Shown piece by piece: positions 1 through 64,000 of a DNA stretch of 64,000 nt. The notes beneath the pieces are model-generated. The model had not been told where the DNA came from. It did no database searches and saw only the letters and a program-made list of their open reading frames with translations. Source of the DNA: Ochrobactrum chromiisoli (GTDB lineage: Bacteria; Pseudomonadota; Alphaproteobacteria; Rhizobiales; Rhizobiaceae). Location: NCBI RefSeq assembly GCF_026241335.1, contig NZ_JAPHAV010000002.1, positions 62,001 to 126,000 of the forward strand, given 5' to 3'. The first letter of the stretch is position 1. Each line of letters begins with the position of its first letter. The position numbers and the translations under genes were made by a program.

Positions 1-159
1 CTTTTCTTTATGATTTATTTACTCAAATTTAAGCTTCATTCATTCGAAGAGCAAGGTATTGAGTCATTTTCTGGCGAATGACTGCAAGTGGCAGATTGAC
101 GCTGCTGTTTGATAACGATAACGAGGCACTCAAATCTGTTTCATGCAGACGCGGAAAAG

Positions 160-190
160 GGCCGAGCGGTTTAAGGCGCGGGTCTTGAAA
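160..190 (+). repeat. partial tRNA-Ser copy, attachment-site-like
   Basis: This 31-bp stretch matches the D-arm-to-anticodon part of the intact tRNA-Ser (1575-1605) at 29 of 31 positions and in the same orientation. The acceptor stem and 3' half are absent, so it is not a functional tRNA. Integrative elements that target tRNA genes leave such direct repeats (attL/attR). Together with the integrase remnant next to the intact tRNA, I infer that 160-1605 is what is left of an island that inserted at tRNA-Ser. Confidence 0.6.
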
Positions 191-307
191 TACGGTTATA
201 GCCGTACGCCCTTTTATTCCTCCATATTCAAACTCCCAGAACATATAGCCTTGTCGCGGTCATTATCCGCTTTTGTCCTGCCCTGTCTTCGATCTTGCTA
301 CCGAGTT

Positions 308-327
308 GGGTAGCAAAATGGTAGCAA
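308..327 (+). repeat. 20-bp direct repeat, left copy
   Basis: GGGTAGCAAAATGGTAGCAA recurs at 1492-1511 with 18 of 20 identical bases. The two copies bracket the crcB pair and the integrase remnant. The right copy sits immediately after the integrase stop codon, so the repeat may be duplicated integrase-end sequence rather than a recombination site. Confidence 0.5.
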
Positions 328-427
328 CCGGGTTGCAACCTCTTCACTTACTATTCTGCTTGTGCGACCGTCTTTTTTCAATCTACAGATGGTGGGTATG
401 AAAGTTGATGCTTTTCCGGGGAAGTGA

Positions 428-817
428 ATGCAGCCATTAGACATTCTATGGGTCGGTTTGGGCGGTGGACTAGGCTCGCTGTTTCGCTGGTGGGTCGGCA
501 AATTGGTTGGCGAAAGCTACAATGGCAAATTTCCCCTCGGAACATTTCTAATCAATGTGAGCGGTGCTTTCGTTATTGGCTTTTTATCGGTGCTGTTCTC
601 AGTGGAATGGTACGATCGCTTTGGAGATGTATTAAAATCTGGCATCTTGACCGGTATCCTCGGCGGTTACACCACATTCAGCTCAATGCAGCTTGATGCG
701 GTCAAGCTGGCTCGCGATCATAATCGTGGCTTGGCAATCGCTTATTTGGTGGGATCGGTTCTCGTCGGATTATCGGCAGCCGCATTTGGCGCGTTGTTAG
801 CAAGCTGGATAGGATGA
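428..817 (+). CDS. crcB: fluoride channel subunit CrcB (first copy)
   Basis: A 129-residue, four-helix membrane protein of the CrcB/Fluc family, which exports fluoride passively across the inner membrane as an antiparallel dimer. Family signs are the glycine-rich GLGGGLGS start, the asparagine in FLINVSGAF and the pore motif GGYTTFSS near residue 75. Length is normal. The ATG follows GGGGAAGTGA, a good ribosome site. The second crcB starts 10 bases after its stop, so the two are almost certainly co-transcribed. Some bacteria carry two such genes whose products form one heterodimeric channel; I infer that here. The pair lies inside a remnant island next to tRNA-Ser. Confidence 0.93.
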   Translation: MQPLDILWVGLGGGLGSLFRWWVGKLVGESYNGKFPLGTFLINVSGAFVIGFLSVLFSVEWYDRFGDVLKSGILTGILGGYTTFSSMQLDAVKLARDHNRGLAIAYLVGSVLVGLSAAAFGALLASWIG

Positions 818-827
818 GGGAAGAACA

Positions 828-1208
828 ATGATTAATACAATCATACTCGTCTTTGTCGGTGGCGCGATAGGTGCCATGCTTCGTGAGTTTCTGATGCTAG
901 GTGTACCGGCTCTATCCGATGGTATTCCGGTGTCAATTTTAGTCGCGAATATTGTCGCATCATTTTTGCTTGGCCTGGCCACTGGGCTTTATAAAAAAGG
1001 CACTCTCAGCTCAGAGGTCAATACACTGGTCGCTACGGGCATGATGGGTGGGCTTTCCACGTTTTCCAGCTTTGTCTACGGCGCTTACGTTCTTATGTCT
1101 GGATCAACGGCGGGACTGGTATCCGCACTCGCTTATTTGGTTCTCAGTATTGTCATCGGTTATTTCGCGGTCCTGCTGGGTCTTCGGATCGGTGACAGAA
1201 GCAATTGA
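828..1208 (+). CDS. crcB: fluoride channel subunit CrcB (second copy)
   Basis: A 126-residue CrcB/Fluc membrane protein. It shows the GGAIGAMLRE start, VANIVASFLLG and the pore motif GGLSTFSSF, with four predicted membrane segments. It begins 10 bases after the first crcB behind a GAGGGAAGAAC ribosome site. The two proteins are clearly different from each other, which fits a heterodimeric channel better than a recent duplication. The last four bases overlap the frame of the integrase remnant, suggesting that the junction of the two DNA segments lies at the end of this gene. Confidence 0.92.
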   Translation: MINTIILVFVGGAIGAMLREFLMLGVPALSDGIPVSILVANIVASFLLGLATGLYKKGTLSSEVNTLVATGMMGGLSTFSSFVYGAYVLMSGSTAGLVSALAYLVLSIVIGYFAVLLGLRIGDRSN

Positions 1209-1489
1209 ACTTGCAGCCCGGCTTAAGCGGAGCCGGTTTTGCCCCTTGGGTTAGGCTTGTCGCAAAGGCTTCGCTTCTGCGCATCCGGTTTCACGATCTG
1301 CGATACTCTCATGCAACCCAGCTTTTGGCCGCTGGCGTTCATCCAAAGATTGCCAGTGAAGGGCTCGGATATTCCACAATCGGCATCACGCTTGACCTTT
1401 ATTCACATGTCATGCTGGGAATGCAGGCAAATGCTGTAGAACAAGTTGACGCCGCTATAAAAGCTGCTAAGAAGTCACTCGCTGAGTGA
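1205..1489 (+). pseudogene. tyrosine recombinase (phage integrase) C-terminal remnant
   Basis: Only about the last 75 residues of a tyrosine recombinase remain. The catalytic box is seen as RFHDLRYSHATQLLAAGVHP (the HxxR arginine) and the nucleophile as the tyrosine in LDLYSHV. The histidine normally found in the LGH motif is a tyrosine here (GLGYST), a further sign of decay. The catalytic core's first arginine and the whole N-terminal DNA-binding part are missing, and no start codon with a ribosome site is present; the frame opens at a TTG inside unrelated sequence. It ends 77 bases before tRNA-Ser, the typical place for an integrase at its target site. Confidence 0.85.
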
Positions 1490-1491
1490 AT

Positions 1492-1511
1492 GGGTAGCAA
1501 ATCGGTAGCAA
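1492..1511 (+). repeat. 20-bp direct repeat, right copy
   Basis: GGGTAGCAAATCGGTAGCAA, 18 of 20 bases identical to the copy at 308-327. It begins three bases after the stop of the integrase remnant. Confidence 0.5.
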
Positions 1512-1566
1512 TCACTGATTTGAGGCTTTTCTGAAACCGAGAAAAGTACAACCATTGCAAATACTT

Positions 1567-1656
1567 GGAGGGGTGGCCGAGCGGTTTAAGGCACCGGTCT
1601 TGAAAACCGGCGTGCAGGAGACTGTACCGTGGGTTCGAATCCCACCCCCTCCGCCA
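1567..1656 (+). tRNA. tRNA-Ser (anticodon TGA)
   Basis: A complete 90-base class II tRNA. The acceptor arms GGAGGGG and CCCCTCC pair, the anticodon stem CCGGT/ACCGG encloses the loop CTTGAAA with anticodon TGA, a long variable arm (GCGTGCAGGAGACTGTACCGT region) is present, the T-arm contains GGTTCGAATCC, and the 3' CCA is encoded. Serine is indicated by both the anticodon and the long variable arm. It appears to be the insertion target for the element remnant on its left. Confidence 0.97.
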
Positions 1657-2083
1657 TACATCGCCGATTGCCCTCCATGGTGCGATATTGCCGCTCGTTC
1701 CTGAGATTTTGACGCTGGTTTCCAGACAAATATAAAATCCATAAGTAGCCTTTAAAGGCGCTCTGGAAGATCGTTTAAGCGCATTAAAGCCCCTCTTGTT
1801 ATTCCACGGAAAGCCCGGCGCGATTCACGTGCCCGAACGGGCACGTCCAATCTGATCGTGCATCCCCAGTCTGGAAAAGTTGCAAGCTAAAAAAATAGAA
1901 ACTCATAGCTTTATCAGTTGCGAGATGAGCAGGAGTCTGATCATCTTCTAAAAAAGCGATGACTTAAAGCATACCTCTCTCAAATTGGCAGGTTTTGGGA
2001 TAAGTCTGCGTCAAAACAACAAAATGAGATACATCGCTCTGATGGGATCAGATCGAAACGTGCTCCGAGAAGGGAATGCCTGA
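1657..2083. other. intergenic region with one perfect hairpin
   Basis: No gene seen. The frame opposite the tRNA (GGGGIRTHG...RSATPP) is a well-known tRNA-Ser shadow. A perfect inverted repeat ACGTGCCC-GAAC-GGGCACGT lies at 1827-1846; there is no T-run, so it is more likely an operator or processing hairpin than a terminator. The stretch must also carry the promoter of the amidohydrolase/transporter operon, but I cannot point to it. Confidence 0.5.
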
Positions 2084-3718
2084 ATGTCTGTAATGCCCGG
2101 TTTGCGTGCTGATACCATACTTCATAATGGTACGATCTGGTGTGGGTATGAGGAGGGCACAGCAGAAGCTCTGGCGATCTGGCAGGGCAAAGTGCTTGCA
2201 ACGGGCACCAAAGATGAGATCTGGTCGCTCAAAGGCGACAATACGCATGTGATTGATCTGGAGGGGCAGTTTGCGACGCCGGGTTTAAACGATGCACATC
2301 TGCATCTCATATCAGTGGGGCTCACGCTCAACTGGATTGATGCGACATCGCAAGTGGCACCGACATTGGAAAGCTTGCTCGATGCAATACGCGAACAAGC
2401 CGCTTCCACGCCTGCCGGAACCTGGATCAGGGCGCGTGGCTATGATCAAACCAAGCTTGATGTTGGCCGTCATCCGCATAAATCAGAGCTTGATGCTGTG
2501 GCGCCGCATCATCCGGTCATGCTCGTGCGTGCCTGCGGCCATGTATCGATTTTCAACTCGAAGGCTTTTGAGCTTGCGGGAATTGATGAAAATTCACCGG
2601 TGCCGGATGGTGGTCTGATTGAACAGCAAAATGGCGTGCTGACGGGCATGGTCGCAGAAAATGCGCAAGGCGTTGTGCGGAAGGCTATCCCAAAGGCAAC
2701 CACAGAAGAGATGATCGACGCCATTGAGGCTGCGGGCAATCTTCTGCTTTCTTACGGTATCACCAGCGTCATGGATGCAGCCGTTGGTCAGGTTGCAGGC
2801 TTTGATGAAATTCGGGCCTACAATTTCGCCAAGCTTAACAAACGATTGCCGGTCCGCACCTGGCTTGTGCTTCTGGGCGATCCTGGAGCGTCGATTGTCG
2901 AAAAATGCTATGAAGCCGGTCTTGTGTCCGGCGTTGGCGATGACATGTTGACGGTTGGTGCGGTCAAGATTTTCCTTGATGGCTCCGCAGGCGGTCGCAC
3001 AGCCTGGATGAGCAAGCCTTATCTTGGTGATGATAACAATATTGGTGTGCAGATTTTACCCGATGCAGAGCTTGAAGCGCTGGTGCTTGACACGCATAAA
3101 AAAGGCTATCAGCTTGCCTGCCATGCCATTGGAGACGCTGCCATCGGGCAGCTGATTACCGCTTATGAAAAGGCGCTTGCAGCTTACCCCGATGCGGACC
3201 GTCGCCATCGCATTGAACATTGTGGCTTCTCCACACCACAGCAGCACGAGCGGATGAAAAAGGCGGGGATTTATCCATGCCCACAGCAAGTGTTCATTTA
3301 TGATTTTGGCGACGCCTATATTTCGGTTCTTGGTGAAGAAAAAGCACTGTCGAGCTATCCGCTCAAGACATGGAAAGATCTTGGTTTCAAGCCCGCAACG
3401 GGCAGCGATGCGCCTGTCTGTCACCCCAATCCCTATCCGAACATCTATTCGATGCTGACGCGTGAGACCGGCAAAGGGACGGTCATGGATGCGCGGGAGC
3501 GGGTGAGTATTGAAGAAGCGCTTCAGGTCTATACCGAGTATGGTGCTTTCTCGCAGAAGCTCGAACATGTGAAAGGCAAGCTGATCCCCGGTCAGGTGGC
3601 CGATATCGCTGTGTTCTCCCGCAATATGCTCAATGCGAAGCCGGATGAAATCCTTAACGATACGCGTTGTGTGCTCACCCTTCGCGATGGCGAAGTGGTG
3701 TTCAGAGCGCCGAACTGA
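2084..3718 (+). CDS. amidohydrolase family 3 (YtcJ-like)
   Basis: A 544-residue cytosolic metal-dependent hydrolase of the amidohydrolase-3 group. The metal site is visible as DAHLHL near residue 70, a central carboxylated-lysine/His region, HRIEHCGF near 380 and GSDAPVCHPNPY near 445. The C-terminal GQVADIAVFSRN is typical of dihydroorotase-fold enzymes. Substrates in this family are amides, cyclic amides or N-acyl compounds; the exact one cannot be read from sequence. The stop is 27 bases before a peptide-type solute-binding protein gene, so the enzyme probably processes what the downstream ABC transporter brings in. The start was chosen after AGAAGGGAATGCCTGA. Confidence 0.85.
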   Translation: MSVMPGLRADTILHNGTIWCGYEEGTAEALAIWQGKVLATGTKDEIWSLKGDNTHVIDLEGQFATPGLNDAHLHLISVGLTLNWIDATSQVAPTLESLLDAIREQAASTPAGTWIRARGYDQTKLDVGRHPHKSELDAVAPHHPVMLVRACGHVSIFNSKAFELAGIDENSPVPDGGLIEQQNGVLTGMVAENAQGVVRKAIPKATTEEMIDAIEAAGNLLLSYGITSVMDAAVGQVAGFDEIRAYNFAKLNKRLPVRTWLVLLGDPGASIVEKCYEAGLVSGVGDDMLTVGAVKIFLDGSAGGRTAWMSKPYLGDDNNIGVQILPDAELEALVLDTHKKGYQLACHAIGDAAIGQLITAYEKALAAYPDADRRHRIEHCGFSTPQQHERMKKAGIYPCPQQVFIYDFGDAYISVLGEEKALSSYPLKTWKDLGFKPATGSDAPVCHPNPYPNIYSMLTRETGKGTVMDARERVSIEEALQVYTEYGAFSQKLEHVKGKLIPGQVADIAVFSRNMLNAKPDEILNDTRCVLTLRDGEVVFRAPN

Positions 3719-3745
3719 TCATAAGAAATCAAGTGAGAGGATAAG

Positions 3746-5353
3746 ATGGGGAAGAATATGAGAAAATTTGCGTTGCTTGCAGCATTGTCCGCAGTTTTGA
3801 TGGCGGGCACTGCCGCTTACGCTGCCGACGCGCCTCGTTCCGGAGGCGTTATTAATTTCGTAGCCCCTTATGGGGATAGTTTTTCGACGCTTGATATTCA
3901 GGCATCTCCGGCCACGCAGGATGAGTTTTATGCAAAGGCTATTCACCGCACGCTTTATGATTGGGATGCCGATCAGAATAAGCCGGTATTGGGTCTTGCA
4001 ACAGATGTAACGGTCTCGGATGACAAGCTTGTCTATACATATAAGCTACGGGAAGACGCATTTTTTCACGATGGTAAGCCATTGACGGCGGATGATATTA
4101 TCTGGAGCTATACCCGGATAATGGACCCGAAGAAGGCATTTCCTCCGGCACGCTATATTTCCGAAATAAAGGGCGCGGAAGACTATACCCAAGGCAAAGC
4201 AACGGAAATTTCCGGCCTGAAAAAGATTGATGATCACACGCTCGAAATCACCCTTAAACAGCCGATAGATCCCGGTTACCAGTTCATGCGCAACAATACG
4301 GCCATTTATCCGGCCGGAGAGGGCGACAGCGATGTCTTTCAACGTCACCCGATTGGTCTTGGCCCTTACAAGTTTGCGGAATACATTCCCGGCTCCCGTC
4401 TGACGGTTGAAAAGTGGGATAAATATTACGAAAAGGGAAAGCCTTACGCGGACAAGATCAATATCATGATCATGGGGGATGCCTCTGCACGTGATGTGGC
4501 TTTCCGCAACAAGGAGATTGATGTCGCGGTTCTTGGGCCTGCACAATATACCGCCTATCTTGCAGATCCCGAGCTTGCGAAGAACATGGTGGAAGTCGCG
4601 GAAGTTTACACGCGTGCTGTTGGTTTCAACCCGGATTTTAAGCCGTTTCAGGACAAGCGTGTTCGTCAGGCGATCAATTATGCCATCGACAGTGATCTGA
4701 TCATCAAGCGTCTTGTGAAAGACAAGGCATATCGTGCGGTCGGCTGGCTGCCAAATTCTTCGCCAGCTTTCGATAAGGATGCGAAGCCTTATCCCTATGA
4801 TCCTGAAAAGGCGAAGGCGCTGCTTGCCGAAGCCGGTTACCCGGATGGCTTTGAGTTTGAATTGACCGCGACGCAGAATGAAAGCTGGGGCCTGACGATT
4901 GTTCAGGCCATCATTCCGATGCTGGATAAGGTTGGGATCAAGGTGAAGGCAAAGCCGGTTGAGGCCTCTGTTCTCGCCGATGTGGTTCCAGCGGGCAATT
5001 TTCAGGCTTATATGTGGTCGCTGGAAAGTGGACCTGATGCGCTGACTGCGATGCAATGCTTCTATTCAACGACACCGCAATCTGCTTGCAACTATCAGAA
5101 ATTTGCCAATGCGGACTTCGACAAGCTGGTCGATGAGGCCAAGCTGGCTAAAACCGAAGAAGAAAAAAACGAGATTCTGAAGAAGGCCAACAATCTGTTG
5201 CAGGAGGAAGCGCCGGTTTGGTTCTTCAACTATAACAAGGCTGTCATGGCGCATCAGCCATGGCTGCATGGTCTTCAGCCGAACTCGGCAGAGCTCGCGG
5301 TTCAGTCCTATGAAAAGCTCTGGGTTGACGACACGGTTCCATCGGGGCGTTAA
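3746..5353 (+). CDS. oligopeptide-type ABC transporter, substrate-binding protein
   Basis: A 535-residue periplasmic protein of the family 5 (DppA/OppA) binding proteins. An N-terminal signal peptide ends near AYA-ADAPRSGG. The family signature appears as PVLGLATDVTVSDDKLVYTYKLREDAFFHDGKPLTADDIIWSY, which I identify from position about 70-115. A ribosome site GAGAGGATAAG precedes the ATG; a second ATG four codons later is also possible. It heads the transport genes of a five-gene operon with two permeases and two ATPases. Ligands of this family include peptides, opines, nickel chelates and glycosides; the linked amidohydrolase favours an amide-type ligand. Confidence 0.9.
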   Translation: MGKNMRKFALLAALSAVLMAGTAAYAADAPRSGGVINFVAPYGDSFSTLDIQASPATQDEFYAKAIHRTLYDWDADQNKPVLGLATDVTVSDDKLVYTYKLREDAFFHDGKPLTADDIIWSYTRIMDPKKAFPPARYISEIKGAEDYTQGKATEISGLKKIDDHTLEITLKQPIDPGYQFMRNNTAIYPAGEGDSDVFQRHPIGLGPYKFAEYIPGSRLTVEKWDKYYEKGKPYADKINIMIMGDASARDVAFRNKEIDVAVLGPAQYTAYLADPELAKNMVEVAEVYTRAVGFNPDFKPFQDKRVRQAINYAIDSDLIIKRLVKDKAYRAVGWLPNSSPAFDKDAKPYPYDPEKAKALLAEAGYPDGFEFELTATQNESWGLTIVQAIIPMLDKVGIKVKAKPVEASVLADVVPAGNFQAYMWSLESGPDALTAMQCFYSTTPQSACNYQKFANADFDKLVDEAKLAKTEEEKNEILKKANNLLQEEAPVWFFNYNKAVMAHQPWLHGLQPNSAELAVQSYEKLWVDDTVPSGR

Positions 5354-5372
5354 ATCGAGCCTATCTGGATCG

Positions 5373-5393
5373 GCTCGCCTTTTGGGGGCGAGC
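5373..5393 (+). promoter_or_regulatory. intra-operon hairpin after the binding-protein gene
   Basis: GCTCGCC and GGCGAGC form a perfect 7-bp stem 20 bases after the stop of the binding-protein gene and 31 bases before the permease start. No T-run follows. Such hairpins commonly protect the upstream mRNA so that binding protein is made in excess over membrane subunits; that role is inferred. Confidence 0.55.
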
Positions 5394-5424
5394 TGGTTTC
5401 TCTTCGATCTGAAAAGAGGACTGT

Positions 5425-6360
5425 GTGCTCTATTTTATTGTCCGCCGCGTCTTGCAGATGATACCGACGGTCATTGCTGTATCCCTGCTGATCTTTATCA
5501 TTTTTAGCGTGGTCCCCGGTAGTATTGCCTCGGGACTGATTGCGAATGGCAAGGGCATGAGCGATCCCAAAATAGTCGAAAAGATCACGGAGGAATTTGG
5601 CCTCGACAAGCCTGTTCATGTCCGGTTCGGCAATTATATGGTGCAGCTTGCGCAGTTCGATCTTGGCATTTCCTACAGATCAAGGCAGCCTGTCATCTCG
5701 CTTATTCACGAGCGTATGGGGCCGACGCTGAAGCTCGCATTTGCAGCCATGGCTTTTGCGATCCTTGTTGGTGTGCCGCTTGGTTTTCTGGCAGCCCTCC
5801 GGCCCGGCAGTATTCTGGATAGCGTTACCATGATTGGTGCAGTATCCGGTCTTTCGCTGCCGCAATTCTGGCTTGGTCTGCTTCTGATGTATTTCTTTGC
5901 GCTGACGCTTGGCTGGTTACCGAGTTTTGGCTATGGCGATGGCGGTATAAGGCATGTGATCCTGCCTGCACTCACCTTGGGCGTTGCGCCACTTGCCCTT
6001 CTGGCGAGAACCACGCGCGCAGCCGTTCTTGAAGTGATGGGTGCTGATTTTATCCGCACCGCGCGCTCCAAAGGCATGAGCAGCTTCCGCCTTGTCAAAT
6101 GGCATGTCATGCGCAACGCGCTGGTGCTCATTATAACGACGATCGGATTGCAGTTTGGCTCGATGATGGGGCAGGCTGTTGTGGTGGAAAAACTTTTTTC
6201 ATGGCCGGGGCTTGGCTCCCTGCTGATCGACAGCGTGTCGATGCGTGATATTCCGGTCGTGCAAGGCGCCATTCTTGTGATCGTATTGTGGTTTCTGATC
6301 ATCAATACGATTGTTGATATTCTCTATGCGGTCATTGATCCGCGTATAAGCCACGAGTAG
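5425..6360 (+). CDS. oligopeptide-type ABC transporter, permease (DppB-like)
   Basis: A 311-residue inner-membrane permease of the DppB/OppB type. It begins with the typical MLYFIVRRVLQMIPTVIAVS helix, has a periplasmic segment around IVEKITEEFGLDKPVHVRFGNYM, and carries the cytoplasmic EAA loop (FIRTARSKGMSSFRLVKWHVMRNAL) that docks the ATPases. Six membrane segments are expected. The start is a GTG placed after AAAGAGGA. The next permease follows after four bases. The partner is the DppC-like subunit, with which it forms the heterodimeric channel. Confidence 0.92.
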   Translation: MLYFIVRRVLQMIPTVIAVSLLIFIIFSVVPGSIASGLIANGKGMSDPKIVEKITEEFGLDKPVHVRFGNYMVQLAQFDLGISYRSRQPVISLIHERMGPTLKLAFAAMAFAILVGVPLGFLAALRPGSILDSVTMIGAVSGLSLPQFWLGLLLMYFFALTLGWLPSFGYGDGGIRHVILPALTLGVAPLALLARTTRAAVLEVMGADFIRTARSKGMSSFRLVKWHVMRNALVLIITTIGLQFGSMMGQAVVVEKLFSWPGLGSLLIDSVSMRDIPVVQGAILVIVLWFLIINTIVDILYAVIDPRISHE

Positions 6361-6364
6361 GCCG

Positions 6365-7186
6365 ATGAAATTGCGTTTCAATCTCGTCTTTGGGGGCCTC
6401 ATCTGCGCTATCATGGTGACGGGCGCGGTTTTTGCGCCATGGATCGCGCCTTATCATCCAGTGATGGATGCGGATCTCATGAATGCCGAGCTGCCGCCGG
6501 ACGCCCAGTTCTGGTTTGGGACCGATGCGCAGGGGCGTGATGTGTTTTCTCGCCTGCTTTATGGCGCGCAGGTCTCCCTGACTGTTGGTGTTGTATCGCA
6601 GTGTATCAATACGGTCATCGGCCTTAGCCTTGGTATTTCGGCAGGTTATTTCGGCGGCTGGTGGGACGATCTTGTCAGTGGCCTCACCAATCTGATGCTG
6701 GCAATCCCTTCGTTAATCTTTGCGCTTGCGATCATGGCCGTGCTTGGGCCCGGCTTGCCAAGCCTGCTGCTTGCGCTGGGCCTGACGAACTGGTCGTGGA
6801 CTTGCCGTATTGCGCGAAGTTCGACACTGTCTCTTAAAAAGCAGGGCTATATTCAGGCGGCTAAAATGCTTGGTTATAGTGATGTGCGCATCATGATCAC
6901 ACAGATTGTACCCAATATGATTGGGCCAATCCTTGTCATTGGTACGCTTGGCATGGGGGACGCTATTCTTGCGGAAGCAGCGCTTTCTTATCTTGGGCTT
7001 GGCATCAGTCCGCCAGAGCCGAGCTGGGGCAATATGCTCACCGATGCGCGGGAACTGATTGTCAATGCGCCTTGGGCAGCCGTCTTTCCCGGGCTGGCAA
7101 TCTTTTTCACCGTGCTTGGGCTTAATCTTTTCGGTGATGGTCTGCGAGATTGGCTCGATCCGCATATGAGGACGCGCAAGGTATGA
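6365..7186 (+). CDS. oligopeptide-type ABC transporter, permease (DppC-like)
   Basis: A 273-residue permease of the DppC/OppC type. The family marks are FGTDAQGRDVFSRLLYGAQVSLTVG near residue 50 and the EAA loop YIQAAKMLGYSDVRIMITQIVPNM, followed by the conserved ILAEAALSYLGLGISPPEPSWGNML segment. It starts four bases after the DppB-like gene and its stop overlaps the ATG of the first ATPase (ATGA), which indicates translational coupling. Confidence 0.92.
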   Translation: MKLRFNLVFGGLICAIMVTGAVFAPWIAPYHPVMDADLMNAELPPDAQFWFGTDAQGRDVFSRLLYGAQVSLTVGVVSQCINTVIGLSLGISAGYFGGWWDDLVSGLTNLMLAIPSLIFALAIMAVLGPGLPSLLLALGLTNWSWTCRIARSSTLSLKKQGYIQAAKMLGYSDVRIMITQIVPNMIGPILVIGTLGMGDAILAEAALSYLGLGISPPEPSWGNMLTDARELIVNAPWAAVFPGLAIFFTVLGLNLFGDGLRDWLDPHMRTRKV

Positions 7187-8163
7187 GCGAACACGCACTT
7201 CTTGAGGTGGAAAACCTGCGCATCGACATTGCTTCGGGTGCAACACAGCACAATGTGGTCGAAGATGTGTCTTTTACAATTGGCGCTGGCGAAACATTCG
7301 GTTTGGTCGGCGAGTCTGGCTGTGGCAAGAGCATAACCGCGCTGTCGATGATTGGGTTGCTGCGTAAACCGCTCTCGGTGACAGGGGGGGCAATCCGTTT
7401 CAAAGGGCAGGATTTACGCGCAATGTCATCGCGTGACATGCGCAAATTGCGCGGCAATCGCATCGCCATGATTTTTCAGGAGCCGATGACAGCACTCAAT
7501 CCTGTCTCACCCGTGGGTCGACAGATTGCGGAGATGTTCGTGCTGCACGCGGGCGCAACATGGCATGAAGCAGAGCGTAAGGCTGTTGAGGCGCTGGCAA
7601 ATGTGCAGGTGCCTGCACCTGATCAGCGTGTGAAGAACTATCCGCATCAGATGTCTGGCGGTATGCGACAACGCGTGATGATAGCCATTGCCCTTGCCTG
7701 TAACCCCGATTTGCTGATTGCAGATGAGCCCACCACGGCCCTTGATGTCACAGTACAGGCGGAAATCCTGCGTCTCATGCAGGAGCTTTGCACAGCGCGC
7801 GGAACGTCTGTGCTGATGATCAGCCATGATCTGGGTGTGATTGCCAAAATGTGCCGCCGGGTCGGCGTTATGTATGCCGGGCATCTGGTCGAGGAGAGAG
7901 CGACGGCAAGCCTTTTTCAGCATCCATCGCATCCTTATGCGCAGGGTCTTCTGGCCTCCCTTCCTCTGCTTGGCTCCCGTCAAAAACAAGGGCAGCGCCC
8001 CTTGCAGGAAATTGCCGGCGTGGTGCCGTCGATTTCTGCCTTTCCTGCGGGGTGCAGGTTTGAACCGCGCTGCACGCGTGCAACGGATATTTGTCGGGCT
8101 GAAAAGCCGGGATGGACGCCTTTGCAGGATGCAGGCTTGGTGAGGTGTTTCCATCATGAATGA
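7183..8163 (+). CDS. oligopeptide-type ABC transporter, ATP-binding protein (DppD-like)
   Basis: A 326-residue ATPase of the DppD/OppD type. Walker A is GESGCGKS near residue 45, the signature is MSGGMRQRV, and Walker B is LLIADEPTTALD. The C-terminal oligopeptide-transporter extension has the four-cysteine iron-sulfur type motif (CRFEPRCTRATDICRAEKPGW...VRC). I place the start at the ATG overlapping the upstream stop; an earlier in-frame TTG (7150) would reach back into the permease and lacks support. It works with the DppF-like ATPase that overlaps its end by eight bases. Confidence 0.92.
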   Translation: MSEHALLEVENLRIDIASGATQHNVVEDVSFTIGAGETFGLVGESGCGKSITALSMIGLLRKPLSVTGGAIRFKGQDLRAMSSRDMRKLRGNRIAMIFQEPMTALNPVSPVGRQIAEMFVLHAGATWHEAERKAVEALANVQVPAPDQRVKNYPHQMSGGMRQRVMIAIALACNPDLLIADEPTTALDVTVQAEILRLMQELCTARGTSVLMISHDLGVIAKMCRRVGVMYAGHLVEERATASLFQHPSHPYAQGLLASLPLLGSRQKQGQRPLQEIAGVVPSISAFPAGCRFEPRCTRATDICRAEKPGWTPLQDAGLVRCFHHE

Positions 8164-9142
8164 GATGCGTTCAACTCAGCCCATGGAGCCGCTTGTTCGC
8201 ATAGACGATCTCTGTGTTCGATTTCCGGTGAGTGGCGGCATTTTCAGCCGTTCAAAGCAGTTGCTGCATGCAGTCAATCATATGAGCCTCGAGCTGCTTA
8301 AAGGTGAGTGCCTGTCGATTGTTGGTGAATCCGGTTGCGGTAAATCCACGCTTGCGCTCTCAATCGTCGGATTGCAAAAACCCACGAGCGGAGAGATTTA
8401 TTTCGAGGGCAGGCCAATTACAGGCGTAAACGAGCCGTCGCGGCTAGAACGTGCAAAAATGGCGCAGATGGTTTTTCAGGACCCGTTTGCTTCGCTCAAT
8501 CCTCGCCAGACAGTTTATACGTCGCTTGCGGCACCGTTAAAACTTCATGGTGTAAAATCACGCTCCGAAATAGACGGTCGCGTGGAGGAAATTTTACGTC
8601 TTGTCGGCTTAAAACCGGAGCAAGCCAAGCGCTTTCCGCATGAATTCTCCGGGGGGCAGCGTCAGCGTATCGGGATCGCACGCGCATTGTTGCTCAATCC
8701 CAAGGTTATTGTTCTCGATGAACCAGTGTCTGCACTTGACGTTTCCATCCGCGCGCAGATCATCAATCTGCTGCTGGAACTCAAAGAGCGGTTGGAGCTG
8801 TCCTATATCATGATCAGCCATGATCTAAGCGTCGTTGAACATATGAGCGACCGCGTGGCTGTGATGTATTTTGGACAGATTGTCGAAAGTGGGCCATGGG
8901 ACCGGGTATTTTCAAATCCAACGCATCCCTATACGCGTCGTCTGATTTCAGCCATTCCCGATCCAGTGGCCGAACTGACGGGCACGCGTCTCATTGACGA
9001 TAGAAGTACCCCTCAAGCACCGCAAGGCTATGCATTTTATCCAACGCGCTTTGGCTCTCATGATGTGCATCAGCCGCCGCCATTGACGCAACTGACTGAC
9101 ATCGGCGGGGGACAGTATGTTCGGGTGATTGAGGCGAACTGA
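8156..9142 (+). CDS. oligopeptide-type ABC transporter, ATP-binding protein (DppF-like)
   Basis: A 328-residue ATPase of the DppF/OppF type, partner of the preceding subunit. Walker A is GESGCGKST near residue 58, the signature FSGGQRQRIGIARAL and Walker B VIVLDEPVSALD. The start overlaps the upstream gene by eight bases, so the two are coupled. The usual C-terminal cysteine motif of the family is not obvious; the tail (TPQAPQGYAFYPTRF...) is replaced by sequence without cysteines, which is a common variation. It ends five bases before the convergent oxidase gene. Confidence 0.9.
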   Translation: MNEMRSTQPMEPLVRIDDLCVRFPVSGGIFSRSKQLLHAVNHMSLELLKGECLSIVGESGCGKSTLALSIVGLQKPTSGEIYFEGRPITGVNEPSRLERAKMAQMVFQDPFASLNPRQTVYTSLAAPLKLHGVKSRSEIDGRVEEILRLVGLKPEQAKRFPHEFSGGQRQRIGIARALLLNPKVIVLDEPVSALDVSIRAQIINLLLELKERLELSYIMISHDLSVVEHMSDRVAVMYFGQIVESGPWDRVFSNPTHPYTRRLISAIPDPVAELTGTRLIDDRSTPQAPQGYAFYPTRFGSHDVHQPPPLTQLTDIGGGQYVRVIEAN

Positions 9143-9147
9143 GCAGC

Positions 9148-10332
9148 CTATTGATGTAAGTGTCTGAAAATCAGTTCGCCAATCGGGATCGCTGAGGTTG
9201 CCGCAGGCGAGGGCGCATTGCAGACATGCAGCACGCGCTTTGAGCGTAAAAATTTGAAGTCGTGTATTAACGCGCCATCTTTCGAGACAGCCTGCGCACG
9301 TATTCCGGCGCGATAAGGCAGAAGGTCATCAGCGCGAAGCGACGGGCAATATTTGCGGCATTTTTCCAGATAACTGGATTTAAATACGCTGTCCTTCATT
9401 TCGTTCAAGCCGGAGCGAAGATGGTTTGAAATGACCTTCCAGAAGCCGGGGAATTTTGCATATGTGGCGATGTCCTCAAGGCTCACCGAGAATTTGTGAT
9501 AGCCTTCGCGCGACATTCCAAGAACTGCATTTGGCCCCACCGTTAATCTGCCATCCATCATCGGGGTTAGGTGAATGCCGAGAAACGGCATAGATGGATC
9601 AGGCACCGGGTAGATCATGCGTTCGACCAGATTGCTAAGTTCCGGCTTTAGCGCGTAATATTCACCACGAAATGGCACGATTTGGAAGTCTACGGCTTTT
9701 CCCGAACGTTGTGCGAGGCGGTCTGCCTGTAGTCCGGCGCAGGCAATAACAGAACGGCTTTCCCACACATCCTTATCTGTATGGACACGGACGCTGTCGG
9801 AACGCTCTTCGATGCGATCAACCTCAATGTTGAATAGGATGGTGCCACCAGCAGCTCTGATAATATCGCCCATGACCTGAGAGACTGCGCGATAATCAAC
9901 GATCCCGGTTTGCTCAACGAGCAATGCACCAAGCCCCGTCACAGACGGTTCGATCTCGATTAGCTCCGCATTATTCAATCGACGGCAATTGATGCCGTTC
10001 GTCGCAGCATTTGTTTCGAGATTGTCTAAGCGCTGCAATTCGATCTGGTTGGTGGCAACCACCAGCTTTCCGGGTGTGCGGTAGGGAATAGCATTTTCAT
10101 CGCAAAATTGCTTCGTGATGCGCTCACCTGCGCGGCAAAGCTCGGCTTTCAGACTGCCGGGCTTATAATAAATCCCAGCATGAATAACCCCGCTGTTATG
10201 TCCGGTCTGGTGCGCGGCCAGCGTGCTTTCTTTTTCCAACAAAAGAAGGCGAGCATCCGGCTCGCTTTTGACTATTTTCAAAGCGGTCGCCAAGCCGACG
10301 ATGCCGCCACCTACGATACAATAGTCGAACAT
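9148..10332 (-). CDS. lhgO: L-2-hydroxyglutarate oxidase
   Basis: A 394-residue FAD enzyme of the DAO superfamily. The N-terminal dinucleotide site is CIVGGGIVGLATAL, followed by the LhgO-specific HQTGHNSGVIHAGIYYKPGSLKA segment near residue 45. It oxidises L-2-hydroxyglutarate to 2-oxoglutarate and feeds electrons to the membrane quinone pool. The length is normal for the family. It is convergent with the transporter operon and may be independent of it. The Lrp-type regulator on its right is transcribed in the same direction, 184 bases upstream, but has the opposite-strand citrulline genes as a more likely target. Confidence 0.85.
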   Translation of the reverse strand: MFDYCIVGGGIVGLATALKIVKSEPDARLLLLEKESTLAAHQTGHNSGVIHAGIYYKPGSLKAELCRAGERITKQFCDENAIPYRTPGKLVVATNQIELQRLDNLETNAATNGINCRRLNNAELIEIEPSVTGLGALLVEQTGIVDYRAVSQVMGDIIRAAGGTILFNIEVDRIEERSDSVRVHTDKDVWESRSVIACAGLQADRLAQRSGKAVDFQIVPFRGEYYALKPELSNLVERMIYPVPDPSMPFLGIHLTPMMDGRLTVGPNAVLGMSREGYHKFSVSLEDIATYAKFPGFWKVISNHLRSGLNEMKDSVFKSSYLEKCRKYCPSLRADDLLPYRAGIRAQAVSKDGALIHDFKFLRSKRVLHVCNAPSPAATSAIPIGELIFRHLHQ

Positions 10333-10516
10333 GGTTTGCGCTCGATGTTTGATGCCTGATGCAGGATAATCTTGTCACCAGTGATGCCAATGGGCTTTAT
10401 CACTCATGATGCCGCAATCGGCTGATTAATTGCAACAACAACTCGCGCTTGTTAAAGATACGCACCATTGCAGTGGGCTTTGACGAAACCGGCCCAGCTT
10501 ATCGTCTGCAAATCAA

Positions 10517-10942
10517 TTAAACACTGCTCAGCAGAATGCTGGTTTCACTGTTCAGGACGCCTTCGATTGTTCGCACTTCACGCAAAACGCGGTCAAATTC
10601 GTGAAGGCTTTCCGCATGTATTTCTGCCACCAGATCCCATGACCCATTGGTCGTGTGCAGCGTGCGTATCTGTGGCAAACCTCTTAAAAGTTTTATGACC
10701 TTGGTTGTTGAGCGACCTTGCACTTCGATCAGCATGATCGCGTGCACAACTCCATCGCTGGAATCTTGCCGGACGCGTATGGTGAAGCCCAGCGCTGCAC
10801 CTGTCTCAAGCAATCGGTCGAGACGCGCCTGCACGGTCCCGCGTGAAACGCCGAGGATTGTCGCCAGCTTCGAGAGTGGCGCACGTCCATCCTCTCTTAA
10901 AATGGCAATGAGCTTGTGATCCAGTTCGTCAAAAATATGCAT
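10517..10942 (-). CDS. Lrp/AsnC-family transcriptional regulator
   Basis: A 141-residue regulator with an N-terminal helix-turn-helix (APLSKLATILGVSRGTVQARLDRL, residues about 20-43) and a C-terminal RAM effector-binding domain (VHAIMLIEVQGRS...LVAEIHAESLHEFD). These proteins form octamers and sense amino acids. I chose the ATG that begins MHIFDELD because Lrp proteins begin at this point; a GTG 17 codons upstream (10993) is an alternative and neither has a clear ribosome site. It is divergent from the citrulline/methylarginine cluster, so it probably controls it and itself from the shared 328-base spacer. Confidence 0.87.
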   Translation of the reverse strand: MHIFDELDHKLIAILREDGRAPLSKLATILGVSRGTVQARLDRLLETGAALGFTIRVRQDSSDGVVHAIMLIEVQGRSTTKVIKLLRGLPQIRTLHTTNGSWDLVAEIHAESLHEFDRVLREVRTIEGVLNSETSILLSSV

Positions 10943-11270
10943 AGCGTTTTTTACATTTTGACTGTGCAAATTGCTATAATTTTTACAATTCACCCAGCAC
11001 TTTTATAATTTTAACTGACTTTATGCTCTCCTAATCTGCTTCTCAGAGTTCTGATGGAGGTGAGGGTAAGGATGTTCAGCGGATGACAAAAAGTCTGATT
11101 ATACAGCCGAGGTCCACGTCGACATCGTTTGAGCTGGCGTGGTGGTGAGCCAGAAATGTCAACTGTCTCCTGAAACGCCATATGTTTTAACCCCTTGTTT
11201 TCATGCATGTCCCTTGTGGAAACCCGTTAATTTTTCCGCGACATGTTTTAGCAGTGAGAATAGTCTGAGA
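10943..11270. other. divergent promoter region, regulator and ctlX
   Basis: No gene seen. The end next to the regulator is strongly AT-rich with near-symmetric TTGTAAAAATTATAGCAA (10971-10988, minus sense) and a TATAAT at 10975-10980, as expected for an Lrp-type binding and promoter region. The right half carries the leader of the ctlX gene. The reading frame that opens at 11139 extends ctlX but has no family similarity before 11271. Confidence 0.5.
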
Positions 11271-12242
11271 ATGAGCAGACCCTCTGTCCAGAGTCCGAAA
11301 TCGGTCGTTATGATCCGGCCGCACCATTTTACGCCCAATGCGCAAACCGCAAAGGACAATGCGTTTCAGTCTATCGACGAACAACGCTCTGCTGAAGTTC
11401 TTGCGAAAGCAGCCTTCGACGAAGTCACAGCCATGGCAGAAGGTTTGGCCGATGCGGGCGTAACGGTGCATTTGTTTGAAGACGAAACCCAAGCGCTGCC
11501 GGATTCCGTTTTTCCAAACAACTGGTTTTCGACCCATTCGGGCGGGCATGTTGCCATTTATCCGATGTTTTCGGAAAGCCGCCAGAAAGAACGCCGCCCT
11601 GATGTTATCGAAATGCTCAAACGCGACTATCGCGTTCAGGATGTGATCGATTACTCCGGTTTGGAGCGCGATCACTTCTATCTCGAAGGCACCGGCGCCA
11701 TGGTTCTCGACCATATTGGACGTGTAGCCTATGCAGCCCGTTCCAACCGCACCAATGAAGTGGCGCTCGAGCGTTTCTGTACACATTTCAACTTTGAACC
11801 GATGGTGTTCGATGCGGTCGATTCGTCGGGAAGGCCGATTTATCATACCAATGTGCTGATGTGCATTGGTACGGATTACGCGCTGGTGGGTACCGATCTG
11901 ATCACAGATCCGGTCCGTCGTCAGGACATTGTTGATCGGTTGCAGGAAACCGGTCGCACGCTCATTCATCTCTCTGCTGAGCAGATTGGTGAATTTGCAG
12001 GAAATGCCATTGAACTGGAAGGTCGTGATGGCCGGGTTCTGGCGCTTTCTGCACGCGCCTATGCCGCATTGAGCAAGATCCAGATCGAGACAATCGAACA
12101 GACCGCGAAGCTGATGCCTTTCGCAGTCCCGACGATCGAACTTGCAGGCGGATCGGTTCGGTGCATGTTGGCTGGCATTCATCTCTCGCGCCGCACAACA
12201 AACGGCACACATTTGCTTTACGCAACATCAAGAGCCGGTTAG
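11271..12242 (+). CDS. ctlX: CtlX-type arginine-deiminase-fold hydrolase (citrulline utilisation)
   Basis: A 323-residue member of the amidinotransferase/arginine deiminase superfamily resembling proteins named citrulline utilisation hydrolase CtlX. Visible marks are VVMIRPHHF at the start, PDSVFPNNWFSTH near residue 80, HFYLEGTGAMV and the catalytic histidine region IYHTNVLMCIGTDYALVG; the nucleophile is probably the cysteine in GGSVRCMLAGIHL near the C-terminus. Expected chemistry is hydrolysis of a ureido or guanidino group. The start is set at MSRPS, 44 codons into the longest frame, because family similarity begins there. The next gene is a second member of the same fold (DDAH). Confidence 0.8.
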   Translation: MSRPSVQSPKSVVMIRPHHFTPNAQTAKDNAFQSIDEQRSAEVLAKAAFDEVTAMAEGLADAGVTVHLFEDETQALPDSVFPNNWFSTHSGGHVAIYPMFSESRQKERRPDVIEMLKRDYRVQDVIDYSGLERDHFYLEGTGAMVLDHIGRVAYAARSNRTNEVALERFCTHFNFEPMVFDAVDSSGRPIYHTNVLMCIGTDYALVGTDLITDPVRRQDIVDRLQETGRTLIHLSAEQIGEFAGNAIELEGRDGRVLALSARAYAALSKIQIETIEQTAKLMPFAVPTIELAGGSVRCMLAGIHLSRRTTNGTHLLYATSRAG

Positions 12243-12274
12243 ATAGGCTCCAGCTTAAATAAGGGAAACCTTCA

Positions 12275-13072
12275 ATGTCTTCCAACAGACCTGTTTATGA
12301 GTTCAATTCGATCATCGTCCGTGAGCCTTCGCACTCTGTGGTGAATGGTCTTCGCGCGCTGGATAGCGGCAATCCCACCTATGAAGGTGTGAAGGCTGAG
12401 CACGATGCCTATATTGCTGCCATGCGTGCTGCAGGCGTCGAGGTCACCATTCTTCCGGCACTCGAAGAATTCCCCGATTCTATTTTTGTTGAAGATCCTG
12501 CACTCGTCTTTACTGAAGGTGCAATTTTGCTTCGTCCGGGCGCACTGACCCGTGTTGGCGAAACGGCTAAGATCGAACCGACGCTGCGCAAGATGTTTGA
12601 TACGGTTGTGGAACTGCCGGAACCGGGCTTTGCCGATGGCGGCGATGTTCTGACGACACAGAAAACTGTGATGATCGGCCTTTCCGCCCGTACCGACAAA
12701 GCAGGTGCAGCTGCACTGATCGCCAGCCTTGAAAAGATTGGGCGCAAGGGTGAGGTTGTCTCAACCCCTGAAGGCGTACTTCATTTCAAAACTGATTGCT
12801 CACTGGTTGATGAAGAAACCGTTCTTTCCACGAGCCGCCTTGCAAAGTCCGGTGTCTTTTCGGGCCTTCGTCAGTTGATCGTGCCCGAAGGTGAAGAGGC
12901 AGCTGCAAATGCATTGCGCGTCAATGACGTGGTGATGGTAGGCTCCGACTTCCCACGCACCATCGAGTTGCTGGAAAAGAGTGGCTATAACGTGGTTCCG
13001 CTCAAGACAACGCAAATCGGCAAGATCGACGCCGGCCTTTCGTGCATGTCGCTTCGCTGGTATCGCAAATAA
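12275..13072 (+). CDS. ddaH: dimethylarginine dimethylaminohydrolase (DDAH)
   Basis: A 265-residue cytosolic hydrolase that splits N-methylated arginines into citrulline and methylamines. Family features are FPDSIFVEDPALVF near residue 65, ELPEPGFADGGDVL, the catalytic histidine in GVLHFKTDCSLVDE near 170 and the nucleophilic cysteine in GLSCMSLRW close to the C-terminus. Length is typical of bacterial DDAH. It follows ctlX by 32 bases and precedes a polar amino acid transporter, so the operon probably imports methylarginine or citrulline and degrades it: DDAH would make citrulline and CtlX would act on it. The ribosome site is AAGGGAAACC. Confidence 0.87.
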   Translation: MSSNRPVYEFNSIIVREPSHSVVNGLRALDSGNPTYEGVKAEHDAYIAAMRAAGVEVTILPALEEFPDSIFVEDPALVFTEGAILLRPGALTRVGETAKIEPTLRKMFDTVVELPEPGFADGGDVLTTQKTVMIGLSARTDKAGAAALIASLEKIGRKGEVVSTPEGVLHFKTDCSLVDEETVLSTSRLAKSGVFSGLRQLIVPEGEEAAANALRVNDVVMVGSDFPRTIELLEKSGYNVVPLKTTQIGKIDAGLSCMSLRWYRK

Positions 13073-13180
13073 TTCTGATGGCTCGGGGGCATTCGCTCCT
13101 GGGCCGTTTTCTCTCTGCATTCCCTGTGCCTGCTCTCATCCAAAGGCAGGCCGCTACAAAAATATAAGGAGAACGGGAAC

Positions 13181-13984
13181 ATGGTTGGTTTTAAAGGGAA
13201 AATTGCAGGTGCGATTGCGCTTGTTGCATTGGCTGGTGGTGCCGCTCAGGCGGAAGGAAAGCTTCGTCTCGGTATGACGCCGGAGCCGTATATGCCTTTC
13301 ACACAGGTTAATGCGGCAGGAGAGTGGGAAGGGCTGGAGGCAGACCTTTCACGCGCACTTTGCGAGAAGCTCGCAGACAAGTGCGAATTCAAGTCCATGG
13401 CATGGGATGGTCTCATTCCTTCGCTGACTGAAAACAAGGTGGACTTCATTATCGGTGCGTTTTCCGTCACAGATGAGCGTCGCAAGGTCGTTGATTTCAG
13501 CACGCCTTATTATACGGAAGGTACCGTTGTCGTCGGTGCGAAGTCGGATACAGACACGGTTGGCACGGTTGCTGCAAGCGACGGTTCAGGCGAAGTTGTC
13601 GATCAGGCATCATTGGCTGACAAGATCGTTGGTGTTCAGACATCGAGCGTACAGTCGGCCTATATGACCAAGTATCTGCCGGATGTTTCTTTGAAGAGCT
13701 ACGACACCGCAGACAATTCGGTTGCTGATCTGGTTGCAGGCCGCGTTGATTATGTTCTCGCACCGGATTTGTTCGTGCAGAACTTCCTCAAAACGCCGCA
13801 GGGCGCTGATTACGAAATTAAGCTTGTTGCGCCCAAGAGTGTGGTTTTGGGTGAAGGTGTTGCCTATGCGGTGCGTAAAGGCGATACGGCGACGCTTGAA
13901 AAAGTCGATGCGGCGCTTGCCGAGCTCGACAAGGACGGCACCCTGAAAGGACTCGTCGACAAGTGGATTTTCGAACAGAAATAA
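13181..13984 (+). CDS. polar amino acid ABC transporter, substrate-binding protein
   Basis: A 267-residue periplasmic binding protein of family 3. The signal peptide ends at AAQA-EGKLRLG. The domain signature EGLEADLSRALCEKLADKCEF follows near residue 45, and the two-lobe pattern runs to SVVLGEGVAYAVRKGD. An additional insertion (TVAASDGSGEVVDQASLAD) separates the lobes. A strong ribosome site AAGGAGAACGGGAAC precedes the ATG. Linked enzymes suggest a guanidino or ureido amino acid as ligand (arginine, methylarginine, citrulline); this is inference. Confidence 0.9.
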   Translation: MVGFKGKIAGAIALVALAGGAAQAEGKLRLGMTPEPYMPFTQVNAAGEWEGLEADLSRALCEKLADKCEFKSMAWDGLIPSLTENKVDFIIGAFSVTDERRKVVDFSTPYYTEGTVVVGAKSDTDTVGTVAASDGSGEVVDQASLADKIVGVQTSSVQSAYMTKYLPDVSLKSYDTADNSVADLVAGRVDYVLAPDLFVQNFLKTPQGADYEIKLVAPKSVVLGEGVAYAVRKGDTATLEKVDAALAELDKDGTLKGLVDKWIFEQK

Positions 13985-13994
13985 TCCTGATGAG

Positions 13995-14022
13995 GGGCGA
14001 ACGCCGGTAGCGGCGTTCGCCC
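13995..14022 (+). promoter_or_regulatory. perfect hairpin after the binding-protein gene
   Basis: GGGCGAACGCC and GGCGTTCGCCC form an 11-bp perfect stem with a 6-base loop, 10 bases after the stop of the binding-protein gene and about 140 bases before the first permease. There is no T-run, so partial termination or mRNA protection is likelier than full termination. Confidence 0.65.
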
Positions 14023-14159
14023 TGCAGCGTCGATCCAAAAAACTGAATTTGTTTTTTGGAAATTGCGATGCGTCGTTTCAAAACTTCGGATTGTTTTCTG
14101 CGCTTTGGTCCAAGGGAACAATGCTCTGAATGATTTCCTGTCTGATCGGATGAATCGTT

Positions 14160-14873
14160 ATGGATTCTTATTGGCAACTGCTCGCTTGGGGAAGTGAGGG
14201 CTGGGGAGACGAGTTTGCGCACGGACTTATGATGACCTTGCAGGTCTCAGCCGTGGCATTTGCAGTCTCGTTTGTTTTTGGTCTTGCTGGCGCCTCCGGG
14301 AAGCTCTCGCGCAATCGCTTCATAAAAGCTATCGCCGAATTATATACGACAGTGGTTCGGGCTTTGCCGGAGCTGCTTGTTATCCTGTTGCTTTATTTTT
14401 CTGTCGCCACAGGCGCCGAGAAGCTGCTCAAAGCGAGCGGTCTTGTCGGAAACGATTTCCAGTTCAGTGCCTTCTGGGCGGCAATTATCGCGCTGGCTTT
14501 TGTAAACGGCGCGTTCATGACGGAAGTGCTGCGGTCTTCTTATCTGGCTATTCCGCGCGGGCAAATAGAAGCTGCGCTGTCCATCGGTATGCGCCGCCGC
14601 CAGATATTCACGCGTGTCACTTTCCCGCAAATGATGCGTCATGCGGTTCCCGGTATCGGTAATCTTTGGCTCTCAATCACCAAGGAAAGCGCCATTATTT
14701 CGGTTCTCGGTTCATTCCATGAATTGCTTTATACGGGTTATCGTGCAGCCGCATCGACCAAGCAATACGTCTTCTTTTATGGCCTCACAGCATTTCTCTT
14801 TCTGTGCATCACGCTGGTTTCGGTTCTGATCATTATACAGCTCGAAAAGCGCCTGAGCCGGGGGCACGGATAA
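14160..14873 (+). CDS. polar amino acid ABC transporter, permease 1
   Basis: A 237-residue membrane subunit of the HisM/HisQ type. It has the TALxVSAVAFAVSFVFGLAG-like first helix and the EAA loop ([41 protein letters not shown]), which is nearly the same as in the partner permease ([16 protein letters not shown]). Its stop overlaps the start of the second permease (TAATG). Confidence 0.92.
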   Translation: MDSYWQLLAWGSEGWGDEFAHGLMMTLQVSAVAFAVSFVFGLAGASGKLSRNRFIKAIAELYTTVVRALPELLVILLLYFSVATGAEKLLKASGLVGNDFQFSAFWAAIIALAFVNGAFMTEVLRSSYLAIPRGQIEAALSIGMRRRQIFTRVTFPQMMRHAVPGIGNLWLSITKESAIISVLGSFHELLYTGYRAAASTKQYVFFYGLTAFLFLCITLVSVLIIIQLEKRLSRGHG

Positions 14874-15574
14874 TGGAATCGATTGCAAAAATCATTGAGT
14901 TCCTGCCGCCGCTTATCAAAGCGCTCCCGCTGACGCTGTTCTTGACTGCAACGGCGGGTGTCATCGGTCTTGTTTTTGGAACACTGAGTGCTCTGGCGCT
15001 TCTTTCAAAAAAGCGCGTCCTGAAATGGCCTGCTTTCACTTACACGTTCATTTTCCGTGGCACGCCGCTTCTGGTGCAGCTTTATCTGATCTATTACGGG
15101 CTTGGGCAAATCCTGCCCGGAACCTGGGTTAGACATAGCTTCCTCTGGCCTTACATGCGTGACGGCTTATGGTATGCGGTCTTCGCGCTGAGCCTCAATC
15201 AGGGTGCCTATAATGCGGAAGTCATTCGCGGTGCGATCAAGTCGATCCCTCGCGGCCAGATCGAAGCTGCACTTTCTATTGGTATGACGCGGTTCAAGAT
15301 TCTACGTCGCATAACGCTGCCGCTGGCTTTCCGTCATTGTATGCCCGTTTTGACCAGTGATCTTATCATTCTGCTCAAATCGACGTCGCTCGCCTCAACG
15401 ATCACCATCATGGAAGTGATGGGTACCGCGCGCGCGCTTCAACGCAGTTCTTTGTCGATCTTTGAGCCACTGATCGCAGCAGGCATTCTTTATTTCACCG
15501 TTGTGTTCATCCTCACCCGGATCATGAATGTGGTTGAACGGCGCATGAGTGGCTCACGCGCGTCTATGGTCTGA
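14873..15574 (+). CDS. polar amino acid ABC transporter, permease 2
   Basis: A 233-residue HisM/HisQ-type membrane subunit. It begins [20 protein letters not shown], has the [18 protein letters not shown] segment typical of these permeases and the EAA loop [27 protein letters not shown]. The ATG shares one base with the upstream stop; an upstream in-frame start at 14804 would lie within the first permease and is unlikely. It should pair with permease 1. Confidence 0.92.
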
Positions 15575-15596
15575 TCTGTTTCAGGAGCAATTCAAA

Positions 15597-16361
15597 ATGA
15601 CGTCCATGGCACTCACCGTCCGCAATATTCACAAGAGCTTTGCTGGTGTCGAGGTTCTCAAAGGCATCTCGTTTGAAGCCAAAAAAGGCGATGTGATCTC
15701 GCTGATCGGCAGCAGTGGCTCCGGTAAAAGCACTTTGCTGCGCTGCATTAATTACCTGGAAACACCGGATGAAGGCGAGATCGCAGTTGCGGGGGAGGTA
15801 ATCCGCACGAAGGTCGGGCCGGACGGAAAATCGCATGCTGCCGATCCTCGACAGCTTGTTCACATCCGTACGCGTCTGGGCATGGTGTTTCAGAGCTTCA
15901 ATCTTTGGTCACACCGCACGATCCTTGAAAACATAATCGAAGGCCCTGTTCATGTTTTGGGCATGTCAAAAGCCGAAGCCATTGCCGAGGCCGAGGTTTT
16001 GATGGAAAAAGTGGGTATCACGCCTAAACGGGATCAATATCCGACGCAGCTTTCAGGTGGGCAGCAGCAGCGTGCTGCTATCGCGCGGGCGCTTGCAATG
16101 AAACCGGAGGTTATGCTGTTTGATGAGCCAACCTCGGCACTTGATCCGGAGCTTGTGACGGAAGTGTTGCAGGTTATCAAGAAGCTTGCTGAAGAGGGGC
16201 GTACCATGGTCATGGTGACGCATGAAATGGCGCTTGCCCGCGATATTTCGAGCGAAGTTATCTTCTTGCACCAAGGGCTGGTTGAAGAACGTGGTGCGCC
16301 AGAGACTGTGATGAGTCATCCACAGTCGCCACGCTTGCGCCAGTTCCTGCATATGAATTGA
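15597..16361 (+). CDS. polar amino acid ABC transporter, ATP-binding protein
   Basis: A 254-residue ATPase of the HisP/GlnQ type. Walker A is [13 protein letters not shown] near residue 38, the signature [15 protein letters not shown] and Walker [16 protein letters not shown], followed by [15 protein letters not shown]. The insert around [34 protein letters not shown] is typical of the octopine/histidine group. The start follows a CAGGAG ribosome site; the longer frame from 15549 lies in the permease. It energises the two permeases upstream. Confidence 0.93.
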
Positions 16362-16372
16362 GTACAACAAAC

Positions 16373-17539
16373 ATGACCGATAAAAATCAAGGCGCATTTA
16401 TCGACGAACTCAAAGCGATCCGCAGACATCTGCACAGCATCCCTGAGCTTGGACTGGAGGAAGTGGAGACTTCCGAATTTATCGCCTCGACGCTGGAAAA
16501 GTGGGGCTATGCGTTAAACCGTGGTCTTGCAAAGACGGGTATCGTCGCTTCTTTGCGCCGCGGCAACTCAAACCGTTCTATCGGGTTTCGCGCCGATTTT
16601 GATGCGCTGCCAATTCTGGAAGAAACGGGCCTGTCTTACGCGAGTAAGAACAGTGGCAAAATGCATGCTTGCGGTCATGACGGCCATACAACCATGCTAT
16701 TGGGGGCCGCGTGGTCGCTTGCACAGGATAAGGATTTTTCAGGAACTGTTCATTTCATTTTCCAGCCTGCCGAAGAAAACTATGGCGGTGCGCAAATGAT
16801 GATCGAGGAGGGGCTCTTTGAGCGTTTCCCTTGTGATCAGGTGTTTGCGCTGCACAACTGGCCGGGGCTTGAAGCTGGAAAACTTGCATCCAAAGCGGGT
16901 CCGATTGCGGCGTCCATCGATGCTTTGACGCTGACGGTGAAGGGCAGCGGTGGACACGGAGCGGAGCCTGAAAAGACGATCGACCCTATTGTGGTGGCGT
17001 CAAGCATCGTTATGGCGTTGCAAACTATCGTTGCCCGCAATGTCCCGCCTCATCAGGCAAGCGTAATCACCGTTGGTGCCTTTAATTCGGGTGCGGTCTG
17101 TAATGTTATTCCCGATACGGCAAAACTCGAAGTTTCGATGCGCGCGACTGATCCCATGATACGCGAAACGCTGCGTGATAAGGTCGAGCAAGTGGCGAAG
17201 ATGCAGGCGGCGAGCTATGGCGCCGATGTGAGTTTCGATTGGATGACGGGGTATCCGGCGACGATTAATGATGCCAGGGCCTTTGAACAGGCAAGAGCAA
17301 CGGTTGCTCAGCATTTTGGTGAAGACAGTTTTGAAGACCTGGATAAGCCGTTTATGGGCAGTGAAGACTTTTCTTTCATGCTTGAAAAGACAGCCGGTGC
17401 CTATCTCCTGATTGGCAATGGCGATAGCTCTGGTCTGCATACGGCAACTTACAACTTCAACGATGAGATTCTTGAGCGCGGCGTATCGTTTTTTTGTCAC
17501 CTCGCGAAAGATATACTCGGCACAAAGCTTGTTGAATAA
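16373..17539 (+). CDS. M20D-family amidohydrolase (N-acyl amino acid/hippurate hydrolase-like)
   Basis: A 388-residue metallopeptidase. Metal-binding motifs are MHACGHDGHT near residue 98 and PAEENYGG near 135, with HNWPG and a C-terminal FMGSEDFSFM loop typical of the M20D group (hippurate, N-acyl amino acid and IAA-amino acid hydrolases). A dimerisation domain is inserted around 180-295. It lies 11 bases after the ATPase, so it is the last gene of the amino acid operon and may deacylate an N-acyl amino acid that the transporter imports. An in-frame TTG at 16358 is an alternative start overlapping the upstream stop. Confidence 0.87.
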   Translation: MTDKNQGAFIDELKAIRRHLHSIPELGLEEVETSEFIASTLEKWGYALNRGLAKTGIVASLRRGNSNRSIGFRADFDALPILEETGLSYASKNSGKMHACGHDGHTTMLLGAAWSLAQDKDFSGTVHFIFQPAEENYGGAQMMIEEGLFERFPCDQVFALHNWPGLEAGKLASKAGPIAASIDALTLTVKGSGGHGAEPEKTIDPIVVASSIVMALQTIVARNVPPHQASVITVGAFNSGAVCNVIPDTAKLEVSMRATDPMIRETLRDKVEQVAKMQAASYGADVSFDWMTGYPATINDARAFEQARATVAQHFGEDSFEDLDKPFMGSEDFSFMLEKTAGAYLLIGNGDSSGLHTATYNFNDEILERGVSFFCHLAKDILGTKLVE

Positions 17540-17565
17540 CAGGCTTTTGGCCTCGTCTATTCCAG

Positions 17566-18207
17566 TCAGTCTTTCACGGACGAAGCCATCGCCTGTAATA
17601 TGATAACAGCGGATGCAGCGCCCGGATCAACATGCCCGAGTGAGCGTTCACGCAGGCGCGCTGCACGGCCTTTTGTTGCAATCATGGAGCGGGTCGAGTT
17701 GGCACCGGCAGTTGCTGCCGCCACTATGTTTTCCCAAAACGCGCGGAAGTCCAGATCTTCCTGAACAGCAATTTGCGCGGCTTCTGCAGCTGGTAGCCAG
17801 GCATCAAGCATCGTCTTGTCGCCGCGCTGCCCATGGCCGCGTTCACGAATGCCCACACCGATTGCTTCGATAATGATCGCGCATGTTGCGGAATCAAGGT
17901 CTTTGCGTTCCATTGTTGCTTGCGCTGCGCGGCGAAAACCGGTTGCATAGAGTGGTCCGGTGGATGCTCCCACAGCGTTGATAAAGGCTGTCGCAGCCGT
18001 ATTGAGAACGGTTGAAATATTCGCATCATCCAGATCAAGCTGAAGCAATTCGCGCTTCACCGCCTTAAACCCAAGGGCCATGGTTGTGCCATGATCCCCA
18101 TCTCCTATGGTGCCATCAAGTTCGGAAAGCCGATCTTTGTCAGCTTCAATGGCAGTTGAAACTGCATCAAACATGTTTGCAAGACGGCGAGCCGCAGTTT
18201 CCGACAT
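17566..18207 (-). CDS. dhaL: DhaL-type kinase subunit (partner of the SorC-DhaK fusion)
   Basis: A 213-residue nucleotide-binding subunit of a dihydroxyacetone-type kinase. The magnesium/ADP site is the motif DGTIGDGDHGTTM near residue 30, followed by the GASTGPLYATGFR, GDKTMLDAWLPA and GAASAVIILQAM segments of the all-helical DhaL fold. A strong GAGGAGGA ribosome site is upstream. It is transcribed 104 bases after the SorC-DhaK fusion gene, so the two probably form one enzyme. No PTS-type DhaM lies in the window, so the subunit probably uses ATP directly, as in the L- and D-erythrulose kinases of the same family. Confidence 0.9.
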   Translation of the reverse strand: MSETAARRLANMFDAVSTAIEADKDRLSELDGTIGDGDHGTTMALGFKAVKRELLQLDLDDANISTVLNTAATAFINAVGASTGPLYATGFRRAAQATMERKDLDSATCAIIIEAIGVGIRERGHGQRGDKTMLDAWLPAAEAAQIAVQEDLDFRAFWENIVAAATAGANSTRSMIATKGRAARLRERSLGHVDPGAASAVIILQAMASSVKD

Positions 18208-18311
18208 GAAATTCCTCCTCGAACCTTACAACCGTAAGCCGTGTTGCTCATCATAAGGCGCATGCTAATTTACTTATAGGCAGAACAGAAAAGGCAATAA
18301 ATACCGGCGTT

Positions 18312-20399
18312 TTAGCCTATTCTAAGGCTTGCCGTTTCGCATGGATGCTGCAACAGCTCGCTCAATTCCTGATCAAGATGAAGGATCGATATCGAAGCCC
18401 CTGCCATGTCCAGAGAGGTGCAGTAATGCCCGACCCAGTTGGCTTCAATATGAATGTTCTTGGCATCCAGCCGCTGGGCGACACGTCGATAGAGAACATA
18501 AAGCTCCATGAGCGGTGTGGCTCCAAATGAATTGACCAAAACGGCAACCCGATCGCCAGAGACGGCGTTCATTTCATTGAATATTCTGTCCATGATGCCA
18601 TCAACGATTTCATCAGCCTGTCGAATTCGGTCACGCGAAACACCCGGCTCACCGTGAATGCCGACGCCAATCTCCATGTCCTCCGGCCCGATCTCGAAGT
18701 TATGCCGTCCTGTTTGCGGCAATGAGCCGGGTTCCAGTGCAACACCGATGGTGAAGGTCCGTGCGTTGGCCTTGCGTGTCACAACTTCGCACGCTTCCAG
18801 TGAAAGCCCCTTGTCACAGGCCGCACCTGCAACCTTGAAAACGAAGAAATTGCCTGCCACGCCACGCCGACCGTCCTTGTCATCAATGGGTGAGGAGGCA
18901 ATATCGTCGGTGGTCAGAACAGTTTTAATCCTGACACCTTTTTCCTCGGCCATTTCAGCCGCCATCTCGAAATTCATGACATCGCCGGCATAATTGCCAT
19001 AGACAAAGAGAACCCCTTCGCCTTTGGATGCAGCAAGTGCACATGCAACAATAGGGTCGGGCGGTGGTGAGGAAAACACGTTGCCGACAGCCACTGCGTC
19101 GGCAAGTCCTTTGCCCACATAGCCGAGGAAACATGGCTCATGCCCGGCACCGCCACCAATCACCAGTCCGACCTTGCCAGCACGGGGACCCTCACGTGCA
19201 ACGAGCGCGCGGTTGGAGGTGCCGATGGGCTGTAGGAATTTGCCATGCGCCCGCACAGCGCCGTCGAGCATTTCCTCAACCACCTCATTTGGATTGTTGA
19301 GCAGCTTTTTCACACGCATGCGAAACGCCGCAGGCATTTGACTGGCCTTTGGGCGCTGCGAAAGGCGCGCTTCGAGATCGATGACGCTGTCTGCACGCAG
19401 GATTCCAAGTCCGGTTGCCGCATCGGTAACCAGCACATTGATATGACCGCCGCGAAGGGCCGCAAGCAGCGCCGGCACCTTGTCAAAGCCGCCAGCCACG
19501 GCAATCCGCGTCTGTATCTTTTGCAGTTTATCAAGTGAGATGCCGATTGTGCGGCCATCCAGCGGCCCGGCAACGGTTTTTCCACGTTCATCAATAAAGC
19601 GCCCGGCAACAACACCAACCGCGCCTGCCGCAAGATAGTGCTGCAAGGATACGGATTCAAAAAAGCCACTTGTATGAATCGTGGAATTGGATCGAAGCGA
19701 GGACACACCAAACAGTATGCGATTGGCCTGTTCCAGTGTCGCAAACTGCTCTTGTATCAGGGGTTCTTCGAGCAGCACATTACGGGCTGTTGGCGAGCGC
19801 ACCATGGCGGGCGCCGTGATGTTGACACAGCGCGCAGATACGGCTTCTGCGAGCACCGCAGCACAACGTTCCGGCGTATAGGGGAAGGATGCGGTCGTTC
19901 CGCCTGTCGCCTGCACAACAGTCACATCCTGCAGGGCTGCAATATCAGTATGCTCGCCCACTGCAAGTACGGTCCGGCCCCAGGCTACAGCCAGTGTGTC
20001 ACCGGATTTCAACGTCTTGTTGAGAGCATGGGCACCCGCCACACCAAGGCGATCAATCAGCGGACGGGCATTGTCATCGTGAGGGATGATAAGGCAATCG
20101 GTCAGACCAAAATGGCGCTTGAGTTCCTGCGCGACAGACAGGGATTCAAGCCAGCCGCCGCCGATAGAAATATTGACGATCCCTTTTTCGCGCGCCTCAG
20201 CCAGATAGCTGTTTACGGTCGCGCGCGAGATACCCATAACATCGGCAATCTCGCTCTGCGTCAGGCCATCCTCATAGTAAAGCCAGCAGGCCCAAACATA
20301 AAGATCGTCTCCGTAACGCATGGGGATAGCGGTCGCATTTTCGCTGGCATTCGACCGGGGTTTGCCGACTTTGCGCGATGTGTTGGGCTTGAGCGTCAT
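18312..20399 (-). CDS. SorC-type regulator fused to DhaK kinase subunit
   Basis: About 695 residues with two complete modules. The N-terminal part is a SorC/DeoR-type sugar-responsive regulator: a helix-turn-helix at about residues 45-67 (GLTQSEIADVMGISRATVNSYL) and an effector domain to about 345. From about 365 to the end is a full DhaK domain with the three catalytic landmarks: GGGAGHEP, NYAGDVMNF and the substrate-binding histidine in GVGIHGEPG. The kinase half looks active. The start is uncertain: ATG at 20399 has GGAGG 14 bases upstream; an ATG at 20462 gives 716 residues. A 16-bp inverted repeat lies just upstream. Fusions of this type are seen in other Rhizobiales; I know of no tested function. 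Confidence 0.87.
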   Translation of the reverse strand: MTLKPNTSRKVGKPRSNASENATAIPMRYGDDLYVWACWLYYEDGLTQSEIADVMGISRATVNSYLAEAREKGIVNISIGGGWLESLSVAQELKRHFGLTDCLIIPHDDNARPLIDRLGVAGAHALNKTLKSGDTLAVAWGRTVLAVGEHTDIAALQDVTVVQATGGTTASFPYTPERCAAVLAEAVSARCVNITAPAMVRSPTARNVLLEEPLIQEQFATLEQANRILFGVSSLRSNSTIHTSGFFESVSLQHYLAAGAVGVVAGRFIDERGKTVAGPLDGRTIGISLDKLQKIQTRIAVAGGFDKVPALLAALRGGHINVLVTDAATGLGILRADSVIDLEARLSQRPKASQMPAAFRMRVKKLLNNPNEVVEEMLDGAVRAHGKFLQPIGTSNRALVAREGPRAGKVGLVIGGGAGHEPCFLGYVGKGLADAVAVGNVFSSPPPDPIVACALAASKGEGVLFVYGNYAGDVMNFEMAAEMAEEKGVRIKTVLTTDDIASSPIDDKDGRRGVAGNFFVFKVAGAACDKGLSLEACEVVTRKANARTFTIGVALEPGSLPQTGRHNFEIGPEDMEIGVGIHGEPGVSRDRIRQADEIVDGIMDRIFNEMNAVSGDRVAVLVNSFGATPLMELYVLYRRVAQRLDAKNIHIEANWVGHYCTSLDMAGASISILHLDQELSELLQHPCETASLRIG

Positions 20400-20470
20400 G
20401 CGATGTTCTGTTGCCTCCGTTCCGGCCGCAACGATGAAAGCAAGTGATCGCGATTGCAACATGATAGAGC

Positions 20471-20521
20471 GAATTTGATGGCTGAACGTGTTTGCTCACA
20501 CAGTTTTCAGCCATCAAATTC
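20471..20521. promoter_or_regulatory. 16-bp inverted repeat, candidate SorC operator
   Basis: GAATTTGATGGCTGAA (20471-20486) and its exact reverse complement (20506-20521) are separated by 19 bases that themselves contain GTG...CAC. It lies between the upstream dhaL and the SorC-DhaK gene. There is no T-run on either side in the direction of transcription. Its length and position suit an operator for the SorC half of the fusion, or an mRNA processing hairpin between the two kinase modules. Confidence 0.6.
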
Positions 20522-20536
20522 AAATTCTATGCAGAC

Positions 20537-21181
20537 TTATTGCTGAAGACGGTTTTTTGCCTGCGCAGACAAGTCCGTCAGAATCAGCGCGCAGGATGTT
20601 GCACCTGCGTCGAGAACCCCTAGCGAGCGCTCGCCGAGGCGGCTTGCACGTCCGATTTTTGCGACGAGATTAAGCGTGGAATCGCGACCGGCTTCAGCAG
20701 CCACCGAGAGTGCATCAAGGGCCTCGGAGAAGGACTGACCATCGTTATTGGCCTCGTCAAAAGCATTGATTGCCGGGATCAGCGTGTCAAGCAGCGTCTT
20801 GTCACCAAGCTTTGCTGAACCGATTGACTGGATGCCTTCAAGACCGGCATGAAGCATCGCGCTGAAAGCGGCAGCATCGATATTCTCAACGCCTTCCAGC
20901 TTTTCTGCGAATTCGTTGAACATCACACCATAAAGCGGCCCCATTGACCCACCGATTTCGGTGAGCAGAACTGTGCCTAACGTATCAAGACCTTCTGCAA
21001 GCGAGACGTCCTTATTTCTCAGGCGCTCGGCTGCAAGGCCAAAGCCCTTGGCCATATTCACACCGTGATCGCCATCACCGATTTTTCCGTCAATTTCGCT
21101 GAGATAAGCTTTGTTTTCGATAATTCTGTCTGCAAGCGAAAGAACGATTTCACCCGATCCGGCATTTTTGAATGTCTGCAT
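20537..21181 (-). CDS. dhaL: DhaL-type kinase subunit
   Basis: A 214-residue DhaL protein with the nucleotide/magnesium motif DGKIGDGDHGVNMAKGF near residue 33, GGSMGPLYGVMF, GDKTLLDTLIPA and GATSCALIL. It starts 14 bases after the stop of the separate dhaK gene and is surely its partner. The ATG chosen begins MQTFKNAG; a further 11 codons upstream in frame would overlap dhaK. It is distinct from the second DhaL at 17566, so each kinase has its own phosphate-transferring subunit. Confidence 0.92.
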   Translation of the reverse strand: MQTFKNAGSGEIVLSLADRIIENKAYLSEIDGKIGDGDHGVNMAKGFGLAAERLRNKDVSLAEGLDTLGTVLLTEIGGSMGPLYGVMFNEFAEKLEGVENIDAAAFSAMLHAGLEGIQSIGSAKLGDKTLLDTLIPAINAFDEANNDGQSFSEALDALSVAAEAGRDSTLNLVAKIGRASRLGERSLGVLDAGATSCALILTDLSAQAKNRLQQ

Positions 21182-21195
21182 GATATATTTCTTTC

Positions 21196-22191
21196 TTAGA
21201 GAACTGCCGTGCACCGGGCTTCGACATCCAGAAGCGTCTTAAGTTCATCGTCCAGCGCCATGACTGTCAGTGTTGCGCCAACCATTTCAAGCGAGGTAAA
21301 GTAGTTGCCAACATAGGTACGATAGATCTTGAGGCCGCGTGCGGTGATCTCCCGCTCAATGGTATCGTTGAGAATATAGAGCTCGTTGACTGGCGTGGCG
21401 CCAAGCCCGGAAACCAGAACGGCAACTTCGGTGCCTTCCGGCAGATCGTGATCGTCGAGAACGATCTTGCTCATGTCCCGGGCAATCTCGTCGGCGCGCT
21501 TCAACGGTTCGACACGCACGCCCGGCTCGCCATGATGACCGATACCGACTTCCATCGTTCCGGGTTCAATCGTGAAGTTTGGATGCCCGACCGCCGGCAG
21601 TGTGCACGGGCCAAGACCAACACCGATTGAGCGGCAATTATCGATGGCTTTCTGCGCGCTTGCCTGTACTTCAAGAAGGCTAGCACCTGATGCAGCTTTT
21701 GCACCACCGATCTTCCACATGAAGATTTCGCCAGCAACACCGCGACGTTTTTCCCGTTCACTGGCAGGGGCCGAGCAGACATCATCATTGGCGACAACAG
21801 TCAGCACTTCAATTCCGGCCTTGGCAGCAAGCTTTATCGCCATTTTCACGTTCATGTTGTCTCCGGCATAATTGCCATAGAGACAGACAACACCCTTTCC
21901 ACCATTGGCTTCGCGGGCTGCATCATAAAAGCTCTTGGCGGTTGGCGACGAGAAAAGCTCTCCTACAGCCACCGCGTCGAGGAGATTTTTACCGGTGTAA
22001 CCAATAAAAGCAGGTTCATGGCCCGAGCCACCGCCAGTAATAACGCCAACTTTACCTTCGATTGGTGCATTTTGGGCGACAACAACACGCGGGTTTTCCG
22101 ACGACAACCGGACCAGATCTTTATGGGCTTTGATAAAGCCTTTGACGGTGTCTTCGACAACTTCATCCGGATTGTTAATAAATCTTTGCAT
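21196..22191 (-). CDS. dhaK: DhaK-type kinase subunit (dihydroxyacetone/erythrulose kinase)
   Basis: A 331-residue DhaK protein. GGGSGHEPAFIGYTG near residue 50, NYAGDNMN near 105 and GHHGEPG near 215 (the histidine that binds the carbonyl substrate covalently) are all present, so it should be active. It begins with MQRFINNPDEVVED, typical of the family, behind an AGGTG ribosome site; the longer frame to 22308 runs through a dehydrogenase remnant. Family members phosphorylate dihydroxyacetone, L-erythrulose or D-erythrulose. With no PTS partner, and with erythritol and apiose genes nearby, an erythrulose kinase is my preferred reading. Confidence 0.9.
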   Translation of the reverse strand: MQRFINNPDEVVEDTVKGFIKAHKDLVRLSSENPRVVVAQNAPIEGKVGVITGGGSGHEPAFIGYTGKNLLDAVAVGELFSSPTAKSFYDAAREANGGKGVVCLYGNYAGDNMNVKMAIKLAAKAGIEVLTVVANDDVCSAPASEREKRRGVAGEIFMWKIGGAKAASGASLLEVQASAQKAIDNCRSIGVGLGPCTLPAVGHPNFTIEPGTMEVGIGHHGEPGVRVEPLKRADEIARDMSKIVLDDHDLPEGTEVAVLVSGLGATPVNELYILNDTIEREITARGLKIYRTYVGNYFTSLEMVGATLTVMALDDELKTLLDVEARCTAVL

Positions 22192-22198
22192 TTTGCAC

Positions 22199-22418
22199 CT
22201 ATTGAAGGCGAGAGATAAGTTCCCGCTCTGAAATTTTAATGCCGTATTTTGGTAACGAGCAAGCGTGAGACCATTTGCTTTGTGAAAGAAGTGTGTCTCC
22301 ACCATCAATCAGAAGGTCTGAACCATTTATCATGTTCGCGCCGTTTGATGCCATAAAGACTGCGATGGCTGCGATTTCTTCCGAAAACGCGAAGCGTTCG
22401 GTAGGAATGCGCGCCTTC
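22199..22418 (-). pseudogene. short-chain dehydrogenase C-terminal remnant
   Basis: Reading the minus strand gives ARIPTERFAFSEEIAAIAV and then FMASNGANMINGSDLLIDGG, which is the C-terminal end of a classical SDR (the PxGRF...EIA...FLAS...DGG pattern). The rest of the enzyme is missing and the frame runs on to a TAG at 22199, overlapping the leader of dhaK. Upstream of about 22418 the sequence switches to an unrelated reading frame. It looks like a deletion fused two genes here. Threitol dehydrogenases that make erythrulose belong to the SDR family, so the lost enzyme may have supplied the kinases; that is inference. Confidence 0.7.
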
Positions 22419-22625
22419 GATGATGGAAATGCCAGATTTTAGAGCGTCATCGGGCGTGGAATACTCAATTTCTTCGCGGCATAGCCAAATCTTTTTGCCG
22501 TCGCGCTGCTGAATACCCATCCGAATAAAGCGGAATGTGGATTTGCAGGCGACAATGCCGTTGTAAAGGGCGGCATCCTCTGCGAACGATTTTTTTGGTT
22601 TTTCAATTTTCAAGAACGTCTGCAC
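22305..22625 (-). pseudogene. truncated small hypothetical gene fused out of frame to SDR remnant
   Basis: A GTG preceded by a near-perfect AAGGAGGATGCC ribosome site opens a frame beginning MQTFLKIEKPKKSFAEDAAL. About 65-70 residues look like a real, hydrophilic small protein (DGKKIWLCREEIEYSTPDDALKSG) that I do not recognise. After about position 22418 the frame continues through the dehydrogenase remnant in the wrong phase and stops at 22305. The 5' part is therefore a gene whose end was replaced by the deletion. It may still be translated and is under the operator-rich promoter on its right. Confidence 0.55.
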
Positions 22626-22673
22626 GGCATCCTCCTTGACCACGCATGGCAAAAATCACAAACAATTCGACGT

Positions 22674-22723
22674 ATGTCAATATAGGTATATGACATTTGT
22701 CAAATTATACCTATCAAATGTCA
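22674..22723. promoter_or_regulatory. cluster of TGTCA/TGACA operator-like boxes
   Basis: Four TGTCA/TGACA boxes lie within 50 bp. ATGTCA (22674) and TGACAT (22691) are perfect inverted arms around ATATAGGTATA; TGACATTTGTCA (22691-22702) is a second palindrome; ATAGGTATA (22682) and TATACCTAT (22706) are a third, 9-bp perfect pair that interlocks with the others. A further TGTCA lies at 22719. This is about 50 bp upstream of the truncated gene's start and looks like a multi-site operator. The regulator is not identified; GntR-type proteins use sites of similar form. Confidence 0.6.
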
Positions 22724-23625
<902 letters not shown>

Positions 23626-23629
23626 GATC

Positions 23630-23664
23630 AAAGGCCGGAGACAATTGGTTTTCGGCCTTTTTTT
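23630..23664 (+). terminator. rho-independent terminator of gst
   Basis: AAAGGCCG and CGGCCTTT arms enclose a short loop and are followed by a T-run, immediately after the gst stop. Confidence 0.85.
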
Positions 23665-24178
23665 ATGGGTTCCTTCGCAACCTGAGACTGTTCACTCGTG
23701 AACAATCAGTTGAAACCACGTGTCCAGAAAACGGCTGCGTTTGTGGCCGTCAAGATAACCCAGAAGCTTCGGGCCAAGCTCAATGGGTTGAAGTGGAGCT
23801 AGATCAGACGGGCTTTCGTCTGACGTGAGGCCGGTCTTTTTAAGCAAGGATTGGCCATTTTCCGATGTCCGGCACGGGCACATTATAGGCAAGATCAATA
23901 CGGCCACGGGGCCGATATGGCGCCATATATGTCTGTCACCCGATGAAATGACGGTGCGTGTCGTGAATTAACATGATTTTAAAACATAATCTAACATTTA
24001 AATCGTTATAATGTTATCCACATCATTGTGATGATATCAGAACGGTGTTACGTCCTCCCTGTCTCAGCCCATTATCGGGCGTGTCTTGAAGACATCCGCA
24101 TGGAGATTGTCAGTAAATGAATTCCGTTTCCCTCGCTTCCCACGTGCTGGAACTGCTTCTTGTTCAGGAGCAGGGTCA
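23665..24178. other. intergenic region upstream of fructose-bisphosphatase
   Basis: No gene I can support. A 71-codon minus-strand frame (23692-23907) has no recognised domain and no ribosome site. AT-rich sequence from 23970 includes TATAAT at 24007-24012 and the palindrome ATCAT-TGTG-ATGAT at 24022-24035, a plausible promoter/operator for the downstream fructose-bisphosphatase operon. Confidence 0.45.
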
Positions 24179-25210
24179 ATGACGATGGCAGGAAATTACG
24201 CTCCACTGGTTCTGGCTGGCGACAATGATCGCATTGATGCAGAAGCTGCCGGTGAATATCTTGATGGCTGGGCGGGGCAGGACAGTCTGCGCCTTGCAAC
24301 AAGCAATGTGATTAAAGCAATTCTGGCTGGATCCGGTCGCCTTGCGGGCCGTATTGCGCGAGGGTCCATTCCTGGTGATCCCGGCAAGCTCGTTGGCGTT
24401 AACAGCGATCAGGACCAGCAGAAGAGCATTGATGTTGGCGCGCACAATCTTTTTGTCGAGTTGTTGATTGCAGCAGGTGCTGCATCGGTTTTGTCGGAAG
24501 AAGCGGACCTGCCTGTTCCGGGCAAGGCTGATGGGCTGGTTGCCGTTGCAATCGACCCGCTTGATGGCTCCGGCAATGTCGGTCTTGGCGCGCCGCTCGG
24601 CACCATTTTCTCTATCTTCCCTGCGGATACGGCAGAGCCTTTCCTTCAGCCCGGCAATCGTCAGTTGGCAGCAGGCTATGTCTCGTTCGGCAATTCGATT
24701 GATCTCGCCTTCTCGGTCGGCGAAGGCGTTCTTTTTGCGACACTTGATCCGGTCAGCGGCCTCTTCCAGATCACCCGCAAGAATGTGACGCTTCCGGAGC
24801 GTACATCCGATCTCGCCTATAACGCATCCGTTTATCGTCATCTCTCGGCGGGCATGAAGGCCTATGTCGATGATTGCTACAACGGCAAGGACGGTCCGCG
24901 CGGACGCAATTTCAATATGCGCTGGTTGGGTGCAGCGGTCGGCGACATGCACCGCATCATGCAGCGCGGCGGTATCTTTTTCTATGTGGACGATGCGCGA
25001 CCGGGTTACGAAAAGGGCCGACTGCGTCTCGTTTATGAAGCCAATCCGATTGCGTTCCTCAGCCAGCAGGCTGGTGGCAAGGCAACCAACGGTTCCACGC
25101 CGATCCTCGATATCGTTCCCGAAACCTATCACGAGCGCAGTGCGCTGGTGTTCGGTGTTGCGGAAGAAGTCGATGTTCTTGGTGAATATTATGCGCGTTC
25201 GCGCAATTAA
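24179..25210 (+). CDS. fbp: fructose-1,6-bisphosphatase, class I
   Basis: A 343-residue enzyme that hydrolyses fructose 1,6-bisphosphate to fructose 6-phosphate in gluconeogenesis. Class I features are the metal-binding SEEAD near residue 100, IDPLDGSGNV near 122 (the usual DPLDGSSN), NMRWLGAAVGDMHRIM and the sugar-phosphate loop GRLRLVYEANPIAFLSQQAGG. A ribosome site CAGGAGCAGGG precedes the ATG; a longer frame from 24086 is not supported. The aldolase gene follows after 16 bases, so the pair forms a gluconeogenic operon. It is next to the erythritol operon but convergent with it. Confidence 0.92.
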   Translation: MTMAGNYAPLVLAGDNDRIDAEAAGEYLDGWAGQDSLRLATSNVIKAILAGSGRLAGRIARGSIPGDPGKLVGVNSDQDQQKSIDVGAHNLFVELLIAAGAASVLSEEADLPVPGKADGLVAVAIDPLDGSGNVGLGAPLGTIFSIFPADTAEPFLQPGNRQLAAGYVSFGNSIDLAFSVGEGVLFATLDPVSGLFQITRKNVTLPERTSDLAYNASVYRHLSAGMKAYVDDCYNGKDGPRGRNFNMRWLGAAVGDMHRIMQRGGIFFYVDDARPGYEKGRLRLVYEANPIAFLSQQAGGKATNGSTPILDIVPETYHERSALVFGVAEEVDVLGEYYARSRN

Positions 25211-25226
25211 TTAGGAGGAAACTCAG

Positions 25227-26291
25227 ATGGCACGTATTACGCTGCGTCAATTGCTCGACCATGCTGCTGAACATAGCTACGGTGTTCCAGCGTTCAACAT
25301 CAACAACATGGAACAGGCGCTTGCTATTATGGAAGCGGCCGATGCTGCCGATGCGCCAGTTATTTTGCAGGCTTCGCGCGGTGCGCGTTCCTATGCAAAC
25401 GATATCATGCTGCGTCACATGATGGATGCTGTTACGGAAATCTATCCGCATATTCCGGTTTGCGTGCATCTTGATCATGGCAACGAAGCTGCCACGTGTA
25501 TGACCGCCATTCAGGCAGGCTTTACCTCCGTCATGATGGACGGCTCGCTGAAAGCTGACGGCAAGACGCCTGCTGACTGGGATTACAACGTCTCGGTTAC
25601 GCGTCAGGTCAGTGAAATGTCCCATCTTGGCGGCATTTCTGTTGAAGGTGAGCTTGGTGTTCTCGGTTCGCTCGAAACCGGCATGGGTGAAGCAGAAGAT
25701 GGTCACGGCGCAGAAGGTCAGCTTTCGCATGACCAGCTTTTGACTGACCCGGATGAAGCTGTGAAATTCGTACGTGAAACCAAGGTCGATGCGCTGGCAA
25801 TCGCCATGGGCACTTCGCATGGCGCTTACAAGTTCAGCCGTAAGCCTGATGGTTCCGTGCTTGCAATGAACGTGATCGAAGAAATTCACCGCAAGCTGCC
25901 AAACACGCATCTTGTCATGCATGGATCGTCTTCGGTGCCGGAAGATTTGCAGGAAATCATCAACAAGTATGGCGGCAAGATGAAGCCAACATGGGGTGTG
26001 CCTGTTGAAGAAATCCAGCGCGGCATCAAGCATGGCGTGCGCAAGATCAACATCGACACCGATAACCGTATGGCGCTGACGGGCCAGATCCGCCGCGTGT
26101 TGCAGGAAGATCCGAGCGAGTTCGATCCACGCAAGTATTTGAAGCCTGCAATGGCTGCGATGACCAAGCTCTGTAAGGATCGTTTCGAGCAGTTCGGAAC
26201 GGCTGGCCATGCTTCGGCTATTCGTCCGATCCCGCTCTCGGAAATGGCCAAGCGCTATCGTGATGGTTCGCTGGACCCGAAGTTCAGCTAA
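25227..26291 (+). CDS. fba: fructose-bisphosphate aldolase, class II
   Basis: A 354-residue zinc-dependent aldolase. The start [29 protein letters not shown] is typical of the CbbA-type subfamily, the zinc site is [12 protein letters not shown] near residue 80, and [15 protein letters not shown] and [11 protein letters not shown] follow near 225 and 275. It interconverts fructose 1,6-bisphosphate with triose phosphates. The ribosome site TAGGAGG is very strong. In operon with fbp. Erythrose 4-phosphate from the adjacent erythritol pathway enters the pentose phosphate cycle, so growth on erythritol need not depend on this pair. Confidence 0.94.
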
Positions 26292-26311
26292 GATTTTCTG
26301 ATTACGGCAAT

Positions 26312-26344
26312 AAAAAAGCGGCGGGAAAACCCGCCGCTTTTTTT
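26312..26344. terminator. bidirectional terminator, fba/eryI
   Basis: AAAAAGCGGCGGG-AAAA-CCCGCCGCTTTTTTT is a perfect stem flanked by an A-run and a T-run, between the convergent ends of the aldolase gene and eryI. It should stop transcription from both sides. Confidence 0.92.
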
Positions 26345-26365
26345 GTGTCTCAACGTGTCAAAAAA

Positions 26366-26821
26366 TCAGCACTTGTTGTACTTGGCATCGACTTCGTTAA
26401 TTGCGTCAACATTGCCAGCCGAACGGCCATTTTCGTCAAAGGTCTGTGCAAGGAACGCATCCGCAATGGTCTTTGCAACTTCAGAACCGATAACGCGTGC
26501 GCCCATCGTGATGATCTGCGCATTGTTGGAAAGTGCTGCACGTTCTGCCGAATAGGTGTCGTGGGTCAGCGCTGCGCGGATGCCCGGAACCTTGTTGGCT
26601 GCAATGCAAACACCGATGCCGGTGCCGCAAACCAGAATTGCGCGGTCATAGGTGCCGTCGAGAACGGCGGATGCCACACGGTCCGAGAGGTTTGCATAGA
26701 ATGCGTCTGCACCAGCGTCCGTGCGGGAGATTTCGGACACTTCAAAACGATCCTTCAGGTGATCTGCAAGAACCTTGGCCAGACCTTCGCCAGCGCTGTC
26801 GCCTGCTACTGCTACTTTCAT
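26366..26821 (-). CDS. eryI: EryI, D-erythrose-4-phosphate isomerase (RpiB family)
   Basis: A 151-residue RpiB-family sugar phosphate isomerase. The active-site cysteine lies in [16 protein letters not shown] near residue 72 and the phosphate-binding region in [33 protein letters not shown]. In Brucella the RpiB of the erythritol locus, renamed EryI, converts D-erythrulose 4-phosphate to D-erythrose 4-phosphate. It is the last gene of the minus-strand operon, 11 bases after eryH, followed by a strong terminator. The last reaction links the pathway to the pentose phosphate cycle. Confidence 0.9.
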
Positions 26822-26832
26822 GATATTGCTCC

Positions 26833-27603
26833 TTAATTAGCTTTGATGGTTTTGGCGCATTTCGCCAGAATGTCGAGATAGCCTTCCACGTTCCATGCCG
26901 AACGGCCAATGAACAGGCCATCGATATGCGGGCAGGCAATGAGTTCTTCGCAGTTGCCGGGATTGACCGAGCCGCCATAAAGGCAAGGAACACGACGGCC
27001 AAGGATACCTTCTGCAACCGCAATAATTTCCGCCTGGCGGGCATCGGCATAGTCTGCCGAGGCTGGAATGCCGTTTTCACCAATCGCCCATACGGGTTCG
27101 TAAGCGAACAGGATTTCAGCTTTCTTCTGTTCATCCGAAAGCTGAGAAAGTGCTCCGCGCACTTCTTCTGCCAGCACTTCCGCAGCGCGTTCGTTTTCTC
27201 GGTCTGCCAGCGTTTCCCCGATGCAGATCAGCGGGATCAAGCCATGACGAATAGCTGCTTCGACCTTGAGGCCAACGGTTTCGTTGGTTTCTCCAAAATG
27301 TTCGCGACGCTCTGAATGCCCCAGTTCAACGATGTCGAGGTTGCAATCTTTCAGCATCAGCGGCGAGATTTCACCGGTCCATGCGCCCTGATCAGCCCAG
27401 TGCATGTTCTGTGCGCCAACCTTGACGGAAGTGTCCGACAGGATTTCTTTTACTTCGCGAACATAGGTAAACGGTGGAATGACAAAGCGCTGAATGTCTG
27501 CCGAACGACCGCTGTCGGCGTCCTTCAATGCAGTCGCGAAAGCGCGCGCTTCCGCAAGCGTCTTGTTCATTTTCCAGCTCGTACCAACCCAGAATTTGGA
27601 CAT
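26833..27603 (-). CDS. eryH: EryH, tetrulose-4-phosphate isomerase (TpiA2)
   Basis: A 256-residue triosephosphate-isomerase fold protein. The catalytic lysine (TSWKMNK), histidine (ELGHSERR) and glutamate (AYEPVWAIG) of the family are all kept, and the phosphate loop YGGSVNPGN is present. It diverges from housekeeping TpiA, and in Brucella the homologue (TpiA2, renamed EryH) isomerises D-3-tetrulose 4-phosphate. The start is at [11 protein letters not shown]; the longer frame from 27639 overlaps eryR. Operon position: after eryR, before eryI. Confidence 0.9.
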
Positions 27604-27628
27604 GCTCGAATGCTCTTTCTTTTCGTGT

Positions 27629-28390
27629 TTATTCTGCAATTGTCAGTTTGATGCCTGCCGGCTCAAGTTCGGCTACAAGGGCATCGCCCGGAGATTTATC
27701 CGTAATGATCGCATCAAAATCGCCAAGATCAGCCATCACATGCAAGGCTGTGCGGCGGAACCGTTGATGATTGACCAGAAGGCACGTGCGGGTTGCCGAT
27801 GCGGTCATGGCGCGCTTGGTGCGGACGACATTTTCATCCATATGATAAACGAGGCGTCCATTGACCGCAGGCGCGGAAATAAAGGCAATGTCTGCGCTGA
27901 GTTTTGACAGGGCTTCCTCGGTCAACAGGCCAAAGAAGGCATTGAACTTTGCTGAAAATACGCCGCCGAGCGCGATCAGATTGATGCCGCCTTCACCCTT
28001 GAGGTTTTCGATGATGACTGCATTGTTTGTGATCACAGTCAGCGGGCGCTTCTCAATCAACATGCTGCCCAGAACCGCAGCGGTGGAACCGTCATTGATC
28101 ATCACGGTCATGCCGGGCTCGATCAGGTCAAGGGCTGCACGCCCCATCTCAATCTTTGCTTCATTGTCCTGCTGAACGCGAAAACGGAAATCGCTTTCAA
28201 ACTGAGAACCGGCATCCATCGTTGCGCCGCCACGCACTTTGCGCAGCACGCCTGATTCTTCAAGGGAATCCAGATCGCGATGGATGGTCATTTTGGACAC
28301 AGAAAAACGTTCGGCCAGATCGTCAAGATCGACTGCATGATTTTCAATCAGCAGATTGATGATCGCCTGTCTTCTGTCGTCGCGTTTCAA
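27629..28390 (-). CDS. eryR: EryR, DeoR-family regulator
   Basis: A 253-residue regulator with the DeoR helix-turn-helix (VDLDDLAERFSVSKMTIHRDLDSL, residues about 20-43) and a DeoRC sugar-phosphate sensor domain (GMTVMINDGSTAAVLGSML...ITNNAVII). Proteins of this family usually repress sugar operons and are released by a phosphorylated intermediate. Both possible starts are TTG (28390, chosen because the family begins KRDDRRQ, and 28429). It sits inside the ery operon between eryD and eryH, downstream of a 12-bp inverted repeat that may be its own operator. Confidence 0.85.
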   Translation of the reverse strand: MKRDDRRQAIINLLIENHAVDLDDLAERFSVSKMTIHRDLDSLEESGVLRKVRGGATMDAGSQFESDFRFRVQQDNEAKIEMGRAALDLIEPGMTVMINDGSTAAVLGSMLIEKRPLTVITNNAVIIENLKGEGGINLIALGGVFSAKFNAFFGLLTEEALSKLSADIAFISAPAVNGRLVYHMDENVVRTKRAMTASATRTCLLVNHQRFRRTALHVMADLGDFDAIITDKSPGDALVAELEPAGIKLTIAE

Positions 28391-28437
28391 GGTGTTTCCG
28401 ATCTCAAAACATGGTTGCTGATCGCGCAAACTTAAAA

Positions 28438-28478
28438 CACAAAATCACAAACCAATCTATATAAAATGTGATTTTGTG
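28438..28478. promoter_or_regulatory. 12-bp inverted repeat upstream of eryR
   Basis: CACAAAATCACA (28438-28449) and TGTGATTTTGTG (28467-28478) are exact reverse complements with a 17-base AT-rich spacer. They lie in the only sizeable gap within the ery operon, between eryD and eryR. The form suits a DeoR-family operator for an internal promoter of eryR-eryH-eryI; a processing hairpin is the alternative. Confidence 0.6.
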
Positions 28479-28501
28479 ATATTTTGTCGATCAGTTTGTG
28501 T

Positions 28502-29437
28502 TTACTGCACAAGCACTCTTGCAGTGCGCTCATCGGTGATCAAACCATAAAGGCGTCCACTTTTGAGCACAGCGCGAATAGCTTGGGCTTTTGAAAGACC
28601 ACCCGCCAGACCAATGATGCGGCTCATATCTGCATTTTCAACCGATGCTGCAATGGTGCGGGCTGTCAGGCCTGTTTCGAGCCGCGTACCGTTTGCATCG
28701 AAGAAATGACCCAGCATTTCGCCGATGCCTCCACGACTTGCGATCTCTTCCATTTCAGAAAGTTCGATCACGCCTGATGTGACAAGCTGCGCATGGGCAT
28801 CAACTGTACCCAGACCAACGATTTTCAACTCGGCACGGCAGCCCATTTCGAAAACTGTCGTTACACCCTTTTGTGCCAACAGAACCTCGCGGTCTTCTGC
28901 GGTATTTGCAAAAAATGGCACGGGCATCACATAGGCTGGTCTGCCGGTCTTCTCGGCGATGCGATGCATCACATCATGCGGATTGGCAGCAAAGTTTCGT
29001 GTCAGGCCGCCAAGCAGCGAGACAAACTGTACCTCTTTTGCCGCCACGCGTGGCATGTGATTGACCGCTGCCGAAAGCGTGCGACCATGGCCAAGGCCGA
29101 TCACTTCATGGTCGCCAAATTCGATCTCTCTGCGCAGAAATTCTGCTCCGGCATTACCCAGCGACACGAGCGGTAAGGCTTCCTCGCCCAGATCAGGGGT
29201 AACTTCACAATATTCGAGATTAAAACGCTCAGCGAGACGATTTTCGAGATCGATACATTCCGTAATGTCGCCGTCGATTGTCACTTTCACGGCACCATCG
29301 GCAACAGCTTTGGCGATCAATCGATGCGCTTTCACAGAGGGAAGTCCAAGCCGTTTTGCGACGGCTGACTGGGTCATCCCCCCGATAAAATGGAGCCAGG
29401 CGGCACGAAGGGCTAAGGAATCCTCTGCATCTGCCAT
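28502..29437 (-). CDS. eryD: EryD, SorC-family repressor of the erythritol operon
   Basis: A 311-residue sugar-binding transcriptional regulator. The helix-turn-helix is GMTQSAVAKRLGLPSVKAHRLI near residues 20-41 and the rest is the SorC effector domain (VIGLGHGRTLSAAVNHM, GLTRNFAANPHDVMHRIAEKTG). In Brucella EryD represses the ery operon until erythritol is present. It is the fourth gene of the operon, 43 bases after eryC. Palindromes in front of eryA, and one before the apiose dehydrogenase, are candidate sites for it. Confidence 0.9.
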   Translation of the reverse strand: MADAEDSLALRAAWLHFIGGMTQSAVAKRLGLPSVKAHRLIAKAVADGAVKVTIDGDITECIDLENRLAERFNLEYCEVTPDLGEEALPLVSLGNAGAEFLRREIEFGDHEVIGLGHGRTLSAAVNHMPRVAAKEVQFVSLLGGLTRNFAANPHDVMHRIAEKTGRPAYVMPVPFFANTAEDREVLLAQKGVTTVFEMGCRAELKIVGLGTVDAHAQLVTSGVIELSEMEEIASRGGIGEMLGHFFDANGTRLETGLTARTIAASVENADMSRIIGLAGGLSKAQAIRAVLKSGRLYGLITDERTARVLVQ

Positions 29438-29480
29438 TTTTCTGCTGCCTGCTCCCCGATTCTTTATTGTTTTCTTATAG

Positions 29481-30413
29481 TTATATTTTCAAATCTCCCG
29501 CGCCAGTGTCAATGTGCGGTGCCCAGAAGGCCACACTTTCCGCGATCTGCGGGATGACTTCACGGTCGTTTGGTTCACGTTCCTTAAACGATAGCTCAAG
29601 GCAGATTTCATTGTCCACAGCACCGCCTTCGGCAAAGGCCTTAAGCAGCGGTTCCGGCTGGATACGGCCTTTGGCATTGAAAGCCGCTGTGAATGGACGG
29701 TGACCGCCCTTATCCATCAGGCTTTGCTTGATATGGATGATCGGCGAGATTTTTGGAACCGCACGCGCCCATGCATAAGGGTCGAAATCATCAGGATTTG
29801 AGGAGGTTACATCGCCATGATCAATGTCGGCCATCATCCACATCGGGATGGCCATGTCTGCTGCGGTCAGCCGATCCTGAAGCTTGATGCTCTCAGCGAT
29901 TGTTTCACCAAACTCACGGCCGATGCTCATCGGTTCCCAGAAAACATAGTCAAGACCAGCACGGCTCGCATGTTCAGCAACTTCTGCCCAACAGTCGATC
30001 GCGATCTTGATCAGCTCTTCGCGGCGTTCAGGATTATCAAAATCCTTGTAAGTGAAAATCGCAAATTGCGTGCCGACCGATTTGCCGCCAAGATCGCCGA
30101 TAATATCGGCAAATGTCTTGAACCAGTCGACATAATAGCGACGAACATCTGCGTCGGGGTGGCCGAAATGATTGAGGCGTCCATAAGGGCCGGTCATGCC
30201 GGAAGTGACGCGGACACCGGTGCGCTGCAAGGCTTTGTCCATATCGCGGGTGAGGCGACGAATGGTCGGAGCCTGCCAGCTCGGATTGATGAACTCATGC
30301 GTAAGCTGAAGATCGCGCAGACGCAGGTCGCGCGCAACAGTTTCGATCAGATCATCCGGCTCAGCAAAGCGGTTCACAAGCGGATTGGTATTGAGCGAAA
30401 GCGTAAGGGCCAT
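29481..30413 (-). CDS. eryC: EryC, tetrulose-4-phosphate racemase
   Basis: A 310-residue protein of the xylose-isomerase-like TIM barrel superfamily. Metal-site positions are suggested by YVFWEPMSIGREFGE (Glu), WMMADIDHGD (Asp-His-Gly-Asp) and IIHIKQS. Brucella EryC, once thought a dehydrogenase, interconverts the L and D forms of 3-tetrulose 4-phosphate (erythrulose phosphate). It starts 8 bases after the eryB stop; the longer frame from 30614 overlaps eryB. Its substrate is also the predicted product of the apiose route in this window. Confidence 0.92.
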   Translation of the reverse strand: MALTLSLNTNPLVNRFAEPDDLIETVARDLRLRDLQLTHEFINPSWQAPTIRRLTRDMDKALQRTGVRVTSGMTGPYGRLNHFGHPDADVRRYYVDWFKTFADIIGDLGGKSVGTQFAIFTYKDFDNPERREELIKIAIDCWAEVAEHASRAGLDYVFWEPMSIGREFGETIAESIKLQDRLTAADMAIPMWMMADIDHGDVTSSNPDDFDPYAWARAVPKISPIIHIKQSLMDKGGHRPFTAAFNAKGRIQPEPLLKAFAEGGAVDNEICLELSFKEREPNDREVIPQIAESVAFWAPHIDTGAGDLKI

Positions 30414-30420
30414 GGTGTCC

Positions 30421-31929
30421 TCAGGCGGAAATTTTAGCGTTGTCGAACCATGCAATGAAAGCAGAGCGCTCGGCTTCACTGAGTTGCAGGTAGTGCTTGG
30501 TGCGGCGATAGAGAATGTCGTTTGCCGTTTTCGCCCATTCTTTCGCAACCAGATAACGGACTTCGGCTTCGTAAAGATTGCCACCAAAGTGCTGACCAAG
30601 GCCAGCAAGATCACTTACACCCGCGACGATGTCCTTGGTGCGGGCACCATAGAGGCGTCCATAATGTTGCACCAGTTTGCGCGGCATCCATGGGTAGCTG
30701 TCGCGCAGGCTGTTTGCGAAGGTTTCATAATCCGCATTCGGGATTTCGCCGCCCGGCAATGGTGCATCATGTGTCCAGTCACCGCCCATTTTCGGGAAAA
30801 TGTGCTTCAAGCGATGCATACCGCGCTCTGCAAGCTCACGGAATGTGGTGATCTTGCCGCCAAAGACGTTCAGCAGAGGTGCGTCGTTGGTCTCATCCAG
30901 ATCGAAAACATAGTCGCGCGTGACGGCCGATGGGTTACCCTTACCATCGTCAAACAGCGGACGCACGCCGGAGAAGCTATGAAGTACGTCTTCACGATGC
31001 AGCTTTTCCTTGAAATAGCGGTTGACCGCCGTGATCAGGTAATCAATCTCTTTCTCATCCGCGCTCACATCTTCGGCGCGGCCTTCATAAGCGATATCGG
31101 TGGTACCGATCAGCGCCTTGTCGCCTTCATATGGGTTGATGAAGATCACGCGCTTGTCGTGATTCTGCACGAGATAGGCATTCGCACCGGACCAGAATTT
31201 CGGCACGATAATGTGGCTACCCTTGACCAGACGCACATTGCGCGAAGAATTTGAACCGGCAACATTGGTGATGACGTCTGTCACCCATGGGCCTGCGCAA
31301 TTGACGACGCAGCGCGCGCGGAAGCTGCGCACTTCGCCCGTATCGCGATTCTTTGTTTCAACGATCCAGCCGCCTTTTTCGCGACGCGCCGAGGTGACTG
31401 GTGTGCGGGTTAGAATGGTCGCGCCTTTTTCAGCAGCGCCCAGAGCATTGAGAACAACGAGACGGGCATCATCTACCCAGCAATCGGAATACTCGAAGCC
31501 CTTGGTATATTGATCGAGAATCGGCGTGCCTTCCGGGTCGCGCTTGAGATCAAGCGTGCGGGTTCCGGGCAGCTTCTTGCGACCGCCGAGATGATCGTAG
31601 AGAAACAGGCCGAGACGCACCAGCCATGCCGGACGATCCTGCGGGCTGTGTGGCAGAACAAAGCGCATCGGCCAGATGATATGCGGTGCGGCGTTCAACA
31701 AAACTTCGCGCTCGATCAGCGCTTCGCGAACCAGACGGAATTCGTAATATTCGAGGTAACGCAGACCACCATGCACCAGCTTGCCAGAGCGTGACGAAGT
31801 GCCTTCGGCAAGATCGTCTTTTTCCGCAAGCACAACCTTGAGGCCGCGCCCGGCTGCATCGCGAGCTACGCCCGCGCCGTTGATACCGCCACCAATCACA
31901 AACAGATCGTAGGTTTCCGGTTCAGCCAT
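30421..31929 (-). CDS. eryB: EryB, erythritol-4-phosphate dehydrogenase
   Basis: A 502-residue FAD enzyme of the glycerol-3-phosphate dehydrogenase (GlpD) family. The FAD site is FVIGGGINGAGVARDAAGRGL and the GlpD signature SGKLVHGGLRYLEYYEFRLVREAL follows near residue 50; GGKITTFRELAERG lies near 355. It oxidises L-erythritol 4-phosphate to L-3-tetrulose 4-phosphate at the membrane surface, passing electrons to quinone. The start was set at MAEPETYD, after GGAGCATGAG... ; a longer frame has no support. Between eryA (63 bases) and eryC (8 bases). Confidence 0.93.
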   Translation of the reverse strand: MAEPETYDLFVIGGGINGAGVARDAAGRGLKVVLAEKDDLAEGTSSRSGKLVHGGLRYLEYYEFRLVREALIEREVLLNAAPHIIWPMRFVLPHSPQDRPAWLVRLGLFLYDHLGGRKKLPGTRTLDLKRDPEGTPILDQYTKGFEYSDCWVDDARLVVLNALGAAEKGATILTRTPVTSARREKGGWIVETKNRDTGEVRSFRARCVVNCAGPWVTDVITNVAGSNSSRNVRLVKGSHIIVPKFWSGANAYLVQNHDKRVIFINPYEGDKALIGTTDIAYEGRAEDVSADEKEIDYLITAVNRYFKEKLHREDVLHSFSGVRPLFDDGKGNPSAVTRDYVFDLDETNDAPLLNVFGGKITTFRELAERGMHRLKHIFPKMGGDWTHDAPLPGGEIPNADYETFANSLRDSYPWMPRKLVQHYGRLYGARTKDIVAGVSDLAGLGQHFGGNLYEAEVRYLVAKEWAKTANDILYRRTKHYLQLSEAERSAFIAWFDNAKISA

Positions 31930-31992
31930 CTCATGCTCCTTCGGATGCCGGCACTCCGGCAAAATAAACTATTATTTCAACCGATTGGCGGA

Positions 31993-33546
31993 TTACCGAT
32001 CGGCTGCAAGCTTGTCCCAGATGGGTGTCAGAGCCAATCTTGCATCTTTGTAGGCGTCGAAAAGTTCTTCATAGCGTGTCGCCTGCGTTGCATCCGGCGC
32101 TTCGCTTGCTCCGAGCAGAGGCGCAACCCATTCGTTAATGCAGTCGTCCATGCTCTGATAAGCGCCGATTGCCACCGCAGCCATCATTGCTGCACCGGCA
32201 GCACCTGCTTCTTCACGCGATGAAACCCGTACAGGGGCGTTGACTGCTGCAGATAAGGTGCTGCGCAGGGCACGCGAGCGTGCAGCGCCACCCGTCAGGC
32301 GTAATTCGGCAGGCATATCACCCATCGCAGCATAGCAATCGCGTGTTGCCATGCCGAGACCTTCGACCACTGAACGAACCAGCTCAGGAAAGCGGTCGCG
32401 GCTCGAAAGGCCGATAAAGCCTGCGCGCGCAAAGGCATTGACGAAAGGACCGCGTTCTCCGGCTTCGGAGATATAGGGATGGTAAAGCAGCGCGCCGGGG
32501 CGGCTGGCATTGAACCAGTCATCGAGGCGAGGGATGAGATCGTTCAGCGAGACTTTTTGGTCTGCCGTTGACATAAGATCGGCTGCGATCTGCAAAATCC
32601 AGTCGATATTGATCGTCGCGCCCATATTGGTCTGAACCTGCGTGACGATGCCCGGAACAGGCAGAGCAATAACATAGCCCGTTCCTTCCGCATTCAGATG
32701 AATGTCGGAGACGGGTTTTGCGCGCATATGCACGCCTGTTGAGCCTATGGTCGAGCAGCCTGCATCTGCTGTGCCGCAATAGACGCCCGCGCCAAGCGCG
32801 GTCATCACCATGTCGACATAACCAAGGCTCACCGGCGTTCCGGCCAACAGACCTGTTGCAGCTGCCGCTTGGGGGGAAAGCGGATGCTGCGTCAGAGTGC
32901 CATCCACGATTTCGGGTAGCAGGCTGCGGCGCTTAATGAGGCCGAGCGCTTCAATAACCACATCGTCATACTGGCGATTGCGGAAATTGCCGAAGGTGAA
33001 ACTGGCTTCCGAGGGGTCTGTGGCACGGACGCCGGTGAGGTTGAGGTAAAGCCAATCCTTGCAGTGCAGGGCGACTTCTGCATTATCGAGCAGTTCCGGT
33101 GCGAAACTGTCCATATGCGCCATTTGTGTGCCTTGCTGGCAGGTGTTAAGGCCTGTGCCGGTCGCTTCAAAGCGCGCGCGGTTCATCGGTCCTGCTGCAA
33201 GTCTGGTAACAGTGTTTGCTGCGCGGGCATCGAGCCAGATCCAGGCGTCGCCAACCGGCTTGTTATCGCGTCCCACAAGCCATGTGCCGTCGCCTTGACC
33301 TGTAACGGAGATCGCGGCGGTGCGTTCACTCAAATTTGGAATTTTATCGGCAAGGCCGCGCAAAGCCTTGGCACAATCTTCCCATGTCTGGGAAAGAGAT
33401 TGCGTAACGGCACCGTGCTCACCGGTTTCGTATTTGTTGCGGACAGCCGCCGAATCGAGTTGACGACCATTCAGGTCGAATGCCACAGCCTTGACGACGG
33501 ATGTGCCCGCGTCGATGCCGATGATTATATCACCTTTACCACGCAT
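31993..33546 (-). CDS. eryA: EryA, erythritol kinase
   Basis: A 517-residue FGGY-family kinase that phosphorylates erythritol to L-erythritol 4-phosphate. The N-terminal phosphate loop is IIIGIDAGTSVVKAVAFDL, and the C-terminal ATP domain has LRLTGGAARSRALRSTLSAAVNAPVRV. Length matches Brucella EryA. The chosen ATG has no good ribosome site. An in-frame TTG at 33567 follows AAGGACC, and a ten-codon mini-ORF with an excellent ribosome site ends only seven bases before the ATG, so translation may be coupled to it. First gene of the operon. Confidence 0.93.
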   Translation of the reverse strand: MRGKGDIIIGIDAGTSVVKAVAFDLNGRQLDSAAVRNKYETGEHGAVTQSLSQTWEDCAKALRGLADKIPNLSERTAAISVTGQGDGTWLVGRDNKPVGDAWIWLDARAANTVTRLAAGPMNRARFEATGTGLNTCQQGTQMAHMDSFAPELLDNAEVALHCKDWLYLNLTGVRATDPSEASFTFGNFRNRQYDDVVIEALGLIKRRSLLPEIVDGTLTQHPLSPQAAAATGLLAGTPVSLGYVDMVMTALGAGVYCGTADAGCSTIGSTGVHMRAKPVSDIHLNAEGTGYVIALPVPGIVTQVQTNMGATINIDWILQIAADLMSTADQKVSLNDLIPRLDDWFNASRPGALLYHPYISEAGERGPFVNAFARAGFIGLSSRDRFPELVRSVVEGLGMATRDCYAAMGDMPAELRLTGGAARSRALRSTLSAAVNAPVRVSSREEAGAAGAAMMAAVAIGAYQSMDDCINEWVAPLLGASEAPDATQATRYEELFDAYKDARLALTPIWDKLAADR

Positions 33547-33553
33547 GACTGAA

Positions 33554-33586
33554 TTACGCTTTCCCAATCAGGTCCTTTGCGGACAT
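33554..33586 (-). CDS. putative leader peptide before eryA
   Basis: GGGAGGAAATCCAA places a textbook ribosome site eight bases before an ATG that opens MSAKDLIGKA and stops. Its TAA is seven bases before the eryA ATG and in another frame. Too short for any family. Either it is a real leader that couples translation into eryA, or it marks an ancestral eryA start disrupted by a frameshift. A 17-bp palindrome sits directly upstream of its ribosome site. Confidence 0.5.
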   Translation of the reverse strand: MSAKDLIGKA

Positions 33587-33600
33587 TTGGATTTCCTCCC

Positions 33601-33617
33601 GCGACAAAATTTGTCGC
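33601..33617. promoter_or_regulatory. palindrome 1 upstream of eryA, candidate EryD operator
   Basis: GCGACAAAATTTGTCGC has perfect 8-bp arms around one central base. It lies just upstream of the leader ribosome site. The core CAAAATTTG is shared with the palindromes at 33736 and 45969. Confidence 0.65.
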
Positions 33618-33735
33618 TCGCGGCCCATGATTTTTATGAAAATAGGCCTTCGCTCATGATTGAGATAACATAACGGCATCGGTCTGTCTGTAAAATTTTT
33701 GTGCACAAGCATTTTTTTTCACCAAATGGTGATGA

Positions 33736-33750
33736 CGGCAAAATTTGCCG
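33736..33750. promoter_or_regulatory. palindrome 2 upstream of eryA, candidate EryD operator
   Basis: CGGCAAAATTTGCCG has perfect 7-bp arms around one central base, 135 bp from palindrome 1 (centre to centre about 134 bp). Two similar sites this far apart would permit looping by a tetrameric SorC-type repressor; inferred. Confidence 0.65.
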
Positions 33751-34273
33751 GTTTGGCAGAGGGGTTTCCCGCACGGTGCTTAATAAGGAGAGATGGTATT
33801 TTACCCAATTAGTTTGTTGTTTTTATTAGTAATTTTATAAGAATGACGTATGTGTTGTCAATGTCTTTATCCTTGTTGAGGTTGCTTGAGAATGGTGCTA
33901 CAGGACGCGAATTGTGCTGGAGTTCTGTGAGTTTTTGGCGCAGGATTGTGCGAAATTCGGGATGTTTTGAAAAGACGCGATTGACAGATATGGGTCTTTA
34001 TAACATGATTATTGGAGTTGATAACATGCTGCTATCATAGAACATGACGGCGGCATATTTGTTTCCAGGCCACGCGGAGGGGCGGTGCCGGCGACATGCG
34101 GAGGATTTAATGTTTAAGATTTCTGCCCCTGTTTGCCCCGCTCTTTTGGCTCCCTCTCATGTGTGGGAGCAAGGGTAGTGCAGCATGGACGCACTCTCCT
34201 GGCTGTGTAAGTTCAGCCGCATCATCCGTTTCACCAACGACAATCCGGCATAATTTGCTGAAGGCGTTTGATA

Positions 34274-34927
34274 ATGAGTACACAAGCTAATCAAGTTTCA
34301 CAGAAACCCGCCAAAATGAACCGCGCAACCCTTTGGAGTGTGGTTGCTGCGGTTGTGGTTATCGGTGCAATTGGTTTTGATACGAAAGTTGTGAAGATCG
34401 GATCTGATGCCGATGTCCGTCAGCAGGTTTTCTCACCTGAAGCTTATGGCGCGTCGGAATTTCCGAAGGTCAAGGCAAGCGTTGTAGAACGTGCAGTTGA
34501 TGCTGTCGAAGTTGGTGCTGCCCTTGTTGCTGACAAGGTTGCGGCTGGCAAGAAATACGGTGTTGGCAGCGTGAACCCGGTTATCCCGGTCAAGTTCACG
34601 GGCACAGTCGAAGAGCGCAAGTCGAACTTTAACGTCATCAAGGTTGATGGTTTCCCCGAAGGCATGGCAATTCGTGTTCAGACCGGTCCGGCTGTCAACG
34701 GCACCGATCTGCGAGATGCAACCGGCACAATCGAATTCGGTCAGTTTAAGAACCAGATTGAGTTCCAGAATGCCGGTTCCGCGCTCAACAATGAGATGAA
34801 GAAGCAGGTTCTCGAAGGCGTTGATGTTGACAATCTCGTCGGCAAGACGGTTTCGGTCACGGGCGTTTTCAAGCTTGTCAACCCGAAGAACTGGCTGGTT
34901 ACGCCAGTGGAATTGCAAGTAAAATGA
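34274..34927 (+). CDS. DUF2291-family protein of the sugar ABC operon (EryE-like)
   Basis: A 217-residue protein with one N-terminal membrane segment (LWSVVAAVVVIGAIGFDTKVV) followed by a periplasmic domain. It matches the DUF2291 family, whose genes nearly always sit next to ribose-type ABC transporters, including the Brucella erythritol transporter genes (eryE). FTGTVEERKSNFNVIKVDGFPEGMAIRVQTGPAVNGTDLRDATG is the conserved core. Its stop overlaps the ATPase start (ATGA). Function is unknown; a role in transporter assembly or ligand delivery is a guess. It starts with ATG, three codons after a TTG. Confidence 0.85.
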   Translation: MSTQANQVSQKPAKMNRATLWSVVAAVVVIGAIGFDTKVVKIGSDADVRQQVFSPEAYGASEFPKVKASVVERAVDAVEVGAALVADKVAAGKKYGVGSVNPVIPVKFTGTVEERKSNFNVIKVDGFPEGMAIRVQTGPAVNGTDLRDATGTIEFGQFKNQIEFQNAGSALNNEMKKQVLEGVDVDNLVGKTVSVTGVFKLVNPKNWLVTPVELQVK

Positions 34928-36465
34928 CCGCTCAGACCAAAGTTGAAGGCAAGCACGGCGAAGTCGTTCTTTCCGCACATGACGTTGCCAAGGCTTATGG
35001 GCGTATCAATGCGCTCAAGGGCGTGAACTTTGAAATCCGTCGCGGTCAGGTTACCACGCTTTTTGGCGAAAACGGTGCAGGCAAGTCGACGCTGATGAAG
35101 GTTTTGTCGGGCGTCATTCAGCCGACATCGGGCACGATCATCCTTGATGGCGAGCCGGTGGTTTTCAATTCTTCGACCGAAGCACGCGATCGCGGCATTT
35201 CGATTATCCATCAGGAGCTGAGTCTCGCGCCCAATATGAATGTGCGCGACAACATCTTCATGGGACGCGAAATTCGTGGTGCAACAGGCGTCAATTTCGC
35301 AGAAGAAGAACGCCTGACCCGCGAACTTCTGGCGGAGCTTGAAGAAGACATCGATCCGCTGACCCTTGTCGAAGAGCTTCGTCTCGGCCAGCAGCAGGTT
35401 GTCGAAATTGCGCGTGCGCTTTCGGTCAATTCCCGCATTCTCATCATGGATGAGCCGACTTCGGCGCTGAGCGCTTCGGAAGTGGAAGTGCTGTTCAAGG
35501 TCATTCGTGACCTGAAAGCGCGTGGCGTGGCGATTGTTTATATCTCGCACCATCTGGAAGAAGCATTGCAGATTACTGATCATGCCGTGGTTCTGCGCGA
35601 TGGCGCCATGACCGCTTATGCGCCGCGTGCCGAAATCGATCTTGAATGGATCGTTCGCAACATGGTGGGTGAGAACTTTGATCTCGGTTCGCCTCCGACT
35701 GGTTACGAATGGGGCGATGTCGCGCTTTCTGTCGAAGGACTGACTGTTCAGGACAAGTCCGGTGATTTTGCGCTTGTCGATAACATGTCGTTGAATGTGC
35801 GCGCCGGTGAGATCGTCTGTATTTACGGTCTGATGGGCGCAGGCCGCACCGAACTTCTCGAAACGGTCGCAGGTCGCCTCAAGGCCAGTTCTGGCCGCAT
35901 TCTCCTTGAAGGGCGGGATGTTTCGGGGCTCACAATTGCCCAGCGCATTGATCAGGGGCTGGTTCTGGTGCCGGAAGACCGCCAGCGCGACGGTCTTGTT
36001 CAGACAATGACGGTTGGCCGTAATCTTTCGCTGGCCAGCATCGGTGAAATGACAAAGGGGCTTTTCACCTCCACCAAGCGTGAAAAGCACATCGTCGACC
36101 AGTCGATCAAGAACGTTCACATCAAGACGGATGGCGGCGAAGCCGCAATCGGTTCGCTTTCTGGCGGCAACCAGCAGAAGGTCGTTATCGGCAAGATGCT
36201 GGCAACTGAGCCGAAGGTTATCCTTCTGGATGAGCCAAGCCGCGGTATCGATATTGGTGCCAAGGCAGAAGTGTTCAAGCTGCTGGCTGAAAAGGCCAAG
36301 GACGGGCTTGCAGTCGTTTATACGACATCTGAAGTCGGCGAATGCCTCAGCATCGCTCATCGTATCATCGTTATGAACCGTGGACGCATTTCGGCTGAAT
36401 TCGGCTCCGATGTATCCAAGGAAAAGATCATGGCCGCCTCCGGCGAGTCCATGGTCGGTCACTAA
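34924..36465 (+). CDS. sugar ABC transporter, ATP-binding protein (RbsA-like)
   Basis: A 513-residue ATPase with two tandem ABC domains. The first has Walker A GENGAGKSTLMKVLSG near residue 47, and a degenerate signature ELRLGQQQVVEIARAL with Walker B ILIMDEPTSALS. The second has a variant Walker A (GLMGAGRTELLETVAG, as usual in this family) and SLSGGNQQKVVIGKML with VILLDEPSRGID. This layout is that of ribose/polyol importers. It energises the permease that follows by 23 bases. Divergent from eryA, which supports erythritol or a related polyol as cargo; Brucella eryEFG genes are in the same place. Confidence 0.92.
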   Translation: MTAQTKVEGKHGEVVLSAHDVAKAYGRINALKGVNFEIRRGQVTTLFGENGAGKSTLMKVLSGVIQPTSGTIILDGEPVVFNSSTEARDRGISIIHQELSLAPNMNVRDNIFMGREIRGATGVNFAEEERLTRELLAELEEDIDPLTLVEELRLGQQQVVEIARALSVNSRILIMDEPTSALSASEVEVLFKVIRDLKARGVAIVYISHHLEEALQITDHAVVLRDGAMTAYAPRAEIDLEWIVRNMVGENFDLGSPPTGYEWGDVALSVEGLTVQDKSGDFALVDNMSLNVRAGEIVCIYGLMGAGRTELLETVAGRLKASSGRILLEGRDVSGLTIAQRIDQGLVLVPEDRQRDGLVQTMTVGRNLSLASIGEMTKGLFTSTKREKHIVDQSIKNVHIKTDGGEAAIGSLSGGNQQKVVIGKMLATEPKVILLDEPSRGIDIGAKAEVFKLLAEKAKDGLAVVYTTSEVGECLSIAHRIIVMNRGRISAEFGSDVSKEKIMAASGESMVGH

Positions 36466-36488
36466 AATAATTATGGAGCACTGATAGA

Positions 36489-37529
36489 ATGTCAGTCACG
36501 AGCACCAACGACAAAAAGGCGGCGTCCACCGGGACAAAGCGCAAAACCAGCATCGTGCATTTGCTGCTCGAAGGCCGTGCGTTCTTTGCGTTGATTGCGA
36601 TCATCGCAGCCTTCTCGTTCCTCTCGCCTTATTACTTTACCGTCAATAACTTCCTGATCATGTCGTCGCATGTGGCCATTTTTGGCCTTTTGGCGATTGG
36701 TATGCTGCTGGTTATCCTCAACGGCGGCATCGATCTTTCGGTCGGTTCCACATTGGGGCTTGCGGGCGTTGTTGCCGGCTTTCTCATGCAGGGCGTCAAT
36801 ATTCCTGAGCTGGGCGTGATCCTCTATTTCCCGGTCTGGGCGGTTGTTATCATTACCTGTGCACTGGGTGCATTTGTTGGTGCCATCAACGGGGTCCTGA
36901 TCGCTTATCTACGCGTTCCGGCCTTCGTGGCGACGCTTGGTGTGCTTTATTGCGCACGCGGCGTAGCGCTTCTGATGACCAATGGTCTGACCTACAACAA
37001 TCTCGGTGGCCGTCCTGAACTCGGCAATACCGGTTTTGACTGGCTTGGCTTCAACACGCTTTTTGGTGTGCCGATTGGCGTTCTGGTGCTTGCTGTTCTG
37101 GCAATCATCGTTGCAGTCGTGCTCAATCGCACCGCATTTGGCCGCTGGCTCTATGCTTCGGGTGGCAATGAACGTGCAGCCGAACTTTCGGGTGTTCCAG
37201 TCAAGCGCGTGCAGATTTCGGTCTATGTGATTTCGGGTATTTGTGCTGCAATCGCTGGTCTGGTTCTGTCTTCGCAGCTGACTTCGGCTGGTCCGACCGC
37301 AGGTACAACATACGAATTGACGGCAATCGCCGCAGTCGTGATCGGTGGCGCTGCGCTGACGGGTGGTCGCGGTACAATTCTGGGCACGCTTCTGGGTGCA
37401 TTTGTTATCGGCTTCCTTTCCGATGGCCTCGTGATCATCGGTGTATCGTCCTACTGGCAGACTGTCTTTACCGGCGCGGTTATCGTGCTCGCGGTTCTGC
37501 TCAACAGCATTCAATATTCCCGACGTTGA
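36489..37529 (+). CDS. sugar ABC transporter, permease (RbsC-like)
   Basis: A 346-residue permease of the ribose/xylose type with about ten membrane segments. Family landmarks are LLAIGMLLVILNGGIDLSVGSTLGLAGVV near residue 75, VPAFVATLGVLYCARGVALL, and the EAA-like LYASGGNERAAELSGVPVKRVQISVYVISG. It probably forms a homodimer channel. Follows the ATPase by 23 bases; a GC-rich hairpin lies in the 156-base gap before the binding-protein gene. Confidence 0.93.
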   Translation: MSVTSTNDKKAASTGTKRKTSIVHLLLEGRAFFALIAIIAAFSFLSPYYFTVNNFLIMSSHVAIFGLLAIGMLLVILNGGIDLSVGSTLGLAGVVAGFLMQGVNIPELGVILYFPVWAVVIITCALGAFVGAINGVLIAYLRVPAFVATLGVLYCARGVALLMTNGLTYNNLGGRPELGNTGFDWLGFNTLFGVPIGVLVLAVLAIIVAVVLNRTAFGRWLYASGGNERAAELSGVPVKRVQISVYVISGICAAIAGLVLSSQLTSAGPTAGTTYELTAIAAVVIGGAALTGGRGTILGTLLGAFVIGFLSDGLVIIGVSSYWQTVFTGAVIVLAVLLNSIQYSRR

Positions 37530-37535
37530 TGGTTA

Positions 37536-37565
37536 CGGCTCCGTCCACCGTTCCGGGCGGAGCCG
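37536..37565 (+). promoter_or_regulatory. intra-operon hairpin before the binding-protein gene
   Basis: CGGCTCCG (37536-37543) and CGGAGCCG (37558-37565) form a perfect 8-bp stem just after the permease stop. No T-run follows. It probably shapes mRNA processing between membrane and binding-protein genes. Confidence 0.55.
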
Positions 37566-37685
37566 GTTCTTCGGGGGTAGCGAAAACTTTCCAAGACGGC
37601 GACCACATTTAAAAGTCTCGCCCATTGGAAGTGGTAACGCCGGGAAACCGGTATAACTCAATGATAATTGTTACGGGAGTGAGAC

Positions 37686-38633
37686 ATGTTTAAGAAGGGT
37701 ATGCGCGTTCTGTTTGCTGCTGCTGCAGCATTGCCGCTAATCGCCAGCACCGCATGGGCTGAAGGTCTGATTTCAATCGTGGTCAACGATCCTTCGAACC
37801 CATACTGGTACACCGAAGGTGAAATCGCCAAGAAAACCGCTGAAGGCCTCGGCTATTCGGCTGTTGTTGGCGGCCACAAGGGTGACACCAACACCGAAAG
37901 CAACCTGATCGACACCGCAATTACCAACAAGTCTGTTGCGATCATTCTCGACCCGGCAAATGCTGATGGTTCGGTCGGTGCGGTCAAGCGCGCTGTTGCC
38001 GCTGGCATTCCAGTGTTTCTGGTAAACGCTGAAATCAACCAGGAAGGCTTGGCTAAAGCTCAGCTCGTTTCAAACAACGCACAGGGTGCAGCACTTGGTG
38101 CAACGCAGTGGGTTGAGAGCGTTGGTGAAGAAGGCAAGTATGTTGAGCTGTTCGGTTCGCCGTCAGACAACAATGCTGCCACGCGTTCGAACGGCTATGA
38201 AACAGTTCTTTCGCAGTATCCTGACCTCGTAAAGGTTGGTCAGGACGTTGCGAACTGGAACCGTACGCAGGGTCACGACAAGATGCAGGCTCTGCTTCAG
38301 GCAAACCCGGACATCATCGGCGTTATCTCGGGTAACGACGAAATGGCTCTTGGTGCAATCGCTGCTCTGAAAAAGGCTGGCAAGCTTGATCAGGTCAAGG
38401 TTGGTGGTTTCGACGGTTCGCCAGATGCCGTTGCTGCGATCAAGGCTGGTGAACTGCAGTACACCGTTCTGCAGCCAGTTGCGATCTTCTCGGAAGCTGC
38501 TGTCAAGCAGGCCGACAACTTCATCAAGACTGGCAAGACCGGCGTTGACCAGGAAAAGCAGCTTTTCGATTGCTTCCTGATCACCAAGGACAATGTTGAC
38601 AAGTACACTGCTCCATTCGTTCTGGAACAGTAA
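37686..38633 (+). CDS. sugar ABC transporter, substrate-binding protein (RbsB-like)
   Basis: A 315-residue periplasmic protein of the ribose/galactose family (periplasmic binding protein domain 4). The signal peptide ends at AWA-EGLISIVVND. The first lobe includes SNPYWYTEGEIAKKTAEGLGYSAVV and the hinge region VISGNDEMALGAIAALKKAGKLDQVKVGGFDGSPDAVAAIKAG. A ribosome site TTACGGGAGTGAGAC precedes the ATG. The ligand is probably a four- or five-carbon polyol or sugar; erythritol is likely from context, and apiose cannot be excluded. Confidence 0.93.
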   Translation: MFKKGMRVLFAAAAALPLIASTAWAEGLISIVVNDPSNPYWYTEGEIAKKTAEGLGYSAVVGGHKGDTNTESNLIDTAITNKSVAIILDPANADGSVGAVKRAVAAGIPVFLVNAEINQEGLAKAQLVSNNAQGAALGATQWVESVGEEGKYVELFGSPSDNNAATRSNGYETVLSQYPDLVKVGQDVANWNRTQGHDKMQALLQANPDIIGVISGNDEMALGAIAALKKAGKLDQVKVGGFDGSPDAVAAIKAGELQYTVLQPVAIFSEAAVKQADNFIKTGKTGVDQEKQLFDCFLITKDNVDKYTAPFVLEQ

Positions 38634-38649
38634 GACCTACATGGATGGG

Positions 38650-38684
38650 GCGCGGGTTAAACCCCGCGCTCCTCTAAGTATTTT
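38650..38684 (+). terminator. weak terminator-like hairpin after the binding-protein gene
   Basis: GCGCGGG and CCCGCGC form a perfect stem; only a broken T-rich tail (TCCTCTAAGTATTTT) follows, so termination may be partial and the downstream DeoR-kinase-dehydrogenase genes may still be read. Confidence 0.45.
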
Positions 38685-38747
38685 AGTACCGATGCTATGA
38701 ATCGGGACCGGTCAATACATTGAGCGGGCTGGGGACGAGTGGTAAGC

Positions 38748-39596
38748 ATGGTTACAAGCAACAAAGCAAGCATTGATAGCCTTCTGACTGAGCAGGTGCC
38801 GAATGACAGCAGGCACGCACGTCAGTTGGTTCGCCGCCAGCAAATTGCAGAATTGATTATGTCGGAAGGGTCGGTGCGGATTGAAGATCTGACCGAGCGT
38901 TTCGCAATCAGCCTTATGACCGCACATCGTGATGTGGACGAACTGGTCAGTCGCGGCCTGTTTCGTAAATCACGCGGTATCGTTTCCGCTGCACCCACAA
39001 GCCTCATTGAAGCAAGCGATCTTTATCGCGTCGCCCGTCAGTCTGAAGAGAAGAAACTGATCGCCGAAGCCGCGATGCAGTTTGTTGAGCCGGGTCAGGC
39101 CATTTTCTTTGACGACTCTACAACCGTTCTACAGATGGTGCCTTATCTGCCGGAAAAGGGGCCATTGACCGTTATCACCAATTCACTGATCCTGATGAAC
39201 GAAGTGCGTGACATGAAAGATGTCACGCTGCTCGGTCTCGGCGGTCAGCTTTATAACTGGTGCAACGCCTTTGTTGGTGGGATGACGATTCATGAAATCC
39301 GCCGTCTGCGTGCGGATGTGGCTTTTATTTCGATTGCTGCAATTACCGATGATCTGCTGTTCCACCAATCACCGGAAATGATCGAAACAAAGCGCGCTAT
39401 GCTTGAATGTGCGGCAAAGCGCGTGCTCTTGACCGATCACACGAAGTTCGAGCGCAGGGCGCTGCATAATTTTGGTGCATTGAAAGATTTCGATGTCGTT
39501 ATCGTTGATGACAAGACATCGCTTGAACACATTGAGCGAATGCAATCGCAGAACATCAATGTGGTTATCGCCGGTTCTGGCGGAACGAAAGAATAA
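38748..39596 (+). CDS. DeoR-family transcriptional regulator
   Basis: A 282-residue regulator. The DeoR helix-turn-helix is VRIEDLTERFAISLMTAHRDVDELVSRGLFRKSRG near residues 40-75 and the sugar-phosphate sensor domain contains FFDDSTTVLQMV, ITNSLILMNE and DVAFISIAAITDD. It carries an N-terminal extension of about 25 residues before RRQQIAELIMSEG. The ATG at 38748 was chosen; a GTG three codons upstream, nearer GGGGA, is possible. It leads the kinase/dehydrogenase pair and probably regulates it. It is a distant paralogue of EryR. Confidence 0.88.
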   Translation: MVTSNKASIDSLLTEQVPNDSRHARQLVRRQQIAELIMSEGSVRIEDLTERFAISLMTAHRDVDELVSRGLFRKSRGIVSAAPTSLIEASDLYRVARQSEEKKLIAEAAMQFVEPGQAIFFDDSTTVLQMVPYLPEKGPLTVITNSLILMNEVRDMKDVTLLGLGGQLYNWCNAFVGGMTIHEIRRLRADVAFISIAAITDDLLFHQSPEMIETKRAMLECAAKRVLLTDHTKFERRALHNFGALKDFDVVIVDDKTSLEHIERMQSQNINVVIAGSGGTKE

Positions 39597-39644
39597 GCCG
39601 GAAGGCTTCAGAATTTAGCGCATATATATCAGGAAATACGATCC

Positions 39645-41159
39645 ATGCCGTCTCTGTTGGGAATTGATAGCGGACTGACCGTCACCAAGGCCGTTATATT
39701 TGACGTTGATGGGACGACGCTTGCCGTCGCCCGTCGCCGTGTACCCCAATATTTTCCAAAACCGCGCCATGTTGAGCGTGACATGGACGAATTCTGGAAT
39801 GCAACTGCGGATGCGATTGCCGAAGCGCTTTCAAAAAGCGGACGCCCTGCCTCTGACATCCTCGCTATTGCCACCACGGCCCATGGCGATGGCATCTACA
39901 TGCTTGATAAGGACCAGCGTCCACTTGGCAAGGGCATTCTGTCGCTGGATAGCCGTGCCGTTGACGTGGCTGAGCGCTGGGTAAACAGCGCTGTTGCAGA
40001 GCAGTCAATTGCGATCACTGGTCAACTGCCACACGCGTCTGCTCCTTCCGCCATTCTGGCCTGGGTCAGGGAAAATGAGCCTGAACGTTACGCACGTATC
40101 GGCCATGTGATTGCATGCAAGGACTGGCTGCGTTTCTGCCTGACGGGTGAAGTCGGCACTGACCGCACTGAAGCATCGACGTCTTTTACCGATTACAAAA
40201 CACAGGATTATTCGCAGGACGCGCTTAAACTTTTCGGCCTCGAAGCACTTTGGGATGCGCTGCCGCGCATGTCGCGTTCAGATGAAATCGTGGGTGGTGT
40301 TTCGCAAGGCTGCGCAAACCGTACCGGGCTTGTTGCTGGAACACCTGTTGTTGGCGGCCTGCATGATGTGACCGCTTCTGCGCTGGGTGTCGGTGGTCTC
40401 AAGATTGGTACAGTTGCAGTTGTCGCCGGGACCTACTCGATCAATGAAACGCTGTCGTCGAAGCCCAATATCGATAAGAGCTGGTTCTGCCGCAATGGGA
40501 TTGCGCCGGGTGAGTGGAACAACATGTCCATTTCGCCTGCTTCGACCGCAAATTATGACTGGTTTCTTGACAAGCTCTGCCCGGCTGAACGTCGTGAAGC
40601 GGAAGAAACAGGACGCTCAATTCATGACATGCTGAGGCCAGAAATCGACGCAGCATTGGCTAAGCCTTCAACGGCTTTGTTCCACCCTTATCTGTTCGGA
40701 TCACCTTACGGTGCGATGGCGAGCGGCGCGTTCTTTGGTCTGCGTGGCTGGCAGGAACGTGGCGATATGCTGCGTGCAGTCTGGGAAGGCATTGCTTTTA
40801 ACCACCGCATCCATGTCGATCATTTGAAAGATGGTTTTGAAATCTCGAGCGCCCGTCTGACGGGCGGCGTGTCGCGCAGTCCTTCATTTGCGCAGATGTT
40901 TGCCAATGTGCTGGGTATGCCGGTCACTGTCACCGATACGGATGAAGCAGCAGCATGGGGGGCTGCACTTTGTGCAGGCAAGGGTGCAGGCGTTTTCGCC
41001 GACGTTTACAGCGATCCGCGCGATCTTGATGCGATTGGCCGGACCTATATCCCCGATGCTGCGCGCAGCGAACAATATGAAAAGCGCTATGCCTTGTTCA
41101 AGGAAATCGCATCCGCGATGGGGCCGATCTGGTCCAAAATTGATGCGCTTACAGATTAG
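39645..41159 (+). CDS. FGGY-family carbohydrate kinase (LyxK/EryA-like)
   Basis: A 504-residue kinase of the FGGY family. N-terminal phosphate loop LLGIDSGLTVTKAVIFDVDG, IATTAHGDGIYMLDKDQRPLGKGILSLDSRA near residue 85 as in xylulokinase/L-xylulose kinase-like proteins, and the C-terminal RLTGGVSRSPSFAQMFANVLGMPV. Substrates of the group are sugars and polyols. The next gene is a GlpD-type dehydrogenase, the same logic as EryA-EryB: phosphorylate a polyol, then oxidise the phosphate. The polyol is unknown; threitol, ribitol or arabitol would fit. Confidence 0.88.
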   Translation: MPSLLGIDSGLTVTKAVIFDVDGTTLAVARRRVPQYFPKPRHVERDMDEFWNATADAIAEALSKSGRPASDILAIATTAHGDGIYMLDKDQRPLGKGILSLDSRAVDVAERWVNSAVAEQSIAITGQLPHASAPSAILAWVRENEPERYARIGHVIACKDWLRFCLTGEVGTDRTEASTSFTDYKTQDYSQDALKLFGLEALWDALPRMSRSDEIVGGVSQGCANRTGLVAGTPVVGGLHDVTASALGVGGLKIGTVAVVAGTYSINETLSSKPNIDKSWFCRNGIAPGEWNNMSISPASTANYDWFLDKLCPAERREAEETGRSIHDMLRPEIDAALAKPSTALFHPYLFGSPYGAMASGAFFGLRGWQERGDMLRAVWEGIAFNHRIHVDHLKDGFEISSARLTGGVSRSPSFAQMFANVLGMPVTVTDTDEAAAWGAALCAGKGAGVFADVYSDPRDLDAIGRTYIPDAARSEQYEKRYALFKEIASAMGPIWSKIDALTD

Positions 41160-41262
41160 AGCGCATCCCGAAAAGTGTAAAACGGTTTTCGGATAAAGAT
41201 GCGCGTTAAGACAATGATTTAGAGCGCCGATCTGATTCAGTTAGATCGAAATGCGCTCTAAA
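41158..41262 (+). repeat. interspersed palindromic repeat (Rhizobiales type)
   Basis: The stretch combines GAGCGCATCCCGAAAAGTGT...ACGGTTTTCGG and TTTAGAGCGCCGATCTGATTCAG...GAAATGCGCTCTAAA, each a long imperfect hairpin. A second, inverted copy of the first half occurs at 49580-49622. Elements with these sequences are scattered through Brucella and related genomes. It lies between the kinase and dehydrogenase genes and may affect mRNA stability. Confidence 0.8.
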
Positions 41263-41281
41263 AGACAGCGAAGACAGTGAA

Positions 41282-43009
41282 ATGAACGATTTCGTAAACA
41301 GTGCCCAAATGAAGAACCGCATCAGCCAACTCGAAGCTGACGGTGTTGATGTGCTTATTCTGGGCGCGGGTATCAATGGCGCGGGGCTCTATCGCGACTT
41401 GAGTGAACAGGGCGTAAGCTGTTTCATCGTTGATAAGGGCGACTTTGGCTCCGGCACGAGTGCGGCCCCTTCGCGCCTTATTCACGGTGGCCTCAAATAT
41501 CTTGAAACCGGTGAATTCGGTCTTGTGGCTCAATCAACCGTCGAGCGCAATATATTGCTCAAAAATGCGCCGCATAATGTCCGTCCGCTACCGACATTCA
41601 TTCCGGTTTTCTCCTGGACGAAGGGCATCACCGCAGCACTTCGTACTCTGTTTGGCTCGACAACTGCGCCACGCAGTCGTGGTGCCGTGCTGATCAAAAT
41701 CGGCCTTGGTCTTTACGATTATTTTGGTGCGCGCGAGCGCGTTATGCCAAAGCACAATTTTCTTTTGAAAAAGAGTGCTTTGAAAGAAATGCCTTATATG
41801 ACGCCGTCAATCGTTGGCGGTGGCATTTATTATGACGCATGGGTCAGTAAGCCGGAACGTTTGGTTTATGAGCTGATCAGCGATGGTTTGAAGGCCAATT
41901 CGAAAAGTGCGGCAGCGAATTTCACGGCCATTGTTGCGGCCGCAGACGGCGCAGTGAGTTTTGAAGGGCCGGATGGCGCGCAATTCACGGTTAAGCCAAA
42001 AATCGTCATCAACGCGGCCGGTCCATGGATCGATCATGTTAATGCGGCGCTTGGTAAAGAAACCAAGATGATCGGCGGAACGAAGGGTTCGCATATCCTC
42101 GTTGACCACCCTGAACTGGTCAAAAGCCTAAAGGGTCGCATGATCTACTTTGAGGCGGATGATGGTCGTATCTGCCTTGTCTATGATTATCACGGTCTTG
42201 CGCTGGTCGGTTCAACGGATATTCCGGCAAACAACCCGGATGAGGTTTTCGCGGAAGACAAGGAAATCGATTACTTCATCGAGAGCCTGCGTTCGCTGCT
42301 GCCGAAGCTGAAATTCGATCGCAGCCAGATCGTCTATACCTATAGCGGCATTCGCCCGCTGCCTGCCTCCAATGCGTCGGAGCCGGGCCTTATCAGCCGT
42401 GACCACTCCGCACCGGTTATTGAGCCGGATGCAGGCCGTCCGTTTGCGATTATTTCGCTGGTCGGCGGCAAGTGGACGACGTTCCGCGGCTTTGCGGAAG
42501 AAGTGGCAGACACGGTGCTCAAGCGCTTTGGCCGCGAACGTCTCAAATCAACCAGAACTCTGACCATCGGCGGCGGCAAGGACTACCCGGCAGATGACCG
42601 TGCGCGCACCGCATGGGTGGCAAAATACGCCAAGGAAACCGGGCTTGCAGTCGAACGTGTCGAGACACTTTTGCAGCGTTATGGCACAACGGCATTGCCA
42701 ATCATTCAGGACGAAGCCAAAGTTGGCGTTACGCTTTTGCCTGATACCGACAGTATCAGCCGTGCGGAAATTGCGTGGATCGCGCGTAATGAACTGGTTG
42801 TGCATCTCTCAGACGTTGTTCTGCGACGGACAACGCTGGCGATTGATGGCGCGCTGTCGAACGCCAATCTCGCAGCAATCGCCGATATTCTCAGTGTTGA
42901 GTTTGGTTGGGATGCTACGCGCAAGGCGCAGGAGCTTGAGCTTGTGATTGCCGAGCTCTCAAAGCGTCACGGGATGACGCTTGGCGAGCAGCCAGCAAAA
43001 CGCCGTTAA
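41282..43009 (+). CDS. GlpD-type FAD-dependent polyol phosphate dehydrogenase
   Basis: A 575-residue protein of the glycerol-3-phosphate dehydrogenase family. The FAD site is VLILGAGINGAGLYRDLSEQG near residue 24, and the GlpD signature APSRLIHGGLKYLETGEFGLVAQSTVERN follows near 65. GGKWTTFRGFAEEVADTVL and a C-terminal helical domain (residues about 430-560) are as in longer GlpD proteins. It is a paralogue of EryB (502 residues) with a different C-terminus. It pairs with the FGGY kinase upstream. Glycerol 3-phosphate as substrate is also possible, but the paired kinase is not a typical glycerol kinase. Confidence 0.88.
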   Translation: MNDFVNSAQMKNRISQLEADGVDVLILGAGINGAGLYRDLSEQGVSCFIVDKGDFGSGTSAAPSRLIHGGLKYLETGEFGLVAQSTVERNILLKNAPHNVRPLPTFIPVFSWTKGITAALRTLFGSTTAPRSRGAVLIKIGLGLYDYFGARERVMPKHNFLLKKSALKEMPYMTPSIVGGGIYYDAWVSKPERLVYELISDGLKANSKSAAANFTAIVAAADGAVSFEGPDGAQFTVKPKIVINAAGPWIDHVNAALGKETKMIGGTKGSHILVDHPELVKSLKGRMIYFEADDGRICLVYDYHGLALVGSTDIPANNPDEVFAEDKEIDYFIESLRSLLPKLKFDRSQIVYTYSGIRPLPASNASEPGLISRDHSAPVIEPDAGRPFAIISLVGGKWTTFRGFAEEVADTVLKRFGRERLKSTRTLTIGGGKDYPADDRARTAWVAKYAKETGLAVERVETLLQRYGTTALPIIQDEAKVGVTLLPDTDSISRAEIAWIARNELVVHLSDVVLRRTTLAIDGALSNANLAAIADILSVEFGWDATRKAQELELVIAELSKRHGMTLGEQPAKRR

Positions 43010-43017
43010 TTCAGAAT

Positions 43018-43048
43018 AAAAAAAACGGGCCAACGGCCCGTTTTTTAT
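43018..43048. terminator. bidirectional terminator
   Basis: A-run, ACGGGCC-AAC-GGCCCGT, T-run, between the convergent dehydrogenase and apionolactonase genes. It overlaps the last codon of the latter. Confidence 0.9.
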
Positions 43049-44871
43049 TTGCTCAATGATTGCACGCCATAGGGTGCTAAAGTTATTGCCTCACCGCCTG
43101 CAATGACCACGGCCTGTTCATGGGATGTAATATTAACAAGCCAGACCTTATCTTCTACGGCAACCGCAAGAACGTCCGATGGACGTGAAGACTGGCACAA
43201 TTGGAAGTTTTTCCCGGCAAGCTGCGAAAGCACTTTTACGGCGTTGAACAACGGACGCTTGTCACCCCTAGCTGTTGGCTCGTTGTCATCTGCAATAAGT
43301 CCGAACGGGCCGGTGAGGGCCGAAAGTGTCAGGCTGTCAAGGCCAGCATTCAGCACCGAAATGGCATAGGCCATTGCAAAACTTTCAGCGAATTTTCCAT
43401 TATGGCGTGGGTCGCGATTGGCCATGGCAATGCGTTTACCATTCGGGTTGTCCATCGTTCTGCTGCCATAAGGGTTCTGGCGCATGGGGATGGTCGACGG
43501 CCCGATGCGATAGGGCTTGTCGCCGTAGATCGCCCGTACAGAACGGGTGATGAAAGGCAGTGCCTCCAATGTCTGCATGACGCTCAGATCGTCAGCGGCA
43601 TGAACAATCGGATTGGTGCAATGGGTGACGAAATCAATCAGGTCGCCCGGAACGCGCTTGCGATTAAGCTCGGTGAAATAGCTCAGCATTCCGCCGCCAA
43701 GCTTCATATTCGGAAAAGCTGTTTTTGCTGCCGCATAAACATCTTCAAGTGGCGGGCAGGGTGGCCATTCGCTGCCGGGCGGCGTGGACTGCCGGTCTAT
43801 CGCAGGTGAAACAATGACCGCATTCGGGTCAAAGCCAGCCGCTTCCATGTCAGAAGCAATTTGCTTCGTTTCATTTATAAGCGATTTCTCACAAGGCAAT
43901 GCAATTTCAAGAGAAATTCGTCCTTGATAGCTTGCTGCCAGGGCTGCAAAATCCGCAAAAGCCGAGCCTTTATGACCTGCCAGCGGGTCGTAATGAAATA
44001 ACAAATCCTGCGGGCCAGTTTCCTGCAACAGATCAATCGCGGCAAGGCTTGCTTTGGCTTCTTCCGGTGTGATGATAATACCGATATTCGGCATTTTGCC
44101 ACTTGTGTCACCAAGCGTAATGCTCACCGGCTTGGCATACCGGGTGGTATTTGGTCTCGCTGTGCGCGTGTCAGTAATGTTGAGCACAATGCGCTGATGC
44201 TGGGGTTTTAAGGCTTCGATCTGATAAGGCCATGGCAAAGCAAGCGGACGCACATAGGTCTTATAAGATGCATCGGACCAGTTGCGCTGATCTTCCATCT
44301 CAAACGTATCGCCTTCCATGCGGCACTCGGCTGAAACGCCTGGCATGGCCTCATGGGTGATCGCACGCATATCCTTGAAAGGCTGCCATGGCTCAATCAG
44401 ATCGGGTAGATGGGTTTTGTTGAGCGTACCATCGACATGCTCGACACTAATCGGCGAACCCGCAACGCCAACAATCGGATGCAGGATGCAAAAGCCGCAG
44501 CGATTGGTTTCAAAGCCTGTCATGCTATTGGTCAAAGCATCAAAAGCGAGCGTGCCGTCGTTCTCTGCCTGAATGCGAACATCAATGGTGAGCTGGGTCG
44601 CATCCGGCCCTTCGCAACGCGCCTGATAGGTGACGGTAAAGCCGGCTTCGGTCTGTTCGACGTTCAGATCGTGAATTACTGGACTGTAGGTTCCCCAGTC
44701 ACGATCCCGCACCAGATAGGAGATGCTACGCAGAACTTCAACGCCATCATATTGAATGGTGCGAAGGTTGCCATCGCTTAGATCAACCTCAAGCAGGCCC
44801 GCTTTTAAACGCTTCGGCTTAGCTTCTGCTTCACGCGTACCATAGAGCAGAAAAGGATCGATGTTGCTCAT
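43045..44871 (-). CDS. apnL: D-apionolactonase
   Basis: A 608-residue cytosolic protein that I match to ApnL, which hydrolyses D-apionolactone to D-apionate. The N-terminal 250 residues look beta-rich (GLLEVDLSDGNLRTIQYDGVEVLRSISYLVRDRDWGTY), the middle resembles a TIM barrel (DLLFHYDPLAGHKGSAFADF...LGGGMLSYFTELNRKRVP) and the end is a small beta domain. No common hydrolase motif is visible, so the assignment rests on overall sequence recognition and on the neighbours. Its start overlaps the apiose dehydrogenase stop by four bases (ATGA), which ties the two consecutive steps together. Confidence 0.77.
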   Translation of the reverse strand: MSNIDPFLLYGTREAEAKPKRLKAGLLEVDLSDGNLRTIQYDGVEVLRSISYLVRDRDWGTYSPVIHDLNVEQTEAGFTVTYQARCEGPDATQLTIDVRIQAENDGTLAFDALTNSMTGFETNRCGFCILHPIVGVAGSPISVEHVDGTLNKTHLPDLIEPWQPFKDMRAITHEAMPGVSAECRMEGDTFEMEDQRNWSDASYKTYVRPLALPWPYQIEALKPQHQRIVLNITDTRTARPNTTRYAKPVSITLGDTSGKMPNIGIIITPEEAKASLAAIDLLQETGPQDLLFHYDPLAGHKGSAFADFAALAASYQGRISLEIALPCEKSLINETKQIASDMEAAGFDPNAVIVSPAIDRQSTPPGSEWPPCPPLEDVYAAAKTAFPNMKLGGGMLSYFTELNRKRVPGDLIDFVTHCTNPIVHAADDLSVMQTLEALPFITRSVRAIYGDKPYRIGPSTIPMRQNPYGSRTMDNPNGKRIAMANRDPRHNGKFAESFAMAYAISVLNAGLDSLTLSALTGPFGLIADDNEPTARGDKRPLFNAVKVLSQLAGKNFQLCQSSRPSDVLAVAVEDKVWLVNITSHEQAVVIAGGEAITLAPYGVQSLSK

Positions 44872-45902
44872 TTGAGCAATGCCGTAATGTCGACGCGGTT
44901 GCCGCTCGCGGCACTTTCATAGGCGACTTCAACAAGCGCGAAAGTCTTGAGATTATCCGCGCCCGATGTGGAAGTTTCTTTGCCCGATGCGAGCTGCGCC
45001 ACCCAATGCTGCTGAATAGCAAAAACGCTTTCCTGAATATTGTGCCATGGACGTGAGGCCCATGAAAGCAGCTTTGGCGAAACGTCGGAAACCGTGGTGC
45101 CGTTTGGCGTTATCACTTCAAGGCGGTAGCCGTGATAAAGCCGGATAGAGCCTTTCTCGCCATCAAGTTCAATAAGTGTTTCCGGGAATGGATCTGTCTC
45201 CAGCTTGGTGGCGTAGCTCACATCGACAATAGAGGTTGCACCATTTTCATGGTCCATGAGAATGGTTGCTACGTCTTCGCCTTTGATCTTGGGGTTGACG
45301 CGCTTGGTGCGTGCGACAAGGCTGGTCACATCGCCCAGAATAAAGCGTGCAATATCAAGCGTGTGAATGCCTAAATCTTCGATGATAAAGCGTTCGCCCT
45401 CTGCAAGATAAGGTTGGCCGGAAAACACGTCGAAGCCGGAGCGGAAGGAGAAACGTCCCCAGAAAGGCGTGCCGATAGCGCCGCTATCAAGCGCCTTGCG
45501 TACCGCCTGAATAGGCGTCTGCCAGCGGAAGTTTTCATGGACCATCAGCGGAATACCCGCTTCATCGCAGATCTTCACCATGGCCTTTGCATCATCGAGC
45601 GTTTTGGCAAAAGGTTTCTGGCAGATTGCGGGTACCTTGTGGGCCGCTGCAAGCTCCACAAGAGCGCGATGGCTTGAAACTGTGGTGGCGATGTCGACAA
45701 AGTCGATGCCGCCATCTGCAAACAGCGCCTGCGCATCCGTGTAGCGACGTTCGATGCCAAACTGGTCGCCGACAATCTTCAAACGCTCAGGATCGCGGTC
45801 GCAGATCGCCACGATTTTGGCACCCAAGACGTCATTCCATGCATGCATCTGGTTGATTGCGAAGAAGCCGCAGCCGATCAGAGCGCCATTCAATTCTGCC
45901 AT
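44868..45902 (-). CDS. apsD: D-apiose dehydrogenase (Gfo/Idh/MocA family)
   Basis: A 344-residue NAD-dependent sugar dehydrogenase. The Rossmann site is ALIGCGFFAINQMHAWND at the N-terminus, the catalytic-lysine motif is ICQKPFAKTLDDAKAM near residue 95 (usually EKP), and FIIEDLGIHTLDIARFILGDV carries the active-site histidine near 180. D-apiose dehydrogenases that give apionolactone belong to this family and lie next to lactonase genes. It heads a two-gene operon with apnL. A GCAAAATTTGC palindrome is 67 bases upstream of the start. Confidence 0.8.
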   Translation of the reverse strand: MAELNGALIGCGFFAINQMHAWNDVLGAKIVAICDRDPERLKIVGDQFGIERRYTDAQALFADGGIDFVDIATTVSSHRALVELAAAHKVPAICQKPFAKTLDDAKAMVKICDEAGIPLMVHENFRWQTPIQAVRKALDSGAIGTPFWGRFSFRSGFDVFSGQPYLAEGERFIIEDLGIHTLDIARFILGDVTSLVARTKRVNPKIKGEDVATILMDHENGATSIVDVSYATKLETDPFPETLIELDGEKGSIRLYHGYRLEVITPNGTTVSDVSPKLLSWASRPWHNIQESVFAIQQHWVAQLASGKETSTSGADNLKTFALVEVAYESAASGNRVDITALLK

Positions 45903-45965
45903 TTACTGAACCTTTATCCTGCTTTTCGGGACATGCTCGTGTTCAATATTGGCGAAACTGCTGAA

Positions 45966-45983
45966 ATTGCAAAATTTGCGCAA
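45966..45983. promoter_or_regulatory. palindrome upstream of apsD, related to the eryA palindromes
   Basis: The core GCAAAATTTGC (45969-45979) is identical to the core of the palindrome at 33736 in front of eryA. It lies 67 bp upstream of the apsD ATG, a normal operator distance. It suggests common control of the erythritol and apiose genes, most simply by EryD. Confidence 0.6.
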
Positions 45984-46030
45984 TTTTCTGCATGTTTCCT
46001 CCCAAATCAAGCCTGTCTCCCAAACGGCTG

Positions 46031-46057
46031 AAAAAGGGAGGGCTAGCGCCCTCCCTC
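46031..46057 (-). terminator. rho-independent terminator of the oiaX-oiaK-apnO operon
   Basis: In minus-strand sense GGGAGGGC-GCTA-GCCCTCCC is followed by TTTTT, directly after the apnO stop. It separates this operon from apsD-apnL. Confidence 0.9.
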
Positions 46058-46064
46058 ATAGTAA

Positions 46065-46892
46065 TTACGTGATGCGACGGATGCTTTCTGCGATTTCTTC
46101 CGGCTCAAAAACGTTCTTCCAGTCGTCACGCATCAGCGCAGGAATACCGAATTCGATTGCCTTGTTGCAGGCATCGGAGAACACGCCCTGGACTTCGCCA
46201 AAGATGACGGCGCCAAGAACATTCATGTGGCCGAGCAGGAAGTCGCGCGCTGCTTCTTCAGGAACGCCGCGACGAACGCATTCGTCCATGGCCTGCTTCA
46301 TCACAACCAGAAGCGATGCGCAAACGGTTTCCGAAAGACCTGGCTCGAGAATTGCAAGCTGCTCGACGGTGACGCGGTGCGAACGCATGACGGGTGCCCA
46401 GATGACCTTGGCGATTTCTTCACCCAGTGCATAAGCTTCTTCCGGGCCCTGCATCAGGGCTGAAACGATGTGCTGCTTGGCAAACAGACCGCCGAAGTGG
46501 TCTTTCTTTGCCTGCATGTCGGTTTCGTCGTTGAAGATTGGTGGATGGCAAGGATGGGTCACGAAATAGGTGAGGTCTGCGCGTTCCGGCAGGTGACCGG
46601 CAAATGGTGCGGCTGCATCGAGTGCAATAACCATCGTGCCGGGCTTGAGCTTGTCAACAATGCCTGCTGCAACTTTACCGATGATGGTATCTGGCACAGC
46701 CAGAATGACGACGTCTGCGCCTTCCAGACCTGCATCCGCATCAATGGTGTCGATGCCGAGTTCGTTTTTCAGGCGTTCCTTACCGGCGTCGCTGACTTCG
46801 ATGTGACGAACGTCAAAGCGCGAACCTTTGAGGTTCTTGGCCAGACGGTAGCCCATCTTGCCGCCCGCTCCAAACAAAGCGATAGCTGTCAT
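46065..46892 (-). CDS. apnO: D-apionate oxidoisomerase
   Basis: A 275-residue NAD-dependent enzyme with a Rossmann start (IALFGAGGKMGYRLAKNLKGS) and a phosphogluconate-dehydrogenase-type C-terminal domain (SETVCASLLVVMKQAMDECVRRGVPEEAARDFLLGHMNVLGAVIFGE). This architecture is that of ApnO, which oxidises and rearranges D-apionate to 3-oxo-isoapionate. The ATG is preceded by GGAAGGAAATACAATT; upstream residues in the longer frame are not conserved in type. It follows oiaK after 65 bases and ends at a strong terminator. Confidence 0.8.
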   Translation of the reverse strand: MTAIALFGAGGKMGYRLAKNLKGSRFDVRHIEVSDAGKERLKNELGIDTIDADAGLEGADVVILAVPDTIIGKVAAGIVDKLKPGTMVIALDAAAPFAGHLPERADLTYFVTHPCHPPIFNDETDMQAKKDHFGGLFAKQHIVSALMQGPEEAYALGEEIAKVIWAPVMRSHRVTVEQLAILEPGLSETVCASLLVVMKQAMDECVRRGVPEEAARDFLLGHMNVLGAVIFGEVQGVFSDACNKAIEFGIPALMRDDWKNVFEPEEIAESIRRIT

Positions 46893-46957
46893 AATTGTAT
46901 TTCCTTCCCGTAGTTTTGGTATCCAACTGGCATAACCAGTCAATGAGTCTTCCAGTT

Positions 46958-48295
46958 TCACGCGGTCAAGCCATCGCGAATCTGGCTGAAATATCCGTCA
47001 GAACCGACCTGACCGCCCTTGAGAGCAATCTGGAGGCCGTTGGTGGCGGCGTGAGCGCCGTGCGCCGTGCAAAGCGGCGACCCCGGTGTTTGTGGAAGCG
47101 GCAGAAGCGTGGTGAGTGCATCGACGTGCAATTCACGCAATGCGTGGCTGGACGTATCGCCGCCGGCAATGACCGCGCGGGTAAGCTGTTCGCGCTCGAC
47201 AAGGCTGCGGAGGATGAAGCCGAGGCTGCGCGCCAGTTTGTGGCGGCTGCCTGCGATCTTGTCGATTTCTACACCGCGATCAGCCGAAGGGCCGAGCGCC
47301 GTGTTGAGGATCACGCTGTTGCCTTGCTTGAGCGCCTTCTGGCCTTCTGCAATGGCGGTTTCGATAGCCTGAGCACTGTTTTCGCCGATAATATCGAGCG
47401 GATTGAGATCAATGCCGGTAAAGCCGGAAGCGGTCGCGTGGCGGATCTGGCGCTCGGTGGTTGGTGACACGCTGCCTGAAACGACCGCAATGCGGTCCGC
47501 CTTTCCGGGAAGCGCAAACTCTTTCTTCGCACCGATCAGCCCGGCTTTGGCCCATGCAGTCAGAAGCGCATATTCAACGCCTGACGAGCCAGCAACAAAC
47601 CAGCCCGCATCAGGACGCAAACGCCAAAGCTGTTCGCCCGCCTGCAACTGGCTTTCGTGGCTGTCGACGTCAAGCAGCAACATGCCGTCAGCATTTTTGG
47701 CAATCGCATCCAAGCGGTCATTCGCATCGGCGGCTGAAAGCGCTACGAGGTCCGCAAGCACGGTTTTTAGTGCTGTCTGCTGTGCCAGATGGACGCGTAG
47801 GTCCGCCTCGTGCATTGGCGTCACGGGATGACGGCTCATGACCGGATGGCGGTCTATACGGTAGGTTTCACCCTGATAGGCGGCAAAGAGATTGCCGAAA
47901 GCGGTATATCGCTTGAGCTGTGGTGCGCCGACTATCAGCGGCACATAAGCCTGATTAAAGATCGCTTTGCCGATTTCCACGGCCTTGCCGATATTGCCTA
48001 CATGCGGTGCGGAATCGAATGTCGAGCAGACCTTGTAATGGGCAATCGCAGCATTCAGGCTTTTCAGCCAGTTGAATGCAGGCGTGAGATGTTCCTGCAT
48101 CCATTCCGGCGTTTCGCTGCGGCTGGTGCCTGCAAGGCCGATGGCTTTGCAATGGGAAAAGCGTGACAGAAGCTTTTCATCCGGTACATTCATGAAAAGC
48201 ACAGTGTCAACGCCGTTGGAAGCCATGGCTTCCATAACGTCGGTCGAGCCGGTGAGGTCGTCGCCATAATAGGACAGGAGAAGATTGTTCGTCAT
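46958..48295 (-). CDS. oiaK: 3-oxo-isoapionate kinase (four-carbon acid sugar kinase family)
   Basis: A 445-residue kinase of the former DUF1537 family. The N-terminal domain has LLSYYGDDLTGSTDVMEAMASNGVDTVLF and KVCSTFDSAPHVGNIG, with the catalytic aspartates in GDDLTG; the C-terminal nucleotide domain has VAVVSGSVSPTTERQI-like sequence and VIAGGDTSSHAL. Family members phosphorylate sugar acids. With ApnO and a RuBisCO-like protein adjacent, OiaK is the best fit: 3-oxo-isoapionate to its 4-phosphate. Its ATG shares one base with the oiaX stop (TAATG), so the two are translationally coupled. Confidence 0.82.
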   Translation of the reverse strand: MTNNLLLSYYGDDLTGSTDVMEAMASNGVDTVLFMNVPDEKLLSRFSHCKAIGLAGTSRSETPEWMQEHLTPAFNWLKSLNAAIAHYKVCSTFDSAPHVGNIGKAVEIGKAIFNQAYVPLIVGAPQLKRYTAFGNLFAAYQGETYRIDRHPVMSRHPVTPMHEADLRVHLAQQTALKTVLADLVALSAADANDRLDAIAKNADGMLLLDVDSHESQLQAGEQLWRLRPDAGWFVAGSSGVEYALLTAWAKAGLIGAKKEFALPGKADRIAVVSGSVSPTTERQIRHATASGFTGIDLNPLDIIGENSAQAIETAIAEGQKALKQGNSVILNTALGPSADRGVEIDKIAGSRHKLARSLGFILRSLVEREQLTRAVIAGGDTSSHALRELHVDALTTLLPLPQTPGSPLCTAHGAHAATNGLQIALKGGQVGSDGYFSQIRDGLTA

Positions 48296-49551
48296 TATTC
48301 GCCTCCTTTCCCGAACTTATCGAGCGAGGCTGCAAGCTCAGGATGGTTCGTGGCATAGGTTTCAAGAGGGATGCCAGCGACTGCTGCTTCCCATGCCTGC
48401 TGCACGGCACGAACACCAGCTGCCGGGCCACCCGGATGACTGACAATGCCGCCGCCGCAAAGATAAAGAAGGTCCGTCGTGCGACCTGTGCGCTCATAGG
48501 TTTCAGGTGCCTGTCCGCCCCACTGGCCGGAACCTGCCACAGGCAGCGGGCAATCGGTCGGGTCGAACAGCGGCGTGCTGACAGCCTTGAACGAATTGAC
48601 GAAGCTTTCGTCCGGCTCCCAGTATTTCACGCGGATGCCGTTGATCTGGAACTGATCGACGCCGAGCAGGCGCCAGAACTGCTGATAGACGCGGAAATCC
48701 ATGCCAGTGCCGGGATTGCGGGTCAGGATGTCCCAGCCGTTACGGTGCGCATGTAGCACAAGACCGGAACGCTTGCGCAGGAAGCTCATGCCGCCAAAAC
48801 CGACGGAGTTGATGTTGACAACCGCGCAATTACCGCCAGCCTCCAGCACCATGTCATGATTGCGCATCATCTCATCAGGATCGGCGTGTGAAATGCCGAA
48901 AGCATACATAACTTTCTTGCCGGTCTTCTGCTCGTGATTGAGAATAAGCGGCATGATCGCTGCAATGCGCTCTTTAAGTGGCGAATAGGCAGGGCTCATC
49001 AGCTTTTCATCATCCTTGATGAAATCGACGCCGGATTCGATCAGTTCACCGACGAGTTCTGCGGTCTCATGCGGACGCAGGCCGAGTGCTGGCTTAACGA
49101 TAGTGCCAATGATTGGGCGCTTTTCAACGCCTGTCAGACGGCGGCTTCCGGCTATGCCGAATTGCGGGCCGGGATGCGCGCCCTTGAAAGCTTCCGGCAG
49201 CTTCATGTCGATCACGCGGATGCCGGTCATGCCCTTGATCGAGTAAACACCGCCAACGGCAATCGTCATCAGCGCTGCAAGGTCGGTGCCGATCGCATCG
49301 AGCGGAAAAGCAATGTCCACATCAGCACGCTTGATAGGGCCGTGTCCGGGTTCAAGCTCTGGCCAGGCTGGAACTGTTGCGTCTTCAAGGGGGCGGATTT
49401 CCAACACACGCGCTGCAACGCGGGCTTTTAATTCTTCCGTTTCACCGGGGAGGGCGACAAAAGTGCCGGTCGACTGATCGCTGGCGATTTTGGCGGCCAT
49501 CTTTTCGATGCTGCCGGTTGTCTCAATGCGATAGGTCAGACAGATGTTCAT
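48295..49551 (-). CDS. oiaX: RuBisCO-like protein, 3-oxo-isoapionate-4-phosphate decarboxylase
   Basis: A 418-residue RuBisCO large-subunit homologue that is not a carbon-fixing enzyme. The carbamylated-lysine/metal motif is kept (GVDFIKDDEKL), as are the substrate lysine in GTIVKPALGLRP (the second lysine of the usual KPKLG is alanine) and a loop-6-like lysine in INGIRVKYWE. Genes of this kind next to DUF1537 kinases include OiaX, which releases CO2 from 3-oxo-isoapionate 4-phosphate to give L-erythrulose 1-phosphate; OiaT-type hydrolases are the alternative. The start MNICLTYRIE was chosen because the longer frame runs through an interspersed repeat. Confidence 0.85.
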   Translation of the reverse strand: MNICLTYRIETTGSIEKMAAKIASDQSTGTFVALPGETEELKARVAARVLEIRPLEDATVPAWPELEPGHGPIKRADVDIAFPLDAIGTDLAALMTIAVGGVYSIKGMTGIRVIDMKLPEAFKGAHPGPQFGIAGSRRLTGVEKRPIIGTIVKPALGLRPHETAELVGELIESGVDFIKDDEKLMSPAYSPLKERIAAIMPLILNHEQKTGKKVMYAFGISHADPDEMMRNHDMVLEAGGNCAVVNINSVGFGGMSFLRKRSGLVLHAHRNGWDILTRNPGTGMDFRVYQQFWRLLGVDQFQINGIRVKYWEPDESFVNSFKAVSTPLFDPTDCPLPVAGSGQWGGQAPETYERTGRTTDLLYLCGGGIVSHPGGPAAGVRAVQQAWEAAVAGIPLETYATNHPELAASLDKFGKGGE

Positions 49552-49579
49552 CGGGTTCTTTGTCGCTCGCTGCTTTTTT

Positions 49580-49622
49580 GAAGCGCATCCCGAAAACCGT
49601 TTCACACTTTTCGGGATTCGCT
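49580..49622 (-). repeat. interspersed palindromic repeat, second copy
   Basis: Read on the minus strand it gives GAGCGAATCCCGAAAAGTGT...GAAACGGTTTTCGGGATGCGC, nearly the same as the first half of the element at 41158. It lies in the oiaX leader. Confidence 0.8.
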
Positions 49623-49734
49623 CTCGTGTTCCACCCATGTCAGAAAGGCTCTGACATTTTATGTCGCGCATTCGCCGGAAAATTTCTCCTCACTTCCCAG
49701 GATGCGATTGAAGCACTTGGCTCCGATAGCGAAC

Positions 49735-49753
49735 TGGTATAATGAGTATTCCA
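49735..49753. promoter_or_regulatory. candidate GntR-family operator
   Basis: TGGTATAATGAGTATTCCA, an imperfect palindrome between the divergent oiaX and gntR genes. FCD-type GntR regulators often use TGGTnnnnnACCA-like sites, and autoregulation from this position is common. Confidence 0.45.
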
Positions 49754-49865
49754 ATATCTGCAAGTGGAAAATTGTTGGCCCATTGATGAGAATGTGGGTA
49801 ACAACTTTCATCCCGTCGCTTGAAGATGCATAAGGGGGGAGAAAGCTCATGAACAGTGAGATGCC

Positions 49866-50570
49866 ATGAACAAGCCCATAGAACCCATCGTTCGCCGCAA
49901 GTTATCTGACGAAGTTTTTGACCGGCTCGAAAACATGATTACGTCTGGCGAATTGACGCCCGGCGATGAAATGCCGTCTGAACGCGTGCTGATGGAGCGT
50001 TTTGGTGTGGGCCGCCCGGCGATCCGCGAGGCGATGCAGTCACTTGCCAAGATGGGGCTGGTCAGCATTTCGCATGGCGAGCGTGCAAAGGTGTTAAAGC
50101 TCACTGCGAGGTCTATCTTTCAGCAGGTTGATCCTACAGCGAAAATTATGCTCGCTCAATCGATTGATACGCTGGAGCATCTCAAGAGTGCGCGTATCTT
50201 TTTTGAACGCGGTATTGCCCGTGAAGCTGCCCTTAAAGCGAGCGATAAGGACATTGCCGATCTTCGTGCGATCGTCGAGCGGCAGCGGGAATCGTTGGGC
50301 GATGCGGATGCATTCATTTCAGCCGATATGGAGTTTCATATCCGTATTGCGAAAATATCCGGCAATCCGATTTTTGTAGCGGTGAGCGAGTCTATGCTGT
50401 CCTGGCTGCGCGAATATCACACTCATATGCTGATTTGGACGGGTAAGGAAAACTACACGCTGGTCGAGCATGAAGAAATTCTTGATAGTATCGCTAAACG
50501 AGACCCGGATGCTGCGGAAGGTGCCATGCTTCATCACCTTGAACGTTCGAGGGGCTTATATACAAAATAG
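49866..50570 (+). CDS. GntR/FCD-family transcriptional regulator
   Basis: A 234-residue regulator. The winged helix is at residues 10-75 (LSDEVFDRLENMITSGELTPGDEMPSERVLMERFGVGRPAIREAMQSLAKMGLV) and the helical FCD effector domain follows (SARIFFERGIAREAALKASDKDIADL, MEFHIRIAKISGNP), with metal-ligand histidines in EFHIRI and HEEILDSI. It resembles NanR-type proteins. It is divergent from oiaX, so it most likely represses the apionate genes and is released by an acid-sugar intermediate. Confidence 0.9.
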   Translation: MNKPIEPIVRRKLSDEVFDRLENMITSGELTPGDEMPSERVLMERFGVGRPAIREAMQSLAKMGLVSISHGERAKVLKLTARSIFQQVDPTAKIMLAQSIDTLEHLKSARIFFERGIAREAALKASDKDIADLRAIVERQRESLGDADAFISADMEFHIRIAKISGNPIFVAVSESMLSWLREYHTHMLIWTGKENYTLVEHEEILDSIAKRDPDAAEGAMLHHLERSRGLYTK

Positions 50571-50610
50571 TAAGCCGTTCTTCCAACACCGCTAAAATGC
50601 GTTTTCAGAA

Positions 50611-50644
50611 GAGCCCCGCGCATCTGGAAAAATGCACGGGGCTC
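50611..50644. terminator. terminator-like hairpin between gntR and alcohol dehydrogenase
   Basis: GAGCCCCG and CGGGGCTC enclose a further GCAT/ATGC pairing. The genes on both sides converge here. There is no clear T-run. Confidence 0.6.
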
Positions 50645-50650
50645 TCGATG

Positions 50651-51823
50651 TTAGGCTCTGCCTGTGAGGGAAGCATTGAGCAGATCAAGCGCACCCTGCT
50701 TCGTGAGTTCAATCGGATTGCCGCCTGCTGTCGGATCGACAATGGCCATTTCTGCGATCAGTGTCTTGCGGCCTTCGTCCATTTCAAGACCCTTGATAAA
50801 ATCCTGCAATGTGTCGGGAACACCGAGATCGCTGCGTAACTTCATGATTGCGTCAATGAACCCGTCAAATCCGCCTTTGATACCCAGATAATTTGCAAGC
50901 CGTTCAATGCGCTTTTCGATTGCAGCCCGGTTATGATACAGAACATAAGGCATGAAAACGGCGTTGGTCATGCCGTGATGTGTGTCGTAAAGCGCACCAA
51001 TTGGATGGGATAGCGAGTGGATCGCGCCCAGCCCTTTTTGGAATGCGGTCGCCCCCATGGCGGCTGCCGCCATCAGATTGGCACGGGCTTCAATGTCAGA
51101 GCCATTGGCATAGGCCTTTGGCAGATTTTCAAATACCAGTCGGATACCTTCAACCGCAATGCCATCGGCCATGGGGTGAAAACCGGGCGCGCAATAGGCT
51201 TCCAGACAATGCGCAAGCGCATCCATGCCTGTGCCAACAGTGATGGAAGGCGGCATGCCGATTGAAAGCTCAGGATCGGCAATGACCGTCACGGGGAGCA
51301 TTTTGGGGTGAAAAATAACTTTCTTGGTGTGGGTTGCTTCATTGGTCAGAACACCCGCGCGGCCCACTTCCGAGCCGGTTCCCGCCGTGGTCGGCACGGC
51401 AATAATCGGCGCAATTGCGCTGCTGTCAGCGCGGGTCCACCAGTCGCCAACATCTTCAAAGTCCCAGACAGGGCGCGTTTGACCTGCCTGAAAGGCTATG
51501 AGCTTCCCCAGATCAAGTGCGGAACCGCCACCAAATGCAATCACACCATCATGCTTGCCGTCATTAAAGACGTTGACGCCAGCATTGAGGTTGCTTTCAA
51601 CCGGGTTGGGCTTCACATCGGAGAAGACGGCATATTTGACGCCTGCCTTATCAAGAATGGCAAGCGTGGAAGCAACCACGGGAAGTTTTGCAAGTCCTGG
51701 ATCGGTGACAAATAGTGGGTGTTCGATACCGGCTGCTTTCAGCACGGCCGGCAGTTCCTTAATACGGCCCGGTCCAAAAAGCACGGTGGTCGGGAAATTC
51801 CATTTGGCAGTCAGATCGGTCAT
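50651..51823 (-). CDS. iron-containing alcohol dehydrogenase
   Basis: A 390-residue group III alcohol dehydrogenase. The NAD site is VIAFGGGSALDLGK near residue 95, PTTAGTGSEVGRAGVLT near 145, and the metal ligands lie in GMDALAHCLEAYC and GLGAIHSLSHPIGALYDTHHGMTNA. Last gene of a minus-strand operon with an aldehyde dehydrogenase, a glutamine-synthetase-like ligase and an N-formylglutamate amidohydrolase-like enzyme. In that context it probably oxidises the hydroxyl group of a glutamylated amino alcohol to the aldehyde. Confidence 0.9.
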   Translation of the reverse strand: MTDLTAKWNFPTTVLFGPGRIKELPAVLKAAGIEHPLFVTDPGLAKLPVVASTLAILDKAGVKYAVFSDVKPNPVESNLNAGVNVFNDGKHDGVIAFGGGSALDLGKLIAFQAGQTRPVWDFEDVGDWWTRADSSAIAPIIAVPTTAGTGSEVGRAGVLTNEATHTKKVIFHPKMLPVTVIADPELSIGMPPSITVGTGMDALAHCLEAYCAPGFHPMADGIAVEGIRLVFENLPKAYANGSDIEARANLMAAAAMGATAFQKGLGAIHSLSHPIGALYDTHHGMTNAVFMPYVLYHNRAAIEKRIERLANYLGIKGGFDGFIDAIMKLRSDLGVPDTLQDFIKGLEMDEGRKTLIAEMAIVDPTAGGNPIELTKQGALDLLNASLTGRA

Positions 51824-51852
51824 GTCGATGCTTTCCAGATATTTGAAACAGA

Positions 51853-53238
51853 TCAGATTTTTTCACGCAGGTGGAAGGATTTTGGCCGTGTCAGGTTGCC
51901 ATAACCGATAGGCGAAAGGGCAGCACCCTTGCCGGTATCCTTCACGCCGGTCCAAACCAATGCCGGATCAAGATAATCGCAGCGGTTCATGAAGACGGTA
52001 CCAGTTTCGATGCGGTCGCCAAGTGCCGCTGCATGGTCGGTATCGCTTGTCCAGAGCGACGCGGTGAGGCCGTAAATGCTGTCATTCATCAGCGCGAGCG
52101 CTTCCTCATCATTGCGCACCTTCATGATGCCTACAATGGGGCCAAAGCTTTCTTCCCGCATGACGCTCATCTGGTGATCAACATGGGTGAGCACCTCCGG
52201 TGCAATATAAGGCGAACCGGCTGTGTCATTGTCGACCTTCATGTTGACATGAGCCTTCGCGCCTTTGCGCAGGGCTTCGGCTTTCTGCTCACGAATAAGA
52301 TCGGCAAAACGGGCTTGTGCCATCGGTCCAAGCGTTGTTGCGGCATCCAGTGGATTGCCGACGACATATTGCTTTGTCAGATCGATGAAACCATCGACAA
52401 ATCGGTCATAAACAGCTTCATGCACGTAGATACGTTCGATGCCACAGCAGCATTGACCGGAATTGAAAAAAGCACCATCGACCAGATTGGCAACAGCATG
52501 GTCGAGATTAACGTCGGGCAATACATAGGCGGGGTCTTTGCCGCCAAGCTCTAGTCCCAGCGTCATGAAAGTGCCAGCGGCTGCCTTTTCGATAGCCCGG
52601 CCACCGCCAACGGAGCCTGTAAAGTTGACATGGTCGATGGTGCCTGATGCCAGCAGTTTTTCTGTAGAGGCATGATCGAGAACGATATTCTGGAAAACGC
52701 CTTTTGGAATGCCGGCCTTCTCAAAGGCCTGCGCGAAGCGTTCGCCCGTCAGCAAAGTTTGCGTTGCATGTTTAAGCAGAACCGTGTTGCCTGCCATCAA
52801 TGCCGGAATGATCGTATTGACGGCGGTGAGATAGGGATAGTTCCACGGCGCGATGACCATGACCACGCCCAGCGGAACATGCTTTACATAGCGGCGAAAG
52901 CCATCTTTTTGTGCAGGCACATAAGGTTTCAGCGCTTCTTCTGCAATGTCGATCATGTATTGGCCGCGTTCCTGAACGCCGCCATTTTCGCCGCCATAAC
53001 GTGTGGGGCGCCCCATTTGCCAGGCAATTTCAGGAATGATTTCATCCTGCATTGCAGCCAGCGCATCCAGAGCTGCACGACAATAACCGGCCCGTTCTGC
53101 AATGTTTAAAGCTGCCCATTGGGGTTGCGCCTTGCGTGCCGCCGTGACTGCTGCATGGATCGCGGTGTCACTGGCATAGGCGCGCTCTGCATAAACCGAG
53201 CCATCGATAGGGGAGATAATTCTGGCCGTGCCGCTCAT
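51853..53238 (-). CDS. aldehyde dehydrogenase family protein
   Basis: A 461-residue NAD(P)-dependent aldehyde dehydrogenase. The substrate/cofactor motif PLGVVMVIAPWNYPY is near residue 120, the catalytic glutamate in LGLELGGKDPAYVL near 230 and the nucleophilic cysteine in FFNSGQCCCGIERIYVH near 263, where three cysteines are adjacent. Its stop is 29 bases before the alcohol dehydrogenase start, suggesting consecutive oxidation steps alcohol to aldehyde to acid. Confidence 0.92.
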   Translation of the reverse strand: MSGTARIISPIDGSVYAERAYASDTAIHAAVTAARKAQPQWAALNIAERAGYCRAALDALAAMQDEIIPEIAWQMGRPTRYGGENGGVQERGQYMIDIAEEALKPYVPAQKDGFRRYVKHVPLGVVMVIAPWNYPYLTAVNTIIPALMAGNTVLLKHATQTLLTGERFAQAFEKAGIPKGVFQNIVLDHASTEKLLASGTIDHVNFTGSVGGGRAIEKAAAGTFMTLGLELGGKDPAYVLPDVNLDHAVANLVDGAFFNSGQCCCGIERIYVHEAVYDRFVDGFIDLTKQYVVGNPLDAATTLGPMAQARFADLIREQKAEALRKGAKAHVNMKVDNDTAGSPYIAPEVLTHVDHQMSVMREESFGPIVGIMKVRNDEEALALMNDSIYGLTASLWTSDTDHAAALGDRIETGTVFMNRCDYLDPALVWTGVKDTGKGAALSPIGYGNLTRPKSFHLREKI

Positions 53239-53259
53239 CGGGCAATTCCTTATGTAAGT

Positions 53260-54630
53260 TTAGTAGCGTTCGAAACCACGATGCAGTTCCCAGTCGGTTA
53301 CGCGACGGTCATATTCAATCTGCTCCCAGTGGGCGGTGTGGACATAGTGATTGACCACTTTTTCACCGAGTGCTTCCTTGAGGAATGCCGAGTTCTTGAG
53401 GGCTTCTGCCGCTTCGCGCAGCGTGTATGGAATTTCCTTGAGTTTGACTGCGCTATAGGCATCGCCAACGAAAGGATCTTCCAGTTCCAGCGCTTCGTCG
53501 ATGCCCTTTAAGCCTGCCGCAATGAGCGCTGCAAATGCAAGATAGGGGTTGAGATCAGCGCCGCCAATCCGACATTCGATGCGGATAGATTTGCTGCCTT
53601 CGCCACAAAGCCGGAAGCCTGCTGTGCGGTTATCCTGACTCCACATGATCTTTGTCGGCGCGAATGTGCCCGCCTGAAAGCGTTTATAAGAGTTAATATA
53701 AGGCGCCAGAAAATACGTATATTCAGCCGCATATTTAAGCTGGCCTGCCACCCATGAGCGCATCAGCGGTGTCATGGTGTGTGGTGCTTTGGGATCAAAA
53801 AACAATGGCTCCTTGCCATCCGCACTCCAGATAGAGTTGTGCACATGGCTTGAACTGCCAGCCTTGTCATAATCATATTTGGCCATGAAGGTGATGCACT
53901 TGCCATGGGCCTCGGCGATTTCCTTCATGGCGTTTTTCATGATGACATGACGGTCGGCCATTTCAAGTGCTTCCGCATAGCGAACGTTGAGTTCCTGCTG
54001 ACCCGGCCCCCATTCACCTTTGGAGTTTTCAACCGGGATACCGGCAGCACCTAAATGATTGCGCATGGCGCGCAGAACCTGCTCTTCTTTGGTGGTCAGG
54101 TGGATCACATAATCCTGCACGTAGGGAGAGGCGGTTTCCATCTCCTGCCAATGTTTGGCGCGCGCGGTTTTATAGGTTTCATCAAAGAGATAGAATTCGA
54201 GTTCCGATGCGAAATAGGCGCGATAGCCGCGTTCATGCAGGCGGGCGAGCTGCTTTTTAAGAACCGCACGCGGTGAATGCGCAAGATCTTTGTGATCGTG
54301 ATGATCAAGCACGTCACAAAGCACGATCGCGGTTTTTTCCAGCCATGGCGCAAGACGCAGGGTGGAGAGGTCTGGCTTCATCACGAAGTCGCCATAACCC
54401 TTGTCCCAACTTGCGGCTTCATAGCCCGGAACCGGCTCCATATCGATGTCATTGGCGAGCAGGTAATTGCAGCCATGCGTTTCATCATGGGCCGTTTCCA
54501 CGAAGAATTCCGCATAAAAACGTTTGCCGATCAGGCGGCCCTGCATATCGACGAAGCAGGCGAGAACCGTATCAATTTCGTCATTTGCGACGGCTTTTTT
54601 TAATGTGTCGAAAGTTAGTTGTTCGGCCAT
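53260..54630 (-). CDS. glutamine-synthetase-like gamma-glutamyl ligase (PuuA/GlnT type)
   Basis: A 456-residue member of the glutamine synthetase family. An N-terminal beta-grasp part (VLACFVDMQGRLIGKRF) is followed by the catalytic domain, with ASELEFYLF near residue 145, GPGQQELNVRYAEAL near 215, SSSHVHNSIW near 265, NRTAGFRLCGEGSKSIRIECRIGGADLNPYLAFAALIAAGLKGI near 345 and the C-terminal ELHRGFERY. These features are typical of ligases that attach glutamate to an amine rather than ammonia. The regulatory adenylylation loop of GlnA is not evident. It should start the pathway encoded by the operon. Confidence 0.85.
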   Translation of the reverse strand: MAEQLTFDTLKKAVANDEIDTVLACFVDMQGRLIGKRFYAEFFVETAHDETHGCNYLLANDIDMEPVPGYEAASWDKGYGDFVMKPDLSTLRLAPWLEKTAIVLCDVLDHHDHKDLAHSPRAVLKKQLARLHERGYRAYFASELEFYLFDETYKTARAKHWQEMETASPYVQDYVIHLTTKEEQVLRAMRNHLGAAGIPVENSKGEWGPGQQELNVRYAEALEMADRHVIMKNAMKEIAEAHGKCITFMAKYDYDKAGSSSHVHNSIWSADGKEPLFFDPKAPHTMTPLMRSWVAGQLKYAAEYTYFLAPYINSYKRFQAGTFAPTKIMWSQDNRTAGFRLCGEGSKSIRIECRIGGADLNPYLAFAALIAAGLKGIDEALELEDPFVGDAYSAVKLKEIPYTLREAAEALKNSAFLKEALGEKVVNHYVHTAHWEQIEYDRRVTDWELHRGFERY

Positions 54631-54643
54631 TATGCTTCGCTCC

Positions 54644-55414
54644 TCACGGTATCACGCGCTCAATATCGCTAAAAATCGCAGCAAGTTGCTTAGCCCAGGT
54701 TTCCTGCGCTTCACGGGTGACGATTTCGTCGTTGCGTATCTCAATCATTGCACAGGGTGCATTGCGCGGTCGCGCATGTCGCTCAAGGGTGTAATAAACG
54801 CGATCGGCTGGTGAATAGGGTTCATTTACGCCGACGTTCAGCGCCTTGTTTTTCTTAAGTGCAGCAATCAAAGGCTCTGCAATGCGCGCATCCGCATCAT
54901 GAATAATGCCAATCTGCCATGGGCGTGAGATGCCCTTATAGATTGGCGTGAAGGAGTGAATGGTGACGATCCACGATGGTAGTCCACGTGTGGCACGTGC
55001 ATGGATGACTTCTTCAATACAGCGGTGAAAAGGCCTGTGCGACAGGTCAATTCGTGCTGTGCGTTCAAGGGAATTGAGATCATGATTGCCGGGGATGACC
55101 GTCGTTTCGCTGATTTCAGGAATAAGATCGCGCGCTTCAAGTGGACGATTGCAATCAATCAGCAGGCGTGAATAGGTCGCCTCTATCAAAGGGGCATCAA
55201 GCTGTTGACTAAGATGGCGTGCAACCGCCACAGCACCCGGATCCCAAGCAATGTGTGCGTTTAACGATTGAGGGTCGAGGCCAAGCCCATCAAAGTGCTC
55301 AGGCATGAAATTGGATGCATGTTCGCAAACGAAAACATAGGGACTTCCCCCCGCTTCGTTGACGACCAGAACCGGCTTTAGGGCCGGGTCCTGATGATCT
55401 CGCTGGTCGGCCAT
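54644..55414 (-). CDS. N-formylglutamate amidohydrolase family protein
   Basis: A 256-residue hydrolase of the N-formylglutamate amidohydrolase (HutG-like) family. Metal and substrate residues are suggested by VFVCEHASNFMPE near residue 28, HIAWDPGAVAVARHL near 53, LIDCNRPLEA, and IVTIHSFTPIYKG near 148. First gene of the minus-strand operon. No histidine-degradation genes are nearby; in this operon it could release glutamate from the oxidised glutamyl intermediate. It is divergent from an RpiR regulator 128 bases away. Confidence 0.87.
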   Translation of the reverse strand: MADQRDHQDPALKPVLVVNEAGGSPYVFVCEHASNFMPEHFDGLGLDPQSLNAHIAWDPGAVAVARHLSQQLDAPLIEATYSRLLIDCNRPLEARDLIPEISETTVIPGNHDLNSLERTARIDLSHRPFHRCIEEVIHARATRGLPSWIVTIHSFTPIYKGISRPWQIGIIHDADARIAEPLIAALKKNKALNVGVNEPYSPADRVYYTLERHARPRNAPCAMIEIRNDEIVTREAQETWAKQLAAIFSDIERVIP

Positions 55415-55542
55415 TCTCTCTATTCCCCTGCGCTGTAACTTTTGTTACGTTTTTAAAAATATGCGCTATTGCGGAATATTTGATACGTCGTAAGATGCTT
55501 TGTCAAACATAATTTTGTGCGAAATTGAAAAGAGCTGCGGGA

Positions 55543-56385
55543 ATGGAAATTGCCACATCGATGGGGGCCAGCATCGCGGAGTTGCTGAACGAACGGCTCG
55601 AAAGCATGCCCGCCGGAGAGCGCAGTGCCGCGCAAACTCTGATTGCCAATTATCCCATGCTGGGGCTGAAAACAGTGGCAGAATTTTCAGCACAGGCAGG
55701 CGTCAGTTCTCCGACCATTCTGCGGTTTGTAAACAGGCTCGGCTTTCAAAGTTATTCGGAGTTTCAGGCGCATTTGCAAAATGAGCTTGCTGCACAGTTG
55801 CAATCGCCGCATCATCGCAACGAAAAGCCTGACAAGGCAACGGATACGGCCTATCCGGCAGTGGAATATACACTTGATAATATTCGGGAAAGTTTTCGGC
55901 ATCTGGGCGACAAGCAATTGCAGCAGATCGTTGCTGCTCTGAGCAATTCCAAGGGAAACGCTTATCTGATCGGCGGGCGTTTCACAGATCCGATAGCACA
56001 ATATATGACAGCGCATATGTCGATTATCCGGCCGCATGTTTTCCATCTGGGTGGACAGGAAAGCATGTGGCGTGATCGGCTGCTGGATATGGGAAAACGC
56101 GATGTTCTTGTTGTCTTTGACATTCGCCGTTATCAGGAAAGCTTGTTAAGCCTTGCGGAAAAAGCGCGTGGGCGAGGGGTTGAGATTATTTTGATAACCG
56201 ATCAGTGGTTGTCACCGATTGCCCGTGTTGCCCGGCATGTCTTGGCGGGACGGATTGCGGTGCCTTCGGCATGGGATTCATCAGCGTCGATTTTCGTTCT
56301 TGCGGAAACCATTATTCGCGAAATGACGCGCGCTTTAGAGCATGACAGTGCCGCGCGCATCGCTGAGCTGGAAGCACTCAGATGA
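55543..56385 (+). CDS. MurR/RpiR-family transcriptional regulator
   Basis: A 280-residue regulator with an N-terminal RpiR helix-turn-helix (MPAGERSAAQTLIANYPMLGLKTVAEFSAQAGVSSPTILRFVNRLGFQSYSEFQ, residues about 25-80) and a C-terminal SIS domain (NAYLIGGRFTDPIAQYMTAHM...DVLVVFDIRRYQESL). SIS domains usually bind phosphosugars, but RpiR proteins next to amine and amino acid genes are known. The ATG at 55543 was chosen; a TTG six codons upstream is possible. Divergent from the four-gene ligase operon, which it probably controls. Confidence 0.88.
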   Translation: MEIATSMGASIAELLNERLESMPAGERSAAQTLIANYPMLGLKTVAEFSAQAGVSSPTILRFVNRLGFQSYSEFQAHLQNELAAQLQSPHHRNEKPDKATDTAYPAVEYTLDNIRESFRHLGDKQLQQIVAALSNSKGNAYLIGGRFTDPIAQYMTAHMSIIRPHVFHLGGQESMWRDRLLDMGKRDVLVVFDIRRYQESLLSLAEKARGRGVEIILITDQWLSPIARVARHVLAGRIAVPSAWDSSASIFVLAETIIREMTRALEHDSAARIAELEALR

Positions 56386-56449
56386 GCGCATCACCAAATT
56401 AGCCGTGGCCAGAAGCATTTCCTGTTTTGATTGAATCCTTGGAAATGCT

Positions 56450-57838
56450 CTATTTCCCAGCTTTCGGTGCTTTAAAGACAGGAAACGGATACGTTTTGCC
56501 GAGAACGATGCCTGCTTTTTGCAGCACGTCTTCGGGTGCCGCATAAGGCTTATGGATCCAACGCTCCGGCAGGGTTGCAATTTCTGGCACCCATTCGCGT
56601 ACATAAGCGCCTTCGCTGTCAAACTTGTCGCCTTGCAGAACTGGGTTGAAAACGCGAAAATAGGGGGCTGCATCCATGCCGCAACCTGCCACCCATTGCC
56701 AGCTTCCCGGATTGCTGGCGATGTCGGCATCAACCAGCGTGTTCCAGAACCATTTTTCGCCTTCGCGCCAGTCGATCTGCATGTTCTTGCTTAAGACAGA
56801 GGCGACGAGCATACGCACGCGGTTATGCATCCACCCGGTTGCCCAAAGCTGACGCATGCCTGCGTCAATCATTGGCACGCCAGTATTGCCCTTTGTCCAA
56901 GCCTCAAACAATGCCGGATCATGTTTCCATTCGATATCTGCAAGCGTGTTGCGCATATCGTTTTCGGCAATATCCGGGCGAAAGTAGAGCTGATGATAAT
57001 GAAAATCGCGCCAGATGAGTTCGGACAGGAATTTCTCGCCGCCGGTCTGGGTATCCGGGTTCTCATCCATCAACGATAGTGTTGCATGCCATGCCTGACG
57101 CGGACTAATCTCGCCAAAGCGAAGATGAGGCGAGAGCTTGGAAGTGCCTTCAACATTGGGGCGGTCACGATCGCCCGCATAATTGCGGATGGTCTTATCA
57201 AAGAAATGGTAGAGCTGATTGATGGCTGCGGCCTCGCCAATTTCCCACAGACCCTCCATTTTCTTCGACCAGAAAGGCTGTCTGAAAGGCGCTCTTTCCG
57301 GTTTATCTCGCAGCGTGGACGGTACAGCTTTCCAGTCAGACGATGAAATGGGGCGGGTTACGCCTTGCTGGCGCAGGGTCTTTGCGTAAGGCGTGAAGAC
57401 TTGATACGGGCCGCCGCTGCCTGTTTTGATCTCCCATGGCTCGGACAGAAGATTGCCCGCAAAAGAGGCAACGTTCAGCCCTTTGTCTTTCAGAGCTGTT
57501 TTGACATGAGCATCCACGTCACGTTCTTGCGGGGCATAGCGCCGGTTCCAGAAAACAGCATTAAACCCATTTTTTTCGACGAGCTGTTCAATGATTTTCA
57601 GTGCGTCGCCATGCATAACAATCAGTTCGACATTGCGCGCATGGAGGCTTTTCTCAAGCGAATTCAGGCTCTGTTCCAGCCACCAGAGCACAGCGCCGCC
57701 GGGCGCGCGCAATTGGGGATTGATTTCATGAACATAAAGCGCGGTTATACTACCGCCGAGTTTGACGGCTGCATCAAGTGCCGGATTGTCCGCAAGGCGC
57801 AGGTCATTCCGCAACCAGACAAGTGCATTTGCATTCAT
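56450..57838 (-). CDS. phr: deoxyribodipyrimidine photolyase
   Basis: A 462-residue photolyase/cryptochrome protein that repairs UV-made pyrimidine dimers with light energy. The N-terminal Rossmann-like domain begins ALVWLRNDLRLADNPALDAA; FAD-binding motifs are TSKLSPHLRFGEISPRQAW near residue 230 and GNTGVPMIDAGMRQLWATGWMHNRVRMLVASVLSK near 320, followed by DADIASNPGSWQWVAGCG. The conserved tryptophan-rich electron path is present. It lies 89 bases downstream of the DUF1295 gene on the same strand. Photolyase belongs to the core group controlled by RpoE-ChrR in other alphaproteobacteria. Confidence 0.94.
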   Translation of the reverse strand: MNANALVWLRNDLRLADNPALDAAVKLGGSITALYVHEINPQLRAPGGAVLWWLEQSLNSLEKSLHARNVELIVMHGDALKIIEQLVEKNGFNAVFWNRRYAPQERDVDAHVKTALKDKGLNVASFAGNLLSEPWEIKTGSGGPYQVFTPYAKTLRQQGVTRPISSSDWKAVPSTLRDKPERAPFRQPFWSKKMEGLWEIGEAAAINQLYHFFDKTIRNYAGDRDRPNVEGTSKLSPHLRFGEISPRQAWHATLSLMDENPDTQTGGEKFLSELIWRDFHYHQLYFRPDIAENDMRNTLADIEWKHDPALFEAWTKGNTGVPMIDAGMRQLWATGWMHNRVRMLVASVLSKNMQIDWREGEKWFWNTLVDADIASNPGSWQWVAGCGMDAAPYFRVFNPVLQGDKFDSEGAYVREWVPEIATLPERWIHKPYAAPEDVLQKAGIVLGKTYPFPVFKAPKAGK

Positions 57839-57927
57839 TGAATAATCCTTGCCTGACGGGCTTGAGAAGATTGAGCATGGGCTGCTTTGATTGTATATGC
57901 CAGTTTCTTCACTTGCAGGTTCGTGAT

Positions 57928-58713
57928 TTACGACTCCGGCTTTCTGGGACCGGGAAAAAACGCATTGACGCGGCGTTGCAGTGCGCGGAATTTTTCTCCG
58001 CGTGATTTGATCATGTGGTCTTCAAGCGGTGGAATTCCCGATACGTGGACCAGCAGCCAGTACATCTGGATGGGGGCGAGCAGCGATAGCCAGCTCCATG
58101 GTGATGCGGTGATTGCCATGAACGGCCATGCGCACCAGAAAAGCCATTCGAAGAAATAGTTTGGATGGCGCGAATAGGCCCAAAACCCGGTCTCGCAGAT
58201 TTCGGTTTTGGCGGCAGGCGTTTTGCGAAACTGCGCAAGTTGTGCGTCTGACAGCGCTTCGCCCGTGATCGCGATTGCGATAAGTGCGACAGCAATCATA
58301 TCGATGAAATGCGGGAATTCAGGGCGGCTAACAGTGGCAAGGTAGACTGAAAGAACCAGAATAAACGCTGCCAAAGCCTGTATCTGCAAAAACCAGAACA
58401 GACGTTTTGGTGCGCTATCGCCCCATTCCTTCATCAGCTTTGCATAACGCGGGTCTTTGCCGTGGGACATGCTTCGCTGTCCAATATGCAAGGCAAGCCG
58501 TAGCGACCATGCAAGGATGAGGATCAGGATCGCTGAACGGCGCGGCCAAGAGGTGTCGGCCAGAAGTACGGCGACCATCGCGCCCAGACCAACCGAAAGC
58601 GACCATATTGCATCGATCCAGCCGCTTTTGCCGGTTTTTCTCTCCAGCGCCCATGCAAAGCTCATGAGGAGAGACAGAAAGATAGCAACAATCAAAAGAA
58701 GGCCGATTTGCAT
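57928..58713 (-). CDS. DUF1295 membrane protein (steroid reductase/ICMT-like fold)
   Basis: A 261-residue membrane protein with about six to seven membrane segments. The C-terminal motif ICETGFWAYSRHPNYFFEWLFWCAWPFMAI is the signature of the DUF1295 group, related to isoprenylcysteine methyltransferases and steroid 5-alpha reductases, and implies NADPH or SAM binding near the membrane face. Function is unknown; genes of this type go with Cfa and photolyase in sigmaE-ChrR clusters. The start at MQIGLLLIVAI places a normal first helix; upstream frame residues are not membrane-like. Confidence 0.88.
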   Translation of the reverse strand: MQIGLLLIVAIFLSLLMSFAWALERKTGKSGWIDAIWSLSVGLGAMVAVLLADTSWPRRSAILILILAWSLRLALHIGQRSMSHGKDPRYAKLMKEWGDSAPKRLFWFLQIQALAAFILVLSVYLATVSRPEFPHFIDMIAVALIAIAITGEALSDAQLAQFRKTPAAKTEICETGFWAYSRHPNYFFEWLFWCAWPFMAITASPWSWLSLLAPIQMYWLLVHVSGIPPLEDHMIKSRGEKFRALQRRVNAFFPGPRKPES

Positions 58714-58818
58714 GGCGCACCCTGGGTCAGAATGACGATTTATACCATGCAATACGTTTGGTCCCGCTGTTTGGTTTCCTAAGCCGTTTAAAAAAACCAA
58801 GAAAGTTTCAGCATCCGT

Positions 58819-58848
58819 TGAACCAATCGTCTTCTCAAAACGTAAGAT
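58819..58848 (+). promoter_or_regulatory. ECF sigmaE-like promoter
   Basis: TGAACC (58819-58824), an 18-base spacer, then TAAGAT (58843-58848), 27 bases before the oxidoreductase ATG. The known RpoE-ChrR promoter form in Rhodobacter is TGATCC with a spacer of about 18 and a TA-rich -10 element. The match plus the chrR gene nearby support control of this operon by sigmaE. Confidence 0.6.
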
Positions 58849-58875
58849 AGAGAAATGCGGCACAGTGAGGGACTT

Positions 58876-60231
58876 ATGGACATTACAAACCATCCGGGCG
58901 GCGCTAAACGTCTTAGGCTCGCGATTATCGGGAGCGGTATTTCTGGTCTGTCTGCTGCATGGCTTTTATCGCAACGCCATGACGTCACCGTTTTTGAAGC
59001 AGCGGAGCGCATTGGCGGGCATAGCAATACGGTCGAATTTGCAAGCAACACCGGCCCCGTTGCGGTCGATACGGGCTTTATTGTTTATAATGAAGTGACT
59101 TATCCAAATCTGACGGCATTGTTTAAAATACTTGATGTTCCGACTGCCGCATCGAATATGTCCTTTGCCGTCTCCATTGGAAATGGCGCTTATGAATATT
59201 CCGGCGGCACCGGGCTTGGCCTGTTTGCACAGCGCTCAAATCTCGTTCGCCCGCGTTTTTGGTCTATGATCCGCGATCTTTTGCGCTTTTACCGTAACGC
59301 TCCCAAAGACCTGGAGATGATGGGCGGCATTTCGCTTGATGATTATCTTGCGCGAAATGCTTATGGCCGGGCTTTCCGGGAGGATCATCTCTATCCGATG
59401 GCGGCTGCAATCTGGTCAACGCCTGCCATGGAAGTTGGTCAATATCCGGCAGCGAGCTTTGTTCGTTTTTGCTGCAATCATGGCTTGCTTGCTTTGCGGG
59501 ATCGCCCGATCTGGCGGACAGTCAAGGGTGGCAGTCGTGAATATGTGCAGCGCATTACACAACCCTATGCCGACAATATCCGGCTTTCAACACCCATAAA
59601 ATGGGTGCGACGGCATGAAAATGCGGTCGAATTGACCGATGCAAGCGGTGGTGTTCATTTCTTTGACGATGTGGTTATCGCAACTCACGCCGATCAGGCT
59701 TTGCGGATGCTGGCCGATCCCAGTGCAGAGGAAAGCCGCATTCTTGGTGCATTTAAATATTCACGCAATGAGGCGGTTCTTCATACCGATCTTTCGCTCA
59801 TGCCAAAACGCCGGGCGGCATGGTCGAGCTGGAATTACCTGACCAATGCAGCCAACGGTTCGTCGCAGCCCTCAATCACCTACTGGATGAACCGCTTGCA
59901 GCCCTTGGGAACTGCGCCCGATACATTTGTCACGCTCAATCCGTGTCGTGCGCCGCGTGAGGATCTGGTGATCCATCGCGAGATCTATGAACATCCAATC
60001 TTTGATATGGCAACGGATCGCGCGCAGAGGGAAGTCTGGTCGTTGCAGGGACAGCGCCGAACCTGGTTTTGTGGCGCACATTTTGGTTCCGGTTTTCATG
60101 AGGACGGTTTGCAGGCCGGTCTTGCAGTAGCGGAAGACCTCGGCGGACTGCGTCGCCCATGGCGGGTTGAGCAGGAAAGCGCGCGTATTGTTCGCCAGCC
60201 TGTAACGATCCGGGAAAGGGCGCTGGCATGA
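58876..60231 (+). CDS. FAD-dependent amine-oxidase-like protein of the ChrR group
   Basis: A 451-residue flavoprotein. The FAD site LAIIGSGISGLSAAWLLSQRHDVTVFEAAERIGGHSNTVEF is at the N-terminus, and the C-terminal WFCGAHFGSGFHEDGLQAGLAVAEDLGG closes the FAD domain. Homologues are annotated as NAD/FAD-binding proteins next to DUF1365 and Cfa; together they are thought to modify lipids. The ATG at 58876 follows GAGGGACTT; an upstream ATG at 58855 lacks a ribosome site. The stop overlaps the DUF1365 start (ATGA). Confidence 0.88.
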   Translation: MDITNHPGGAKRLRLAIIGSGISGLSAAWLLSQRHDVTVFEAAERIGGHSNTVEFASNTGPVAVDTGFIVYNEVTYPNLTALFKILDVPTAASNMSFAVSIGNGAYEYSGGTGLGLFAQRSNLVRPRFWSMIRDLLRFYRNAPKDLEMMGGISLDDYLARNAYGRAFREDHLYPMAAAIWSTPAMEVGQYPAASFVRFCCNHGLLALRDRPIWRTVKGGSREYVQRITQPYADNIRLSTPIKWVRRHENAVELTDASGGVHFFDDVVIATHADQALRMLADPSAEESRILGAFKYSRNEAVLHTDLSLMPKRRAAWSSWNYLTNAANGSSQPSITYWMNRLQPLGTAPDTFVTLNPCRAPREDLVIHREIYEHPIFDMATDRAQREVWSLQGQRRTWFCGAHFGSGFHEDGLQAGLAVAEDLGGLRRPWRVEQESARIVRQPVTIRERALA

Positions 60232-61037
60232 CCGGTATTTTCAAATCTGCACTTTTTCCGGGGCATGTGACCCATGCCCGCTTGCGGCCAAAGGAACATA
60301 AGCTCGCCTATAAAATCTATTCACTGTTGCTCGATCTTGATGAACTGGATGTGCTTCACCGCAGGCTCAGGCTGTTTTCGGTCAATCGGTTCAATCTGTT
60401 TTCTTTTTGCGAAAAAGATCGCGGCAATGGATCAGCAACATCTTTGCGGGCGCAGATTGAAGATGCAATGCGCAGCACAGGTATGCAACCCGATGGAGGC
60501 GCGATCCGTCTTCTGACGATGCCGCGTATCCTCGGCTGGTCGTTCAATCCGTTGAGCATTTTCTTTTGCTATAATCGTGAAGATCGGCTCACGGCTATTC
60601 TATGGGAAGTCGATAACACGTTTAAGCAGCGCCACGGCTATATGATCCCGGTCGAAGCAGAGCAGGGCGAGCGCATCGTGCAGACCTGCGACAAGGCGTT
60701 TTATGTTTCGCCCTTCATGGATATGAAGCTGCGCTATGAATTCGAGGTTCAGCCTCCGGCGGATAAGCTCGCAGTCAGGATCAACACTTTTGATGACGAA
60801 GGTCTGGTGCTGACAGCGCGTCATCTGGCGCGTCGTGTGGAGCTCAGTGACATGGCTTTGTTGCGTGCCTTTTTTGCCATTCCATTTCTGACGTTGCGCG
60901 TTGTCGGCGGCATTCACTGGGAAGCGCTGAAAATCTGGGCGAAGGGGATGAAACTCCGCAAGCGTCCAAGCCCACCGCAGGATCCCATATCCCATATCCA
61001 TCATGACATGTCTCGGGAGAGGAACAGGGTTGCATGA
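60228..61037 (+). CDS. DUF1365 family protein
   Basis: A 269-residue protein of family DUF1365. The start resembles the family (SALFPGHVTHARLRPKEHKLAYKIYSLLLDLDEL) and the conserved core is LTMPRILGWSFNPLSIFFCYNREDRLTAILWEVDNTF with FYVSPFMDMKLRYEF. Function unknown; always found with the FAD protein and cyclopropane synthase genes. It overlaps both neighbours by four bases, so the three are translated together and likely act on the same lipid substrate. Confidence 0.9.
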   Translation: MTGIFKSALFPGHVTHARLRPKEHKLAYKIYSLLLDLDELDVLHRRLRLFSVNRFNLFSFCEKDRGNGSATSLRAQIEDAMRSTGMQPDGGAIRLLTMPRILGWSFNPLSIFFCYNREDRLTAILWEVDNTFKQRHGYMIPVEAEQGERIVQTCDKAFYVSPFMDMKLRYEFEVQPPADKLAVRINTFDDEGLVLTARHLARRVELSDMALLRAFFAIPFLTLRVVGGIHWEALKIWAKGMKLRKRPSPPQDPISHIHHDMSRERNRVA

Positions 61038-62266
61038 GCCAGTTTGATGAGTCTTCCCATTACCCGGCCCCCATATCTGTTGGTCGTTCGGTTTTAAGCC
61101 CGTCGGCGCGTGTGTTAAGGCGGCTGCTCAGTCAGGTGCGATATGGCCGTCTGAACCTTGTTTTGCCTTCGGGACAATCCGTTGTTGCTCAAGGTATATT
61201 GCCCGGACCGGAAGCAAAAATCGTTATCAAGAGCTGGCGCTGCCTGCGTCGCTTGTTAGCGGGCGGCGATATTGGCTTTGCGCAGGCCTATATCGACGGT
61301 GACTGGTCGTCCCCGGACCTAACAGCGGTGATCCGCTTTGCCGCGCGCAATCGCGACACACTTGTTTCGACGCTGCACGGTTCACGCTTCATGCGCATTG
61401 TTCACCGTGTGGGGCATTTGCTCAATGCAAATACACGCCGTGGCAGCCGCAAGAATATCGAGGCGCATTATGACCTTGGCAATGATTTCTACAAACAGTG
61501 GCTTGATCACACGATGCTGTATTCGTCAGCCATCTGGAATGAAAACACGCATAGCCTTGAAGATGCGCAGGCATACAAGTTGAAGCGTATTGCTGACAAA
61601 CTGGCGCTTGAGGGGGGCGAAAAAATCCTCGAGATTGGGTGTGGTTGGGGCGCCTTGGCAGCCCATCTTGCAGATGATGGCGATGCGCATGTCACAGGGA
61701 TCACTTTGTCACCCTCCCAGCTCGCCTGGGGCAAGGCTGTCGTTCAGAATGCGGGACTTAAGGATGCCGTTGATTTGCGCTTGCAGGATTATCGCGATGT
61801 CAAAGGGCAGTTTGACCGGATCGTTTCCATCGAAATGTTTGAGGCTGTCGGTGAGGCTTACTGGCCCGAATATTTCGCGACGCTCAAGCGGTGTTTAAAA
61901 CCGGGCGGCAAAGCCGTTTTGCAAATCATCTCAATTGAAGATGCACGCTATGAAAACTATCGCCGCAAGGCGGATTTCATTCAGAAGTTCATCTTTCCGG
62001 GAGGTTTTTTACCTTCCGACAAGGTGCTTGAACGCGACCTCTCCAAAGCTGGTCTGGTTTTGAAAGAGATTGATCATTTCGGTCACTCTTATGCGCTCAC
62101 GCTGGCTGAATGGCGGCAGCGTTTTACTGCCAATTGGCCTTCGATTGAAAAGCTGGGCTTTGACGACCGGTTCCGCAGGCTTTGGGAATATTATCTTTGT
62201 TACTGCGAGGGCGGGTTTGAAGAAGGCGCGATCAATGTCGGCCTTTATACGATTGAACATGCTTGA
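61034..62266 (+). CDS. cfa: cyclopropane-fatty-acyl-phospholipid synthase
   Basis: A 410-residue SAM-dependent methyltransferase that adds a methylene to unsaturated acyl chains of membrane phospholipids. Family features are IEAHYDLGNDFYKQWLDHTMLYSSAIW near residue 140, the SAM site ILEIGCGWGALAAHLA near 195, and EMFEAVGEAYWPEYF and FIQKFIFPGGFLPSD further on. The N-terminal 110 residues form the SCP2-like domain of Cfa. Overlaps DUF1365 by four bases. Cfa in this setting is induced by singlet oxygen through RpoE-ChrR in other species. Confidence 0.94.
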   Translation: MSQFDESSHYPAPISVGRSVLSPSARVLRRLLSQVRYGRLNLVLPSGQSVVAQGILPGPEAKIVIKSWRCLRRLLAGGDIGFAQAYIDGDWSSPDLTAVIRFAARNRDTLVSTLHGSRFMRIVHRVGHLLNANTRRGSRKNIEAHYDLGNDFYKQWLDHTMLYSSAIWNENTHSLEDAQAYKLKRIADKLALEGGEKILEIGCGWGALAAHLADDGDAHVTGITLSPSQLAWGKAVVQNAGLKDAVDLRLQDYRDVKGQFDRIVSIEMFEAVGEAYWPEYFATLKRCLKPGGKAVLQIISIEDARYENYRRKADFIQKFIFPGGFLPSDKVLERDLSKAGLVLKEIDHFGHSYALTLAEWRQRFTANWPSIEKLGFDDRFRRLWEYYLCYCEGGFEEGAINVGLYTIEHA

Positions 62267-62297
62267 TGACATGAATCCACGGATGCAGGAGGCACCG

Positions 62298-62666
62298 ATG
62301 CAATGGATACGCATAATAGGGAGCATAGCCGTGTTAACGCCGTCGATTGCGCAGGCTGGCGACATAAGCGGCAACTGGGCGCGCGGCGATGGCAAGGCGC
62401 GGGTCAAGATTGCAGAATGTGGCAAGGATATTTGCGCCACCAATACGTGGATCAGGTCCGGAACCCCAAAAGAAAAAGCCGGCGACCGTCTGGTTATGAA
62501 CATAAACCAGATTGCGGGCGGCCAATATTCTGGAACTGCTTTTGATCCCCAGCGCAACCTTACCTACAAGCTTAGCGTAAAGGTAAACGGCGATAAAATG
62601 ACGACCTATGGCTGCGTTCTGGCAGGTCTTTTGTGCCGTGATGTCAGTTGGTCACGCATAAAGTAA
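62298..62666 (+). CDS. DUF2147 secreted small protein
   Basis: A 122-residue protein with a signal peptide ending near AQA-GDISGNW. The core GNWARGDGKARVKIAECGKDICATNTWI and FDPQRNLTYKLSVKVNGDKMTTYGCVLAGLLCRDVSWSR is the DUF2147 pattern, a small beta-rich periplasmic domain with paired cysteines. The start behind AGGAGGCACCG was chosen over ATGs at 62271 and 62283. Function unknown. Downstream of cfa in the same orientation. Confidence 0.85.
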   Translation: MQWIRIIGSIAVLTPSIAQAGDISGNWARGDGKARVKIAECGKDICATNTWIRSGTPKEKAGDRLVMNINQIAGGQYSGTAFDPQRNLTYKLSVKVNGDKMTTYGCVLAGLLCRDVSWSRIK

Positions 62667-62719
62667 CGCAGAATGCATAATGTTTTAGTTAAGCCGGTTG
62701 GCACTGGAGAGTGGTTTAG

Positions 62720-63124
62720 ATGAAATCCTATATTGTCGCTTATGTGGTCACAGCCTTCGCTTTTCTGGCCATTGATTCAGTCTGGCTGACGAATATGGCC
62801 AATGTGTTTTATCGCCCTGCCATGGGTGATATGCTTGCGCCAAGTTTCCGTCTCGCTCCAGCAGTCGTATTCTACGTGATTTTCGTATTTGGACTGGTGT
62901 TTTTCGCAGTGCGACCGGGACTTCTCGCAGGAAGTGGAGCTGTTGTGTTGCTCAACGGTGCGCTTTTAGGATTTGTTGCCTATGCGACTTATGACCTGAC
63001 CAATCAAGCCACATTGAAAAACTGGTCATGGGCCCTGACAATTGTCGATCTGATCTGGGGGACTGTGCTGTCTGCCGTCTCGGCCTATATTGGCTATTGG
63101 GTAACGTCGCGTTTGGTCGGCTAG
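62720..63124 (+). CDS. DUF2177 membrane protein
   Basis: A 134-residue protein with four membrane segments. The motif FLAIDSVWLTNMANVFYRPAMGDML near residue 15 and GFVAYATYDLTNQATLKNWSW near 83 define DUF2177. Function unknown. A GGAGAG ribosome site precedes the ATG. It is part of the gene set that accompanies chrR and cfa in many alphaproteobacteria. Confidence 0.88.
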   Translation: MKSYIVAYVVTAFAFLAIDSVWLTNMANVFYRPAMGDMLAPSFRLAPAVVFYVIFVFGLVFFAVRPGLLAGSGAVVLLNGALLGFVAYATYDLTNQATLKNWSWALTIVDLIWGTVLSAVSAYIGYWVTSRLVG

Positions 63125-63138
63125 ACTGGAGAAGTAAT

Positions 63139-63591
63139 ATGCAGAAATTGGGTCTTCTGGCGGTCTTCGTCCTTGTGACGATTACGATTGGCATGACGAT
63201 GGGTATCAGTTTTCCTCCGGGTGAATGGTATGCATCGCTACAAAAGCCGTGGTTTACGCCGCCCAACGGCGCTTTTGCGCCAATCTGGACGATCCTCTAT
63301 GTCTTGATTGCGATTGCGGGCTGGCGAACCTGGTTGAAGGACACCGGTTGGCAACGTCGCGGGCCATGGTTTGGTCAAATGGTGCTGAACTTTATCTGGT
63401 CGCCTATTTTCTTCGGTGCCCATATGACGATGCTTGGACTGGTGGTTATTATTGGCGCATGGCTTTGCGTGCTGTTGTTCATCATCCGCGCATGGCAGCC
63501 TGATCGCATATCCGCATTGTTGTTTTTGCCATATATCGTCTGGCTGTTTTTGGCGACTGCTTTGAATGCAGCCATCGTGGTTCTAAACTGA
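63139..63591 (+). CDS. tspO: TspO/MBR family protein
   Basis: A 150-residue, five-helix membrane protein of the TspO/translocator family, which binds porphyrins and has been linked to photo-oxidative stress. Marks are WYASLQKPWFTPPNGAFAPIWTILYVLIAIAGWRTW near residue 30-65 and NFIWSPIFFG near 85. It is 14 bases after DUF2177 behind GGAGAAGTAAT, and is followed by a strong terminator. Presence in a singlet-oxygen gene group suits a porphyrin-binding protein. Confidence 0.93.
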   Translation: MQKLGLLAVFVLVTITIGMTMGISFPPGEWYASLQKPWFTPPNGAFAPIWTILYVLIAIAGWRTWLKDTGWQRRGPWFGQMVLNFIWSPIFFGAHMTMLGLVVIIGAWLCVLLFIIRAWQPDRISALLFLPYIVWLFLATALNAAIVVLN

Positions 63592-63595
63592 AAAT

Positions 63596-63625
63596 GAAAA
63601 AGGCGGCAATTTTGCCGCCTTTTTC
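63596..63625. terminator. bidirectional terminator, tspO/chrR
   Basis: AAAAAGGCGGCAA and TTGCCGCCTTTTT form a perfect stem with flanking A- and T-runs between convergent genes. Confidence 0.93.
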
Positions 63626-64000
63626 AGATGCCTATCAGCGGTTGAACCATGCGCATCAGCCAACCCTGGAATTTTAGTGGGGCATCCGTCACGGCAAGGC
63701 ATATGCAATCACCGCCGTTCGAAGCGATTGGTTGATGCACAAGATCGGCATTTGCTTCTTCAATATCGCCGCGCGCAAAAATGCCGGTTTCATCTTCGAA
63801 ACTGCCACAAAGCACCAGCGTCAGCTCGCGTCCGCCGTGGCCGTGTTCGGGTACAGGTTTGCCAGCCGGGATCTTCAGCAGCCTGACATTGGTTTCGCCA
63901 TCATTGATCGCAATCGGCACCTGATAAGCACCACGACCAAGAGATTTCCATTTCAAATCAGGCAGATCGCCACCAACGTAAGAGCGCAGTGGTTCAGGCA
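63624..64000 (-). CDS. chrR: ChrR-family anti-sigma factor (partial, runs off the window)
   Basis: The visible 125 residues are the C-terminal cupin half of a ChrR anti-sigma factor: LKWKSLGRGAYQVPI, IPAGKPVPEHGHGGRELTLVLCGSFEDETGIFARGDIEEANADLVHQPIASNGGDCICLAVTDAPLKF. The cupin histidines/glutamate (HGHGGRE) and the DCICL segment match the family. The N-terminal zinc-binding anti-sigma domain and the partner rpoE, normally just upstream, lie beyond the right edge. The frame is open to the last base of the window. ChrR holds RpoE inactive until singlet oxygen appears. Confidence 0.88.
   Translation of the reverse strand, partial: PEPLRSYVGGDLPDLKWKSLGRGAYQVPIAINDGETNVRLLKIPAGKPVPEHGHGGRELTLVLCGSFEDETGIFARGDIEEANADLVHQPIASNGGDCICLAVTDAPLKFQGWLMRMVQPLIGI

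What the first reader, a model, noticed from the sequence alone, without database searches (positions are those of the whole stretch)
43045..49551. D-apiose pathway placed beside erythritol genes and sharing their intermediate
Five genes fit apiose to apionolactone, apionate, 3-oxo-isoapionate, its 4-phosphate, and by a RuBisCO-like enzyme to L-erythrulose 1-phosphate plus CO2. That product is the same compound as the L-3-tetrulose 4-phosphate made by EryB, so EryC-EryH-EryI would finish both routes. I know of no report of the two loci acting as one unit.
Basis: partly seen in the sequence, partly recalled or inferred. Interest (0 to 1): 0.72.

Follow-up and report, generated by a model that had tools for sequence, protein, structure and literature searches.

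The report
Apiose operon leaning on erythritol isomerases

Summary
Five minus-strand genes at 43045-49551 form the oxidative D-apiose operon of the RuBisCO-like decarboxylase type: OiaX and ApnL pass their NCBIfam cut-offs; the other three fit by family and place (the kinase misses the OiaK cut-off). The erythritol locus lies at 24-43 kb.

The interpretation needs a correction. EryB's product, L-3-tetrulose 4-phosphate, is D-erythrulose 1-phosphate: the mirror image of OiaX's L-erythrulose 1-phosphate. OiaX's product equals EryC's. Apiose should need EryH and EryI but bypass EryC.

Genomes agree. Of 80 oiaX genomes, 21 carry an own EryH+EryI pair in the apiose operon, and 12 of these lack eryC. 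Of 57 with neither gene in the operon, 56 have eryC and 55 a close EryH. oiaX lies within 25 kb of eryC in 9 of 40 genomes with both (about 0.4 expected). No shared operator was found: linked by metabolism, not one regulatory unit. The window's operon has also lost its ABC importer by an old deletion (five Rhizobium loci lack it too), yet stays under purifying selection.

Enzymes known; the dependency I did not find in print (the key 2018 paper could not be read).

The parts
43045..44871 (-). ApnL, D-apionate lactonase
   Evidence: NCBIfam NF049900 1044.8 bits, cut-off 750
44868..45902 (-). Gfo/Idh/MocA dehydrogenase, proposed D-apiose dehydrogenase ApsD
   Evidence: Pfam GFO_IDH_MocA; orthologues of 78-95% in 79 of 80 OiaX loci (L030 is cut off); no NCBIfam model over its cut-off
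45903..46064 (-). Scar of a deleted four-gene sugar ABC importer cassette (SBP, DUF2291 protein, ATPase, permease)
   Evidence: Leader of the SBP gene and 3' end of the permease gene still recognisable; a stretch shared with G021's scar is absent from the five intact relatives tested; cassette present there in relatives
46065..46892 (-). Rossmann + PGDH_C protein, proposed D-apionate oxidoisomerase ApnO
   Evidence: PF16896 243 bits; start moved to the methionine of MTAIALFG; orthologues of 84-98% in 79 of 80 loci (not L072)
46958..48295 (-). Four-carbon acid sugar kinase, proposed 3-oxo-isoapionate kinase OiaK
   Evidence: Best family NF042436 OiaK 474 bits but below cut-off 700; the R. etli CFN 42 operon kinase scores the same, 473
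48295..49551 (-). OiaX, RuBisCO-like 3-oxo-isoapionate-4-phosphate decarboxylase
   Evidence: NF042437 788.4 bits, cut-off 700; nearest solved chain 3nwr, 358 bits, KDDE motif aligned
49735..49753 (.). Inverted-repeat operator TGGAATACTCATTATACCA between gntR and oiaX (TGGNATA-N5-TATNCCA)
   Evidence: Present in 78 of 81 gntR-oiaX gaps, no second copy in 80 loci, one exact copy in the window
49866..50570 (+). GntR/FCD regulator of the NanR subfamily, proposed regulator of the apiose operon
   Evidence: NF003011 355 bits, cut-off 260; divergent from oiaX at 75-92% identity in 80 of 80 loci
26366..26821 (-). [quoted passage not shown]
   Evidence: NF051858 256 bits, cut-off 240
26833..27603 (-). 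EryH (TIM paralogue), L-erythrulose-1-phosphate isomerase: proposed entry point of the apiose product
   Evidence: TIM family; layout as BAB2_0367; name of the B. abortus protein in PMC12542623
29481..30413 (-). EryC, D/L-erythrulose-1-phosphate epimerase: proposed NOT needed for apiose
   Evidence: Xylose-isomerase-like barrel; place in the ery operon; function of EryC; no NCBIfam match
30421..33567 (-). EryB (30421-31962, GlpD type) and EryA (31993-33567, FGGY kinase), erythritol-specific steps
   Evidence: Families, layout
34268..38633 (+). Erythritol-type ABC importer (DUF2291 protein, ATPase, permease, SBP)
   Evidence: SBP about 50% identical to the apiose-type SBP
38739..43009 (+). DeoR regulator, second FGGY kinase, second GlpD-like dehydrogenase: tail of the ery locus in the seven other genomes of the genus that were fetched, role unknown

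Best explanation
43045-49551 is a working D-apiose/apionate operon: apiose -> apionolactone (ApsD) -> apionate (ApnL) -> 3-oxo-isoapionate (ApnO) -> its 4-phosphate (OiaK) -> L-erythrulose 1-phosphate + CO2 (OiaX). The operon encodes no enzyme for the last product. In this genome it is taken over by EryH (to D-erythrulose 4-phosphate) and EryI (to D-erythrose 4-phosphate) of the erythritol locus; EryA, EryB and EryC are bypassed. Many Rhizobium operons solve the same problem with their own EryH+EryI pair. Shown by sequence: gene families, layout, complementary distribution, repeated juxtaposition, separate operator. Inferred: each catalytic step here, and the flux through EryH-EryI. Recalled, not seen in a call: that OiaX's product has the L configuration. 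Uptake in this genome is unknown, because the operon's own importer genes are gone.
For: OiaX and ApnL equivalog cut-offs met. A Rhodobacteraceae strain with a cluster named as the same five enzymes grows on D-apiose as sole carbon source (PMC11747546, passage). 21 of 80 OiaX loci hold an EryH+EryI pair between oiaK and apnO, with no eryC there; the R. etli CFN 42 pair is a TIM and a protein passing the DerI cut-off, 257.9 against 240. eryC is absent from 12 of 21 genomes with the pair, 0 of 2 with eryI alone, 1 of 57 with neither (Fisher p 6e-8 for 12/21 against 1/59, not corrected for kinship). A close EryH (65% or more) is in 78 of 80. In a draw of 247 genomes of the family eryC is in 40 of 47 with oiaX and 18 of 200 without (p 7e-25, not corrected for kinship). 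oiaX and eryC lie within 25 kb in 9 of 40 genomes, 7 of 23 genera; expected about 0.4.
Against: No growth, flux or enzyme data here. The kinase misses the OiaK cut-off. L078 has oiaX but neither eryC, nor an EryH above 33%, nor the pair; L009, a 3.1 Mb MAG, has eryC but no EryH above 40%; in the family draw 4 of 47 oiaX genomes (G073, G109, G118, G263) have no EryH above 55%. 9 of 21 genomes with the pair keep eryC too, as they would if they also use erythritol. The kinship-controlled comparison of pair and eryC loss has only 5 well-supported contrasts: 4 agree, 0 oppose, 1 shows no difference, p 0.125. Within the genus oiaX and eryC co-occur only weakly beyond eryC's own ubiquity (26 of 26 against 6 of 9, p 0.013) and 12 of 26 oiaX genomes do not have the loci side by side. 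EryH and EryI were not counted in genomes without oiaX. The importer loss leaves entry of apiose unexplained.
Confidence: 0.8

Rival explanations
1. One reading: OiaX's product is EryB's product, and EryC, EryH and EryI all finish the apiose route.
For: All 26 oiaX genomes of the genus also have eryC, and 40 of 47 in the family draw. If OiaX made D-erythrulose 1-phosphate, EryC would be needed.
Against: Stereochemistry (names). In-operon sets hold EryH+EryI without eryC (21 of 21); 12 of those 21 genomes lack eryC altogether. In E. coli EryC proved necessary with aldolases that make D-erythrulose 1-phosphate, and the authors reason that a source of the L form would not need it; their two L-form candidates did not support growth, so that half is untested (PMC10733421, passages). 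Co-occurrence of eryC is explained because it travels with eryH and eryI in the ery locus.
Confidence: 0.08
2. The neighbourhood is coincidence or hitch-hiking of two plant-sugar loci, and L-erythrulose 1-phosphate is handled by housekeeping TpiA/Rpi or an aldolase.
For: Convergent genes and no shared operator; 12 of 26 genus members have the loci apart; L078 has no close EryH and a class II aldolase-SDR protein 6.5 kb away.
Against: Own EryH+EryI pairs inside the operon, and their complementary distribution with the ery locus; juxtaposition in 7 of 23 genera.
Confidence: 0.07
3. In this species the operon no longer serves D-apiose brought in by its own importer but apionate or another related acid, or apiose brought in by an unrelated importer; the downstream steps remain. 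(Overlaps with the best explanation, so the odds need not add up to one.)
For: The operon's ABC importer is deleted and no second apiose-type SBP is found in the genome, while the catabolic genes stay intact under purifying selection, dN/dS 0.02-0.13 between the two genomes that share the deletion. Five Rhizobium loci also lack the cassette.
Against: apsD and apnL, which act before apionate, are kept too; apnL's dN/dS of 0.13 is close to the 0.09-0.12 of the other pairs. No replacement importer was identified.
Confidence: 0.3

Closest known systems
Oxidative D-apiose pathway with RuBisCO-like decarboxylase (ApsD-ApnL-ApnO-OiaK-OiaX), Carter et al. 2018, Agrobacterium radiobacter K84 (known to me here through passages of PMC6302742 and PMC11747546 and recall; the 2018 paper is not held)
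   Same: All five gene families; gene order and divergent GntR gene as in R. rhizogenes NBRC 13257 (L015). The K84 record itself was not looked at
   Different: The operon here lacks the ABC importer cassette and has no own EryH/EryI; it sits beside the ery locus
R. etli CFN 42 plasmid p42f operon RHE_RS26630-RHE_RS26580 (NC_007766.1; its SBP is PDB 4ry0/5ibq)
   Same: Same operon, OiaX 86.5% identical
   Different: Carries a TIM and a DerI-type RpiB between kinase and ApnO, and the importer
Brucella-type erythritol locus (eryABCD-eryR-eryH-eryI with ABC importer), BAB2_0364-0378 (PMC3522698) and Geddes et al. 2013 (PMC3599248)
   Same: Same genes and order at 24-38 kb
   Different: Here an apiose operon follows; the word apiose occurs in neither paper
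M. smegmatis LerI/DerI tetritol route and the synthetic EuMP module (PMC10733421, passages)
   Same: L-erythrulose 1-phosphate -> D-erythrulose 4-phosphate -> D-erythrose 4-phosphate
   Different: Fed there by a kinase or aldolase, here by a RuBisCO-like decarboxylase

Membership tests
D-apiose operon of the OiaX (RLP decarboxylase) type | OiaX over the NCBIfam equivalog cut-off | tested here: met
   788.4 bits against 700
D-apiose operon of the OiaX (RLP decarboxylase) type | ApnL over the NCBIfam equivalog cut-off | tested here: met
   1044.8 bits against 750
D-apiose operon of the OiaX (RLP decarboxylase) type | Five enzyme genes together in one operon with a divergent GntR regulator | tested here: met
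D-apiose operon of the OiaX (RLP decarboxylase) type | Cognate apiose-type ABC importer (a usual, not defining, companion) | tested here: not met
   Deleted here and in G021; SBP present at 89% or more in the other 24 of 26 oiaX genomes of the genus; in 74 of 80 named loci, missing in L018, L032, L034, L035, L070 and out of view in L030
D-apiose operon of the OiaX (RLP decarboxylase) type | Turnover of apiose, apionate and 3-oxo-isoapionate 4-phosphate | not testable with these tools
   No assay
NCBIfam OiaK equivalog | Score over cut-off 700 | tested here: not met
   474 bits; the R. etli operon kinase 473. So the kinase is called OiaK by place in the operon, not as a member of this model
Erythritol locus, Brucella/R. 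leguminosarum type | eryABCD, eryR, tpiB/eryH, rpiB/eryI and eryEFG-type importer in one locus | tested here: met
   layout
[quoted passage not shown]
   Window EryI 256; R. etli in-operon RpiB 257.9
One regulatory unit (apiose + ery) | Shared operator or co-transcription | tested here: not met
   Operator once per locus, in front of oiaX only; none in the eight fetched ery stretches without oiaX; the two weaker window matches (3 mismatches) are at chance level; convergent transcription

The most novel reading that the evidence does not exclude
A composite tetrose island: in this species and in G021 the apiose operon has shed both its ends and leans on the erythritol locus for entry as well as exit, with the ery-type ABC importer (34268-38633) now also bringing in apiose or apionate and EryH-EryI finishing it.
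Probability: 0.1. Interest if true: 0.65.

Novelty: new variant of a known kind. Interest (0 to 1): 0.45.

Why it matters
It turns a metabolic map into sharp predictions: the apiose route needs EryH and EryI but not EryC, and genomes mostly either keep a private EryH-EryI pair or keep the erythritol locus. It gives the isomerases of the erythritol locus a second, plant-derived input, offers a possible reason why such pairs occur outside ery loci, and shows an operon that outlived the loss of its own importer.

Tried and rejected
Rejected: identity of OiaX and EryB products (and passages). Rejected: co-regulation by the oiaX operator, which occurs in none of the eight fetched ery stretches that lack oiaX. 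Disfavoured: apiose import through the ery-type importer. At ribose-binding-protein contact positions (E. coli numbering and roles recalled) 73 of 74 apiose-type SBPs keep F15, D89 and R90 (one gap) and 64 of 74 F16 (9 Y, 1 gap), while 8 of 8 ery-type SBPs have Y, N, A and W; positions 13, 164, 190, 215 and 235 agree in both types; positions 64 and 141 were not found by that script. The ery-type SBP changed very little where the cassette was lost (dN 0.003-0.006), so no sign of a new task.

The Foldseek run named 4ry0 as R. etli RHE_PF00037 'ribose transporter' SBP; that 5ibq is the D-apiose complex is recalled, not seen. Carter et al. 2018 and Barbier et al. 2014 are not held; that Carter et al. 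may already lead L-erythrulose 1-phosphate into such isomerases is my guess from recall, unchecked. Kinship-controlled test too small. Notebook entry 3 counted 15 side-by-side genomes in the genus; the right count is 14 of 26.
Full report
What is there. The window lies in a 4.65 Mb genome. The 12 nearest OiaX loci (L002-L013, 87-97% identical) are titled Brucella in 8 cases, most of them species I recall as former Ochrobactrum, and Ochrobactrum, Falsochrobactrum or unnamed Rhizobiales/Hyphomicrobiales in 4. Five minus-strand genes at 43045-49551 match the oxidative D-apiose pathway: ApnL and OiaX pass NCBIfam equivalog cut-offs, the kinase's best family is OiaK but under the cut-off, and the dehydrogenase and the PGDH_C protein fit ApsD and ApnO by family and place. 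A divergent NanR-type GntR gene lies at 49866. The nearest solved chain to OiaX is 3nwr, a RuBisCO-like protein. A gene cluster annotated with exactly these five enzymes goes with growth on D-apiose in a Rhodobacteraceae strain (PMC11747546, one passage). The erythritol locus fills 24-43 kb, in the layout printed for B. abortus (PMC3522698, passages).

Which step is shared. Turning the latter round to number from the phosphate end gives D-erythrulose 1-phosphate (R in both namings). OiaX's product is the S form, the compound EryC makes and EryH uses. PMC10733421 (passages) names EryC as D-erythrulose 1-phosphate 3-epimerase, leads L-erythrulose 1-phosphate through LerI and DerI, and says that an enzyme making the L form would do without EryC. 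PMC12542623 (passages) lists the B. abortus proteins under matching names, and the legend in PMC11508834 (passage) calls EryC a tetrulose-4-phosphate racemase and EryH a D-3-tetrulose-4-phosphate isomerase. That OiaX gives the L form is recalled.

Natural test. Of these, 21 carry EryH and EryI homologues between oiaK and apnO, 2 carry EryI alone, 57 neither; none of the 80 shows eryC inside the apiose operon (five loci are cut short by contig ends). Whole-genome searches: eryC is absent in 12 of 21, 0 of 2 and 1 of 57. EryH at 65% or more is in 78 of 80; the misses are L009, a 3.1 Mb MAG that has eryC, and L078, which has none of these genes. The 21 in-operon EryH proteins are 80% alike among themselves, 70% to nine ery-locus EryH; the histidine and glutamate motifs of TIM are kept in 30 of 30, the lysine of the first motif in 29 of 30. 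The R. etli in-operon RpiB passes the DerI cut-off like window EryI. On an OiaX tree the pair changes at least 7 times and eryC presence at least 8 times; of 5 well-supported independent contrasts 4 agree, 0 oppose and 1 shows no difference, too few for significance (p 0.125).

Co-occurrence and neighbourhood. In 247 genomes drawn from the family, oiaX is in 47, eryC in 58, both in 40 (about 11 expected; Fisher p 7e-25 without correction for kinship). Of the 7 oiaX genomes without eryC, 3 have EryH 1.4 kb from oiaX, 1 at 7 kb, 2 elsewhere, and 1 (G263) only a 53% TIM. oiaX and eryC are within 25 kb in 9 of 40 genomes, from 7 of 23 genera, against about 0.4 expected at random; 20 of the 40 have them on different contigs. 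Strands and order differ between genera (coordinates), and among the named loci L011, L014, L019, L040 and L045 have the ery operon directly upstream of gntR-oiaX, four of them with dhaKL between. In the window's genus, 26 of 35 genomes have oiaX and all 26 have eryC; 6 have eryC only and 3 neither (p 0.013); the two lie 17.9-22.9 kb apart in 14 of 26. In the seven other genomes fetched, the ery locus carries the importer-deoR2-fggy2-glpD2 tail; in the three of them where the apiose operon is adjacent it follows glpD2.

Lost importer. In 24 of 26 oiaX genomes of the genus an apiose-type SBP (89% or more) is found; G000 and G021 have only the roughly 50% ery-type one. In relatives a cassette of SBP, DUF2291 protein, ATPase and permease sits between apnO and apsD. 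The window and G021 keep the leader and start of the SBP gene and, in the window, the end of the permease gene; a stretch shared by both scars is not in the five intact relatives tested, so one old deletion is likely. Between these two genomes dS is 0.45-0.56 and dN/dS 0.02-0.13 for the five enzymes, in the range of pairs that keep the importer: the pathway is still selected. The loss is not unique: 5 of 80 named loci, all Rhizobium (L018, L032, L034, L035, L070), have only 126-205 bp between apnO and apsD, and L030 is cut off; on the best OiaX tree, much of it unresolved there, absence changes at least 5 times. Whether those strains hold the importer elsewhere was not searched. The R. etli operon SBP is identical to the crystallised 4ry0/5ibq. 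How substrate enters here is open; the ery-type SBP has a different pocket.

Regulation. TGGAATACTCATTATACCA or a near variant stands in 78 of 81 gntR-oiaX gaps (not in L013, L052, L078), once per locus, and not in the eight fetched ery stretches without oiaX. The resemblance to the NanR box GGTATA is recalled. This speaks for a private regulator and against one regulon.

Literature. Searches for apiose with erythrulose and RuBisCO-like, apionate with erythritol, apiose with catabolism and RuBisCO, apiose with erythritol and Rhizobium, apiose with Brucella, OiaX/OiaK/apionate terms, apiose with solute-binding protein, ABC transporter and R. etli, and apiose with catabolic pathway listed no paper that I could see joining the two loci (listings; passages only of the papers named here). 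PMC3599248 (Geddes 2013, passages) has no 'apiose'. The library is open-licence only, and Carter et al. 2018 could not be read, so absence from print is not claimed.

Verdict. Known pathway, correct neighbourhood, one stereochemical error that moves the junction from EryB/EryC to EryH, and a well-supported dependency that is easy to test in Rhizobium.

Noticed in passing
window 38739-43009: A DeoR regulator, a second FGGY kinase and a second GlpD-like dehydrogenase form the tail of the ery locus in the seven other genomes of the genus that were fetched; no substrate is known to me.
   Followed up: partly
window 20537-22308; L018, L032, L034, L070, L014, L019, L040, L045; L098 23038-23245: Dihydroxyacetone-kinase-type dhaK/dhaL genes lie near the ery locus here and next to apiose operons in several Rhizobium loci; a tetrulose kinase role is conceivable.
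   Followed up: no
L018, L032, L034, L035, L070, between apnO and apsD: Five Rhizobium apiose operons also lack the importer cassette, with short gaps that still resemble its two ends: repeated loss of the importer from a kept catabolic operon.
   Followed up: partly
L078 (Pararhizobium arenae), whole locus: Complete apiose operon with importer but no eryC, no close EryH, no in-operon pair and no conserved operator; an aldolase II-SDR fusion and a glycerol-3-phosphate dehydrogenase-like gene lie 5-9 kb upstream.
   Followed up: partly
PMC3599248 passage: Geddes 2013 reports a second eryR-tpiB-rpiB suboperon in S. fredii outside the ery locus; it might serve another tetrulose phosphate source such as apiose.
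   Followed up: no
window 50651-55414: Fe-alcohol dehydrogenase, aldehyde dehydrogenase, glutamine-synthetase-like and N-formylglutamate amidohydrolase genes in a row.
   Followed up: no
window 56450-62266: DNA photolyase, DUF1295, amine oxidase, DUF1365 and cyclopropane synthase-like genes in a row.
   Followed up: no
L072: Apiose operon rearranged: apnO not found in the locus, and the apnL, apsD and importer genes point the other way behind dhaLK.
   Followed up: no
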